Assembly (NCBI GenBank): GCA_030765065.1
Contig: CM060990.1
Location: forward strand, 494,936,190 to 495,000,189
Direction of reading: 5' to 3'
Length of the DNA stretch: 64,000 bases
Source: Deroplatys truncata
Taxonomy: Eukaryota > Arthropoda > Insecta > Mantodea > Mantidae
Part shown: one piece after another, positions 1-64,000 of the stretch
Numbering within the stretch: the first letter of the stretch is position 1
Layout: every line of letters starts with the position of its first letter
Translations under genes and position numbers: made by a program
Notes under the pieces: generated by a model
What the model was told of the DNA's origin: nothing
The model's input: only the letters and a program-made list of their open reading frames with translations
The model's database searches: none

Positions 1-429
1 GTAACCAAGGTCCCGGGATAGTATATTAAGATTTTATTTATTTATTTTATCTTACTTTCCTCCTCCAACCAAATAGACAAAGTGAATTCCATAGTAGCAA
101 CAGTCTTGGACCGTTTCTTTCCTTCCCAACCTCCCGGCTTCCGCAACCGACGGCATAAATCACAGTGGTGGACGGCTGAATGTTCCTCCGCGGTGGCTAA
201 ACGTCGACTTCTTTTACGTCAATACCGACATATGACTACCAGGACGCCTTTCTTCGCGCTTAAAGCCAAATGTGCGTAGACCCGTAGACTTCTTCAAACC
301 TACAAACACAAAGGATGGGCTCTCTTCTGCACTCAGCATAGTCCCCGCATATCGGTCTCCGAGAAGTGGAGGCGGTTATGTTGATTCACCGGACGATCAG
401 GAACTCCGACGCCCACAATATACTTTGAC

Positions 430-1600
430 ATGCAGACGCAACAAGAGTTTTTAGAGCGGCACACCCCAGATACTGTAAGCCCCAGACCTCCTTTACTGGA
501 GCTGGACGGTACGCCAAAGTTTCCGTTGAAGGGTACACGGGATCTTGTGGCTCCAGTTGACCTTTCCGAAGTCCAGTGCGCCCTCAGGTTGCACAGTACG
601 GCAACAGCTCCTGGACCTGACCGATTGATATACTCCATGATTGTTCACTTTCCTTTTGACCTTCTCTTAATTGTCCGCAGTTACTCCCACATTTTAGAAT
701 GGGATATTATTCCTTCTTCCTATCACTGTTTCCTTCTTATTCCCAATTTGAAGCCTGGCAAACCAGGATTGACGGCCCAACATTACCGGCCAATAGTACT
801 TGCGAACACATTACGTAAAAGTTTTGAACAAATACTCAAAACCTGTATTTCTTTTTACCAGGAACGCTACAGTTCCAGGCCAAAGAACCAATACGGTTTC
901 CGAAGACTTTTCTCTACGTTCTACAACCTTTTGCAACTTACCTACGACACACAGGTTAATTGGTATCTGCGACGTGGTCTGCTGGCGCATTTCTTGGATA
1001 TTACTCAATATTATGATTCGGTGCACCTAGACCTGCTTGTACCCATCCTACGGCGACTTTCTCTTCCGTTTCCTTAATCCGTCTCATTTACACGCTCTTT
1101 AGTGACCGTCACATACAATTACACCCGTTACTCTTACTCCACTATCCGACACAGTTATCACGGTCTACCTTAAGGTACTTGCCTTAGTTCCCTCCTGTTC
1201 CTTCTTTATATACCAGAACTTAGCTCGCTCTCCTTTCGTATAAGACATCTTCTCCTATATGCTGACGACATATTGTTACACTCGCCAGCAACGCCTCAAT
1301 ACGTATAGTTCGCCGTTGGTACCCTCCAACACGATTTGGACTTACTGGTTACGATCTTCTTCAGACTGGAACTAAGTTTGAATATGGAAAAAAATCATTC
1401 TGTAGTGTTTAAAACCATACCCCTCTGTTACGCTCCGCCCTCCACCCTTAATCTCTCCTTTACAACTTCAGTCTACCGTCAAATTCCTCGGTGTTCCCCT
1501 GGATCATAATCTTTGTTGGAAAGACCAAGCCACCCACCTCCATTCTCTTCTACGTGCTACCAGCTCTATTTTTGACTATACAGGGCGGACCATTTAAGTT
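430..1600 (+). pseudogene. LINE reverse transcriptase domain (broken)
   Basis: An open stretch at 430-1077 contains the RT hallmarks APGPDRL, LIPNLKPGKPG followed by YRPIVL, NQYGFRR and FLDITQYYDSV (the motif A region). The frame then degrades, but the catalytic box survives as LYADDILLHS at 1255-1284, and KFLG followed by VPLDHNLCWKD is visible near 1482-1530. The linker segment at 82-279 is in the same frame, separated by stops. The protein would copy LINE RNA into DNA at the target site; this copy cannot, because the frame is interrupted repeatedly. Confidence 0.85.
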
Positions 1601-1941
1601 GAGACTATACAGTAACTCCAAAACTAAGCGTTGTAGAAAGAAATGTCTTTGATAAAAGTTGCTTGATATTATGGAGGAAAGTAAGTGTCATTAGTCGTGT
1701 TTTATTTGAAGGACGTTGTGATGGTCATTTTACGGTCAATTTAAATTAACCCTAATTGTAGATTCCCATTTAAAAATTAATTTGACCCTAAAATGACCAT
1801 CGTAACGTCCTCCAAGCAAAACACAACTAATTGCATTCACTTTCCCCATAATATCAAGCACCTTTTATGAAAAACATTTCTTTCTACAGCGCTTAGCTTT
1901 GGACATATTATACAGTCTCCTTAAATGGTCCACTCTGTATA
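1577..1941. mobile_element. Fold-back MITE with ~170-bp terminal inverted repeats, TA target duplication
   Basis: The left half (from TATACAGGGCGGACC) and the right half (ending GGTCCACTCTGTATA) are inverted copies along about 170 bp, leaving a short AT-rich centre around 1740-1765. Both ends carry TA. Removing the element and one TA brings RT-coding sequence back together, so it inserted into the LINE. TA duplication and ACAGGG-type ends fit a non-autonomous Tc1/mariner passenger. There is no coding capacity. Confidence 0.8.
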
Positions 1942-2372
1942 CACGGACAACGTTGGGGAGCCCACCCCCGTTGATTCTTTTTACTCTTCCGAGCTTTATG
2001 TATACCGCGACTGGACTATGGTGCAATGGTGCTAACGGCATACCCAAGGCATGGAAATGAAAAATAATCCCATATTCTCTACCAGATCAGGAAGTTGATT
2101 TTAGGAGTTGGTGGCAAGCCCTCCTTGCAGAAAGTTTTCACCCTCCTGACACTACCATCTTTCACGGATCGACAGACTCAACTCACTCTTAGCTTACTTT
2201 CCAAATTGTTTCGATTTACTCAAACGCCTTCGTTTTCTAAACTCCGGTTAAGGCTTGAACAAAACATGCGTTGTCTTAAAGGAAACCACTCACAACCTCT
2301 GGAATACTTAAGGCTTTTCAAGGCTTTTCAGGAGATGAAGGGAGGACTGACACACCGACGACCTCCGTTATA

Positions 2373-3212
2373 TTGCATTCCTTACCTACAACTTCTTCCC
2401 AACTCCTTGGTGCGCCTCTCTCCCTTAAAGACATTGAACGCAACGTCACATACTATTTTTCAGCGTATCTTACGTCTGCTAAAGAGACGCAATCACCCTC
2501 CCGGATTAATTACACCAATGGTTCTCAGACGCCGTACGGTGTCGGGGCCGTATATGTTAACCAAGTCTCGATAGTTCAGGCCTTCTTTACGTTACCTTCC
2601 GCCGTCTCTTCATATTCCGCAGAAATAAATGTCATTTATCAGGCTCTATGCTCGATACGCGGCCTCTCTCATTTTCACATTCTCATCTGTTCTGATTCTA
2701 TCAGCGCGATATCTACTCTCTCCGTCTTCATGGCCGTCCTGATGGTGGGAGATAACCTAACCTAGTGATGTTATCGGTAACTCCACGCTTTACGTCAACA
2801 GGACAACTTTGTTTACTTCCTTTGGATTTCGGGACATTCGCACATAACTGGCAATAAACTCGCGGACAGGTTAGAAAAGCGGCCACCCATGGACCCCCCT
2901 CTTCACCTCTCCCGAGCATTCCGATATCATTCAGCAACAGCTCAGCCACCAACTCCTTCCATCTACCTCTGCCCCCGTACCCTGGAAACAGTCACCTTTA
3001 AAACCTTGGTTTTGTTAGGTTCGTTGCCACCAGGTACCACCTCAATAGCTAATGAACTTCTTCTAGGGGTGGCCCCAATCCCGGCCTATCTCCATAAAAT
3101 CGGGCAACGTGCTACACCACTCTGCGACTGTGGACATTTCGGAGACGCGGAACATCCTTTCCTTCAATGCTCCACAACTCACCTATTCATCCACTCTTTA
3201 TTTTTCCATTAG
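2373..3212 (+). pseudogene. LINE RNase H domain and C-terminal Cys/His tail (broken)
   Basis: RNase H signatures are visible: YTNGSQ..GVGAVYV (first acidic residue replaced by N), SAEINVIYQAL (the Glu) and ILICSDSISAIS (the Asp). In another frame near 2810-2870 comes WISGHSHITGNKLADR, the C-terminal RNase H motif. Next is a segment at 2889-3212 with LLLG...AYLHKIG...PLCDCGHFGDAEHPFLQC, the Cys/His tail usual for these LINEs. At least two frameshifts separate the parts. RNase H would remove RNA from the RNA:DNA hybrid. Confidence 0.8.
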
Positions 3213-3421
3213 CTCCCGCATAGGTACGGGCCCATGGAAAATTCAATCTCTCTTTCATTCAGCTACTTATCATACGTCATTATCCTTTACCGTTTCCTCA
3301 GAAAATGTAAAGTGAAACTCTAGATCCCTGGAACATATCTGTTGCCTGTTAGTCACACAACCCTTCTACAGTTATTATCTATACTTCGATGCACGAAGAA
3401 GCGGATATCCGGTGTGAGCAG

Positions 3422-3541
3422 AGTAGTTTATTATAGAGAGATCGAGCGCAGTTTTTTTGCGTTTATATGGGAAAGGATAGGGAAAACGAGGCTAGATGCG
3501 GCGGGTCACGGAGAAAATGCGTTTCTATGAAAGAGATATCT
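3422..3541 (+). mobile_element. Isolated terminal fragment of the Polinton-like family (third copy)
   Basis: The sequence starts AGTAG, runs through GAGCGCAG and a T-tract, then GCGTTTATATGGGAAAGG, ATAGGGAAAACGAGG and a degenerate second subterminal unit. This matches the outer ends of the elements starting at 13378 and 26716. Only ~120 bp is present and no partner end is seen nearby, so it is a truncated or solo end. It independently supports AGTAG as the family terminus. Confidence 0.75.
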
Positions 3542-3930
3542 ACGTCCACTATACGATTAGCACGGTTTTTCTTCTTTTCACTTATGAGTGTGCATATAAG
3601 GGGAATTATGTTTCAAATAAAACAATCCTTATTCGTTTTTCAGTAACAAACGCAAAATATATCCCATTTGGAAGAAAATTTAATGTTATACCTAATTGTT
3701 TCCAAACTTCTTCAATAGTTTGACATTAATATTACTTTTGCTGCCATATTTTTAAAACATTACTTGAATATTATCAGAACTGAATGTGCCAACTGTATGG
3801 AACTACACACTTAGCGCTAAACGTTGTGATCGATATCTATGACAATTAAAAAGCAAAACGAACTTATATTCAAGGTAATAAATACCCTCGGAGCACGCGT
3901 GGAACGTTCTATTGGTGATAATTATGAAAC

Positions 3931-3964
<34 letters not shown>

Positions 3965-4448
3965 ATTATTATTTATTACTAGCAACAAACGTTAAAAACA
4001 AGATATACATTACGCGAACCTTGTTTCTCAAGAAAATTACTGAATCTTAAACTTGTGTAGCACCCGCATAAAGAGTGCAATATTTAATTTTAAACAATAT
4101 ATTATGCAAAGAATATGTTAATTTATTTCGCTTGAATAGTTCTAGTAAAGAGAAAAGTATTTGGTTTCGTCTTATTTCTTCTTAGAGCCAGGTCGCTGAA
4201 TGCATACACAGAAGTAAATGTGACCTTTGAGACGATACCGGCACGCTGGCTATAGCCAGGCATGATTAGTCGAGAAGAAATTTCTTCTCCCTCTTCCTCT
4301 ACATCCCTTGGCCCATCGGAAAACATTTGGAGCCCACCGTACGATGTTGTTATGTTTGTTTGCATTGTGTTTTCTGTTCATTGATTGCATTGCGACTTTC
4401 TGGTCAGTTAGTTTGTGACAGTTCAAGCAGTAAGTCGTGAACTGGTAG
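3542..4448. other. AT-rich spacer with a (TTA)n microsatellite
   Basis: No gene is recognised. A (TTA/ATT)n tract occupies about 3931-3977. Polyasparagine and similar reading frames over it are artefacts of the repeat. The last few hundred bases may be the 5' part of the mariner-type element that follows, but no inverted repeat could be fixed. Confidence 0.6.
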
Positions 4449-5493
4449 ATGTGGTTTACTAATGCAGAAAAAGTCGACATCTCATGATGTATGGAGAGTG
4501 TAGGGTGAATGCAGTTCGTTCCTGTACGGTGTGTGCGGAAACGCATCCCAATAGACGTCAACCATCTCGGCAATTATTTATCAACCTCTTCAACCACTTA
4601 CGTGAAAGTGGTACTGTAGCACCTAGAAAGCGTAACAGAAACAAACAAGTGACTGGAGAAGAGGCAGAAATTAATGTTTTGGCTGCCGTTGCAGTAGATC
4701 TGCAAATTAGTTCCCGCACAATCGCCCGTGGAAGTGGCATAAGTCAGGTAAGTGTACTGCGCATTCCCCATCGACATAGGTTCCATCCCTATCACAGCTC
4801 TCTCCATCAAGAGCTGCATGGAAACGATTTTGAGAATCGTGTTAACTTTTGTACATGGACATTAAGACATGATACTCCAGATTCATCATGTATCTTGTTT
4901 AGTGATGAGGGAACATTTACTAAACATGGCCAGGTAAACCGCAGAAACGTGCACTATTGGTCTGTTGACAATCCCCGTTGGCTTCGTCAGGTGGAATATC
5001 AGCGTCCGTGGAGTTTAAACGTGTGGTGTGGGATAGTGAACCATCAGCTCATAGACCCTTTGTTCACAGAAGGAACAATGAACTCGCACACGTATCGCAG
5101 CCTCCTGACAGGCCATCTGCCACAGATGCTAGAAGACGTTCCTTTGCAGACTAGGAGGAACCTGTGGTACCAACATGATGGCTGTCCAGCCCATAGTGCA
5201 CGAAGTACTACAGCTTGTCTTAATGGATTGTTTCCAAATCGTTGGATTGGACGAAGGGGACCTGTACCTTGGCCGGCCTGTTCACTAGATCTGACCCCTT
5301 TAGGCTTTTTCTGTGGGGAAGGCTGAAAGACACTATCTACAAGGATGTACCAACTACACCAGACGATATGAAACGACGTATTACTGCTGCCTGTTCTGAA
5401 ATTTCCGCTGAAATGCTAGAACGTGAGCAGCAGTCTTTCCATAGCAGACTGGAAGCGTGTATTGAAGGTGTAGTGGTCATTTTGAACACATGA
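4449..5493 (+). pseudogene. Tc1/mariner-superfamily transposase (frameshifted)
   Basis: The likely start is ATG at 4449 (MWFTNAEKVDI), with a frameshift into the long frame beginning at 4484. The N-terminal helix-turn-helix part (RQPSRQLF, ISSRTIARGSGISQVSVLRI) is followed by HRHRFHPYHSSLHQELHG and the DDE/D catalytic core: FSDEGTF, YQHDGCPAHSA and WPACSLDLTPL. A second frameshift near 5310 moves the end (LWGRLKD...EISAEMLEREQQSF) to another frame, stopping at 5493. The third catalytic Asp lies 36 residues after the second. The family would cut and paste by DDE/D chemistry; this copy is dead. Terminal inverted repeats were not identified. Confidence 0.85.
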
Positions 5494-5784
5494 AGGGCTA
5501 TGTTCTCTTTACTTGTAAGAATCCACAAAAGTATTGTAAACCCCTTTTGTTTTTCTTTAGTTTGTGCTACCAAAGGTTGTACAAGTGTCGGTGCGCAAAA
5601 GTTTCAAAATAAGATTTCTCGTAAACCACTTGCACTAGAATCTTGCAGCAAATACCACTGACATTCTAACTTACTCTACCTTTATTCTATTGATGTAACT
5701 AGGCATTATTCCATTTAAGAAATTGCATGTTTGCTAAAAAATACACTCTCCCAGTATTATTAAAATCTATTTATAGGCTAAATG

Positions 5785-7030
5785 TACGAGCACCTGACTA
5801 CCAATCAATGCTGTGAAAACTGCACATCAATAGCACTTTCCATTTCCGAAATATTTGCGGTGCAAGTTTTAGATGAGTCCCCTGTATATGAAGTTGCCTG
5901 AAGGGTACAGTGATGCAGGAAAAGCCTGCAAATTAAAAAAAGTTCTCTGCGCTCTGAAACAAGCTCCATGCAGGTGGAACAAGAAGTTAACAAATTTTCT
6001 GAGGCATGAAGGACTAAAAAAATCGCAAGCCGATCAATGTATATTTAAAAGTGTGAAGGATGATACCATCATATCCATACATGTAGATGATGGAATTGTT
6101 TTTGGAAAAGTCAAGGCACAAATTGAAAAATTACTAGAGAAACTTAATAAAAATTTTGAGATGACAAAAAATGAAAATCCTGGAACATGCTTAGGAATGG
6201 AACTTAAAAATAGAAATGATGACTTGTTAATATATCAAGGAAAATACACAAAACAACTGTTAAAAAAATACAACATGAAGGATTGCAAACCAGTAGGTAC
6301 TCGAATAACAATTCAAGATTCAGTGCGTGTAGGTACAAAACACAAAAGACTGTACAAAACCAAGTAATGATTCTTCTCCATATAGAGAAGCATTTGGAAG
6401 TCTCTCATACCTAACTTGTAAAACAACACCTTATTTAACATATACAGTGAGTTATGAAAGTAGGTATATGGAAAATCCAAAATAAGATGTTCAAAATGTA
6501 AAATAGCTTCGCGGTATCTTAAAGGTACTTAACAGAAAGCAATTAAGTTTTCTAAAAGAGTAGAGTCAGAAAATGAACACATCGAACTGATAGCATACTG
6601 CGATGCAGATTAAACGGTAGATAATGAACAAAGGAAAAGCATTACTGGCTGTGTAATACTATGTGCTGAAGGCTCGGTTTCCTGGTGCTCAAGAAAACAG
6701 AGTACAATAGTAAAATCAACAACTGCCGCAGCAGAATGCTGTACAGAATTAACATATTTAAGAGCTTTGATTGAAGAGCTGACAAGAAAATCAGTGAAAG
6801 TAATTTCGTATGTGGACAATCAAAGTTCTATAAAATTAATCAAATCAGGCCAGTTAAGTCTGACAGGAAGACGACACATTGAAGTGAAATTCTATTATTT
6901 GTGTGAGAAGTACCAGAATGGAGAATTTGAAATAAGACATTGCCCCTCAAACAGTTAACTGGCTGATATATTCACAAAACTTCTGTTGCGCTTGAATTGT
7001 AATAAATTTAAAGATATACTAAGAGTATGA
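5785..7030 (+). pseudogene. Copia (Ty1) retrotransposon pol fragment: RT and RNase H
   Basis: The copia-type RT core is readable: YMKLPEGY, LKKVLCALKQAPCRW, QADQCIF and the catalytic SIHVDDGIVFG, then LGMELKN and TKQLLKKYNM, up to the stop at 6367. After broken sequence (SPYREAFGSLSYL near 6380) the RNase H domain follows from ~6588: YCDADW-like with a stop, KSITGCV, STTAAAEC, DNQSSIKL, RRHIEVKFYYL and the end HCPSN followed by QLADIFTKLL. Gag, protease and integrase are missing, so only the 3' half remains. Several stops make it non-functional. Confidence 0.85.
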
Positions 7031-7212
7031 CGGCACTGTAGGATAGTTCTTTTGTTTTATAAACTTGTGATATGTGTAAGACTGATTCTTTTATTTTTTT
7101 AAGAAATGTAAAAAGAATTGAAAGTTGTATTATGCTAGAATGTCAATTATTATCAAAGAGATATTATTATTGTTAAAAAATATACTAAGAAAACATTTTA
7201 CGATTAAGGGAA

Positions 7213-7340
7213 TGTGTTGAATATTGTCATGTTGGTAATGGAAAAATGTTTTGTCGTTTGTTACTCCGTGTTCCGATATGGAGATAAATAAAACGGCAGT
7301 TGAAATGAAAATGATTGTATCATTTATTTAAAAGTAAAAA
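7213..7340 (+). repeat. Possible 3' LTR start of the copia relic
   Basis: After the RNase H end and ~180 bp of AT-rich sequence, a purine run (AAGGGAATG) resembling a polypurine tract precedes TGTTGAATATTG. An AATAAA lies at about 7285. This is where a copia 3' LTR is expected. No second LTR copy exists in the window, so the boundaries are guesses. Confidence 0.35.
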
Positions 7341-7391
7341 CAACTAGCACATTGTTATGTAAAATGTAACAAAGTAAAAGTAAGAAAAACC

Positions 7392-7630
7392 AACATCGTC
7401 CAATCACAGCTTAATAAGCCAAGTCCTAGCGTACCTTTTACCATAGTCATCATCATCTAGTTCACTTCCGGTTTTAACATCAGGTTAATACATCACCTTC
7501 TCTTCCAGTTCCTACTTTTACACCACGTTTCGTCCAATCACAGCTTAATAAGCGACGTCCTGTCGTGCCTTTTGCCGTAGTCATCACCATCTAATTTACT
7601 TCCAATTACACAACCAGGTTATGTCATCGA
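7392..7630. repeat. ~130-bp repeat, cluster 1 (two units)
   Basis: Two head-to-tail units share CGTCCAATCACAGCTTAATA (7397 and 7530, about 133 bp apart), then ACGTCCT-like sequence, CCGTAGTCATCACCATCT-like sequence and CACCTTCTCTTCYAGTTCC. Related clusters lie at 10370-10575 and 12345-12640 in the same orientation. The first two bracket the transposase-like relic. Confidence 0.75.
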
Positions 7631-8089
7631 TAGTCTGGAACCATACCGTTTTAAGTCCATTTCTTTTAGACTATTAGTTATGAAGCACAGGGAATGTTCT
7701 ATGTCCAGAGCTATGCTGTGGATATAATAGAGTAAATATGTGCATTTAAAACATCCATTATTAACAGAACCAGTTTGTTCTATGTCCACATTCCCTTTTA
7801 ATTTCTGTACATACTCTTCCATGTCCAAATATGGAAGTACCAGTGCAAGACAAGACACAATATCGCTTAACATTACATTGTGTGTTTGCTTTTATTATTA
7901 TAATATGGACTCCATATGACCAAACTAACGTTAGTGGTACATCGAGAAAGTTGTTTTCGATCCATTTACAGTAGTCATGAAAATTCGTTTGTTTTTACGA
8001 ATGCGGCTCACCTGGTTTCATAATCGCGATGCGCGCCTTTTTATGGCAGTGCCTATATTGTGCCGTATTATGCTTTCTGAAGGCGTTTC

Positions 8090-10010
8090 AACATTATTAA
8101 GTTGGATTTTGTTTCGGATGGCCGTGTTAAAGATCCAGATTATGTTAGTAATAGTTCAGATAGTGAATGTGATTGGCTCATCCCATCAACTCCATAACCA
8201 ACACCAAAAAAGAGATTGAAAGATCTACAACATTCTAAAGAAGCACTCTATGAGAGGTATGTTAAAACCAATTATTGAACCACCTATATTTTATTTTTAT
8301 ACACGTACTATTACTTAGTAGTAGCCATAATTATATCGTAATGAATTACCCTCATACTGTGTATTAGAAAAACTTAATTTTGAAATTTAGGTTATGCTGC
8401 AACTTAAATGCTTTCTGTGTTATTCATGTCAGTTATATTGTTGCTTTTCAGTCACAACAGTGCAGAAAAGACTCCTATTGTTGAATCAACTGGATTAGAA
8501 TCATATATACCAGCTAAAAAGACAATATCGCTAAAGTGAAAGGTTTGTCATGATCTCATAGCTCTTATGTGATTAAAACCAAGAATATTTATTATAATGA
8601 CAATAATATAAGGCAATTTTTTTTATCTGAGGATAACATGAAAAGAAAGAAAAATCCCAATGAGTGGAAGAAATCCCAAAACAAACGGCAGAGACAGGCA
8701 GACAAGTAGTACGTTAATACAAAGGGAATTTCTGTACCAGAAAGGAAAGTTGCTTTTGAAAATTGTAATTGTAGATTTAAATGTTCATTTGCAATTACAC
8801 CAGAGGAAGGAAATTCTATATGTTCTGAATTTTGGAATATGACAGACTCACAAAAGGGCAATTTCTATGATAAAACTACTGTCAGGGAGACAAAAGTGAG
8901 GGGTTGGCGCAGAAACAAAGACAGAGAATAAAAACGCTGCTTTTCGTACAAGTAGGTACTATAGGTATTTACATGTGAATTCTGAAAAAAATAGAGTTTG
9001 TAAAAGTTTTTATTTTAGTGTAGCCGGTATTTCTCAAAGGAGAATAAGCTGTTTCCAAGAACACAAAAAAAACGGGTATTACAGAAACACCAGAGACTGA
9101 CCGCATGGGAAGTCGCCATTGGGATATGTCATCTCAATACAATTTGAGATCTCCTTGTGGTTTACCGGAAAAAATACGAATCAATTGGAGTATATAGTGT
9201 CGTGCCGGCATGTTGCCACGGTATCTCAGTGGTTAGAGCAACCGGACGGAGACCGGGAATTCCGTGGTTTAGTCCCGGCTATGGCACTGAATTTTTCAGT
9301 CGTCTGATTCTACCTTTCCAACCTTGTGCATCACACGGCTTGTGTGGAAGATCAACTAATTCCAAACAAGAATGTTGTTTATTGTGGCATGAAGGCATTT
9401 CTGGCAGATTAGTAAATGATATTGCGGGTGCAGCAATAAAATTCATAGTTACTTTTGACAGACTAGCCGAACATAAAATCATTTTATGGTCAAATACATG
9501 TGTTCCACAGAACCGAAATTCCCACATGTCTATTGATTGAATTAGGCTTTTGGAGAGGGGCGATCATAACATAAAAATTGTGGAACATAAATATAAAGAA
9601 CCTGGCCATAGTGCTCTTCAAGAGGTTGATTCAATGCGTGCAACTATGGAAAGCTACATTAGAAAATGGAACTCCGTAGACCATTGTCTGTGCTCAGGGC
9701 TGTTCAGAACTGCAGGTCAAATAAGAAATTCAAGATTAACCAAATGGTAACAAGTAAAGATTTTCTTGGCTTTAAACCAGTTGCTCTTATATCAAACCTA
9801 AAAATAGTGCCATATTCAAAATTAAAGTTTATAAAATAGGAAAAATTAGTGGTCCAGTGAAATACAAACGGTCATTTTCAGATAGTGAATTTAAGCAATT
9901 TAGCATATTAGTGCAGAATAAGAGAAGATCCAATAACCTATATGTTTACTTACCATCACCAAAAGTAATTTGGATTCTAAGTCACAAAATTGATGAAACA
10001 AATAAAGGAC
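8090..10010 (+). pseudogene. Decayed intron-containing transposase-like gene of insect type
   Basis: A coding trace begins at 8101 (DGRVKDPDYV..., DCDWLIPSTP-like, KKRLKDLQHSKEALYER) and ends at a donor GTATGT (8257); an acceptor TTTTCAG ends at 8451. A second donor-like GTTTGT near 8541 and an acceptor near 8630 precede KRKKNPNEWKK...C-x-C..., EFWNMTDSQK and, after stops, VCKSFYFSVAGISQR. After a SINE come CCLLWHEG, a degraded SDNC-type motif (LWSNTCVPQN), KYKEPGHSALQEVDS and DFLGFKPVA to about 10010. I recall similar proteins in many insects as likely DDE-type transposon products but cannot name the family. In-frame stops show it is dead. Confidence 0.55.
9203..9345 (+). mobile_element. tRNA-derived SINE-like insertion
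   Basis: GGTATCTCAGTGGTTAGAGC resembles a pol III A box and GTGGTTTAGTCCCGGC a degenerate B box, within a 73-nt tRNA-like block (GCCACGG...GGCAC), followed by a short unrelated tail. It lies inside the transposase-like relic. The box spacing fits a tRNA gene, but the arms do not pair well enough for a functional tRNA. Ends and target duplication are not resolved. Confidence 0.55.
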
Positions 10011-10369
10011 ATTAGGGCAATTTATAGGTAAGTATTTCTCGTTAGAAAATAAGCAGGTATGGAATTGTCTATGAAGTTAAACCTGTATAAATGATGTAGG
10101 AAACTGCGAATGATACCATTTTGTTAGAACGAATATAACTAGTATGAATCATAATGTTCTATGTCCATCACCATAACTCCAAACTCCAATATATCATATA
10201 ACTTTCCAGTAATTTAAACGTTTTCCTCATTAATCTGTCTTATATATACACAAGAAAACAATAAAGTAACCATAATAAATAAGCACTAATTGACTGACCC
10301 AAAATTGAAATAGCTTGTACTGCAAAATGAAAATGGGACTTGGAACAACATGGTTCTACACCATTGACA

Positions 10370-10575
10370 TAACCTTCTCTTCTAGTTCCTACTTTTACTA
10401 TACGTTTCGTCCAATCACAGCTTAACAAGTCACGTCCTACCATACGTTTTACCCAATCACCGCCATCTTGTTGAGTTACAAGTTTAACAACCAGGTTAAT
10501 ACATCACATTGTCTTCTTGTTTCTACGTTTACCAACACGTTTCGATCAATCACGATCTAAGAAGTCACTTCCCTG
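10370..10575. repeat. ~130-bp repeat, cluster 2
   Basis: One full unit and one diverged unit repeat the cluster-1 pattern: CTTCTCTTCTAGTTCC, ACGTTTCGTCCAATCACAGC, AAGTCACGTCCTACC, ATCACCGCCATCTTGTT, then TTTCGATCAATCACG. The orientation matches 7392-7630. Confidence 0.7.
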
Positions 10576-12344
10576 GATTTAAATAACAGCTGAATCGCTT
10601 ACCATGTACTGAGAATGCGAGCCGCCATCTGCAAGCTCCGCCGCCATACTGGATGGGTCCATCAGAGAATGTGATAATGAATCGTTATGCATTGAAACTT
10701 CACAATGCAATGTTTCCGGTAACGCTTTAATAATGAAATATACACAGTTAACATCAGTATGATTTCGACTGAGGAAATATAAAACATAGTCCGTCGTTTT
10801 TACTTGTATTTAAACAATAACCTCTCCTTAAATTTATAAAATTACAGGCGTATATTTTACAATTTGCAAGCACTGCTCCGATTTCAGTCCAGTGACAGTA
10901 CCAGTGAAAGTGCGTAGCAAAAGCTGTGACAATTTTAAAACAGAAATTAACTATACTCCCAACACTTTACAGGTAAAGTGATTAAATTATGCCCTTAACA
11001 TTTTACTGGTAAAGAACTAAAACTGTTTACACATAAGATGCAAACCCCAAGTTACATGTAGGGTATTAATACTCCTTCGTTAGACCTGTCTTCAGTTGCG
11101 AACAATTATGTGCCTTATACCTTAAGGAGACATTGTTTGATGTACCTTTAGTAAACAATTACCTGTTCCTTTCTCGTCAAAACTACATCAGTAGTAAAAG
11201 TAATAAGCTTTAGCCTTGACTGTACATACAATTTTTAAAACTAGAAGTCCCGTAAAATTTTTTATCTTGACGGTTATGTTTAAAAATAAAATAATTACTT
11301 AACATATTTTGTGTTCCAGATTTAGAAGAATATCTTTCACCTCATATTTTAAAGTTAAATCGATCCTGCGTTGTAGGCATAAATAGAAATGTGAGTAAAT
11401 CCATTATCACAATATTAATATGTACTATTAATGGGGTGTTTATGCAACAATTACCACCGTATTTGTCTTATTCTACACAAATATCATAATACCCTTAATG
11501 GTGCAAATCTCAGCTGTTGGCCCATTCACTATCCTTCGTTTAACTGTCTTTTTTAACAAGTGAGGATGAAAGTTGAACATTTTTTTCCCAGGCTCCTCAA
11601 CTTTAAAATTCGTCTGTAAAATGACTACTACAAAGCCTGCTGTAATCTTGAGGATTTCCAGTTTTCCCATCAAACAGCTTTAACTCACTTATCTAAAACA
11701 TCAGGCATTGAATGCGGAAACCTGTTTAAATATTAAAATGAGATATGAAGTATTAAGCACGTAGTACTATTTAGGGTCGTCATTTAAGGGGGGGCAGGGT
11801 GGTCAATTGTCTCCCGCTAAGTTATAAGAAATAATTAGGCTACTTCCTGTTTATTATTGCTCTATCAAAAGAAAAATTACAACTTCAGTTTTAATATAAA
11901 TATCTCACATTTATTAAATAAAGGATTTTCCTTTACCTAAATATATGATTAAAATTTACATTAAAATTTGAGAAACTGCTTCAGGAAGCCTTGCCCTCCC
12001 CAAGAACAAACTAAAGTGACGTTCCGGGCATGTATCATACGTTAAATTAATTGTTTATAAATTACATTGACACATGTAAAATATGTGGCAATAATTTAAA
12101 ATATTCAGAATCTATAGTCTTTACGTACCTGCGAAAACTTAAAACCTTTGTTCTCAGGCCCTAGGATATTATTATAATCATGCATAGCACAGGTATTCCC
12201 ATAATTTGATCTCAAATTGCATTAAAATACACTACAATCCCATACTCCACAATGGAATCTACACTTCCAATACGGCCTCTTTTGTGCAGATGACGGCTCG
12301 ATTCCATTCGTTTAGCACTCTCTCCAGTAAATACTTTACCTCCA
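10576..12344. other. Unannotated AT-rich spacer
   Basis: I see no coding region, RNA gene or clear repeat boundary. Short reading frames here (for example 11473-11673 on the minus strand) show no recognisable motif. Confidence 0.5.
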
Positions 12345-12640
12345 TGGACACTTCCTAGCGTACTTTTTACCGCAGTCATCGCAATATTGGTTAGTTCCAA
12401 TTTTAACAACCGGTTCATACGTCACCTTCTCTTCTAGTTCCAAATTTCACCACCCCGTTTCGCCCACTCACAGCCTAGCAAGTCACTTCCTACCGTACTT
12501 TTTATCGCAGTCATCGCCATCTTGTTTAGTTCCAATTTTAACTTCCTTAATCCCACATCATCTCATTCCCATCTCTTTTTTAGTTCCGCTTTTTGCCACC
12601 TCCATCTGTTTAGTTCCAATTTTCGCTACCAGCATGCTAA
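12345..12640. repeat. ~130-bp repeat, cluster 3
   Basis: Two to three units with TTCCTAGCGTACTTTTTACC, GCAGTCATCGC, TTTAGTTCCAATTTT and ACCTTCTCTTCTAGTTCC, in the same orientation as clusters 1 and 2. The last unit decays into TTTAGTTCC-containing fragments up to about 12640. Confidence 0.7.
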
Positions 12641-13371
12641 TAAACATTTCTTCCGTAAGACGCTTCTACAAAGGTGCAGGTTACCTTTAAAAGAGCTAGG
12701 TATATACGGCAAGCAAGGGAAACAAATAAATGTGTCAGATAAAAGCATCTAGAGCAATCATAGTTCTACCGCTAAATTGGCATTCAACTTTTCCCGTCAC
12801 TGGAGCAAATTAACAGCGAAACTTAGCGGCAGGATCATCATTAATCAAGACTCGCTCCTAGATCAGGACGCCCAGTGTCTCCTTTTCCTTCATCTTTTCT
12901 CGTGAGGGGTAGGTACAATATGTCCTGGATCAGTGTCGAGTCCCTCCATAACAGAATATAAGATAAGATAACGATCGTTAAATGAATTTGCTTCATCCGG
13001 TACAGATACTACTGTTACAGAAATACATTACAATAAATACATATGTTGAGAATTTTTATAATAAGGACACAATAATTAATCTATTCCAATACAATTAGAA
13101 ACATTTATTTTGTGAGTTTGGCAGTTACGTTACAAAGGGACAGCAAAAGGCAACATAAAACTTTTGCGTTTTAATCACAAAACGTTTCTTCCTAGAATTT
13201 CACTTTGAAACTAAAAGGAACTGTGCCAAAGTTTCGGGCTCTGGTTTTCACAAAATATTTTATTCGCAAGTGAACATAAAAAAGGAAAGACAAAAAACGG
13301 GACAAGAAAACACTAAAGCATAATTTTCATATTTAGCATAAATAACTGAATAAAAATATGCAGTCTATAAC
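12641..13371. other. Unannotated spacer before element 1
   Basis: No gene or repeat recognised. The last six bases before element 1 are its left target duplication. Confidence 0.5.
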
Positions 13372-13377
13372 TATGAC
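13372..13377. repeat. Left target-site duplication of element 1 (TATGAC)
   Basis: The six bases immediately outside AGTAG. They match 5 of 6 bases of TATGCC at 22792-22797. Six-base duplications are characteristic of Polinton/Maverick integrases. Confidence 0.65.
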
Positions 13378-13402
13378 AGTAGGTTATTTAGAAGAGAGCT
13401 GG

Positions 13403-14460
13403 GCCACTTTTTGGGCATATATGGGAAAGGATAGGGAAAACGAGGCTGGATGGGGCGGTTCAAGGAGGAAATGGGTTTATATGGGAGAGATAGGGAATAC
13501 GACGACCGATACTATGCTAGACAGGGTTGAAGGAGGGTAGTGCGTTTATATGGAAGAGATAGTTGAGATATGTTAGACTAGACAGAGGCTGAGAGTAGAG
13601 AAGGCGTTTATATGTATGAGAGGTAGGGAACAGGAGGAGAGGTGTTAGGCTAGACAGAGGTTGAGTAGAGTATGGTTTATATGAGTGGTATAGGAAAACG
13701 AGGAGAGGTGTTAGACTAGACAGGGCTTGAAACGTAGTGTATGGTTTATACGAGAGATATAGGAAAACGAGGAAAGGTATTAGGCTAGGAGAGTTTCAGT
13801 ATGTGTTTATAAGGAGAGACGAGAAAACGGAGAGAGTTCCTATGTTAGGACAGACAGGTGTTGAAGGTAGAATGTGCTTTATATAGATTAGCTAGGAAAC
13901 CAAGGAGAGATACTCAGCTAGACAGGGGCGGGAGAGGAATACGCTTTATGAGAGGTAGGGAATACGAGGAGAGATGCTAGACTAGACAGTGGTTGAGAGT
14001 AGAGTATGCGCTTATATGTATGAGAAGTATAGGAGCAGGAGGAGGGGTGTTAGGCTAGACAGAGGTTTAGGAGTAGAGTATGGTTTATATGAGAAATATA
14101 GGAAAACGAGGAGAGGTATTAGCTTAGGAGAATTTGAGTATGTGTTTATAAGGAGAGACGACAAAACGGAGAGATCCTATGCTACGATAGACAGGTGTTA
14201 AAGGTAGAATGTGTTTTATATATGTTAGATAGGAAACCAAGGGGATAGTCAGCTAGACAGGGGACAGGAGGGGGGAATACTCTTTACGAGAGGCAGGGGA
14301 TACGGGGAGAGGTGCTAGACTAGACAGTGGTTGAGAGTAGAGTATGGTTTATATGAGAGGTATAGGAAAACGAGGAGAGTCGGTAGGCTAGACAGGTAGC
14401 GTAGCAGTAGCAATATGGACTTATATACAGGAGAGATATGGAATAGGAGGGAGATACTAG
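13403..14460 (+). repeat. Subterminal degenerate tandem array (left, element 1)
   Basis: Degenerate ~60-100-bp units, each with TTTATATGRGAGAGRTAGGG, then AATACGAGGAGAGGTGCTAG, GCTAGACAGRGGTTGAG and a GGAGGG-type spacer. The same unit fills the ends of element 2 and the fragment at 3422. The array is noncoding and could be a replication, telomere-like or transposition-complex region. Confidence 0.8.
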
Positions 14461-14547
14461 ACCTTGAAAGCGACTTTAAGCGAGAACTTCATGAAAATAT
14501 GTTTCATGTCAATGTTCTAGACATGCCCATCACGTAACCCATTCAGG

Positions 14548-15075
14548 GGAAAAGGTGATTCGCTCAGGCAAAAATGTGACCAGCAAAGGGAAAAAGGTGA
14601 CCAGCAAAGGGAAAAAGGAGACCAGCAAAGGGAAAAAGGTGACCTGCAAAGGAAAAAGGTGACCAGAAAAGGGAAAATGTGACCAGCAAAGGGAAAAAGG
14701 TGACCAGCAAAGGGAAAAATGTGACCTGCAAAGGGAAAAAGGTGACCAGTAAAGGGAAACATGTGACCAGCAAAGGGAAAAAGGTGACCAGTAAAGGGAA
14801 AAAGGTGACCAGTAAAGGGAAAAATGTGATCAGCAAAAGGAAAAATGTGACCAGCAAAGGGGAAAAAGGTGACCAGCAAAGGGAAAAAGGTGACCAGAAA
14901 AGGGAAACACGTAACCAGCAAAGGGAAAAACGTGACCAGCAAAGGGAAAAAGGTGACCAGTAAAGGGAAAAATGTGACCAGCAAAGGGAAAAAGGTGACC
15001 AGTAAGGGGAAAAAGGTGACCAGCAAAGGGAAAAAGGTGACCAGCAAAGGGAAAAAGGTGATCCACAAAGGGAAA
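14548..15075 (+). repeat. 21-bp minisatellite (GACCAGCAAAGGGAAAAAGGT)n-type, left
   Basis: About 25 units of 21 bp built on GTGACCAGCAAAGGGAAAAA with small variations. Because the period is a multiple of three and the unit lacks stops in several frames, long artefactual reading frames appear on both strands. The mirrored copy is at 21447-21958. Element 2 does not have it. Confidence 0.9.
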
Positions 15076-15119
15076 AGGGTAGGGAAAAGGTGGCCCTATC
15101 ACGGGAAAAGCTAACGCAC

Positions 15120-16010
15120 TCACACTAACAGGTAAGTAATTCAGTTAGTATCACAGGGTAGGACAGATCCCGGGAAGTGGATATAGCATAGTTCCGCATG
15201 ATGTTACAGGTAATTCGGATAGTATCGTGGGTATTTAGGATAATTCAAGTATCATAGGTATTTAGAGTCACTCAGCTAGTATCACAGGAGGCTAGATTCC
15301 AGAGACAGGGCGTATCATAGCTGTGTATGATTTCACAGGCAATTCAGCTAGTATCGTGGGCATTTAAGCTAATTCAGCTAGTATCACAGGAGGCTAGATT
15401 CCAGAGGCTAACTGCATCATAGCTATGCATGATTTCACAGGTAATTCAGCTAGTATCGTAGGTATTTAGGCTAATTCAGCTAGTATCACAGGAGGTTAGA
15501 TTCCAGGGTTGGGTATAGCATAGTTTCGTATTTCACAGGTAATTCAGAGGGTATCGTAGGTATTTAGGATAATTCAAGTAACATAGGTGTTTGGAGTAAT
15601 TAAGCAAGCATTACAGGAGGGAAGTACCAGGGGTTGGTTATAACGTAGTTTCGTATTTTACAGATAGTTCAGGTAATATCGTAAGTATTTGGGTAATCAG
15701 CATAGTTTCACAGATGCTCGTGATAATTTCGATCAGAGATTTGTATCACAGCTATTTAAGGTAAATGCAGGTGATTCAGCTTGTATCAATGCTATTTGAG
15801 TCATTTTAACAGGTAATTCATCTAGTATCATTGGTATTTAAGGCAAACCAAATAGTATCACAGGTGCTCGTGCTAATTTAGAGCAGGAATTCGTATCAGA
15901 GCTAGTTAAGGTAATTTCATATGATTCGGGTAGTATCACAGGTATTTAAGTCATTTTAGCAGGCAACTCAACTAGTATCACAGGTACTCATGGTAATATA
16001 GAGAGTAATT
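15120..16010 (+). repeat. Spacer array of TAATTCAGCTAGTATCACAGG-type units (left, element 1)
   Basis: Irregular ~30-40-bp units around AATTCAGCTAGTATCACAGG and GTATTTAGGCTAATTC. The array ends with GTAATTAGATTATAAACATT, which also occurs in element 2 at 28850 and in the mirrored copies. It is mirrored at 20560-21410. Confidence 0.8.
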
Positions 16011-16472
16011 AGATTATAAACATTTCTCATCCAACGTTACAATAATTATTGTACGATGCGGAGAGGGATAAACTGCATATTGGTTCACAAATTGAAAAGC
16101 TTTGCGTCAACATACCCTTATTTAAGTTCGTTGTAGGTGTCACTCCCCTTTTATCTAGGCTTGAGACTAGCACTAGGATTGCTCCTAATGGCAGGGTTAC
16201 CACCTTCCCTTCCATCTTCTTCTTTCTTCATCAGGCGTCTGCTAGTTGCATACACAGCACACGGATAAACTTCATTTTTAAGATTGTAGACTCACGAGAA
16301 AATCTTCATCTTCGACTTACATTCTCTTAAGCACTGTTTGTAATACTGTAATGTCCATACGCATAGGTAGTTATTCCATCCTCAGCAATAATTCTTTTAT
16401 CATCAGAGGGATTCAATGTAATTTTATTCACTTGCACTGTGGTAACAGCATACTTTCGTGATAGGATTAGAT

Positions 16473-19235
16473 TCATGGGCGTTCTGATGATTTCACAGGT
16501 TTTAAGACAGTCTGAATAGCTGTCAAACGAAATGTACTGCTTAATAGCGCTACTTTTATACCTTTAATCTTTTTTATCATTGAGCCTTGAATATCTAAGG
16601 CATACATCTTAGGACGTAGTCCAACAAAGCGTAGGATGATTTTGCTATTAGCCTCATCTTTAAATTTTCCCAATACCTTCTTGTTCTGAGTAGAGTAACA
16701 TATATGGTTGGCAGGGTAATCAGCTGTATCGAGATGCTCAATAAAACGTAGCTTGTCCTGGTACACATCTTCAGTTGTAACACGATGAATGAACGAATCA
16801 GTGTCCATATACATAAGCTTCAGGTTTTCAGCTCCATAATAAGGCAACAACACGTCGTAATGATAGTTATACATTAATGTCTTGGAGATGTCCAACACAC
16901 TCATACCAATGTATATAGGCTTGTTGAATACAATCTGACGAGAGGCCATATGTACAGCAGCTAGATTAGCAGCATATATCGTCCTGTCGATAAACGTAGG
17001 CTTTGCGATCAGCTTCTCTAGAGTTTTTTCATTGGTCACCAGTCGTATATCCATACGGTTACGCAGGTTCTCCATAGTTTTTCCAAACATGGCTTTGTTA
17101 AAGAGCTTGTAGAGATCCTTCTCGAAATCATTTGCAGCTTGTTGTCGTAGCCTGTTGTTAAATTCCACATAAGGTTTCAACCACCGAGACTGTCGGAATT
17201 GTAGCACACGATGGATTTTTGTTAGTCGTAGTCCATGACTAAGAGCTTGCTTCAAAGCCATGTAATGTACTACATACTTCTTTCGAGGTCCAAGATGGGG
17301 TATCAGTTTCTTTGTAGATGATTCCAATGGTTTCATACGCTCAGGCAGGAAAGGTAGATCGTTGTGTAGATCGTGAAGTTCAGCAGGATACTCGATGTCG
17401 ACTTCTAATATGCACCCATGAGGATCATCTCTTTGTAGTGTTTCTAAGTTGATTTCTTCAGGTGACACCCACTGAAATCCACCAAAAGGAAGGGCGTGAC
17501 ACATTGCCCACCCATATTGGTTATTAGCGTCCTCGTATGTGATAAATTTGGTTGGTCTCGACGGATCAAACTTATCCATATAAGTGGTATTAGCCTCAGC
17601 ATACCGATGGGAAACTTGGCATAAACCTCCTCTTATACCTGATTCCACCATGAGTAGTTGATCATAATCTTGTAACAGCTCCAGCTTAATTCCAGTATAC
17701 AGTAACATGGCGTGCCATGTAAGTCCTGGAGAGGTAAAATAATGGGCATGATCAACTTTGTGTGTTTTAAGGGTTTGCTCTCTGAACGTCTCAAAGACAT
17801 CAGCTAGGAGAAGTACATCCGAAGTTAAGTAGAGATCGCTGTACTCTCCCAGGTTTCGCACATTAAACAGCTCCCATACATTTCTAGCATGATCGTAGTC
17901 AGTATCAGTAATTTCTTCTTCATTTAATCTATTGTAGAAGGAGTCCTTAGGAGGCAAGCAGGTCTCGTTCAGGGCATCCCATGACGTAACAAAATCATAT
18001 GGAAATATACCCTTACGGGTCATCAACTTCAATTTCTCTTCTCCAAAGTACTTTAGCGTTTCAGGATACGAGGTTAGATTTTTTACCAACTTGTCCAAGC
18101 TTGTACTGAGGAATCGGAAGCTATCCACAAATCGAAGCTTTATATCTCTTACATACTTAGTGAATGAGATATAGCTTTCTTCAGAGTTAGGAATTACCTC
18201 CACACGTTCACTTGTACAACCCAGCTCCTTAACAATGAAATGAGAGTTATATCCGCTAAGGTTATGCATGAAGACTGGTATATATTTAGGTGTTTTACAG
18301 GCTAAATTACATTCATTATGAAGACTTCCACGATATTCACCGCTGATGTGATCATGGTCGCGTACTTTATAGTTCTCTTCTGTAAAGGGTTTTCCACACC
18401 AGTAGCATGTCGTAGAAGACTCAAAATCCTTTTGCTCTTGATCCGTAAGTTTCAGAGGCTTAGCAGATTTGTATATGTCATTAATCATTTTTGCAAGAGA
18501 TGTCAGGTACAGCATAAACCTCTGAGCAGCATCAGCACCACGATACACATAGGGTTGCTTAGGAAGACCAGTTTCGAAATGTTCAACACTGGATGTAGGC
18601 TCCACGTAAACACAGAAGCTCATTGGTGTGTGCTCTTGATAAGGGGTTGTATAGGAAGTTTCAGGATTGGGTATACACGTATGGCATGGAGTGAGAATAC
18701 TCTCAAAATCAGCATAGATGACATAAGGTACTTTCAGCATCCTCTCAACATTTTTAAACTGTACAATTGCTTTCTCCTTGCTAGGCATAACTACCCTTGC
18801 AACACCATGTTGAATACAGACGGCTGCATGTTCTTGTAGTTTTTCATGTCCACTTCGTCCATATCGATCATCAAAATGTGTAAAGCAGCGCTTACAAGTA
18901 TAAACCCGTCCATTACATTTAGTTTTCTGGCGTCGAATGAGTTTCTCAAAATTCTTTATATATACGTAGTGATGTTTTCCTCTACTATCACTCAATAGTA
19001 GCAGGTCGCAGTGTTCAGGTAGTTCAATATCAGCAACCTTTATCGGATACACTTCATGCTTCTCATCTAGCCCGAAAACGTTAATAGATATCTTGTTAAA
19101 CTTCTCAAATTTAAGTATTTGAGAAAGTGGAGTAGGATAGGAAACACAGCTGAAGTCGTACTTATCTTGATGCTGCTTGTATTTCCTGACGCGTTGAGGC
19201 TTGGTGCTCACGAATTTAACTAATACGGAGTACAT
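16473..19235 (-). CDS. polB: Protein-primed type-B DNA polymerase (polB), 920-codon open frame, frameshifted at both ends
   Basis: Residues 1-170: N-terminal domain with a Cys/His finger (C114, C117, H136, C140). Exonuclease motifs: ExoI YADFES (D176, E178), ExoII HNLSGYN where the expected Asp is N330, ExoIII Y469-LTSD473. An endonuclease VII-like Cys/His insert (C277, C280, DHDH 293-296, RG 302-303, LHNEC 305-309) lies between ExoI and ExoII. Polymerase motifs: A, DANNQYGW (D569); B, KAMFGKTMEN (714-723); C, YMDTDSF (D811, D813). The set matches Polinton/adintovirus-type protein-primed polymerases, which replicate linear DNA from a terminal protein. A frameshift near 19250 separates ~75 further N-terminal codons (19220-19468), and one near 16550 displaces the last ~75 codons. 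Transcribed toward the left end. Confidence 0.9.
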   Translation of the reverse strand: MYSVLVKFVSTKPQRVRKYKQHQDKYDFSCVSYPTPLSQILKFEKFNKISINVFGLDEKHEVYPIKVADIELPEHCDLLLLSDSRGKHHYVYIKNFEKLIRRQKTKCNGRVYTCKRCFTHFDDRYGRSGHEKLQEHAAVCIQHGVARVVMPSKEKAIVQFKNVERMLKVPYVIYADFESILTPCHTCIPNPETSYTTPYQEHTPMSFCVYVEPTSSVEHFETGLPKQPYVYRGADAAQRFMLYLTSLAKMINDIYKSAKPLKLTDQEQKDFESSTTCYWCGKPFTEENYKVRDHDHISGEYRGSLHNECNLACKTPKYIPVFMHNLSGYNSHFIVKELGCTSERVEVIPNSEESYISFTKYVRDIKLRFVDSFRFLSTSLDKLVKNLTSYPETLKYFGEEKLKLMTRKGIFPYDFVTSWDALNETCLPPKDSFYNRLNEEEITDTDYDHARNVWELFNVRNLGEYSDLYLTSDVLLLADVFETFREQTLKTHKVDHAHYFTSPGLTWHAMLLYTGIKLELLQDYDQLLMVESGIRGGLCQVSHRYAEANTTYMDKFDPSRPTKFITYEDANNQYGWAMCHALPFGGFQWVSPEEINLETLQRDDPHGCILEVDIEYPAELHDLHNDLPFLPERMKPLESSTKKLIPHLGPRKKYVVHYMALKQALSHGLRLTKIHRVLQFRQSRWLKPYVEFNNRLRQQAANDFEKDLYKLFNKAMFGKTMENLRNRMDIRLVTNEKTLEKLIAKPTFIDRTIYAANLAAVHMASRQIVFNKPIYIGMSVLDISKTLMYNYHYDVLLPYYGAENLKLMYMDTDSFIHRVTTEDVYQDKLRFIEHLDTADYPANHICYSTQNKKVLGKFKDEANSKIILRFVGLRPKMYALDIQGSMIKKIKGIKVALLSSTFRLTAIQTVLKPVKSSERP

Positions 19236-19455
19236 GAAACATTTCTCGTCGCTAAAGTTCTGAATGTTATATATGCTTTCCTTGCTTCAACAGCTGACGG
19301 TAGTGGTATGTAGCTACTTCCTTGCAACGGATTGTACTTGTTGATACGAAGTCGAAGTCCTTCCACTGCAAGCAAAGCCCCGTTGCTACCCTTAAGCTGA
19401 GACTCCTCCATTTCAGTCACCATTTTTGAATAGTTCTTGAACCTAAGAAAGGTAG
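19220..19455 (-). pseudogene. N-terminal part of polB in a shifted frame
   Basis: VTEMEESQLKGSNGALLAVEGLRLRINKYNPL, broken here as VTEMEESQLKGSNG and ALLAVEGLRLRI, corresponds to the N-terminal segment of both polB copies in element 2. A frameshift around 19250 separates it from the main frame. Upstream of about 19455 the similarity stops at the deletion junction, so the zinc-finger N-terminus and promoter found in element 2 are missing. Confidence 0.75.
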
Positions 19456-19500
19456 AGGGGTGGATCAAAGCTTGATTGATAGCTCCTGTGATGGGACGAT
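19456..19500. other. Deletion junction in the middle of element 1
   Basis: Left-arm polB sequence ends near 19455 and right-arm polB sequence begins at 19500 (TTATCGACAGG). Between them are ~45 bases assigned to neither. In the model this joint replaced the rest of the left N-terminus, the palindrome centre and the first three quarters of the right polB. Confidence 0.65.
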
Positions 19501-20167
19501 TATCGACAGGACGATATATGCTGCTAATCTAGCTGCTGTACATATGGCCTCTCGTCAGATTGTATTCAACAAGCCTATATACATTGGTATGAGTGTGTTG
19601 GACATCTCCAAGACATTAATGTATAACTATCATTACGACGTGTTGTTGCCTTATTATGGAGCTGAAAACCTGAAGCTTATGTATATGGACACTGATTCGT
19701 TCATTCATCGTGTTACAACTGAAGATGTGTACCAGGACAAGCTACGTTTTATTGAGCACCTCGATACAGCTGATTACCCTGCCAACCATATATGTTACTC
19801 TACTCAGAACAAGAAGGTATTGGGAAAATTTAAAGATGAGGCTAATAGCAAAATCATCCTACGCTTTGTTGGACTACGTCCTAAGATGTATGCCTTAGAT
19901 ATTCAAGGCTCAATGATAAAAAAGATTAAAGGTATAAAACGTAGCGCTATTAAGCAGTACATTTCGTTTGACAGCTATTCAGACAGTCTTAAAACCTGTG
20001 AAATCATCAGAACGCCCATGAATCTAATCCTATCACGAAAGCATGCTGTTACCACAGTGCAAGTGAATAAAATTACATTGAATCCCTTTGATGATGAAAG
20101 AATTATTTCTGAGGATGGAATAACTACCTATGCGTATGGACATTACATTATTACAAACAGTGCTTAA
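19500..20167 (+). pseudogene. Second, partial polB copy (C-terminal ~220 codons, right arm)
   Basis: The open frame from IDRTIYAANL through IYIGMSVLDISKTLMY, YMDTDSF (motif C) and VGLRPKMYALDIQG ends at the stop 20165-20167 after YAYGHYIITNSA. It lacks exonuclease motifs and polymerase motifs A and B. It is nearly identical to the same part of the left copy but keeps the C-terminal frame the left copy has lost. The apparent 13 N-terminal residues before IDRTIY derive from the junction. Confidence 0.85.
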
Positions 20168-20371
20168 GAGAATGTAAGTCGAAGATGAAGATTTTCTCGT
20201 GAGTCTACAATCTTAAAAATGAAGTTTATCCGTGTGCTGTGTATGCAACTAGCAGACGCCTGATGAAGAAAGAAGAAGATGGAAGGGAAGGTGGTAACCC
20301 TACCATTAGGAGCAATCCTAGTGCTAGTCTCAAGCCTAGATAAAAGGGGAGAGACACCTACAACGAACTAA

Positions 20372-20377
20372 AATAAA
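20372..20377 (+). promoter_or_regulatory. Probable polyadenylation signal of polB (AATAAA)
   Basis: AATAAA lies ~205 bp after the polB stop in a block conserved in all four arms. It is also present at 42614-42619 and, on the minus strand, at 29408-29413. In the left arm of element 1 it reads AATAAG. Position and conservation suggest the 3' end of the polB transcript. Confidence 0.45.
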
Positions 20378-20559
20378 GGTATGTTGACGCAAAGCTTTTC
20401 AATTTGTGAAACAATATGCAGTTTATCCCTCTCCGCATCGTACAATAACTGTTTAACATATAATAAGTTTGTAAGATTTAGAAAAAAGTATATAAATTGT
20501 TGTAAAGTTGGATGAGAAATGTTTATAATCTAATTACTGTCTATATTACCATGAGTACC

Positions 20560-21410
20560 TGTGATACTAGTTGAATTGCCTGTTAAAATGACTTAAATAC
20601 CTGTGATACTACCCGAATCATATGAAATTACCTTAACTAGCTCTGATACGAATTCCTGCTCTAAATTAGCACGAGCACCTGTGATACTATCTGGTTTACC
20701 TTAAATACCAAAGATACTAGATGAATTACTTGTTAAAATGACTCAAATGCCATTGATACAAGCTGAATCACCTGCATTTACCTTAAATAGCTGTGATACA
20801 AATCTCTGATCGAAATTATCACGAGCATCTGTGTAACTATGCTGATTACCCAAATACTTACGATATTACCTGAAGTATCTGTAAAATACGAAACTACGTT
20901 ATAACCAACCCCTGGTACCTACCCTGCTGTAATGCTTGCTTAATTACTCTAAACACCTATGTTACTTGAATTATCCTAAATACCTACGATACCCTCTGAT
21001 TTACCTGTGAAATACGAAACTATGCTATACCCAACCCTGGAATCTAACCTCCTGTGATACTAGCTGAATTAGCCTAAATACCTACGATACTAGCTGAATT
21101 ACCTGTGAAATCATGCATAGCTATGATGCAGTTAGCCTCTGGAATCTAGCCTCCTGTGATACTAGCTGAATTAGCTTAAATGCCCACGATACTAGCTGAA
21201 ATGCCTGTGAAATCATATACAGCTATGATACGCCCTGTCTCTGGAATTTAGCCTCCTGTGATACTAGCTGAGTGACTCTAAATACCTATGATACTTGAAT
21301 TATTCTAAATACCCACGATACTATCTGAATTACCTGTAACATCATGCGGAACTATGCTATATCCACTTCCCGGGATCTGTCCTACCCTGTGATACTAACT
21401 GAATTACTTA
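20560..21410 (-). repeat. Spacer array (right, element 1)
   Basis: Mirror image of 15120-16010, built of CCTGTGATACTAGCTGAATT-type units. Confidence 0.8.
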
Positions 21411-21446
21411 CCTGTTAGTGTGAGTGCGTTAGCTTTTCCCGTGATA

Positions 21447-21958
21447 GGGTCACCTTTTCCGTACCCTTTTCCCTTTGTGGGTCACCTTTTTCCCTTTGCT
21501 GGTCACCTTTTTCCCCTTACTGGTCACCTTTTTCCCTTTGCTGGTCACATTTTTCCCTTTACTGGTCACCTTTTTCACTTTGCTGGTCACGTTTTTCCCT
21601 TTGCTGGTCACGTTTTTCCCTTTGCTGGTTACGTGTTTCCCTTTTCTGGTCACCTTTTTCCCTTTGCTGGTCACCTTTTTCCCCTTTGCTGGTCACATTT
21701 TTCCCTTTGTTGGTCACATTTTTCCCTTTACTGGTCACCTTTTTCCCTTTGCTGGTCACCTTTTTCCCTTTGCTGGTCACCTTTTACCCTTTGCTGGTCA
21801 CCTTTTTCCCTTTGCTGGTCACATTTTTCCCTTTGCTGGTCACCTTTTCCCGTTGCAGGTCACCTGTTTCCCTTTGCTGGTCACCTTTTTCCCTTTGCTG
21901 GTCACCTTTTACCCTTTGCTGGTCACATTTTTGCCTGAGCGAGTCACCTTTTCCCCTG
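21447..21958 (-). repeat. 21-bp minisatellite, right copy
   Basis: Mirror of 14548-15075 (TTTTTCCCTTTGCTGGTCAC units). Unit count and variant order differ slightly from the left array. Long frames of TFFPLLV or MTSKGKKV type are artefacts. Confidence 0.9.
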
Positions 21959-22019
21959 AATGGGTTACGTGATGGGCATGTCTAGAACATTGACATGAAA
22001 CATATTTTCATGAAGTTCT

Positions 22020-22770
22020 CGCTTAAAGTCGCTTTCAAGGTCTAGTATCTCCCTCCTATTCCATATCTCTCCTGTATATAAGTCCATATTCCTACTGCTA
22101 CACTACCTGTCTAGCCTACCGACTCTCCTCGTTTTCCTATACCTCTCATATAAACCATAATCTACTCTCAACCACTGTCTAGTCTAGCACCTCTCCCCGT
22201 ATCCCCTGCCTCTCATAAAGCGTATTCCCCCCTCCTGTCCCCTGTCTAGCTGAGTATCTCTCCTTGGTTTCCTAGCTAATCTATATAAAGCACATTCTAC
22301 CTTCAACACCTGTCTGTCCTAACATAGGAACTCTCTCCGTTTTCTCGTCTCTCCTTATAAACACATACTCAAACTCTCCTAGTCTAATACCTCTCCTCGT
22401 TTTCCTATATCTCTCATATAAACCATACACTACGTTTCAAGCCCTGTCTAGTCTAACACCTCTCCTCGTTTTCCTATACCACTCATATAAACCATACTCT
22501 ACTCAACCTCTGTCTAGCCTAACACCTCTCCTCCTGTTCCCTACCTCTCATACATATAAACGCCTTCTCTACTCTCAGCCTCTGTCTAGTCTAACATATC
22601 TCAACTATCTCTTCCATATAAACGCACTGCTCTCCTTCAACCCTGTCTAGCATAGTATCGGTCGTCGTATTCCCTATCTCTCCCATATAAACCCATTTTC
22701 CTCCTTGAACCGCCCCATCCAACCACGTTTGCCCTATCCTTTCCCATATATGCCCAAAAAAGTGGCCCAG
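22020..22770 (-). repeat. Subterminal array (right, element 1)
   Basis: Mirror of 13403-14460 but ~320 bp shorter, having fewer units. Confidence 0.8.
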
Positions 22771-22791
22771 CTCTCTTCTAAATAACCTACT

Positions 22792-22797
22792 TATGCC
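22792..22797. repeat. Right target-site duplication of element 1 (TATGCC)
   Basis: Immediately follows terminal CTACT; matches TATGAC at 13372 in 5 of 6 positions. Confidence 0.65.
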
Positions 22798-22886
22798 GTG
22801 TGATTAATATTACACTAAAAAGCACTTAGTATTGGCAAATCCCGATTTAACCGGACGTAATTACACAAACGCTTGTTATTCTAAAT

Positions 22887-23042
22887 CAAGGGTGGCGAAA
22901 ACGACTTCCTTCCGCGAGTCACCAAATATGCAACACGCACTGCATCACTCAACAGCATGTGAAAATCAAACGGACGGTTGGAGAGAGGGAACGTGCGCCT
23001 GCGAGTCAAAATGACTCGCGAGTCACGTTTTCGCCACCTCTG
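22887..23042. mobile_element. hAT-type MITE, 156 bp, with perfect 8-bp target duplication
   Basis: The ends are CAAGGGTGGCGAAAACG and the complement of CAGAGGTGGCGAAAACG (15 of 17 matches). The flanks TTCTAAAT at 22879-22886 and 23043-23050 are identical 8-bp duplications, the hAT hallmark. There is no coding capacity; an open frame at 22832-23014 is incidental. Confidence 0.9.
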
Positions 23043-23050
23043 TTCTAAAT

Positions 23051-23776
23051 GATGTGTTCCATTTTATTAAGATATTTGGGAGATATTAAAAACAGAAGCA
23101 GATTTAAGGTATCACCATTAACAGAAGAGAGGAAACTCGAGGAATGACAGTCAATAAGATCTATCTACCGTATTCGCTAATTTGAAGAAAAATGAATGAA
23201 AAGGATAGATATTGTGCATTGATATTCTTGTTTTTCACCAGTATGGTGTAACTGTTTTTAAAATTAAAAATGATTCAGAAACTGAAACTTCTTCTTTGAT
23301 CGGTGTTACTCGTACGTGAGTTCAACAGCTACCTATAGCAGCACGAACGTATTATGAATTTCAGTAATTTCTCGTATATGTAATTATAAACGGTATTTAT
23401 TGATAGTATAAATCGTTAATAACCGACCCGTGTCCTTTTATGGACACGTTCCATGGGATTGCCATGCGAGCTTTACATTATTAAATTACTATGTATGATC
23501 TATTAATATTTAAGAATTTATGTATTCCTGAAAACAAGATGCATCGTTATGGCAGAATGCATACTTACAGAATCGATAGACAAACGTTCTAAATAATCTC
23601 TGTCGATACAACGAAGCTATTGTCTTTAAACTTATTTTCTCTATAATTTTTTTTTCATTTTTATTCAGTAATATACTTTTATATTTCTGTTTGATAGAAA
23701 TAGCATTTGATACCTATAAACAATTACTCATGCGAAAAAGTGTACAGAGTATACTGATTTCACAATATTCTAATTA
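23051..23776. other. Unannotated AT-rich spacer
   Basis: No gene, RNA or repeat recognised between the hAT MITE and the hAT element. Confidence 0.5.
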
Positions 23777-23784
23777 CATTACAA

Positions 23785-26205
23785 CAGTGGTCGCCAAATT
23801 TATGAAGCTTCAGAGCTACCGTACCGTTTTTAATTCCTACTGGAGCTACCAAAAGAAACTAGGACAGAAATAGGAACTTTTAAAAAAATCTTACATTTGT
23901 TTATTGCCTATAAACTTACAATTCTACTAAATATAAAATCATTTGAATTAAACTGTATATAATTAAAAGAAATTTAAATGAGGTTGTACATAAGAAAGAC
24001 ATTGAAGTGTAGTTAGTAATAAATTACAAATGAAAGAATAGATTATTTTTCTGATTTAGTAACGTTAATGAGAAGGATGGAACTCTTTTTTGTCATCAAC
24101 AAATTGTTTTAATGTTGGGGAGTAGGCAGGGGCTGCGATTCGAAAACAGTTGTCCAAGTGTACATCAGTCTCTTTCTGTACTTGTTTTTTTATAGAAATT
24201 TCTCACTGGAAAAAGATACCTCACACCTCAGATATGTAGGGCTGAGCACTTTGAGACCAAACTGGAATAAAATTGGTATTTTCTTTAGGAACAAGACACC
24301 AAATATTTTTAGAGCTTGAAGAAAGCGATTTTAAAGATAAATCATTTTGAAAATAATCAGCTCTAACTTCATTGCAGCATTGTCTTCTTGAAAACCAAAA
24401 TGCTCCATACACAAATAGAAAACTCTTCAGCATCAATCTCTATAAAAGGCAATTTGACAAACTGTGCAACAATTGAAGTGTCTTTGAAATCTTGGAAGTG
24501 TTTGTTGAATTCACTTCTCAAATATGAAAGAATTTCAACGCATTGTTTGCTGTTGTAAGGAGGCGTTGAAGAGCCTTGCTTGTCGAGAGTTTGTTTTAAA
24601 CAGGCAAAGTGCTTGCATTCACCTTGGATGAGATATTTTGTTTCCTACAGTTTCAGCTTTTTTGAGAATGAAGCAACATCTGAAATTGTTCTGCCAATAT
24701 CTTTGTCCATATCTTGAAGCTGCGAGTTCTTTAACTTTTAAGTTATTTTAGTTTTCGGGGATGTCTGTGAGAAAAGCAAAATCCTGCAGCCGAACCGGAT
24801 TTTCTAGTTGACGGAAGGATTTGCCTCGTTCTTTCAAAAATTCTACTAAGGCAGGAAGCAACTCTTTAAGACGTTGTAAAACTCTGCCTCTACTAAGCCA
24901 ATGAACTTCCGTAGGAAGCAGTAGATCACCATACTGGTAGTTTAGCTCATCAGTCAGTGCTCTGAACAAATGTCTCCGAGTTGCATGTGCTCTAACATTG
25001 TTCACCACTTTTACGACGTTTTCATTACATTGTTCATACTTAAAAACTTTCCATACTGTGTAACTGGTGTATTACACAAAGGTAAGACAGAAATTTCGGG
25101 AAGCTGTCGTCTTTATGGCACAAGGCTATGAATCCCTTCTCTCTGCCTACCATCGCAGGAGCTGCATCAGTTGCTAAGCCCACTAACTCCTTTACAGGAA
25201 TGTTTTCAGAGTTGATAAGCTCTTTAACGGCTAAAAATATGTCCTGCCCTGTAATGCATCCTGTTTTTGGTATAATATTTACCAACCTTTCTTATTTCGA
25301 AATGATCAAAAGCCATTCTTGCAAAAATGGCCAACTGAGCTGTATCAACTATATCAGTCGATTCGTCAATACGGAAAAATAGCTGTAGCGATCAAAGTCT
25401 AAGTTGTCAAGTGATGTCTGAACTCATAACTTTGACCCTCCTCATTACTATATTTGCAGAAAGCTGTACGGATTTAATATCAGGCATTATCTCAGTGTTA
25501 TTTCTGAAACTATGAAAAAATGAATCTGCAACTTCTAAAAATGGAGTTTTTATTAATTCACCGTCTTCGTACAGTTTCTTGTTCCGTGCAATAGTGTTTG
25601 AAACTAAGAATGTCGTTTCAGTTGCTGCTTTATTCTTGTCTGATGGTTTTAAAATTTGGTTGTTGAGCATTAAGCTTGGATTTTAGCTGCCTTACCTTTT
25701 CTTTCCTTAGAGCAGAATCCAATGGGAAATTCTTTCAATTCCTGAGTGAACGGCTTTGAAGTGATGTTTCACGTTCCCTTTCTTCTCAACTGACACACTT
25801 ACATAGCACAGTAAACACATACATTTATCCTTTACCTGGGTAAAGAAGTAATCGATTTCCCATTCCGAATGAAAGTGATAATTTTTTGGCTTCTTGCTTG
25901 AACACGCCATCATTAGAACAAACCTTGCTTAGTATCAATGCGTAAATCAAACTATCCACGTTAGTAAACATTGATATATACACGAGAATCATAACGTGCA
26001 CAACTTCACTCGTATACAATCAACTATGAGGCTGCCAATGTAGTATATTTGGCTGACAATGGCAGTTGCGCGGAAGAAGCAGTTTGAATGTGGTCTGAGC
26101 TCAGTGGAGCAACTCCAGGTTGGCCAACCTGAGCGTTACCACGATCTACCGAAAATGTCCCCGCAAACTAAAAGCAGCTCGCGATCGACGGTTTGGCGAT
26201 CACTG
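23785..26205 (-). mobile_element. Decayed hAT transposon, 2.4 kb
   Basis: The ends read CAGTGGTCGCCAAA at 23785 and, on the minus strand, CAGTGATCGCCAAA ending at 26205. The flanks CATTACAA (23777-23784) and CTTTACAC (26206-26213) match at 6 of 8 bases, consistent with an old 8-bp duplication. The transposase relic inside is on the minus strand. Confidence 0.75.
24150..25913 (-). pseudogene. hAT transposase (ZBED5/SCAND3-like group), broken
   Basis: From its start at 25913 there is a BED zinc finger (EWEIDYFFTQVKDKCMCLLC...HHFKAVHSG). A frameshift near 25725 leads to PLDSALRKEKVRQLKSKL. Then come SFFHSFRNNTEIMPDIKSVQLSAN-type sequence (25407-25670), a catalytic-core stretch ELVGLATDAAPAMVGREKGF and CVIHQ (25040-25285), and LLLPTEVHWLSRGRVLQRL (24748-25008). 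The C-terminal dimerisation region decays toward 24200. The order is that of hAT transposases of the group domesticated as ZBED5 and GTF2IRD2-like proteins. Multiple stops make it inactive. Confidence 0.85.
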
Positions 26206-26213
26206 CTTTACAC

Positions 26214-26709
26214 TATTTGCTTATTTATCTATGTTCTGTGTGCATTTATATCGGTTTGCTGCTTAAAACAAAACGCCTCAACTGTTATCCAATTTATTAC
26301 AAGCGCTCATTCTTATCCAGGCACATGCCTTGTGCACCCAATTTCCATTCTTTTCTTAGGTGTTACTGCCAACCCCCTGGTCCACTTTATGTGGGATAAC
26401 ATCACCAATCCTCTCGCTTGTCTCCTCGGTGCTTGCTGTACTCGATCCACGCTAAGAAATACACTTTTGTATTATTCCGCTCAACAAGTGCACAGAATAT
26501 GCATTCGTTATGCCATAACTGATCAGTTTCATTAAACTGATGGGTTTCTACTTTCAATTAACAGAGAAATATACCATATTGGAATTGGAATCATTAAATC
26601 GTTTATATTAGCGCATTTTAAACCTAAGATCCTAACAGAATATGGGATCTATTTTCTACTCGTAGACCGAATGTTGCGATCAGGGACCAATGAAAGCATT
26701 CACTGCGGC
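26214..26709. other. Unannotated spacer between the hAT element and element 2
   Basis: No homology recognised. The frames overlapping it (26059-26535) begin inside the hAT inverted repeat and have no known motif. Confidence 0.5.
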
Positions 26710-26715
26710 TACGTG
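26710..26715. repeat. Left target-site duplication of element 2 (TACGTG)
   Basis: Directly precedes AGTAG. It matches TAGGTG at 45477-45482 in 5 of 6 bases. Confidence 0.65.
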
Positions 26716-26739
26716 AGTAGTATACATAGGGACAGCGAG

Positions 26740-28450
26740 CACAGTTTTGCGTTTATATGGGAAAGGATAGGGAAAACGAGGGTAGATGCAACGGTTCAAG
26801 GAGGAAAATGAGGTTGTATGGGAGAAATTGGGACTACGAGGGTCGATACTAGGCTAGATAGGTGTCGAAAGAGTGGGGGATGTGCTTTATATGTAAACGT
26901 AGGGAATACGAGGGGAAGTGCTAGTCTAGACAAAGTTTGAGATGTGGGGTATGCGTTTATATGGGAAACAGGAAAAACATGTACAAATGGTATGCTAGAC
27001 AGATGCTGAAGGAGGGGGAATATGGGCTTATACGAGAGAGATAGGAAATACGAAGAGAGGTACTAGACTAGACAGGGCTTGAAGGATAGAATGTGGCTAT
27101 TATATGGGAGAGGTATTAGGCTAGAAGGGTTTGAATAGCAGAGCATGCGTTTATATGGAGAGGCGAGGAAAACGATGGGAGTAGCTAGGTTGGAGGAGCG
27201 TTCAAGGAGGGAAATGCGCTTTATATGAGAGAGGTGGAGAATACGAGAAGTGCTAGGCTAGACAGAGTTTGAGGTGTGGAGTATGCGTTTATATGGGAAA
27301 GATAAGGAAACGTGGACAGATAATAGGCTAGACTGAGTTTGAGGTGTGGAGTATGCGTTTATATGGGAAATGTAGGGAAACGTGGACAGATAATAGGCTA
27401 GACAAGGCTTGAAAGGTAGAATATGACTTTATATGAGAGAGATAGCAAACCGAGGAGAGGTATTAGGCTAGGTGGGTTTGAATGGTAGAGTATGCGTTTA
27501 TATGGGGAGACGAGGAAAATGATGGGAGTAGCTAGGTTGGAGGAGCGTTCAAGGAGGAAAATGCGTTTATATGGGAGAGATAGGGAAAACGAGGAGAGAT
27601 CCGAAGTAGAGCAGGGCTGAAGAAGGGGAACGCCCTTTATATGATAGACGTAGGGAATACGAGGAGAGGTAGTGGATTATACAAAGGTTGAGGAGTAAGT
27701 TATATGTTTGTGTGGGGCAGATATGGAAAACGGAGAGAGACCTATGCTAGGAGAGACTTGAAGGAGGGAAATTCGCTGTATATGAGAGAGGTAGGGAATA
27801 TCAGGAGAGGTGCTCGTCTTGACAGAGGTTGAGGAGTAAACTATGCGTTTATATTGGGCATATATGGGAAACGGGGACAGATGATAGGCTAGACAGATAC
27901 TGCAGGAGGGGAATGTAGGTTTATACAGGTGAGGTAGAAAACGAAGGACAGATGCTAGGCTAGCCAGACGTTGAAGGAGGGAGGGATACGCTTTATACGA
28001 AAGAGATAGGGGAAAGTTGGGGAGATGCTAGAATAGACAGTGGTAAAGGTAGAATGTGTTTTATGTGTGTGAGAGAGAGATAGCAAACCGAGGAGAGGTA
28101 TTAGGTTAGGAGGGTTTGAATGGTAGAGTATGCGTTTATATGGAGAGACGGGAAAAAGAAGAGAGATCCTATGCTAGGAGAGAGTTGAAGCAGAGGGAAA
28201 TGCGTTTATATTGGGGAAATAGGGAATACGTGGGTCGATGCTGGGCTATACAGAGGTCGAGTAGTAGAGTATGCGTTTATATGAAAATAGATAGGGAAAA
28301 CGTGGAGAGAGGATAGACAAGACGGATGCTGAAGGAGGGGAGTACGCTTTATAGTAGAGGTGGAGAATACGGGGAGCGTGTTAGGCTAGACAGAGGTTGA
28401 GGAGTATGCGTTTATATGAGAAATATAGGGACAACGAGGAGGGAGGCTGG
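26740..28450 (+). repeat. Subterminal array (left, element 2), ~1.7 kb
   Basis: About 25 degenerate ~60-70-bp units containing TGCGTTTATATGGGAGAGAT, AGGGAAAACGAGGAGAG, GCTAGGCTAGACAGAGGTTG and AGGAGGGAA. Homologous to 13403-14460. Units all point inward and are noncoding. Confidence 0.85.
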
Positions 28451-29089
28451 GGGGGCTAGTGTTGATGTATGTGTAATGTTCATCTATGCACAACATCATA
28501 AAACGTTATTGAAAAACACTCAGGGGTTTATACTGCTAACAAAGGCTATATTGCGTTCTAATGTCCCGGTATCACGCCTCTAAAGGGCTGGACGCAGGCC
28601 GTCGATCGATGAATACAATTATTCTAATTAAGTATTTTTTATTGTTACAGTGTAAAGAGTAATTCGGATAGTATCGCATATTTGTAGGTTAAACCCGTTA
28701 GTATCACAAGTGTTCATGGTAATTCAGAGCAGCAATTTGTACCAGTGCTATTTAACGTAATTTCGCATGATTCGGATTGTATCACAGGTACTTAAGTCAT
28801 TTTAACAGCTAATTCAGATACCGTCACAGGTATTCATGGTAATATAGAGAGTAATTAGATTATAAACATTTCTCATCCAACGGTACAACACTTTTATGTA
28901 TTTTTTTTCCAAATCTTACAAACTTTTTGTGTGTTAAACAGTTAGTGTGCGAAACGGAGAGGGATAAACTGCATATTGGTTTACAGTGAGGGTATATGGG
29001 AGTATTCCAAACTAATTCCACACCGAACGCTCTAACCTATCCCTACCTTGACTTCTCATTGTCTATTCAATCCTATCATCATCTAACCT
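28451..29089 (+). repeat. Spacer and short TAGTATCACAGG array (left, element 2)
   Basis: The unique block 28460-28640 (AACATTACACATACATC-type when read mirrored) is followed by a few AATTCGGATAGTATCRC units (28650-28850), GTAATTAGATTATAAACATT and the block GAGGGATAAACTGCATATTG shared with element 1. Mirrored at 43110-43740. Confidence 0.7.
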
Positions 29090-29320
29090 AATCAACGTAA
29101 CAAGACGTCACACTACGTAACATAAGCATGTAACCCCGTGACAAGACGTAAAACCACGTATCATAACCACGTGACAAGAGGTAACACCACGTTACATAAG
29201 CACGTAACAACTATGTAACCACTTATCATAACCACGTAACATGACGTAACACCCTGTGACATGACGTAACCAGAAACGTAACACGACATAACACCCGTAA
29301 TCTCCCTAACCAGATATAAC
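29090..29320 (+). repeat. GTAAC/ACGT-rich array (left, element 2)
   Basis: Short irregular units of ACGTAACACCACGTTACATA and AGCACGTAACAAGACG type, rich in the self-complementary GTTAC/GTAAC. Mirrored at 42730-43100 and absent from element 1, where the flanking blocks are directly joined. Confidence 0.8.
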
Positions 29321-29639
29321 CTCGAGTTTCTCTTAGTGAAATTGCAGCGTTTTATTCAGGTTTTATTATTTGAGAGTGTTAATTGAAAAGTTCTACATCG
29401 ACACACCTTTATTTTAGTTCGTTGTAGGCACTTCTCCCCTCTATATAGGCTTGAGACTCGCACTAGAATTGCTCGTAATGGCAGGGTTAACGCCTCCCCT
29501 TCCATCCTCTTGTTCTTCATTATTCATTAGGAGTCTGCTAGGTGTATACACATCACACGGACAAACTTCCATTTTTTAAATTGTAGACTCACGGAGGAAA
29601 TCTTCATCCTCGACTTACATTCTTTTATGCGCTGTTTGT

Positions 29640-32600
29640 AATGCTAAAATGCCCATATGCATATGGCGTTATTCGATCCTCGGTAATAACTCTTTTGTCA
29701 TCAAACGGAGTCAATGTAGTTTTATTGACTTGCACTGTGCTAACAGCATGCTCCCGTGACAGGATCAGATTCATGGGCATTCTGATGATTTCTTGGGTTT
29801 TAAGACAGTCTGTATATCGGCCAAATGTAATGTACTGCTTAATAGCACTACGTTTTATGCTTTAATTTGTTTATCATCGAGCCTTGAATATCTAAGGCTT
29901 AGATCTTAGGTCGTAGTCCAACAAAGCTTAGAATGATTTTGCTATTAGCCTCATTTTTAAATGTTCCCCAAGACCATTTTGTTCTGAGTAGAGTGACATA
30001 TATGGTTAACACGGTAAACAGCTGTATCCAGGTGTTCGAGAAAACGTAACTTGTCCTGGTACACATCTTCACTTGCCACACTATGAATGAATGAATCAGT
30101 GTTCATATACATAAGGTTCAGGTTTTCAGTCCCATAATATGGCAACAACACATCATAATGATAGTGATACATTAATGTTTTGGAGATGTTCAACACACTC
30201 ATACCAATGTATATAGGCTTGTTGCACACGATCCGCCGCGAGGCTATATGTACAGCAGCAAGGTTAGCAGCATATATCGTCCTATCGATAAACGTCGCTT
30301 AGCGATCAACTTTTCCATTGTCTTCTCATTTATAACCAGTCGGATATCCATACGATTACGCAGGTTCTCTATAGTTTTTCCAAACATGGCGTTGTTAAGG
30401 AGTTTGTACAGGCCCTTCTCAAAGTCATTTGCAGCCCGTTGTCGTAGCGTATAGTTAAATTTCACATAAGGTTTTAAATATCGAGACTGTCGGAATTGTA
30501 CCACACGATGGATTTTTGTTAGTCGTAGTCCATGATTAACAGCTTGCTTCAAAGCGATGTAATGTACAACATACTTCTTTCGAGGTCCAAAATGAGGTAT
30601 CATTTTCATTGTGGATGACTCCTTAGGCTTCATACACTCGGGGAGGAAAGGTAGATCGTTGTGTAGTTAGTGAAGTTCAGCGGGATACTCGATGTCGACT
30701 TCTAATATGTATCCATGAGGATCATCTTCTTGCAGTCTTTCTGAGTCGATTTTTTACAGGTGACACCCACTCAAATCCTCCATAATGGAGGGCGTGGCAC
30801 ATTGCCTAACCATATTGAATATTGGCGTCCTCATATGTAATAAACATATGGTCTCAACGGATCATGCTTATCTATATAGGCGTTGTTTGCTTCGGCATAC
30901 CGGTGGGAAACTTGGCATAAACTTCCTCTTATGCCGGATTCCACCATGAGTAATTGGTCATAATCCTGTAACAATTCCAGCTGAATTCCAGTATACAGCA
31001 ACATGGCGTCCCATGTAAGTCCTGGAGAGGTAAAATAATGAGCAGGATTGACTATGTGTATTTTAAGGGTTTGATCTGCAAATCTCTCAGAGACATAAGC
31101 TAGAAGAAGTACATCAGAGGTTAAGTAGTGGTCGTTGTATTTGCGCAGGTTTCTCATATTAAACAACTCCCATACATTTCTAGCATGATTATCCAAGCTT
31201 GTACTGAGGAACCGAAAGCTATCCACAAACCGAAGCTTTATATCTCCTTCATACTTGGACAATGATACATAGCTTTCTTCAGAGCTAGGAATTACTTCCA
31301 CCCGCTCTCTTGTGCATCTCAGCTCCTTAAAACTGAAGTGTGAGTCCCACCCACTGAGGCTGTTCATAAAGACTGGAATATATTTGGGTGTTTTGCAGGC
31401 TAAATTGCATTCATTATGTAGACTTCCACGATATTCACCACTGATATGATCATGGTTACGTACTTTGTAGTTCTGTTCAGTAAAGGTTTTTCAACACAAG
31501 TAGCGAACTGTAGAGGAGTTGAAATCCATCTGCTGCTGTTCTGTAAGTTTCAGAGGAATTGTAGATCTGTATATATTATTAGTTTCCTTTGCAAGGAACG
31601 ATAGGTATCCCATAAACTTCTGAGCAGCATCAACACCACGATATACATTGGGATGCTTAGGAAGACCAGTTTCCGTATGTTCAACCTCGGATGATGGTTT
31701 AACGTAAACGCAGAAACTCATGGGTACATGCTGCTGATAAGGGGTTGTATATGAAGTTTCAGGATTGGGTATGCATGTATGACATAGTGTAAGAATGCTT
31801 TCAAAGTCTGCGTAGACAACGTAAGGTAGCTTCAACATCTTTTCAAAATGTTTAAGTTATACAATTTGTTTCTCCTTGGTAGGCATAACTACCCTTGCAA
31901 CATCATGCTTATTACCGATGGCAGCATATTTTTGTAGATTTTTCAGTCCACTTCGTCCATATGGATCATCAAAATGTGTAAAACAACGCTTACAGGTATA
32001 AACACGTTCTGTATGCTTGGTTTTCTGTCGTCGAATAACCTTTTCAACATTCTTTATATAAACGTAGTGATGTTTTCCACTACTGTCACTCAATAGTAGT
32101 AGGTCCTGGTGTTCACTTAGTTCAGTCTCAGCGACCTTTATTGGATACACTTCATGCTTCTCATCCAGGCCGAAGACGTTAATAGACACCCTGTTAAGCT
32201 GCTCAAACTTAGATATTTGAGAAAGCGGATTGGGGTAGGAAACGCAGCTGAAGTCATATTTATTTTGAAGCTGTTCGTATTTGTTCAGGCGTTGTGCATT
32301 CTTCTCAACGAATTTGGCTAATACAGCATACATGAAGCATTACTCATCAGCATAATTCTGGATGTTAATGCAGGCTTCTTTAACTCCAACAGATGGTGGC
32401 AGGGGTAAGTAGCTACTTTCTCGTAACGGACTGTACTTGTTAATACGAAGACGAACCCCTTCCACAGCAAGCAGAGCCCAGTTGCTACCCTTAAGTTCTG
32501 ATTCCTCCATTTCAGTAACTAACTTTTTCGTTTCCAGCATATTGTCCAGATCCATTTCTGGGAAAGCAGTTTGATTCTGGGTTTTAAATGTTCTGTCGCC

Positions 32601-33060
32601 GGCTTCTCCGATACTGTTAACAAATTTACACCCAGCCAGCAGATTAATTTTTACACTCTTGTGAATCCCAAGATCTTTATGTCAGCCTGGATTATCCTTT
32701 GTTTTTCCTCATGCAGGTACATATTCATGTCCTTTGATGATTCACATCGTATAAAATACGATTTCAAGCGTCCATCGAATGATGTTTTATATTCTTTCAT
32801 GTCACAGTCATCTAGTGTAGAAACTAACTCTTGTTTGGTAGCTTCTAATCTACGCTTCTACTAAGGCAAGCTTATTTCACATGCATCTTCTTGTGGCCGA
32901 CACTTATAGTTGTCGTTAAAGGTTACATTACAATGTTTACATTTTAAGAGTTCTTACAACGTAGCTCACGCATTCTTTTACCATACCCAGGAAGAAATGT
33001 CATTCCACATTTACCACAAGAATATCCTCATGCACTAGGAATGATATGCTTATATGAGGA
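29640..33060 (-). pseudogene. polB, left-arm copy of element 2 (broken but nearly full length)
   Basis: On the minus strand from ~33060: an N-terminal Cys cluster (CGKCGMTF, CKHCNVTF), VTEMEESELKGSNWALLAVE, CFMYAVLAKFV, a finger VYTCKRCFTHF, ExoI YADFES, ExoII GWDSH (the Asp is kept here), ExoIII YLTSDVLLLAYV, motif B NAMFGKTIENLRNR and motif C degraded to YMNTDSF (first Asp replaced by Asn). A deletion of ~66 codons lies between LSTSLD and ARNVWELFN near 31194. The motif A region (~30780-30840) is damaged and several frameshifts occur. It cannot encode an active polymerase. Transcription would run from the centre toward the left end. Confidence 0.88.
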
Positions 33061-33226
33061 CTTGTTCGTCTTTACCTTGATGTAAAAACTTATTAATCCT
33101 TATTCAACGAAATTTAGACCTCTTCACGTTGATAACACTTTAGAAAGTCGATTATTTTCTAAGAGAACAGCGATGTTGACACCTCGGAGGTAATTAGCAG
33201 AATGAAGTCCAATGCCCGAGATCACG

Positions 33227-33236
33227 CTATTTATAG
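33227..33236 (-). promoter_or_regulatory. TATA box of polB (proximal copy, left arm)
   Basis: CTATAAATAG on the minus strand, with ATTGGACTTCATTCTGC downstream. It lies 181 bp from the distal copy and ~170 bp from the first recognisable polB codons. Confidence 0.55.
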
Positions 33237-33407
33237 AGGAGGCACGAGCCTTTCTTAGATCAATTATATAATTATTAATCCTTCTTAAGGAAATGTAGAC
33301 CTCTTCCCCTTGATAACACTTTAGAAAGCCGGTTATTTTCTTAGAGAACAACGATATTGACACCTCGGAGATAATTAGCAGAACGAAGTCCAATGTCCGT
33401 GATCGCC

Positions 33408-33417
33408 CTATTTATAG
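33408..33417 (-). promoter_or_regulatory. TATA box of polB (distal copy, left arm)
   Basis: Read on the minus strand: CTATAAATAG, followed ~29 bases on by TCGTTCTGC. A match to arthropod TATA-plus-initiator spacing. Confidence 0.5.
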
Positions 33418-33479
33418 AGGAGGCACGAACCTTTTTAGATCAACGATATACTGATTTTTAATACTAAAACAGTGATTAA

Positions 33480-33790
33480 GCGTCTAAGCTCTTGTATTTC
33501 AATACGTGATACACAGTGTTCGGGTGTAACCGCAGGTCTTCGAGCATGTTCAGGTATTTAAAGAAGCTGTCAGGGATGTTTATGTGTGATTCTATGTATT
33601 CGTAGGTCTTCATACAGCTTGGTGTGCTTGAACGAAGTTTTAGAATGTGTGAGTATGTACTAATGTGTTTGGGCGTCTCCGTACAGGTTCGGATGCTTAG
33701 AGTAAGTGTTTGCGAAGGTTCATGTATTGTTCGTAGGTCTTCGTGCAGATTTCGGTGCTTGTCTCATGAGGGTGATGAACGATCTGTCAA
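33480..33790 (+). repeat. GTAGGTCTTCG-type spacer repeats (left arm)
   Basis: Irregular units containing GTAGGTCTTCGTGCAG, TTCGGGTG/TTCGGTGCTT and ATGTGTGAG. Mirrored at 38600-39060 (ACGAAGACCTACGAACA). Noncoding. Confidence 0.65.
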
Positions 33791-33839
33791 CTGAGCAAGG
33801 GACAAGTATCCTTGAGCAAGCATTTACCATACGTCGCGA

Positions 33840-34380
33840 AACCAAGAACCACACGTGAAAGATGCAGTTGAAATAGAATGAAAGGGAAAGTAAACCGTGG
33901 TAGCATACACCAGTCCGACATTCGCCTGTAGACCAGCGAAAATAACAAAAAATCCGAGACCAGAGTGAGCGACCGACGGAAGTCGAACCTCGAACCCTAG
34001 AAGCACACGTGAAAGATGCAAATGAAATAGAATGAAAGGGAAAGGAAATCGTGGTAGCATACACGACTCCGACATTCGCCTGCAGACCAGCGAAACCCAC
34101 GAAAAATCCGAGGCCAGAGTGAGGGACTGGCGGGAATCGAACCCCGAACCCTAGAAGCACACGTGAAAGATGCAAATGAAATAGAATGAAAGGGAAAGGA
34201 AACCGTGGTAGACTGTCGACCAGCGAAAACCGCGAGAAACCTAAGGTCAGAGTGTCCGGCCCTACGACAATCGAACCCGGGACCTCCGAATGCGAACCAC
34301 AGACGTTATCGCCTGTACCAAGCCGTAAAACAGGTTTACCCCATACCACTTCCGGTAATGCTTTACGTGCATTAACTTTC
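33840..34380 (-). repeat. tRNA-like promoter repeats (left arm)
   Basis: On the minus strand a block with an A-box-like TGGTACAGGCGATAACG and B box GGTTCGATTGTCG is followed by two ~150-bp units ending GTTCGATTCCCGCCAG or GTTCGACTTCCG, each with TTTCACGTGTGCTTCTAGGG. They resemble tRNA-derived SINE bodies in tandem. The frames across them (33720-34382) are artefacts. Confidence 0.65.
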
Positions 34381-35930
34381 ACACTATGTCACACTCGGAG
34401 AGAGACTGAATGGTCACACTCCGAAATGTTTAAGCACACTTCATTACTACCTGCCACACCAAAAGAGAAATATTTTCACACGATGAGTCATACAGATGTC
34501 TCCATCCAATGCATACCAACGTAGCAGTCGCTACTACTGCCCATTAGATCAAAGTAAACACCATTTGTATCACCATAATACTTTAGAAATAGCGTAGAAG
34601 TTTTTCTCCCCTTATTTAAATAAATTCATGTATATACCCTATTATTTCATGTTTCCGATCCTTTTTCAATATTTTCTTTCCTTCTTTCCCTCTTCCCCTC
34701 ATTCTCCACAGAATCCTCACACAATATGACATTTTTATACGCTTAATACACATGTATTACAGAAAACAGCGCTTAATACGCAGTTATCACATAAAACCAC
34801 TACATTTGACCACAATCACGGGCATTTTTCCAGAGTTACTCCGATTTTAAGCTTGTAGAATCCTATTAGGAAATGATGTAATAAGTTTTGTTGTATTTTT
34901 AGCTCAAAGTGTCTACACACTTTAAAGTATCCGAGCCTTTTTATTTTCATTTAAAATAAAGAATGTCATATTTAATTTTAAGGCCACCTTTGTTAAAATA
35001 ATGTCTTGCAATCCATGGTTTACAGGTAGTTAAATACCCCCGTCTAAACCTGTATACATCTGTTCTACCAGGTATTATAGACAAACACACAACACCTTTT
35101 AAATTTATTTTAAAATCAAGTCAAGCGCGCGTTTAAGACCTATCGTGGCCGCCTTCGCGTGTTAAAAACCTAAAATAGCGATTTCAGTCTTGTTCCTCCC
35201 ATACAGGAAACAGTCAAACGAGTTGTAAAGCAAGCAGAAGGCAGTAACAGACCGGGAAGGGACAGGAGTGGGAAGGTAGGATCGTGTGTGGAGCGGGGGA
35301 GAGAGTACCTCAACGACAGACCTGCTTGCAGATTCGAAATACATCATTCCGCGGGAGCCCGTCACCTAGGGCGGAGTTATACATCATGCGTCCAAAAATG
35401 CCGATTTACAATGCGTTAGCGTCTTGTGTAAAGCCGTATTTTAGGCACGCATTTTTAATTCAACTAAGAGATGTAGTGTTCTTATCTGAGATATTAGAAT
35501 TTTACAAATTAAGGATCGGTGTCAGGACGGCAGTTACCAAAGTATACATTACAAAGAAATTAGCTTATGACATATGTGTAATGACGTATCGACGCCAGGA
35601 CGACAGGTAGCTAAATATACATTACAAAGAAACTAGTTTATGATATAAATGTAGTAGTGTTTATTCGACGTCTTTATCTTAATTAATTTTTATCGGAAGA
35701 GGAATTCAAGTCACTAGATTCAACCCAGGACCTCCAGGTCAGCTTGGAACAATACGTCAATGATGCGCCGCATTCCAAGGATATAATCACCATTTACTGT
35801 ATATCCTTATCTGTTTTATTTCAGGAGACATAAGCATTTAACGGTAATAATAATTGGTTCTTTTGTGACAGACCGCCAATTAAAAAGGTCTGTGATCAAT
35901 TTAATTAACTCACAGTAGTATAAAAAGGCC
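34381..35930. other. Inner noncoding arm (left)
   Basis: AT-rich sequence mirrored at 36445-38010. A GC-richer core at 35160-35400 (CAACGACAGACCT, AAATACATCATTCCGCGGG) is the best conserved part between arms. No coding motif is recognised; the short frames over the core differ in length between arms. Confidence 0.6.
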
Positions 35931-36444
35931 GATACGGGAACAATAGGGGAATGTTCTAATCAGGACAATAGGCTTAATGACCCTTTGTTCTACGCCGCCG
36001 ACCACGCCCCCTCATTTTTGTCGCCTGTAATGGGTGTGTCATATAGCTGTCAGATTTGATTGACAAGGGTTTGACAAGGGTCGTCCATGTGTAACGCTTT
36101 GTTCTACGCCGCTGACAACGCCCCCTCATTTGTGATCTTGTCTGAACACCGCCCGGTAAAGAGGTGGACAGTGAGTTATTGTCCTCGTAGGAGGACATGG
36201 TTCATTGTTCTCATTGATAATGGCGGCGTTCGGAGTAGGCCAAGAAGGTTAAGTGTTTTCACATCTCTCCTTTCTTTACTATTTGTCAACGCCCGCCTGT
36301 GACCCTGTACAAACCCCTTTGTCATTGTACGAGGACAATGGTCCATTTTCCCATCGTTAATGGCGGTGACAGAATTGCACACAAAGCAGAGGTGTGAAAC
36401 CACTAGCCCTCTATTTACACTATCAATATGCGGTCTTTGTCGAA
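35931..36444. other. Non-palindromic centre of element 2
   Basis: About 515 bp where mirror symmetry ends. It holds a direct repeat (CTTTGTTCTACGCCG at 35983 and 36096, ~114 bp apart, each followed by CGCCCCCTCATTT), a 6-bp stem around 4 bases (GTCCTC/GAGGAC, 36181-36196) and ATTGTCCTCGTA opposed by its complement at 36327-36338. The two outward polB genes diverge from this point. Confidence 0.65.
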
Positions 36445-38010
36445 CTATACCGGCCTTTTATTAATATTGTGAGTTAATTAAATCGATCACAGATCTTTTT
36501 AATTGACGGTCTGTCATAAAAAGAAACTATTATTACCGTTAAATGCTTGTATTTCCTAAATGAAAACAGATAACGCTATGCGGTTAAAGCTGATAATATC
36601 CTTGGAATGCGGCGCGTCATTGACGTATCGTTCCAAATTGACCTGGCGGTCCTGGGTTGAATCCAGTGACGAATTCCTCTTCCGATATTAAAAGTAATTA
36701 AGATAAAGATATCGAATAAACACTATTACATTTATATCATTAACTAGTAGCTTTGTAACTTATGTTTAGGTACCTGTCATTCTGGAGTCGATACGTCATT
36801 ACATTTATATAATAAACTAGTTTCTTGGTAATGCATATTTGGGTAGCTGTGGTCCTGACACCGATCCTTAATTTGTAAAACTCAAATATCTCAGATAAGA
36901 ATATTACATCTCTTAGTTAAATTAAAAATCTGTGACTAAAAGGCGGAGTTAGCGTAAATAGCTAACACAAAAAATACGCAAGACACTAACGCATTTTAAA
37001 TCGGCTTTTTTGGACGTGTAACTTATAGCTCAGCCCTACGTGGCGGTCTCCCGCGGAATGATGTATTTCGAATCTAGAAGGAGGTCTGTCGTTGAGGTAC
37101 CCCCCTACCCCACACTCGCTCCTACCTCCACAATACTGTCCTTTCCCCGGTCTATCACTGCCTTCCGCTTGCTTCACAACTCGTTTGGCTGTTTCGTGTC
37201 TGAAAGGAACAAGGCGGAAGTCGCCATTTTAGGTTTTTAACACGCGAAGGCGGCCATGATAGGTCTTAAACATGTGCTTGACTGGATTTTAGAAGAAATT
37301 TAAAAGGTGTTGTGTGTTTGTCTATAATACCTTATGGAAGCGATGTATACAGAATTAGACGGGATATTTGGCTACCTTTAAACCATGAATTGCAAGACAT
37401 TATGTTTTACAAAGGCGGCCTTAAAAAGGACATGTGACAATCTTTAGATTAAATGCAAACAGCAGGGGATCAGAGACTTTAAAATGCCTAGACTTTTTGA
37501 GTTAAAAATGCAATAAATTAATTAATGTATTATTTTCTAATAGAATTCTGCAAGCTTGAAATCGGAATAACTCTAGAAAAATTACTTTGCTCGTCATTGT
37601 GGTCAAATGTAGTGATTTTATGTGATAACTGCGTATTAAGCGCAGCTTTGTGTAATAAATGGATATTAAGCGTATAAAAATGTAATATTGCCTAGTGATT
37701 CTGTACAGAATGGGAGAAAAAGGGAAAGGAAGTATTAAAAAAGGATTGGAAACATGAAATAATAGGGTATATAAATGAATTTAATTAAATACGGGGAGAA
37801 AAACTTCTACGCTATTTCTAACGTACTAAGGAAATACAAATGGCGTTTACTTTAGTCTAATGGGTGGTAGTAGCGACTGCGACGGTGGTAGGCATTAAAT
37901 GGGGACATCTGTATGAATGATCGTGAGAAAATACTTTTTTGTTGTGACAGGTACTAATGAAGTGTGCTTAAACATGTCGGAGTGTTGCTAGACAGTATGT
38001 CTCCGAGTGT
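36445..38010. other. Inner noncoding arm (right)
   Basis: Mirror partner of 34381-35930, including the conserved core at 37010-37240. No gene recognised. Confidence 0.6.
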
Positions 38011-38019
38011 GACGTCATA

Positions 38020-38590
38020 TGGTGAAAGTTAATGCACGTAAAACATTACCGGGAGTGGTATGGGGTAAATCTGTTTTACGGCCTGGTTCAGGCGATAACG
38101 TCTGTGGTTTGCATTCGGAGATCCGGGGTTCGATTCCCGTAGGACCGGTCACTCACACCTTAGGTTTCTCGAGGTTTTCGCTGGTCGACAGCCGACATGC
38201 TAGTAGTTTCTCATCTACCACGGTTTCCTTTCCCTTTCATTCTATTTCATTTGCATCTTTCACGTGTGCTTCTAGGATTCGGGGTTCGATTCCCGTCTGT
38301 CGCTCACTCTGGCCTCGTATGTTTCGTGGGTTTCGCTGGTCTGCAGGCGAATGTGGAAGTCGTTTATGATACCACGGTTTCTTTTCCCTTTCACTCTATT
38401 TAATTTGCATCTTTCACGTGTGCTTCTAGAATTCGGGGTTCGATTCCCGTCGGTCGCTCACTCTGGCCACGGATTTTTCGTGGTTTTCGCTGGTCTGCAG
38501 ACGAATGTCGGACTGGTGTATGATACCACGATTTCCTTTCCCTTTCATTCTATTTAATTCGCATCTTTCACGTGTGCTTCTAGATTTCGC
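38020..38590 (+). repeat. tRNA-like promoter repeats (right arm)
   Basis: GGTTCAGGCGATAACG (A-box-like) and GGGGTTCGATTCCCGTAGG (B box) at 38085-38155 form a tRNA-like block. Two ~150-bp units follow, each with TTTCACGTGTGCTTCTAG and GGGGTTCGATTCCCGTCKGT. These B boxes match the pol III consensus well. Folding as a true tRNA is not convincing. Confidence 0.65.
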
Positions 38591-38599
38591 GACGTATTG

Positions 38600-39060
38600 T
38601 GAATGCTTGCTCAAGAATACTTGTTCCTTGCTCGGTTGAGGGATCGTTCATCACCCTCACGAGCCAAGCACCCGAATCTTCACGAAGACCTACGAACAAT
38701 ACATGAACCTTCGGAAACACTTAACCTAAGCATCCGAACACACGAACACATTGATACATGCGCACACATTCTAAAACTTCGTTCAAGCACAGGAAGCTGT
38801 ACGAAGACCTACGAACACGTACAATCACACAAACATCTCTGAAAGCCTCTCTAAATGCTGGAACATGCACTAAGAGCTATGGAGACATAGATACACGCGT
38901 TCAGTTCCTCCAAGCACCCGAAGCTATACAAAGACCTACGAATACGTACAGTCACACTTAAACATCAATGAATGCTTCTCTAGATAACTGAACATGCGCG
39001 AAGACCTACGGATACACCTGAACATCTGACTAACACGTATTGAAATGTAAGAGCTTAGAC
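38600..39060 (-). repeat. ACGAAGACCTACGAACA-type spacer repeats (right arm)
   Basis: Mirror of 33480-33790, somewhat longer, with several diverged units. Noncoding. Confidence 0.6.
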
Positions 39061-39124
39061 GCTTAATCACTGTTTTAGTATTAAAATTCAGTATATCATT
39101 CACCTAATAATGTTTGCGCCTCCT

Positions 39125-39134
39125 CTATAAATAG
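39125..39134 (+). promoter_or_regulatory. TATA box of polB (distal copy, right arm)
   Basis: CTATAAATAG with CATTGGAGCTCATTCTGC starting about 22 bases downstream; TCATT falls at 39156, 29 bases from the TATA start, a normal TATA-initiator distance. Confidence 0.55.
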
Positions 39135-39307
39135 GACGATCACGGACATTGGAGCTCATTCTGCTAATTATCCTCGAGGCGTCAATATCGTTGTTCTCTC
39201 AGAAAATAATCGACTTTTTAAAGCGTTATCAAGGTGAAGAGGTCTACATTTCCTTGAAGAAGGATCAATACAATATATAATTGATCTAGAACGTTTCGTG
39301 CCTCCTG

Positions 39308-39316
39308 TATAAATAG
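39308..39316 (+). promoter_or_regulatory. TATA box of polB (proximal copy, right arm)
   Basis: TATAAATAG, 182 bp after the distal copy, followed by GAGCATTGGACTTCATTCTGC-type sequence. The initiator-like TCATT is conserved in all the promoter copies except one. Confidence 0.55.
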
Positions 39317-39449
39317 GGTGATGTCGAGCATTGGACTTCATTCTGCTAATTATCTCCGAGGTGTCGACATCGTTGTTCTCTCAGAAAATAATAGGTTTTC
39401 TAAACGTGAAGAGGTATACATTTCCTTGAAGACGGATTAATACGTTATT

Positions 39450-42404
39450 ACATCAAAGGAAAGATGAATAAGTCCTCATATAAGGATATCATTCCTAGTG
39501 CATCAGGATATTCTTGTGGTAAATTTTGAATGACATTTCTACGTGAGTATGATAAAAGAAGGCATGAGTTACGTCGTAAACAGCTCTTAAAATGTAAACA
39601 TAGTAATGTAACCTTTAAAGACAGCTATAAGATTCGGCAACACGAAGATGCATATGAAATAAGCATGCCTGAGTAGAAACGTAATTTAGAAGAGTTATTA
39701 TCTACAATGGATGACTGTGACATGATAGAATATGAAACATCATTCCATGGACGCTTGAAATCGTATTTTATACGATGTGAATCAACTAAGGACCTGAATA
39801 TGTACCTGCATGAGGCAAAACAGCGGATAATCCAGGTTGTACAAAAAGATCTTGGTATTCACAAGAGAGTGAAAATTAATCTGCTGGCTGGGTGTAGATT
39901 TGTTAATAGTATCGCAGAAACCGGCGACAAAACATTTAAAACCCGGAATCAAGCTGTTTTTCTAGAAACGAATCTGGACTTTATGCTTAAAACGAAAATG
40001 AACAAGTTGTTTACTGAAATGGAGGACTCACAGCTTAAGGCTAGCAACTGGACTCTGCTTGCTGTGGAAGGCGGTTGCCTTCATAATAACAAGTACAATC
40101 CGTTACGAGAAAGTAGCTACTTACCCCTGCCACCATCTGTTGGAGCTAAAGAAGCCTGCATTAACATCCAGAATTATACTGATGAGCGATGCTTCATGTA
40201 TGCTGTGTTAGCCAAATTCGTTGGGAAGAATGCACAACGCCTGAACAAATACGAACAGCTTCAAAATAAACATGACTTCAGCTGCGTTTCCTACCCCAAT
40301 CCGCTTTCTCAAACATCTAAGTTTGAGCAGCTTAACAGGGTGTCTATTAACGTCTTCGGCCTGGATGAGAAGCATGAAGTTTATCAAATAAGACTCGCTG
40401 AGATTGAACTAACTTAACTAGGAGAAATATTAATTTTATGTATATGTGTTACTAGATTAGCTTCAAATGAATTGTTCTTCCATTCAAACAAAGTATTTTT
40501 TAGTCATTTTTGTTATAGTAGGAGTTGCTTTTTTACCTTATTAGAACGAAACGTTTTAGGCTATATTCACATTCGTAAAGGCGGGACTACCTACTGTTGA
40601 GTGACAGTAGTGGAAAGTACCACTACGTTTATATAAGGAATTTTGACACTCATTCGACGACAGAAAACTAAGCATAAAGAACGTGCTTATACCTGTAAGC
40701 GTTGTTTTACACATTTTATTGATCGATTTGGACGATGTGGAGTGGAAAACCTACAATAAAATACTGCCATCTGTATTAACATGATATTGCAAGCATAGTT
40801 ATGCCTACCAAGGAGAAATCAATTGTACAATTTAAAAATTTTGAAACGATGTTGAAACTACCTTACGTCAGCTACGCACTATTTGAAAGCATTCTCGCAC
40901 TATGTCATTCTTGTATACCCAATCCTGAAACTTCGTATACAACCCCTTATCAGCAGCATGTACCCATGAGTTTCTGCGTTTACGTTAAACCATCATTCGA
41001 ATTTGAACATCTAGAACCTGGTCTTCCTAAGCATCCCTATGTATATCGTGGTGTTGATGCTGCTCAGAAGTTTATGGAATACCTATCGTTACATGCAAAG
41101 GAAAATAATAATATATGCAGATCTACCATGCTTCTGAAACACCCACAACAACAGCAGATGGATTTCAACGCCTTTAAAGTGTGCTGCTTTTGTTGAAAAA
41201 CCTTTACTGAACAGAACTACAAAGTACGTGACAATGATCACATCAGTGATGAATATCGTGGAAGTCTACATAGTGAATGTAATTTAGCCTGCAAACACCT
41301 AAATATATTCCAGTCTTCAAGCACAACCTCAGTGGGTAGGACTCACACTTCAGATTTAAGGAACTGGAATGCACAAGTGAGCGGGTGGAAGTAATTCCTA
41401 GCTCTGAAGAAAGCTATATATCATTGTCCAAGTATGTAGGAGATATAAAGCTTCGGTTTGTGGATAGCTTTCGGTTCCTCAGTACAAGCTTGGATAAGCT
41501 GGTGAAATATCTAACATCGTACCCGGAAACACTGAAACACATCGGAGAAGGGAAGTTGAAGTTGAGGACTCGTAAAGGAGTATATCCCTATGATTACGTC
41601 ACGTCACGGGATGTTTTGAACGAAACCTGTCTGCCTCCTAAAGACTCCTTCTACAATAGACTAAATGAAGAAGAAATTAGTGATGCTGACTTCAATCATA
41701 CTAGAAATGTATGGGAGCTGTTTAATATGAGAAACCTTCGCGAATACAGTGACCTCTACTTAACCTCTGATGTACTTTTTCTAGCTTATGTGTTTGACAG
41801 ATTTAGAGATCAAATCCTTAAAATAGCCGATTCTGCTCATCATTTTACCTCTCCTGGACTTACATGGGACGCCATGTTGCTGTATACTGAAATTCAGCTG
41901 GAATGGTTACAGGATTTTGACAAATTACTCATGGTGGAATCCGGCATAGAAGGAAGTTTATGCCAAATTTCCCATCGGTATGCCGAAGCAAACAGCGCCT
42001 AAATAGAAAAGCATGATCCGTCGAGACCGACCAATTTATTACATGTGGACGCCAGTAACCAATATGGTTAGGCAACGCGCCTCAACCTCCGTTATGGAGG
42101 ATTTGAGTGGGTGTCACCTGAAAAAATCGACATAGAAAGACTGCAAGAAGATGATCCTCATGGATACATATTAGAAGTCGACATCGAGTATCCTGCTGAA
42201 CTTCACGATCTACACAGCGATTTACCTTTCCTGCCCGAGTGTATGAAACCTAAGGAGTCATCTACAAAGAAACTGATACCCCATCTTGGACCTCGAAAAA
42301 GTATGTAGTACATTGCATGGCTTTGAAGCAAGCTGTTAATCATGGACTACGACTAACATATAACGACATATGCATACGCGCATTACACCATTTTAAGCAG
42401 CGCA
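39450..42404 (+). pseudogene. polB, right-arm copy of element 2 (internally deleted)
   Basis: It starts with the Cys-cluster region (SGYSCGKF, the second Cys lost; CKHSNVTF), then 39707-40417 (MDDCDMIEYETSFHGRLKSYF, FTEMEDSQLKASN, FMYAVLAKFVGKN). An unrelated ~180-bp insertion lies at ~40412-40598. Next come RAYTCKRCFTHF, ExoI altered to YALFES, CCFC followed by a damaged DHIS..EYRGSLHSEC module, and 41385-42002 with ExoIII YLTSDVLFLAYV. Motif A is damaged near 42050 (DASNQYG) and FEWVSPEKID follows at 42100. After GLRLT at ~42356 about 850 bp are missing, removing motifs B and C; the terminal YAYAHYTILSSA and stop remain. Not functional. Transcribed toward the right end. Confidence 0.88.
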
Positions 42405-42729
42405 TAAGAGAATGTAAGTCGAAAAAGTAGATTTTCTCCGTGAGTCCAAAATTTAAAAAATGGACGTTTGTCGATGTGATGTGTATACACCTAGCAGACA
42501 CCTGATGAATAAAGAAGAATAAGAAGATGGAAGGGGAGGCGTTAACTCTGCCATTAGGAGCAAGCTTAGTGCTAGTCTCAAGCCTAGATACAGGGGAGAC
42601 TTCAACGAACTCAAATAAAGGTATGTTGTAAAACTTTTCATTTAAGACTCTCAAATAATAAAACCTGAATAAAACGCCGCAATTTCACTAAAATAAACTC
42701 GAGCTTATCTCTGGTTAGGGAGATTATTG

Positions 42730-43100
42730 GTATTACGTCTTGTTAGGTTGCTGGTTACGTTGTGTCACAGGGTGTTATGTCATGTTACGTGCTTATGATA
42801 CGTGGTTACATAGTTGTTACGTGCTTATGTTACGTGGTGTTACGTGTAGTCACGTGGTTACGCGCTTATGTTACGTAGTGTGACGTCTTGTCACGTAGTT
42901 ATGTTACGTGGTGTTAGTCTTGTTACGTGGTCATGATACGTAGTGTTACGTCTTGTCACGTGGTTATGTGGTTATGTTACATCTTGTCAATTGGTTACGT
43001 GCTTAAGTTACGTTGGTTACGTCTTGCCTCGTGGTTATGATACGTGGTGTTACGTCTTGTCAAGTGGTTACGTGCTTATGTTACGTAGTGTGAAGTCTTG
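42730..43100 (-). repeat. GTAAC/ACGT-rich array (right, element 2)
   Basis: Mirror of 29090-29320, longer (~370 bp), with TTACGTGGTGTTACGTCTTG-type units. Confidence 0.8.
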
Positions 43101-43109
43101 TTACGTTGG

Positions 43110-43740
43110 TTAGTGTAGATGATGATAGGATTGAATAGACAATGAGAAGTCAAGGTAGGGATAGGCTAGACCGTTCGGTGTGGGGTTAGTTGAGAATACT
43201 TTTATACACCCTCACTGTAAACCAATATGCAGTTTATCCCTCTCCGTCTCGCATACTAACTGTTTAACATATAAAAATTTTGTAAGATTTAGAAAAAAAA
43301 GTATATAAAATTGTGACGTTGGATGAGAAATGTTTATAATCTAATTACTATCTATATTACCATGAATACCTGTGACCCTATCTGAATTAGCTGTTAAAAT
43401 GACTTAAATACTTGTGATACAATCTGAATCATGCAAAATTACCCTAAATATCTCTGGTAGGATCGCTGCTCTGAATTACCTTGAACACTTGTGACATTAA
43501 CCGGTTTACCCAACATATATACGATACTATCCGAATTACTCTCTATACTGTAACAATAAAAAATACTTAATTGGAATAATTGCATTCATCGATTGACGAC
43601 CTGCATCCAGCCCTTTAGAGGCATTGTACCGGGACGTTAGAACGCAATATAGCCTTTGTTAGCAGTATAATCCCCTGACTTTTCTCAATAACGTTTTATG
43701 ATGTTGTGCATAGATGAACATTACACATACATCAACACGT
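43110..43740 (-). repeat. Spacer and short array (right, element 2)
   Basis: Mirror of 28451-29089: TAGTATCAC-type units read on the minus strand, then the block with CCAGCCCTTTAGAGGC. Confidence 0.7.
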
Positions 43741-43744
43741 GCCC

Positions 43745-45460
43745 CCCTAGCCTCTCTCCTCGTTGTCCCTATATTTCCCATATAAACGCATACTCCTCAA
43801 CCTTTGTCTAGCCTAGAACGTCTCCCCGTATTCTCCACCTCTACTATAAAGCGTACTTCCCTCCTTCAGCATCTGTCTTGTCTATCATCTCTCCACGTTT
43901 TCCCTATCTATTCTCATATAAACGCATACTCTACTACTCGACCTCTGTCTAGCCCAGCATCGACCCACGTATTCCCTATCTCCCCAATATAAACGCATTT
44001 CTCTCTCCTTCAACTCCCTCCTTGCATAGGATGTCCCTTCGTTTTCCCGTCTCTCCATATAAACGCATACTCTACAATTAAAACCCTCCGAACCTAATAC
44101 CTCTACTCGGTTTGCTATCTCTCTCACATAAAACATATTCTACCTTTAACACTGTCTATCCTAGCATCTCTCCAGTTTCCCCTACCTCTTTCGTATAAAG
44201 TGTATCCCTCTCTCCCTCCTTCAGCATCTGTGTAGCTAGCATCTCTGCTTGGTTTCCTACCTCACCTGTATAAACCTACATTCCCCTCCTTCAGCATCTG
44301 TCTAGCCTATCATCTCTCCCGGTTTCCCATATTTTCCCCATATAAACGCATACCGTACTCCTCAACCTGTCTAGACGAGAACCTCTCCTCGTATTCCCTA
44401 TCTCTCTCATATAAAGCGTATTGTCCTTCAACTGTCTCCTAGCTTAGGATCTCTGTCCGTTTTCCATATCTGCCCCACATAAACGTATACCCTACTCCTC
44501 AAACTCTGTATAACACACTACCTCTCCTCGTATTCACTACCTCTACCATATAAAGGGTGTTCCCCTCCTTCAGCCCTGCTCTACCTCGGATCTCTCCTCG
44601 TTTTCCCTATCTCTCCCATATAAACGCATTTTCCTCCTTGGACGCTCCTCCAACCTAGCTACTCCCATCGTTTTCCTCTTCTCCTCATATAAACGCATCC
44701 TCTACCATTCAATCCCTCTTAGCTTAATACCTCTCCTCGGTTTGCTATCTCTCCCATATAAGGTCATATTTTACCCTTCAAGCCCTGTCTAGCCTATTAT
44801 CTGTCCACGTTTCCCTAAATTTCCCATATAAACCCATACTCTACATCTCAAACTCTGTCTAACCTATTATCTGTCCACGTTTCCCTATCTTTCCTATATA
44901 AACGCATACTCCACACCTCAAACTCTGTCTAGCTTAGAACTTCTCCTCATATTCTCCACCTCTCTCATATAAAGCGCATTTCCCTCCTTGAACGCTCCTC
45001 CAACCTAGCTGCTCCCATCGTTTTCCTCGCCTCTCCATATAAACGCATACTCTGGCATTCAAACCCTCCTAGCCTAATACCTCTCCCATATAAACACCAT
45101 ATTCTACCCTTCAAGCCCTGTCTAGTCTAGTACCTCTCCTTGTGTTCCCTATCTCTCCCGTATAAGCCTATATTCGCCCGCCTTCAGCATTTATCTAGCA
45201 TACCATCTGTCCACGTGTTTCCTATCTTCCCATATAAACGCATACTCCACATCTCAAACTTTGTCTAGCCTAGCACTTCCCCTCGTATTCCCTGCCTTCA
45301 CATATAAAGCACATCCCCACTCTTTCAACCCCTGTCTAGCCTAGCATCGACCCTCGTAGTCCCTCTCTCTCCCATATAAACGCATTTTCCTCCTTGAACC
45401 GTCGCATCTACCCTCGTTTTCCCTATCCTTTCCCATATAAATGCAAAAATGTGCTCGCTG
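43745..45460 (-). repeat. Subterminal array (right, element 2), ~1.7 kb
   Basis: Mirror of 26740-28450, of similar length and unit order. Confidence 0.85.
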
Positions 45461-45476
45461 CCCATTATATGCTACT

Positions 45477-45482
45477 TAGGTG
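45477..45482. repeat. Right target-site duplication of element 2 (TAGGTG)
   Basis: Follows terminal CTACT; 5 of 6 bases match TACGTG at 26710. Confidence 0.65.
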
Positions 45483-47859
45483 CTTGGGACTGCCTATTGC
45501 CTTTGTTTTCCTCAAGTGTTTCTTATTTCGAGAAGAGTATGTTAAAGCACTTAACACCGCTTGGATGCTTAAGGTGGTCCATGCAGCTATAGGCTTGCGC
45601 AGACATACCTACAAACAACTTACTGAGCACAAAAAATGAGTGTGTATGATTAAAAATGCTTTATTTTTCTAATGAGCCCCATATGTAGTAATGAGGAGTA
45701 GGTTTTGCTGGGGTGTGGTTTCTCAGATGTAGGGGCATTCAGTTTCACTCTCTTGCTTGACAAATAATACAGTTTCTTCCCATCCCTTTACGACAGGAAC
45801 GGAAACTTCCGTCCGACAGTACCAGGGTGTAACAGGAAGTTCAGCCTTCTAGAGGGGAATCTCGACCAAAAAATGCAAATGAGAAAGAAAGAGAATAAAG
45901 CATCTCTCCTGTTGTTCATGTTCGGACTCCTAAGGCACCTATTAACTTCCACAATGCCAACAGATCAAATTGTAATACAATGTATTATACTGCTGAATAA
46001 AAACAACAAAAATAAGCTGAATTTGTTTACATTATGGTAAAATTAATGAACGAAAATTAATACCAAATTGCTCTTAATACCTCTGAATCAAAATACCTTG
46101 TTTAAAAAAATATACCTACATGCTTAATACGTATTCCACCTGAACCTGAAAAGTAGAACGATGAATATTAATTTGCCTATCTTTTACAGGAAAACATAAG
46201 GTTAAAATGTGCTAGACGTACGTTGAAAGTGCCTAGAGGATGTTAATATTATGTAATGATTCAGGTTACTGAAACGATATTTAGCTAGACAAAGCAAGAA
46301 AATATTTACAAACTCTAGTTTTAAGACCACGAGTATAAAGTACTGTATTTTTATCTTCTAATTGTACTAGTAACAGTTTACCACATACTGGGGATTGCAA
46401 ACCTAAATATGCAATAGTTTAAGATGATTAACTAACAGATCCATTTTTATTCCTAAGTTGTACTATAATTTTGCAATATTCAATGTAATGGCCCACTCAG
46501 TTCGAAAATACGTATATTTATTGCAGAAAGTCGTTTTTGTTCTTTCATATCACTTTTAGCTTCTGCGAGAAAAAATCGTGACGCTTTTAAGCCTTTCTTT
46601 ATTACAACAATCTTCAAACTGAATTACCAACATGTATCTGGAGTTACTATATGTATACATATACAGGGACGTTAGAAACATAGGAGAAACTGTCATTACT
46701 TCGGTGTTTCCGGTGATAATATAAAACCAACTGAATATAAATGCATTGTATTGAAAATTTTGAATGTAACAGCAACAACAAAATTTGAACACGGGAAGAA
46801 CACGCTGGAAAGTGTAGCCGAAGCAGGCTAATGTATGGCACCGAATAAAAGTTCACGTAACGGGATTTATAACCCTGTCCCATAACTACGTGTATTATGG
46901 ACAGTTAAAGCCTTTTTGGCTATATAATAATTTAATTATTTAATCATTTCAACTAATTAATGCTATCTCTAAATGTCCTTCATTAATTGATACCTAACCT
47001 TCACCAAAGCAGGTTGAAGTAGCCTTACTGTTATTCTATATTGGCACGCCCTCTTCTTGGATTTTAATACGATCGCTAAACCTCGATCGCTGGTCCAGAT
47101 TTTTCCGGAATCGTACGGAAACCCCCAAAGAAACCCCTCGGGGCACCAAATGATCCCGTTTCTGAATAATTAAAAGGAGAAAGCAGTATTTACGTTATTT
47201 CTCCGAATCGTTGAATTAAACACTGTGCGTTGACATCTGAAAGTGTTTAATGATTTACGTTTTGCCTCCTGCTGAAAATATATTAATTCGGTCACGATTA
47301 TGTATCTAGTCGGCCGTTGTCCTAGACCGTTAGCGTCTAGTGGTATTAGACATTAAACAATTCCAAGCAGCGTGTTATGTTTACGTTGTCTCTCGCTTTG
47401 ATACTTGTTTTGAAGTCCCTGAATGTCATTTCTCATAGTTTATGACGATGTAAAACTAGATCCAGGTAAGTTTCTTTTAAACGAGATTGCTATTGCGAAG
47501 TCCACCATGACGATAGTTTACCTACATGGAAAGTGAACTCTGTAAACCCAAAAGAGAGATGGCTGTTCTCAAGGTTCTGAGTGAACGAAATACAGAGCTT
47601 TGTTTTAACGCGTGGCCGTATTACGGGAAATTGTTTGCCTTGCGTTGCGCTGTTTCTAACCGGTTCTGTTTTCCCTCCACTTTTCTTCTTTTCCGTGTGT
47701 CGGCTAATCAGTTAGCCAAAAGTCTGTGCTGTATAGAGGTGGATACTTTGTGAGACTACCTGTTTCATTATTGTAGGTTAGTGCTGTTATAATGTCAAAG
47801 AGTCCGTATACTTCACACATAATCTTCGTATATGATTTTCTTATCTAACAACAAATTTT
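45483..47859. other. Unannotated spacer
   Basis: No gene or repeat family recognised. Several frames of 70-80 codons (for example 47526-47753) show no motif. Confidence 0.5.
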
Positions 47860-48400
47860 TGTAGAGAATTCAGACGGTGAATTATAGACAGATTCTCTGC
47901 TATTCGTGCGACTCACAAAGAAACGGTTCGTAATCTTATGAATAGATTTAGAAAAACGGGATCTATTCTTGTTAAGAAACCGAAATGAAATCTCCGAGTT
48001 CTTACAAAGGAAAAACTCGATATTATCGCAGAAAAGTTTGAAGGAATCCAAGGAAATCTTTAAGAAAGCTTGCACAGGAATCAGGAATTACGCAAACCTC
48101 GGCTTCGAATGTCACTAAACTTTTAAAATAAAGCCCTAAAAGGTAACTGTAGTTCAGGAATTGCAACCACGCGATAATCTGAGTTCATTTCTGCAGTAGG
48201 GCGTTGGATAGTAATAATAATGATCGCTTTACTGACACACGTTTAACACTTTTTAACGGGCGAAACATGGTTTTATTTACATGGCCATGAACCAATGAAT
48301 GTTAATGCAAATTTTCTTAAAAGGTGTAAGAGATGTGTGGTGGCACAAGGACATCATTTCCAACATCTACTTTGCCGAAGGTATGTGGTTATTATGTTAT
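47860..48400 (+). pseudogene. Mariner/Tc1-like transposase relic 1
   Basis: Across several frames the N-terminal helix-turn-helix half is readable: ETVRNLMNRFRKTGSILVKKP, LTKEKLDIIAEKFEG and KLAQESGITQTSAS. It is followed after a gap by ETWFYLHGHEPMNVNANF, the first catalytic-region motif of mariner-type enzymes. Many frame changes and stops. No inverted repeats located. Confidence 0.65.
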
Positions 48401-48779
48401 AATATGCATGAGAAATCTACGTATACGCTTGAATTTAAGAGGCTATGAACATACCACTCCGCCGGCAAACAGCGGTTTCCCGGCGAGAAGAAAATTCCCG
48501 CTAGGGCGGTCACGCGTCCAAACGAAAGCTCTGTAGTTATTATTCCACTCTTTCCATGTGTGCGGAACAGCTTCATATTAGTTTATCGCTGTTTGATTCG
48601 GTATGTTATGAAACTTTGAGAATACTCATCGGAGTATTTAGCTGCAATGTAGTGCAGTGAACAATTATTTGTGTATGGTATAGTGATGAGGTCACAATTG
48701 AAGAAAGCATGTTTATTTGTCTGGTCTATTAAGAAAAGAATTTGAGGAAATGCTGGCGATTATTTCATAGAAAATTTCC

Positions 48780-49195
48780 AAATTCGCCCAGTCCTTCTAA
48801 GAGGACATTATACTCATTGGTAGAGAAACAAAAATCCACTTGGTCAGTTGCTGATAAAAAAAGGTTACGAGAAAACGTTACGTTTTAACAGAAGAGGAAT
48901 TAGATGAAATTTAGTGTCCGCTTAGAAGCTATTCCAAAAAAAGCCATTAAAGCACTTATTACAACAGGTGCGTGTGTGAAAATCTTCAGCTCGTAATATC
49001 ACAAAACTTATTGAAACAGTATAAAATGCAGGTTGTTCACAAACGAGCACCAAAGGAATTTGAAAAATAATTAATTTTTATAGATGATTTCAGCAGGACA
49101 TTCATGACCAACATTTTGATCCCGCTTTAATTTTCTATACCGACGAAGCTTGTTTGCACCTCAGCGGGTATGTTATCACCCAGAACTGGCTCCGC
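48780..49195 (+). pseudogene. Mariner/Tc1-like transposase relic 2
   Basis: A more decayed relative of the preceding relic: LTEEELDEI, a degraded helix-turn-helix, then FYTDEACLHLSGYVITQNW at 49135-49190, the mariner first-Asp motif. The similarity stops abruptly at ~49195, where a SINE-like block begins. Confidence 0.6.
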
Positions 49196-49345
49196 GGGAC
49201 GGGTCAGGGTTACGTCTGAGGCTCGCATTAATGACATCCCGGGTTTCTCCAGGTAGGCAAATGCAGAAGTGGATTATATGTTACCACGAATTCTCCTGTC
49301 CTTCATTTCCTTTCATTTTTCAGGGATGCAGAGCCTGGCAGGTTG
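49190..49345 (+). repeat. SINE-like block interrupting the mariner relic
   Basis: TACGTCTGAGGCTCGCATTA, GGTTTCTCCAGGTAGGCAAATG, TGTTACCACGAATTCTCCTG and TTCATTTCCTTTCATTTTTC echo the TTTCGCTGGT, TACCACGGTTTCC and CCCTTTCATTCTAT modules of the tRNA-like repeats in element 2. The relationship is weak but ordered. Confidence 0.4.
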
Positions 49346-49786
49346 GAAAGTGGTGTGCGGTGGATCTGCTTTTAACAGAGAACACTTTCCTTTCTAAGGC
49401 ACGGAACCTTCTGCCCGAACCCGTTCGTGCGGAGAGAGGGGCATGCTAGTGGTGTACGAGGATGCTCTACCTGAAAACGTCTGGAAGCCGTATGCACTAC
49501 GCCTGACGCTCTGAGATCTGCTCGCTCTTTGTGCTCTCTCGCCTAACTTCTTCCTCTCGGAGGTTTAGTATGCGCGATAGACCTATCCTTGTCTGCGGTG
49601 CCGAAATCCTTCTCCACTTCACAACTGTAGCTTTAGGTTGTACCCTTATACTCACAGAACGTAATAAGAAATAGGTCTTGGCAAATAAATAATCTAAAAT
49701 TAGACAAGAGATTTTGAATTATTAAATTACAAAGAAAACGACTAAGGCAATATCTTGAAGGACTAATACGTCGGATTGGTCAACTG

Positions 49787-49999
49787 CTATTCTCTAATTC
49801 TAAGAATCATATCATCAAAGTTTGGCTCTTTATCTGTAACAATTAGTTTTAATTGTGGTAAAAAATTTTCATCAAGCAAGCAAGCAAAGTCGATAAGGAA
49901 ATTTGACTTGTTTCTTTCGACAAAAATATTGTAAGTAGGTAATTTATGATCCCAAAAAGAAAATCGTATCATACATTTGGTGTCGATGATATGGGACAA
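49787..49999 (-). CDS. Unrecognised 70-codon open frame, possibly a gene fragment
   Basis: The composition is protein-like (SHIIDTKCMIRFSFWDHKLP, NFLIDFACLLDENFLPQLKL, IVTDKEPNFDDMILRIRE), unlike the surrounding simple AT-rich sequence, and the frame stays sensible a few codons upstream of the Met. I do not recognise the family; transposon or viral-gene fragment are both possible. Confidence 0.25.
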   Translation of the reverse strand: MSHIIDTKCMIRFSFWDHKLPTYNIFVERNKSNFLIDFACLLDENFLPQLKLIVTDKEPNFDDMILRIRE

Positions 50000-51074
50000 G
50001 TCAACAGTAACATTAAATTAATTGTTATTTATAATACAATACAATTCATAAAATATTCATGTCTGTTTGTCATATATTCTGTGATTAGATAAAATCAGTA
50101 GTTAAACAATTATCAATTTAAAATTACACTAAAATATTATTTAAAGTATGTCATAAAAATTCACGTATTTCCATTAGTATTCAGATGCATGTTTACAGAT
50201 TATCATTGAGCTGTGGCTTATATGTCAGACTTTTACTTAATTATGGTAGAACCACTGTATACTCAAGTAATAATTCATCTAATTCTGTTGTAAAAAAATC
50301 TGTATTTCAATAAAAGCAGTAGTTGAGTAAAAAAAAGCCAGAAGTTTAGTTTTATATTTGGGAAATTTCTCTATTGTTTTTCATTTATCAGGAAGTTTGT
50401 TATATAATTTGGTACCTGAATATACTGCTCCATCTTGTAATAATTTTGTATTGATTTTCTTTATATGAATGTTTGATTTATCACTAGTATTATAGTTATG
50501 AATCTGTTTGTTAGTTAAAAATGGTATTAAAATTCATATTTATCTTTGTAATACATTAACTCATATATATATATATATACATACATATACATATAAATAC
50601 TTGAGAGAGGTGAAATATTATATTTTTTAAAAATAGGTCTGCATGTGGTTCTACTATTTGCTGCTGCCATTATTCTTAATAATCTCTTCTTAGCTTTGAA
50701 TAGTACTATACACTTTGGTGAACAGCCCCAGAAAATAATTCCATACTTCATTATAGAATGTGCATAAGCAAAATAGACAGTTCTCATTTGTTTTTAAACT
50801 TACATTATTCACTAGCAACCTGAAGGTGTAGGCAATAGTACTTAGCTTCTTTGATAAATATTCAATGTGTATATCACATTTCAAATTACTTTGTGTCCGA
50901 ACACTCAAGAATTTTGTATCATTTACATTTTTATTACTGAATTATTGAGCTGAACTGCGCATTCTTTAAAGTTTCAGTTTTGATGTGTATGAAAATGAGC
51001 AGCTACAGTTTTTTCAGTATTTACAATTGGCTTATTTTGTGCAAAATATTGGGAAGTTTCAATTGATTGAGCAT

Positions 51075-51870
51075 TCATTGTAAATTATCCTGATTAATAC
51101 TGTCGACAATTGTACTGATATCATCCGCAAATTGTATGGTGATATTTGCTGGTAATTTTTTAGCTAAATCATTGATAAATAAAAGAAACAAAATTGGACC
51201 TAATATTGACCCTTGTAGGACTCCTAATTTAATATCTTTGGCTTCTGACATATAATTTGTTAGTGTTTTATCTTCTTTATTTGTAATTTCCACTAGTTAT
51301 TTTCTATTGCTAAGGTAAGACCTAATCCATTTTAATGCTATACCATGTATTCCTGATTGCTTGAGTTTGGTAAAAAGTATTTTGTGATCCATCATGTCAA
51401 AAGCCTTCAAAAGATCAAGGAATATTCCAGATATTTTCCTTCTATTGTCTGAGGATTTTAGTGTAGTGTTTACAAAGTGGAAGAGAGCACTATTGGTAGA
51501 CTTGTTTTTTGTAAAACCATGCTGAGATTCTGAAAGCAAATTATGTTGTTCGATAAATTTTAAAAGCCTTTTATAAAAAGGTTTTTCTATTATTTTTGAA
51601 AAACCTGAAAGCAATGCAACTGCCCGATAAGTACTAACTTCCAATCTGCTACCCTTTTTGTACAGAGGTTTATTTTGCTACTTTCAGACTGTTGGTAAAA
51701 AGTGCAAACTCAACAGAGCTATTGCATATATCAGCAAGAGGTTGTGCTATGAAACTAGCACATTTTTTTATTATAAAGTCAGGAACTCCATCAATTGCAT
51801 TACAAAGTTTGATTTTTAACTCAATGATAACTGACAATGCTTCTATTGGGTCTGTTGGAGTTAAGTACAT
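51075..51870 (-). pseudogene. LINE reverse transcriptase (broken, CR1/Jockey-like)
   Basis: From 51870: DGVPDFIIKKCA, then [34 protein letters not shown] and [18 protein letters not shown] (motif A, D-x4-FD). After a frame break comes GVLQGSILGPILFLLFINDL and IQFADDIS (motif C, FADD). Downstream at 50527-50908 are YAHSIMKYGIIFWG and the KRLLRIM region. Stops separate the parts. Confidence 0.85.
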
Positions 51871-52214
51871 AGATGACTGAATATTACTTAAAAATGTGCC
51901 TGATTTATGTCATTTTTATAGTACTTTGAACCACAATTTTTCCAATATTAACAAAATAATTGTTAAATACTTCTGCTACTTCTTTAGGGTTATTTATCAT
52001 AAATGAGTTATTTTGTAGCTTTATGTTATTTGTGGATGGTGTTGCATGTATACAGTCTTTAATTATTTGCCAATTTCTCTTATTTTGTTATGGGATGAAC
52101 TTATAACCTTGTCATCTCCGATTTTGTTTGCCTATTTAATTACTTTATTAAGGATAACTTTGTACCATCGAAAATATGTAGCAAAGGCATGAGTGATTCT
52201 TCCACGTGTATATA

Positions 52215-53216
52215 TTAGTGAAGTAGCCTTCTTTTTGGCGCAAGAAATTTTGATACCTTTGGTAACCAAGTTTTGTTGTTTTTACCAGTTCTTATTCTCA
52301 CCTCTTTTAATGGAAAAGCAATGTCAAAATAATACTTAAAATAAGTGAGGAAGCAGTCATATTTATCATCTGGTTGTCTGTAGCTATAAACTTCCTGCCA
52401 AGACTCATTTCCAAACACATGGAGAAAGAAATCCATACTCATATTATCAAAATCTCTTGTCTTTTTGAACCTCGTGGGTCATAGCATCGTTTTTGTTACA
52501 GGGATAGTTAACATCTGGGCTTGGTGGTCATTAACATCCATATTAATTGGCTCAGTATAATAGGGGTGGGTTGAATCAATAAATATTTGATCAAGAGTCA
52601 AAGCTGTACTTTGGGTAATTCTAATAAAGCTATTTACAATGGGTTTAAGATTGTAAGTAGAGAAAATGATGCAGATCAATTAATCCCCAGTGCCATTGGT
52701 GAACAAAAACAACAACACATTGTAAGTAGACATTTAATTTAGAAGCTCAGATTTTTGTTTATAATATTTATCAAAATGGATATTTATATCACCACAAATT
52801 ATTATTATTTTGTTCGTCATTATATGATTAAGTATTGTCCGTAATCTATTAAGAAATATGTCAACATTTTCACTTTGAGGTGTATATACACAAATAACAA
52901 TCACATTATATTGAATTATCTCAACTGTTAAGATTTCTATATCCAGTTTGTTCGATTTTTATTGTAAACAGGTTAAACATTTATATTCAACATTTGTCTT
53001 AACATAGATACAACTACCACCATGGTTGTTATACCTTTGACAAAAGTAAGCTGCTGAAATATATTTTGACAAGAGAGCTTTTTCTAGATATTCTACTTTT
53101 AGCCAATGTTCGGTAAAACAAAGTACTGTGGAAAGTATAATATTTCCTGCTAGAAGAACCACAAGTTCATTGATTTTCTTTATTAAAGATTGAATACTGT
53201 GGTGTAACAACTTCAA
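52215..53216 (-). pseudogene. LINE APE-type endonuclease and linker (broken)
   Basis: Readable parts: KKINELVVLL...CFTEHWL (the N-terminal Glu motif), NNHGGSCIYVK, then RITQSTALTLDQIFIDSTHPYYTEPINMDVNDHQAQML (the C-terminal NDH catalytic motif near 52500-52600), and the linker SWQEVYSY.. to KTWLPKVSKF. The enzyme would nick target DNA for target-primed reverse transcription. Confidence 0.75.
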
Positions 53217-53339
53217 CTCTGTTATAGAATGCTGCTTTAACTTTTGTTTTTGTCATTCATTACCCAAAGGTATGATCCTCTTCTCTTTCTTGTTATTTAT
53301 TAGTTCAGCAATCATATGACTAATATGCTCCTTTCCAGT

Positions 53340-53790
53340 CTAGTTAAAGTGTAATCCACGCCTAGTGTACAATTCCCTGTCTAACTGATACAGATCTAAG
53401 AGTTTCATATTTTGAAAATCTCTACTAATGTTCATTATTTCTTTCTTAGCTAGCTTCACTTCACTGCTCACATACGATTCACTTGGGAGATCATGCCTAT
53501 TTGGAATATTGCACACAATAACATTAGCATTAGTTAATAGATGCGAGGTTGTTTTTACGTTTGAAGTTAGGTCAACTGTTCTATTTTTATATACATCATT
53601 TGATCCCCCCATTAACACAACAGTATTTTTATCACTAAGGTTGTTTATCACACCACATGTAACATCCGTCATTGTCGCATTTGGTTTTACAGAACCAAAA
53701 ACTGTGGCTGTTGTAAACTGGCTTAGACAACTTGCTACACCACGCCCGTGGCTATCTGCATATAGGTATTAATACATCTGCTTTCCCTAT
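53340..53790 (-). pseudogene. LINE ORF1 SGNH/GDSL-type esterase domain
   Basis: The three signature blocks of SGNH hydrolases are present: SHGRGVAS (block I, catalytic Ser, just upstream of the Met at 53672), VLMGGSNDVY (block III, catalytic Asn) and YTRRGLHFN (block V, catalytic His). Esterase domains of this type are known in ORF1 of CR1-group LINEs and bind or hydrolyse lipid-like substrates; their role in transposition is unclear. The segment is open for 110 codons. Confidence 0.75.
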
Positions 53791-54165
53791 CTTGCGAGTT
53801 TCATCCTTGTCCTGATTGTTGTATTCGTTTTTGTGGATTCCCAGCACTGAATACATATTTTTAATGGCAAATGTTCAAAATGCTGTATCTGTGTATTATT
53901 TCTCCTTACTCTTTGCGTCTGTTTACTTGCTGCCAATTGTGGAGTGCTTCCTTATCACGTCGTATTTCAAGTTTAAGCCCCTTTACTTCTTTTGCCTGGT
54001 TTGCACTATAGTTTCGTAGGCTTTCATTCTCTTTTTTAAAATCTATAATGTCCATTTGAAGAACTGTTACGATTTTGTACAACATTTTTACCTCGCTTTG
54101 CCAAGATACTCCTTGGTCATTTTCTATGCGTTCTATATCATCTCACATTCCTTTGAGCAATATCA

Positions 54166-54531
54166 TTACTTATACTTTTTTGGAATGTCTTCTTTCTTCA
54201 ATTTTCCACATTTAAAATTGCAGCATTTGTCATAATAGCTACACAGAATACCATTTAAAATATTTCTTTGGCATTTTGAGCACTTATGATCACTTAGAAT
54301 CATAACTTTGTCAGAGCAGCTATTTGCTACTTCTTCATTCGTCGCCATCTTCGAAGCCATATCAAATAGCATATTGTTCAAATAGTTATGTTGATGTACT
54401 CTTGAGAATAGTTTACATACAGCTATATACTTTTTCATACAATGGTTCCGTCGTAAAATCAAGAATAGTTTACATACAGCTATATAATTTTTTCGTACCA
54501 GCTGTGACGTGAAATCACGTATTTCACGCAA
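54166..54531 (-). pseudogene. LINE ORF1 N-terminal zinc finger (PHD-like)
   Basis: After a basic leader, the sequence HKCSKCQRNI followed by GILCSYYDKCCNFKCGKLKK has a Cys/His spacing like the PHD fingers at the start of CR1 ORF1 proteins. The upstream part carries a duplicated 26-bp segment (AATAGTTTACATACAGCTAT at 54412 and 54465), which may be 5' leader. Confidence 0.6.
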
Positions 54532-54639
54532 GTCAAAAAATCAGGACAGCATCCTAACGTGACTGAGCCATCTACCTATGAAAGTTCTAAATCTTCATTA
54601 TCTTGAAGATTTTCCGAAAGCTTCCTGAATTGGCGGTAC

Positions 54640-54969
54640 TTCAGCAAGTTGCATGTAATTGTGCTTGTTTTTACCACAGCAGTCTTAACATAATCCGTTT
54701 TTAGTCTTGGAACAGAAGGCTTATTGAACTAAGCAGCACACACGAAACGTATTATTACACCTTATTTCATTTATGGATGTTGCTAGTTTCCCAATGAATC
54801 CCCTCGACTTCCCGGTCACATTTCAAGCAAACACTATCGGTGGCAGCGCTCACAGAATTGTTCCATTTAATTTCATATTTTGCAACGGCTTTTGCTAGGA
54901 ATATGTTTTTTATTTTTTATTTTTCCTTTAAATATAATAATGTTCACGGACTGACATTTTATACACCCT

Positions 54970-55038
<69 letters not shown>

Positions 55039-56250
55039 GATCGCAGTACAGGAGTATCTGCACAGCGTGGTTTGCTAGGGAGGTATTATGTATGGAGCAT
55101 TGCATACCTTTGTAAGTATGTAGCACATCCCAGCCCTAAAATTGTCACTGTAAGGAAGCTAAAATATCTTAAAGGCGCGTACAGGAAAATAATTTATAGA
55201 ATAATATCTCAAAGGAACCATCACGTAAATATATAGATCCATTTAAGGCCAGGAAATGTAATCTTTCATATTACAATGTTCTCCCTTAACCTTTTATAAC
55301 GTCGCCTTAAATGCGTGTGCTGCACCCCTATTAACATTTTGAAGAAAACAAACGGATAACGTTTTCTCCTTCAGAAATGAATGTATTCCCCTATTGGAAT
55401 TATATATTGCACATGATTTTATTCAGCTTTTCAATGTCATTTCAGTTTACTAGTGTGGTTTAATTCAGTTTCAGTCACTTCACTTTACTATCGTGTCTTA
55501 GTTCTGTTTTCACTGCCACTTCACTTCATGTTGTGCATAGCAGTCGAAAGAATCACATGCGGAGCATTCTCTTCTTTCTTCCTCTTCACTCTCTGGAGTG
55601 TCGTACACTGGACTTTACTAATCGTACACCGAGCAGCACTCGCTGTGCATCACAACTCGGGGAACAGCACCTTATGTCGGATCAACAACTCTAACTCACT
55701 AACTTACTCACTGACTGTCTCGCAAGCACGCTTGCGCATATACAGCTGTCAATGGATTCAAAATGTTCGCGAGAAGTGCGGTGAGAGGTCGACCAGAATT
55801 ATCTTGTCGCATCTCGAAGGTGTTTCCAGCATTTACGTCGGGGAGAATGCCACGCCCCCTCTGTCCCACCGTTAAAACCTGGTGAGCAGTAAGGACAGCT
55901 CCGCCATAAATAATACAGGATCAGCCAAAAGACTCCGAACCGCCTGCGCGGTGTTTTTACTGTCCGCGTCCTCGGCGCTCGTTGCCGTCTGTTGCTATCG
56001 TAGGAAGGCGCGGATGAAACCACACAAAATTTTTAACACTACTTTTAAAGGCTTTACTTACCAACTTTATGAAAGGAAATGCTGAAACTGGCCACCGTCG
56101 TTGCACCAGACGACCATCATTATGTACAACCCACCCTCCCATCCCTTGCATAATTATTTGCATCATTTCTGTTTTTAAGAACATGTGTTAGAGTGTAAGC
56201 TTTCTTGTTCAGCTTGTGTATAATGCTACTATAGTAAATACATCTAAGTT
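54640..56250. other. Spacer with (AAT)n microsatellite; possible 5' region of the gypsy element
   Basis: (AAT)n occupies about 54974-55038. The stretch 55440-56210 could include a 5' LTR and leader, but no second LTR copy or primer-binding site could be fixed. Confidence 0.4.
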
Positions 56251-56257
56251 ATCGTGC

Positions 56258-56990
56258 ATGGCAGAATCTGCTCTGATTCCTATAGACCCTACTAGCCCCG
56301 TTTCACAAGAAATTATAAACTTATGCGCGGAATTAACGGCAACACCGGGCGAAAAGTGGAAATGTCAGGAGTTTATTATTACGTATTTGAGAGAGATTTC
56401 CAACGAAATAGCGACACACGCTCAAACTGCAAATCAAATACGGTTACGTTCCGGGAAAGTTATTCATACGTCAAGTCTGGGCACGAGAAAGTTAGGTAAA
56501 CAGACAACAATGGGTAAACGGGCTAATTTACTAATAATAGTAAATTAGGCTCACCTGTGGTAGGAGGTACTGTTGCATCAGATGTAGCTCAGCACCTGCA
56601 GGTTAGTTGCCCTCCGTTAGATGCAGAGATTTTTTTCAGGGAAACCAGGAGAAAATGTGAGGGATTACTTACATAAGCTCGAGGGAAATTTTAAAGCAGG
56701 GGCTGTTAAATGCTTTCGTCCACGCGGTGGAAGAAGAGATGATGGAATTCAAATTCAGACATAGTGTGCAGGATCTCAAAGAACCAACGGAGCAATACGC
56801 ATACGACGTAATAGCTCTGTGCGACCTGATTACCTCCGGAATGTCGGAAAGTGAAAGCGCCAAACACATTATAAGGGGGCCTTAAACCGTCGCTAATACA
56901 GCAAGTATTTCCATACAATCCCCAATCGGTAGACACACTAATTCAATATGTACGCAGGATAAAATCAGCGCGCTACCTGGCAGTGAAGAG
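56258..56990 (+). pseudogene. Gypsy gag (broken)
   Basis: MAESALIPIDPTSPVSQEII..., then after frame changes a capsid-like stretch (LLNAFVHAVEEEMMEF, RHSVQDLKEPTEQYAYDVIAL, CDLITSGMSESESAKHIIRG). The QxxxEs..EY(A)-like core and placement before protease and RT identify it as gag. No zinc knuckle is intact. Confidence 0.6.
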
Positions 56991-57339
56991 TGTTTAACTG
57001 ATTAGTGCACAGTTCACCTCCTCTAGCGTACAGGAATAGGGCCTCCACAAACATATGGCAAATATGGCTAAAATGATGGAGTAACTAGCGAAGCAGGTGT
57101 AAAGTCTCAAAACGAATTCATACCCTACACCCCCAGCTCCAGCGTGCAACGTTGACCTGTGAGGAACTCCGGATCCCCGCTCAACTTTAATAGGATCGTA
57201 TAGTCAGAGGAGGGCAGTCTCCACCACCCTGTTTGTGGCTACTGTAACGAGTAGGCCACGTCATTGCAAACTGTCACACGCGGAGGAGGGATATAAATTT
57301 GCACCCCCGTAAGAGCCGTAGTAGCTAACATATCAGAAG

Positions 57340-58216
57340 CTATCAATCCAGCAAACACACTGCAAACAAAGGGAGTAATATGCGGATGAAGAAGAATTGA
57401 CATCCTAATAGATACAGAAAGCCCTAATGAGTATTATTAATGACAACTTGATAGGAATAAATAAGTAAGTAGCACCCCAAGTTTAATTCTGAGAACAGCG
57501 AACAACAATTTACTTGCAGCGCAGTATCAAACTAACGCTCATTTTGGATGGGTGGAACGGAATTCAAAGAACAGCTATTGGTAGCGAAACATTTTCCACA
57601 CAGTTTACTGTTAGGCATGGACCTTCTACAAAACACAAGCCGGTTATAAATCTAAGTAATGGCGTAATAACGCTGACGCTACAGGACTCTAGGGAGGTCA
57701 CCGTAGCATGCAGGGAAAAGCGAGAGTGTCCGCTTCGACAGGCACGCTCGAAACTGATACGCAATAATCTAAAATCAAGGCAGTGTGCGAACAAGACATA
57801 GAGCTACCCCCATTCACCATTACACACATAAATGTTAAGCTAAATTTACTCCTCCCGATTACATTATTTTGCAGCCATGCATTAACATCATGCAAAAGAA
57901 ACACATTGGCATTGTACCTGGACTACGTGATAAACAAAATCAGAAGCTCCAAGTTCAAAACATCACAGACGCTCCACATAGAATGTTTAAAATCACCACT
58001 CTAGCATTCATATACGAGGTTGCATTAGTACAAGCGGGCGCCTTTATACGAGAAACCGCCAAACATAGGGTTATTAAACATGCAAAATTTAACATTAATT
58101 TGCAACTAGAAGGGGCACAGCAGGAACAACTGCGGAAACTACTTTACAGATATGCACATATTTTTGCGAGTAGCCTACAGGAATTAGGACCTACAGACAC
58201 ATCAAATTTAAAATAG
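57340..58216 (+). pseudogene. Gypsy protease and pre-RT region (broken)
   Basis: ILIDTES near 57397-57420 is a damaged aspartic-protease motif (DTG to DTE). Then come HFGWVERNSKNSYW-like and PLLGMDLLQ-like traces and TLNIC..LEGAQQEQLRKLLYRYAHIFASS.. (57869-58216), the usual sequence just before gypsy RT. Confidence 0.55.
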
Positions 58217-58256
58217 AGTTAATAAACGCTACTCCACTAAAACAAAAAAATACAGG

Positions 58257-58800
58257 GTGTACTACAAGCAGAGGGAAATAGTTATCAGCCAAATTAAGGA
58301 AATGAAATACGCAGGAATAATTAAGGAGTCACAGAGCAGCTGGAGCTCACCAGTGCTCCTAGTTAAGAAGTCAGGAGAATATCGGTTTTGCGTAGAGAAC
58401 AGGAAAATCAACGCGCAAACCGCTTCATCGGCATACCCATTACCATTGATAGACGACCTACTTAGCTACTTAGGAGGTTCAAAATTTCATTGTACACTTG
58501 ATTTATTTGGAGCATATTTTCAGGTACCACTAGCACAAGAAGGTCAGAAATATTCTTGTTCATTACTTGAGACGGAGGGTTCGAATTCGAGACCTGGACC
58601 TTTGGCCTAGCGAACGCGCCCAGAGCGTTCACAGTGTTTGGAAATAAATTATTGGGCGATCTGCGATACAAACAAGCATTGATATACCTAGACGACATAA
58701 TAGCCTTCGTGTGCACATTTCAAGAATTGTTGTCGAAACTGAAGGCAGTATTTAAAAAGTTGGAGGAGTACACATTTAAACTGAAACTTCAAACATGCTT
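58257..58800 (+). pseudogene. Gypsy reverse transcriptase (broken)
   Basis: YKQREIVISQIKEM, GIIKESQSSWSSPVLLVKK, YRFCVENRKIN, YPLPLIDDLLSYLGGSKF and TLDLFGAYFQVPL (motif A) are open to 58610. In the next frame follow ANAPRAFTVF and ALIYLDDIIAFV (motif C, LDD). The frame then breaks before the connection domain. Confidence 0.85.
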
Positions 58801-59128
58801 TTTGGAATGAGTTAGATAAAACAGCTAAGGTACGAAGTGTCAGCAGGCATAGAGCCTGACACGGATATGATTCAGGTAGTCACACAGTTAAGAACCACAA
58901 GGAATGCTAAGGAAGCAAGACAGGTATTAGGATCATTTTCCTTCTATAGGAGGTTCATCAGTAATTTTTCCGCGGTCGCGAGGCCACTGAATGATTTGTA
59001 AAAAGCGGATCAAAAATTTGAATGGGGCCAGGAACAGGAAGAAGCGTTCCAGAAATGAAAAGACCTAATGGTAAAAGCTCCGGTTTTGCCACATTCTATA
59101 CCAGGGGCCAAAACCAAAATATACTACC

Positions 59129-59519
59129 ATGCCAGATAACGGCACCGGTTGCTGCCTACTTCAAGAACAGAATGGGAAAAAGCATCCAGTAGGGTTTGTC
59201 TCTGGGAGTTTGAGCAAAGGTGAGAAAAATTACAGTGTGTCACAACAAGAATTATTAGCGGCTATGTGTGGGTTATCGAAATTTACTCCAGTACATATAT
59301 GGTTATCCCATAACGATAGTGACAGATCATGCATGCCTGTGCCACTTAACTAAGCTAAAGGATTTGTCGGGAAGATTGGCACGCTATCGTTTAATGCTGC
59401 AAGAATTTAACTACACAAACCAACACAAATCAGTAGTGAAACATAAAGACGCGGACTGCTTATCGAGGATTCCCGTGGATCCCCCGAAACACGGGATAGC
59501 ACAAGAGCATAGAAATTGA
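59129..59519 (+). pseudogene. Gypsy RNase H (frameshifted)
   Basis: DNGTGCCLLQEQNGKKHPVGFVS, KNYSVSQQELLAAM (the Glu) and, in a second frame, YPITIVTDHACLCHL (the Asp) and YRLMLQEFNYT, KHKDADCLSRIP. One frameshift near 59290 separates the halves. Confidence 0.8.
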
Positions 59520-59769
59520 CCTGTCTTTTAGAGCCCGTAACAGTAGCGCAAAGGCAAGAAGAGGACCCGCAACTGAAACCCCTGATACAAGCCCCAAAAC
59601 ACCCGAGCACACAAAATGCCAAGTTAACGCGACAAGCCGCACCCACGACTTAAAGTCCAATGTGATATACAGAAAAAAACAAGCAGTTAAGCTAACATGC
59701 ACTTATTAGCTGTACCTGATAGTTTGAAACGGGACATACGTTAAGATAATCATAGCGACGCACTAAGTA

Positions 59770-60270
59770 GACATTTTGGATTTGCTAAAACATTTCACAG
59801 AATTAATTCATGCTACTATTGGATCAGAATGAAAAACGATGTACAAAATTATGTAAAAAGATGCGTTTCCTTCAAACAACTGAAAGCGCTAGTGAATCAG
59901 TGAGTAGCGGGACTAATGCAAACCATAAGTCCATTACCTGGGAGAGGGCTTCTCAACAGATGTTATGGGACCTTTTCCAAAATAAGAAGTAGCAATGGTT
60001 ACATGGTAGCGGCCACCAGGCTTTTGTTGCGGTACTTAGAGATGCGCGGGATCCCAAAAGCATCGACAGAGAGGGTGACTGAATTTATTTTGGACGACGT
60101 CATCTGCCGTCACGGCACTATAAGTATATGCTGTAGGACAGATGTTCAGTGTTTATGAGCAAGGTGACGCAAGAAATACTTAAGCTAATGGGAGCAATCC
60201 CGAGTTTCACAGCACCCTGCAGTTCGCAGATAAACAGCATACTAAACAGAGCAAATAGAACTATTGCTTA
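59770..60270 (+). pseudogene. Gypsy integrase (broken)
   Basis: HFGFAKTFHRINS, YYWIRMKNDVQNYVKRCVSFK is the HHCC zinc domain with the last Cys replaced by Phe. Core-domain traces YMVAATRLLLRYLEMRGIPKA (59980-60060) and TAPCSSQINSILNRANRTI (60210-60270) follow across stops. Confidence 0.65.
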
Positions 60271-60659
60271 AGCAATCAGCAACTATATAAATTCGCAACA
60301 CTCTGTTTGGGATAGTACTTTACATCAAATTCGGTTTGCTATAAATGCAAGCAAAAAGATAAGTAAAAAATTCACACCATTGAAACTCGTATATAAACGA
60401 AAACCTGTGTTCCCCCTGGAGTGCAATTACAGTGCACAACGCAAAATTTGTTCGTGCAACAAAGTAGGGATGCAATTTTGAAGGCAAGGGCTGTAGCATC
60501 TGCAAATATAGCGAAGAGCTGGGGAAAAATAAACGATTATACAATAAAAAAGACGGCACTTTGAATATAAGGTTGGCGATCTGGTGAAACTTTACACACC
60601 TAAGACAAACACAGGAAGAGGTAAAATCTGTTAAAGAGCTATACGGATGCATACAAAAG

Positions 60660-60660
<1 letters not shown>

Positions 60661-60718
<58 letters not shown>
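60661..60718. repeat. (TA)n microsatellite
   Basis: Uninterrupted TA dinucleotides for nearly 60 bp. The frame with alternating Ile-Tyr across it is an artefact. Confidence 0.95.
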
Positions 60719-60719
<1 letters not shown>

Positions 60720-61384
60720 CGTTGCATAGTCCTGTGCAGCACAATGAAAACCATGAAACGCACGATAGTTTTGAGTGCGTGAGCGTTTATTAAACAAACC
60801 TTTCAGAGACCTTCTTTTATTTCAGTGAATCATCATAAAAATTCACCATTGGAGGCAAAGTATCGAAAATTTGCGAGTAATTTATGTATGTAAAACTATG
60901 TAGTTAATATTGTTTTAATAAGACTGAATTAGTTTTTGCTATATTTACCCTTTTTCGGGGGTGATTATGATGATATGGGGATTAAGAGCGCAAAACATCA
61001 AGGGTCATCAGCGCCCTTACAACGTATAAAATTTAAAATCCAAACACAAACACTCAAAATGAACGTAGTGAATTCTTGAAAGTACCACACTAAAAATTAT
61101 GGGCAATAAAACAATAAAAGATTAAAAAAACGTGTCAGAAATTGAAAAAGGCAGGACACAAGAGCGCCATATGTCCACTGGGGAAAACAGCCCCCGGGAA
61201 AACAGACAATATAAAATAACAAATCTAAAAGGAACTCAGCGAATCAAATGCGCCTATAAAAACCACTGTCACGTATAAAACGTAAAAGACATGTTACAGC
61301 ATGCGCGTCGTCTGCCAAAACGTTGGCTATGTCAACAGGTAGACACACACGAACGCGCAAAGGAGCTAAAAACTGACACTCTTC

Positions 61385-62167
61385 TTAAATGTGACGCACC
61401 GTTAAGGGCGCATCACACCGCTCACACAGTGGTGTGGGATCACCACTGAGCAGGTGTCTATGATTAAAACGACAATGTCCGATACGTAAATGAGTTAAAA
61501 TTGCCTCTTCCGAGCTAGAAGAACGAGAAGATATACACCAGAAAAACAGGAGAGGTTTAACGTCCCGCAACTTGTTCCCCTCGGAGGGCTGTCCATTCAT
61601 CGCGCCAAAGCGGGAGGATTCGGCTACGTAAAATAACAAACACATCTGTGAAGGGAACAACAAAGGTAAAATATCTGGGTGCTAAAATTGCCGATTTGGC
61701 AGCGGCGTCGGTAGACTCGTTTCCTGAGATGCCCACATGACCTGGAATTCTCACGCAGGAGACACTAATGCCAGAAGCACTGAGCGAGTGGAGCAGGTCA
61801 TGAATATGCTGTACGAGCGGGCGGTGAATGTATAGCGCGTGAATACTCTGAAGAGCACCCAGAGAGTCAGAACAAACAACACAGTGCAGTAAGTCGTGCC
61901 GCTGGATGTGTAAAAGAGACTAAAAAGTACTAAAAAGTCAGCGGTAAAAATCGAACATTGCCACGGTAAACGGAAGGTAAAACTACGTTGACCAACGATA
62001 AAGGCACACCCTTCTCCAACATAAGTCTTATCCCCATTAGTATATATAAAATGAAAGTCTCCGAATTGCGCCTGAAGTTCTAAAAAGGCGGATCTAAGGA
62101 CTGAAGAAGGGTTCCCATTCTTCGGCATCGACGTTAGCCCAAGGTGACAGTGGGCCACAGCGCGCAA
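61385..62167 (-). pseudogene. LINE RNase H and Cys/His tail (frameshifted)
   Basis: FHFIYTNGDKTYVGEGCAF (first Asp replaced by Asn), then in other frames RIPGHVGISGNESTDAAAKSA (61557-61754) and AILTHLRIGHCRFNHRHLLSGDP followed by LCERCDAPLTVRHI (61385-61663). This is the same domain order as the LINE at the left edge of the window. Confidence 0.8.
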
Positions 62168-62341
62168 CCAAGGAGGAAACCGCGTTTCCCCCTGGGAAGT
62201 TTCGGCGCTGGCGTAACGTCCAAAAGCCGAAGAAGCTGACGAAATCGAACCCCCGGAGGGAGCAATGCAGAGGAGCTAACTAAATATTGCCGATCAAGCG
62301 AATCATCGAAAAATAACTCGAATGACGGGTGGTCAGGCAAG

Positions 62342-63631
62342 CTACAGAGTCGACATGCATAGTTGCACAAAAGCATCAAATGCCTGAGGACAGCGGAGGC
62401 TTTGCAGCTTCAGCATACAGGCTGAGTACAGGGCTGGTTGGAAAGCCCCTGTATAGACTCTTATGCCACGATAGTGAATGGCATTCAAGCGACGTAACAC
62501 AGATGGGCGTTCCGATGAATAGACAATGCACCCGTAATTAAGCTTGGATCGGATCAGAGAGCAATAATGATGCAGAAGGACGGTTCGATCAACTCCCCAG
62601 GATGTGCCACTTAAAACACGTAAAAGATTAAGAGAACGGTCACACTTTGCTTTTAAAAACGAAATATGCGAAATCCAGCTCAACTTTCGATCCAAGTTCA
62701 ACCCCAAAACTTTCGCATCGTATGCAAACGGAAGACTATCCGGCCCAAGATGGAGAGAGGGCGAAGGGAAAACATTCCGGCGCCAGAAATTAACACAAAC
62801 GGATTTCTCGGCGGGGAAAGTAAAGCCGCTGGCGTTACTCCAGGCGTAGAGACGGTCGATACAGCTATGGAGACGGCGATCGGGCAGACAGGTCCGCCGT
62901 GAACTGCAATAAATGGCAAAATTGTCAACGAAAAGGGATGATGTAATTCTAGGTGTAATACAATCAACAATGGGGTTGATACGAATCGCAAAACGTGTGA
63001 CACTGAGTACAGAGACCTGCAGTACACCGTTATCTTGAATAAAACCACAAGATAAAACCGAGCCCACACGTACACGAAAGATGCGGTCCGTTATAAACTC
63101 CCGAAGAAATAAGGGAAACCGACCGCGTAAATTCCATGCGTGAAGTGTACGTAAAATGCCTCCCCTCCAACAAGTGTCATAAGCTTTCTCCACGTCAAAA
63201 ACACAGCTACTGTTTGACACTTTCTCAGAAATCCGTTCATAATATGCGTCGACAGAGACACCAGATGGTCGACGGTAGTGCGATGGCAACGAAATCCGCA
63301 CTGACGGTTCGCTAGAAGTTCCTGAGACACAAGCCACCATGTCAACCGTCTGTTGATTATGCGCTCCATCAGCTTGCAAATGCAACTGGTGAGGGAGATA
63401 GGGCGGTAGCTGGAGAGGTAGTTGGCGTTCCTTCCCAGGCTTGAGTGTAGGGACCACAGTGGCTTCGCGCCAAACTGAAGGAAAACCCCCGTCTTGCCAA
63501 ATACGGTTATAGACCTGTAAGAGAAAGAGTTTACTGTCGGCTGAAAGGTGCTTCAACATCAGGACATAAATACCACCCGGCCCAGGAGCGGAGTGCCTAG
63601 GTAAAAGGAGAGCGTGCTCCAGCTCCCTCAT
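62342..63631 (-). pseudogene. LINE reverse transcriptase (429 open codons, catalytic box altered)
   Basis: APGPGGIYVLMLKHL, GGFPSVWREATVVPTLKPGK, a frame-disturbed stretch where HYRPISL is expected, then CVFDVEKAYDTCWR (motif A), VLQVSVLSVTRFAIRIN (motif B region, G and P residues lost) and SLFVDNFAIYC (motif C with FVDD changed to FVDN). LGLNLDRKLSWISHI and VLLHHYCSLIRSKLNYGCIVY follow. The lost second Asp and the internal frame disturbance near 63400 indicate inactivity despite the length. Confidence 0.85.
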
Positions 63632-63701
63632 TGTGAAAAGTTCATTATAAACTCCTGATTTGGAGACTGAAAACTATAGGTCACGGAATCCAGCCGGTCT
63701 T

Positions 63702-63986
63702 TCAGAATGCGAAAGCCGGCGGAATAATGATCAGAACTGGAAACCGCCTCAAAGCAGCACCCAGAGCGTTAGTAATTGCAGCCGGATCCACTATCGTGGC
63801 ATTGGAAAACTGATGGCCAGACACAGTACAATGCGACACTTTACCGGAGAAGCGACGAAGTTTATTCCAAACAACAGGGGAAAGCGTGAAGCCATTAAAA
63901 GACTCGACAAAACGAGTCCAAGATGCCTTCTTGCTATCCTGAATAATGCGAAAAGCCCTAGCGCGCAATTGTTTAAAAGTAACCAA
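63702..63986 (-). pseudogene. LINE linker between endonuclease and RT
   Basis: FKQLRARAFRIIQDSKKASWTRFVESFN, VVWNKLRRFSGK and IVDPAAITNALGAAL are the usual basic linker and DPAxIANALGA motif upstream of RT in these LINEs. It continues toward the window end. Confidence 0.7.
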
Positions 63987-64000
63987 AATATCAAGTGTAG

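Follow-up and report, generated by a model that had tools for sequence, protein, structure and literature searches.

Two palindromic Polinton-like elements in the genome of the mantis Deroplatys truncata

INTRODUCTION

A 64,000-nt stretch of the Deroplatys truncata genome (contig CM060990.1 of GCA_030765065.1, positions 494,936,190 to 495,000,189; hereafter the window) holds an 18.8-kb mirror-image element, E1, at 26716-45476, in which two inverted arms flank a 0.5-kb centre. The locus raises the question of how an element with the marks of a Polinton comes to be a palindrome. Intact vertebrate Mavericks are described as averaging 16.9 kb, with terminal inverted repeats of 46-1447 bp and a core set of eight genes, or seven in one species; in most of them the two gene modules are directed inward, and the commonest end motif is (AGT)2 (PMC8097293).

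RESULTS

E1 consists of two inverted arms around a short centre

A first-pass annotation had described E1 as a palindrome with its parts in mirrored order. In a BLASTN self-comparison the inverted matches start with 26716 paired to 45476 and run inward until 35934 pairs with 36448, which bore out the palindrome and showed the outer coordinates to be right to the base. The terminal array, GTAAC-type array, polB, 181-bp duplication and 154-bp repeats all recur in reverse. In place of the short inverted repeats around unique, gene-rich sequence that are typical of Polintons, E1 has arms of 9.2 and 9.0 kb. Global alignment of 26716-35952 with 36428-45476 gave 907 differences at 8297 aligned sites (10.9%) and 58 indel events, 7 of them of at least 20 bp. 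The features of E1 are:

26710-26715, no strand: left 6-bp flanking repeat TACGTG, 5/6 match to 45477-45482
26716-35934, plus: left arm, inverted match to 36448-45476
26716-28445, plus: left terminal array, ~70-bp units, 23 anchor motifs
29095-29253 and 42784-43112: GTAAC-type arrays, in reverse order in the two arms
29381-32681, minus: left polB, broken; from frames between stops, Pfam and E2 homology, N-terminal limit approximate
33090-33450, no strand: tandem duplication of 181 bp, located upstream of the left polB; mirror copy at 39092-39442
33837-34211, no strand: 154-bp tandem repeats, SINE-like, with a minus-strand box-B-like motif, mirrored at 38216-38589
34384-35934, no strand: inner arm, higher arm-to-arm divergence by change-point test, mirrored at ~36448-38020
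35935-36447, no strand: single-copy centre (loop) between the arms, with a 35-bp internal direct repeat
36448-45476, minus: right arm, inverted match to the left arm
39677-42643, plus: right polB, broken; from frames, PF03175 and E2 homology
43740-45476, minus: right terminal array, with 23 anchor motifs and the same unit register as on the left
45477-45482, no strand: right 6-bp flanking repeat TAGGTG, partner of 26710-26715

The 23 anchor motifs of the left terminal array compare with a mean of 1.6 and a maximum of 6 in 200 shuffles. The 154-bp repeats had been called tRNA-like, which found only weak support: the inner arms hold box-B-like motifs (one left, three right), but no box A match lay upstream. 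ARAGORN (bacterial setting) and Rfam both found nothing, and tRNA genes in the inner arms were rejected.

A second, asymmetric palindrome lies in the same window

E2 (13378-22791, 9.4 kb), overlooked in the first pass, is also palindromic, with arms of 3.6 and 3.3 kb placed asymmetrically around a 2.5-kb single-copy middle. The palindromic form therefore recurs at another locus, an outcome named beforehand as supporting; single-armed structure with gene-rich sequence opposite polB, named as refuting, was not seen in E2, two copies being visible in all. The features of E2 and its family are:

3422-3538, plus: solo terminus of the E1/E2 family, no interior found in the window
13372-13377, no strand: left 6-bp flanking repeat TATGAC, 5/6 match to 22792-22797
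13378-16997, plus: left arm, inverted match to the right arm
16476-19286, minus: polB frame of 937 residues, N-terminal part missing or shifted
16998-19495, no strand: single-copy middle forming the loop, of which ~19420-19495 is of unknown origin
19496-22791, minus: right arm, with a 3' piece of polB in inverted form (plus-strand frame 19430-20164)
22792-22797, no strand: right 6-bp flanking repeat TATGCC, partner of 13372-13377

The solo terminus had likewise been overlooked. Elsewhere in the window, an RT frame at 62342-63673 gave 41 matches, and other frames are retroelement and transposon fragments.

AGTAG starts all five family termini (5/5); the sixth base fits (AGT)2 in 2/5 and is another base in 3/5. 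At the offset expected for the 6-bp duplication reported for E1 lies an imperfect repeat (TACGTG/TAGGTG, 5/6). E2 likewise has 5/6, and neither element has a perfect duplication. At 12 other offsets tried, the match was at most 4/6; when 100000 pairs of 6-mers were drawn at random from the window, 0.59% reached 5/6.

The recognisable gene is a Polinton/adintovirus-type polymerase

As annotated, each E1 arm carries one outward-reading polB, though both are interrupted. The polB of E1 and E2 is of Polinton/adintovirus type (Pfam PF03175, 2.2e-25). For the predicted structure of E2 polB, modelled without the N-terminal primer domain that is absent from E2, the seven best PDB fold matches were phi29 polymerase, and adintovirus PolB ranked first among viral models; sequence identity to the Ladona adintovirus PolB is 46%. 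Judged by this predicted fold, the polymerase is of the protein-primed B type, and polymerase type and ends agree with the Polinton-like identity first proposed.

PDB sequences gave no match to the E2 protein or to profile A1, and no locus was confirmed when a viral collection was scanned with the E2 protein and with P0057 and P0061. The 28-sequence alignment A1 found 2/42 stretches, L001 (39%) and L002 (36%), both distant and gene-rich. Endonuclease VII was the sole match in phage records (2/50,697 records), and likewise in PHROGs. Arthropod sequence data are rich in PolB genes of the E2 type (4073 matches in 7980 scored candidates), and among the 120 matches listed, those with a named species come from insects or a spider.

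Consistent with the reported lack of many Polinton genes, Pfam at E 0.1 recognised no second gene in 10 frames of the E1 inner arms and centre. A retroviral-type integrase had no match in these 10 inner-arm and centre frames at E 0.1, in a scan that can miss shorter pieces. Capsid, protease and packaging ATPase gave none in the same frames at the same threshold, Pfam being a weak capsid test, as the capsid frame of L001 likewise has no Pfam match. No P-type transposase, the mark of Foldback/Galileo elements, was matched in the E1 and E2 frames scanned with Pfam.

Changes common to both E1 arms relative to E2 fall at codon positions 1/2/3 in counts of 59/40/139, whereas those between the E1 arms are flat (59/65/59). 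These counts show that polB was under purifying selection between E1 and E2 before the copies died, and that its decay since has been unconstrained.

Arms have been copied from one another within each element

At 51 of the 52 informative four-arm sites the arms group by element; none groups left with left, and one is crossed. Array units are in register at 19/21 within E1 and at 8/11 within E2, the remaining 3 repeating a stretch of array, while register between E1 and E2 is lost beyond the outermost units. Since the arms are far more alike within an element than between E1 and E2, despite purifying selection on polB between the two, they have been copied from one another.

Divergence between the E1 arms steps up inward, from 9.9% outside to 15.4% in the inner arms (change-point test), and two in-frame polB stops are common to both arms. 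It follows that E1 was recopied when already palindromic and with polB already broken; because both arms have these stops, the polB of E1 itself no longer functioned when the arms were last copied. The inner arms predate the outer ones, and E1 went through at least two steps, which argues against a single-step origin. The present arms are therefore not the product of one dimerisation by the element's own intact polB. Arms identical at formation are consistent with the outer arms (flat codon positions in E1; 12/905 sites in E2), while the E1 inner arms have diverged further. The step may instead mark a nested element, though inspection of the arm alignment by eye showed no boundary.

DISCUSSION

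With moderate confidence, we favour the explanation that E1 and E2 are snap-back genomes of a reduced Polinton/adintovirus-type protein-primed replicon that an integrase acting in trans inserted as single units. The parent would be a linear replicon reduced to its end sequences and one protein-primed DNA polymerase gene. Strand-displacement replication would start from a protein-primed end; the polymerase would then leave its template and turn back, copying either its own strand or the displaced one as far as the starting end. Each side of the product would then show the same end, the same array and a polB, with near symmetry in E1 (0.5-kb loop) and asymmetry in E2 (2.5-kb loop). As it would have an origin at each end, PolB could replicate such an extrachromosomal palindromic or hairpin form, and a Polinton-type integrase from elsewhere could insert it as one unit. 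While palindromic, one arm could be recopied from the other, keeping the arms of one element alike; in E1 this happened at least once after polB had broken, either during a replication round driven by a helper or through chromosomal conversion.

Both elements have the corresponding geometry: the same end on both sides, an inverted stem, a single-copy loop and differing breakpoints. The head-to-head dimer of a hairpin-ended ~9-kb unit suggested in the first pass captures the palindromic form, but the asymmetric E2, with other breakpoints, fits snap-back template switching better than a fixed-centre dimer. Several points count against the snap-back explanation: the flanking repeats are imperfect in both elements; polB reads outward, whereas Maverick modules point to the centre; the E2 junction has ~75 bp of unknown origin without plain microhomology; and two integrated copies were seen, with no parent element, integrase or extrachromosomal form.

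The main rival is host gene conversion. In Foldback-type elements, conversion or recombination involving the two ends is proposed to extend the inverted repeats inward, and E1 and E2 could be long-TIR transposons with ordinary ends whose repeats grew in this way until polB lay inside, making snap-back unneeded; we regard this as possible but doubtful. A conversion tract after insertion would directly explain the two common stops and the divergence step in E1, and the step predicts 1.9 common stops where 2 were seen, an agreement resting on two events. Galileo, as described, has similarly very long, internally repetitive inverted repeats (PMC3573991). Galileo has a P-type transposase, unlike E1 and E2 with their polB and Polinton-like ends. 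Against conversion, in both elements the arms were near-identical along their length at the onset of decay and the palindrome limits differ, so that conversion must have run from the very ends past polB twice. Because polB is present once per E1 arm, a one-gene ancestor must also first have gained an inverted second copy, for which conversion alone is insufficient.

Descent of E1 and E2 from a single ancestral palindrome, with arms evolving side by side, would account for their common form, termini and polB, yet it predicts that left arms group with left, found at 0/52 sites against 51/52 by element, and array registers agree only within elements. These comparisons contradict its plain form, and it would hold only with repeated arm-to-arm copying; we consider it very improbable. 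It is still harder to credit that the palindrome was made during assembly, or that a single-armed copy was duplicated in inverted orientation once it had been inserted. Genome amplification is known to make artificial palindromes (PMC6218980), but an assembly duplicate is rejected because the E1 arms differ at 907/8297 sites, besides their indels. Duplication after insertion is disfavoured, as the element ends on either side in a family terminus, as the two flanks differ and carry the 5/6 repeat, and as the pattern is repeated in E2.

A further-reaching possibility, to which we give little credence, is a self-maintaining Polinton lineage lacking capsid and integrase, whose normal replicating form would be a hairpin-ended linear molecule or head-to-head palindrome, with arm copied from arm in each round. 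Such a two-part replicon (end array plus polymerase with built-in primer) would be a nuclear analogue of hairpin linear plasmids that borrows its integrase. The selection on polB and the palindromic state of E1 before its last recopying fit this possibility; at least that copy, its polB being dead, needed a helper.

The snap-back explanation combines traits of several known systems. E1 and E2 resemble Polintons/Mavericks in their AGTAG ends, 5/6 flanking 6-bp repeats and predicted protein-primed type B polymerase, but differ from vertebrate Mavericks in the mirrored 9-kb arms of E1 and in a doubled, outward polB with no other gene recognised in the frames scanned. The closest viral structure match to E2 polB lies among adintoviruses (Drosophila-associated adintovirus 3 and the Ladona dragonfly adintovirus). 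Adintovirus 1, from the same study, is described as 14.5 kb long and predicted to encode twelve proteins, among them homologues of capsid, protease and integrase (PMC8363768), unlike E1 and E2, where polB alone was recognised in the frames scanned. PolB of bidnaviruses, of the same protein-primed group, is also among the structure matches, and a polinton polB gene is described as having passed to insect parvoviruses (PMC11071308); bidnaviruses, however, are single-stranded capsid viruses, and no capsid gene was recognised in the E1 and E2 frames scanned. The stem-and-loop geometry with differing breakpoints is that described for AAV snap-back genomes, which are symmetric or asymmetric, self-complementary, with one end and a truncated middle, and whose dimers are head to head (PMC8235507). 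AAV is nevertheless a hairpin-primed parvovirus without its own polymerase, whereas the E1/E2 polymerase is predicted to be protein-primed and its product sits integrated in the genome. Hairpin-ended or head-to-head palindromic derivatives also arise from protein-primed linear plasmids (Kluyveromyces pGKL1, Streptomyces) and, in symmetric form, as defective adenovirus genomes; these are plasmids or viral by-products, whereas E1 and E2 are chromosomal insertions.

In the literature, judged mostly from titles and the starts of abstracts, we found no palindromic, long-TIR, head-to-head, snap-back or inverted-duplication Polinton, and an earlier report may exist. Because arthropod data abound in such PolB genes, the snap-back idea can be tested at once through mirror-image copies elsewhere. 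To our knowledge, Polinton replication has not been directly observed. Protein-primed strand-displacement replication leaves snap-back products as its footprint, and palindromic genomic copies would therefore be a fossil record of Polinton replication, and would also record the origin of small, helper-dependent derivatives.

Two palindromic elements of one family

Self-BLASTN of the window and the frames within it upheld the first-pass annotation's claim that 26716-45476 is a palindromic element (E1) with an outward-directed polB, the Polinton/adintovirus-type DNA polymerase gene, in each arm; both copies are interrupted. A second palindromic element (E2, 13378-22791), asymmetric and with E1's anatomy in shortened form, is found 3.9 kb left of E1.

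26716-35934, E1 left arm, inverted match to the right arm
36448-45476, E1 right arm, inverted match to the left arm
34384-35934 and ~36448-38020, more divergent E1 inner arms, ~1.6 kb
13378-16997, E2 left arm
19496-22791, E2 right arm
16476-19286, minus strand, E2 polB frame, 937 residues

In a global alignment of 26716-35952 with 36428-45476, which reaches ~20 bp further in than the arm limits, the E1 arms differed at 907 of 8297 aligned sites (10.9%) and by 58 indel events, seven of them at least 20 bp long. E1 terminates in AGTAG at left and right, flanked by TACGTG (left) and TAGGTG (right). The 9-mer of the left terminus, AGTAGTATA (26716), has a single further plus-strand copy in the window, at 35914, on the inner margin of the left arm and directed into the centre; this copy may be chance or the trace of an older end. 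In the arm alignment, both inner arms carry, after the 154-bp repeats, a second SINE-like stretch (34200-34320 and its mirror), which we take to resemble tRNA-derived SINEs.

The middle of E2 is 2.5 kb of single-copy sequence, and an inverted polB 3' fragment lies on the plus strand. Substitution identity between its arms was 95.3-99.8% in nine 400-bp windows inside the arms (array indels set aside), with differences at 12 of 905 gap-free columns in the polB 3' block; the flanks, TATGAC and TATGCC, agree at five of six positions. A third terminus (3422-3538) stands alone, with none of its interior in the window. All five termini in the window start with AGTAG, and no polB was found there outside E1 and E2. 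At the E2 junction, ~75 bp (19420-19495) are without a match elsewhere in the window. The E2 arms also contain a 21-bp tandem array (14543-15080 and 21463-21957), unlike the GTAAC-type array at the roughly equivalent place in E1, so that arrays between the ends and polB appear to turn over quickly. Reverse transcriptase, RNase H or DUF4817 fragments were seen at 385-3212, 4463-5326, 5873-6367, 51297-51677, 58212-58610 and 61557-63673, several of them scoring under the curated cut-off; by its retroelement-type fragments, the window is a repeat-rich eukaryotic region.

The polB frame of E2 belongs to a protein-primed polymerase

The E2 frame matched PF03175 in Pfam (2.2e-25) and reached 23.5 bits against PF02945, just under the 23.6 cut-off; among six other pieces, one E1 piece scored above the PF03175 cut-off, one under it, and four had no match. 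A database search with the polB protein returned 4073 matches among 7980 candidates scored and, among the 120 matches listed, identity was ~52-56% for long matches and 66-72% for the closest partial ones. For an AlphaFold2 model of the E2 protein (mean pLDDT 85.3), the top seven PDB fold matches were all phi29 DNA polymerase (TM-score of the best match 0.41 when normalised to query length and 0.65 to target length), and the top viral match was PolB of Drosophila-associated adintovirus 3. Together, the Pfam, database and fold matches place the protein among the protein-primed polymerases of Polinton/adintovirus type. One gene model from Chrysoperla carnea (P0001, 1605 residues) holds parts of a PolB of this type two to three times in the same direction, and probably spans repeated PolB copies. 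Polinton polymerases are predicted to carry the terminal-protein primer as a fused part of the enzyme (PMC11071308), so that an end and polB together would plausibly suffice as a minimal replicon.

The arms of each element stem from one template

Two blocks are present in all four arms. Their informative sites grouped the arms by element at 51 sites, left with left at none and crossed at one; the uninformative columns comprised 117 gapped, 66 with single-arm changes and nine with at least three states. In the terminal arrays of ~70-bp units, the collinear right-arm unit was the best match for 19 of 21 units of the E1 left arm. The same held for 8 of 11 units of the E2 left arm (one weakly), the other three repeating a stretch of the array, and between E1 and E2 the register is gone beyond the outermost units. 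Changes common to the E1 arms relative to E2 numbered 59/40/139 at codon positions 1/2/3, a skew that reads as a sign of purifying selection on polB in a replicating lineage, and differences between the E1 arms were flat (59/65/59). Site grouping, array register and codon-position counts thus show copying between the arms of an element: each pair goes back to a common template that is younger than the E1/E2 split.

E1 appears to have a two-step history

A change-point test divided the E1 arms at ~34384, with 9.9% divergence outside and 15.4% inside; the log-likelihood gain of 18.3 was reached by none of 200 shuffles (maximum 7.9). A higher local mutation rate is a possible source of the inner excess. 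In E2's frame, the E1 arms have three common stops among 706 codons, one of them at the frame start, where E2 itself is shifted; the two that are left compare with 1.9 predicted by the divergence step alone, an agreement that amounts to two events. The left arm has three private stops and the right arm eight, of which four fall where the alignment is poor, and an alternative alignment (616 codons) gave three common, four left and three right. The one small indel common to both arms adjoins E2's own frameshift. Of 65 residues invariant in a 28-sequence PolB alignment, 25 were kept by both arms, 19 were gapped, five were lost in the left alone and 11 in the right alone, and three were changed alike and two differently in both. 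E1's two polB copies are broken in different ways. In 29960-30298 and 40780-41193, the left copy has asparagine for the first aspartate of what we take to be the polymerase YxDTD motif, and the right copy leucine in the presumed exonuclease DFE motif. The divergence step and the two common stops suggest that polB was broken and the palindrome in place before the outer arms of E1 were last homogenised; either helper-driven replication or chromosomal conversion would account for that event.

Snap-back copying as the proposed source of the palindromes

The phi29 enzyme and other protein-primed polymerases are described as replicating by strand displacement, with single strands exposed (PMC4974454). 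A polymerase that switched template to its own nascent or displaced strand would copy back to its end of origin, giving a product whose stem runs from that end to the return point and whose loop is the sequence beyond. Both elements have the form expected of such a product, E1 with a stem of 9.2 kb and a loop of 0.5 kb, E2 with a stem of 3.3-3.6 kb and a loop of 2.5 kb, and symmetric and asymmetric snap-back genomes are reported in AAV populations (PMC8235507). As to the parent, polB in one distant gene-rich viral stretch (L002) points outward at most 0.3 kb from the contig end, so that a snap-back starting at an end of this type would retain both the terminus and polB. In another (L001), polB is separated from the contig end by an integrase frame (PF00665) and one more frame, and most intact vertebrate Mavericks have both of their gene modules directed to the centre (PMC8097293). 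Weighed together, these layouts leave parent elements with an outward terminal polB a mere possibility. In the E1 inner arms and centre, none of 10 frames matched Pfam at E 0.1.

We consider snap-back copying of a protein-primed linear replicon, with the arms recopied later, the best reading and somewhat probable. Gene conversion between the arms in the host, the main rival, seems to us rather unlikely. The palindrome had also been put down to replication of a hairpin-ended linear unit: a linear-replicon product is retained in modified form, and the fixed 9-kb hairpin unit stays hypothetical. The breakpoints of E2, which differ from those of E1, and the two steps in the history of E1 speak rather for snap-back with later arm recopying. 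Linear plasmids in hairpin or palindromic form are precedents, as are symmetric adenovirus genomes.

Intact vertebrate Mavericks are described as averaging 16.9 kb in length, with terminal inverted repeats of 46-1447 bp and 6-bp duplications; they carry eight core genes, or seven in one species, and their end motifs are AGT or AG repeats, apart from a third type in one eel (PMC8097293). E1 and E2 have this end motif and polymerase in common with them, fit the 6-bp duplication imperfectly and, within the frames scanned, lack the remaining features. We file both elements as Polinton-derived, snap-back, polB-only derivatives.
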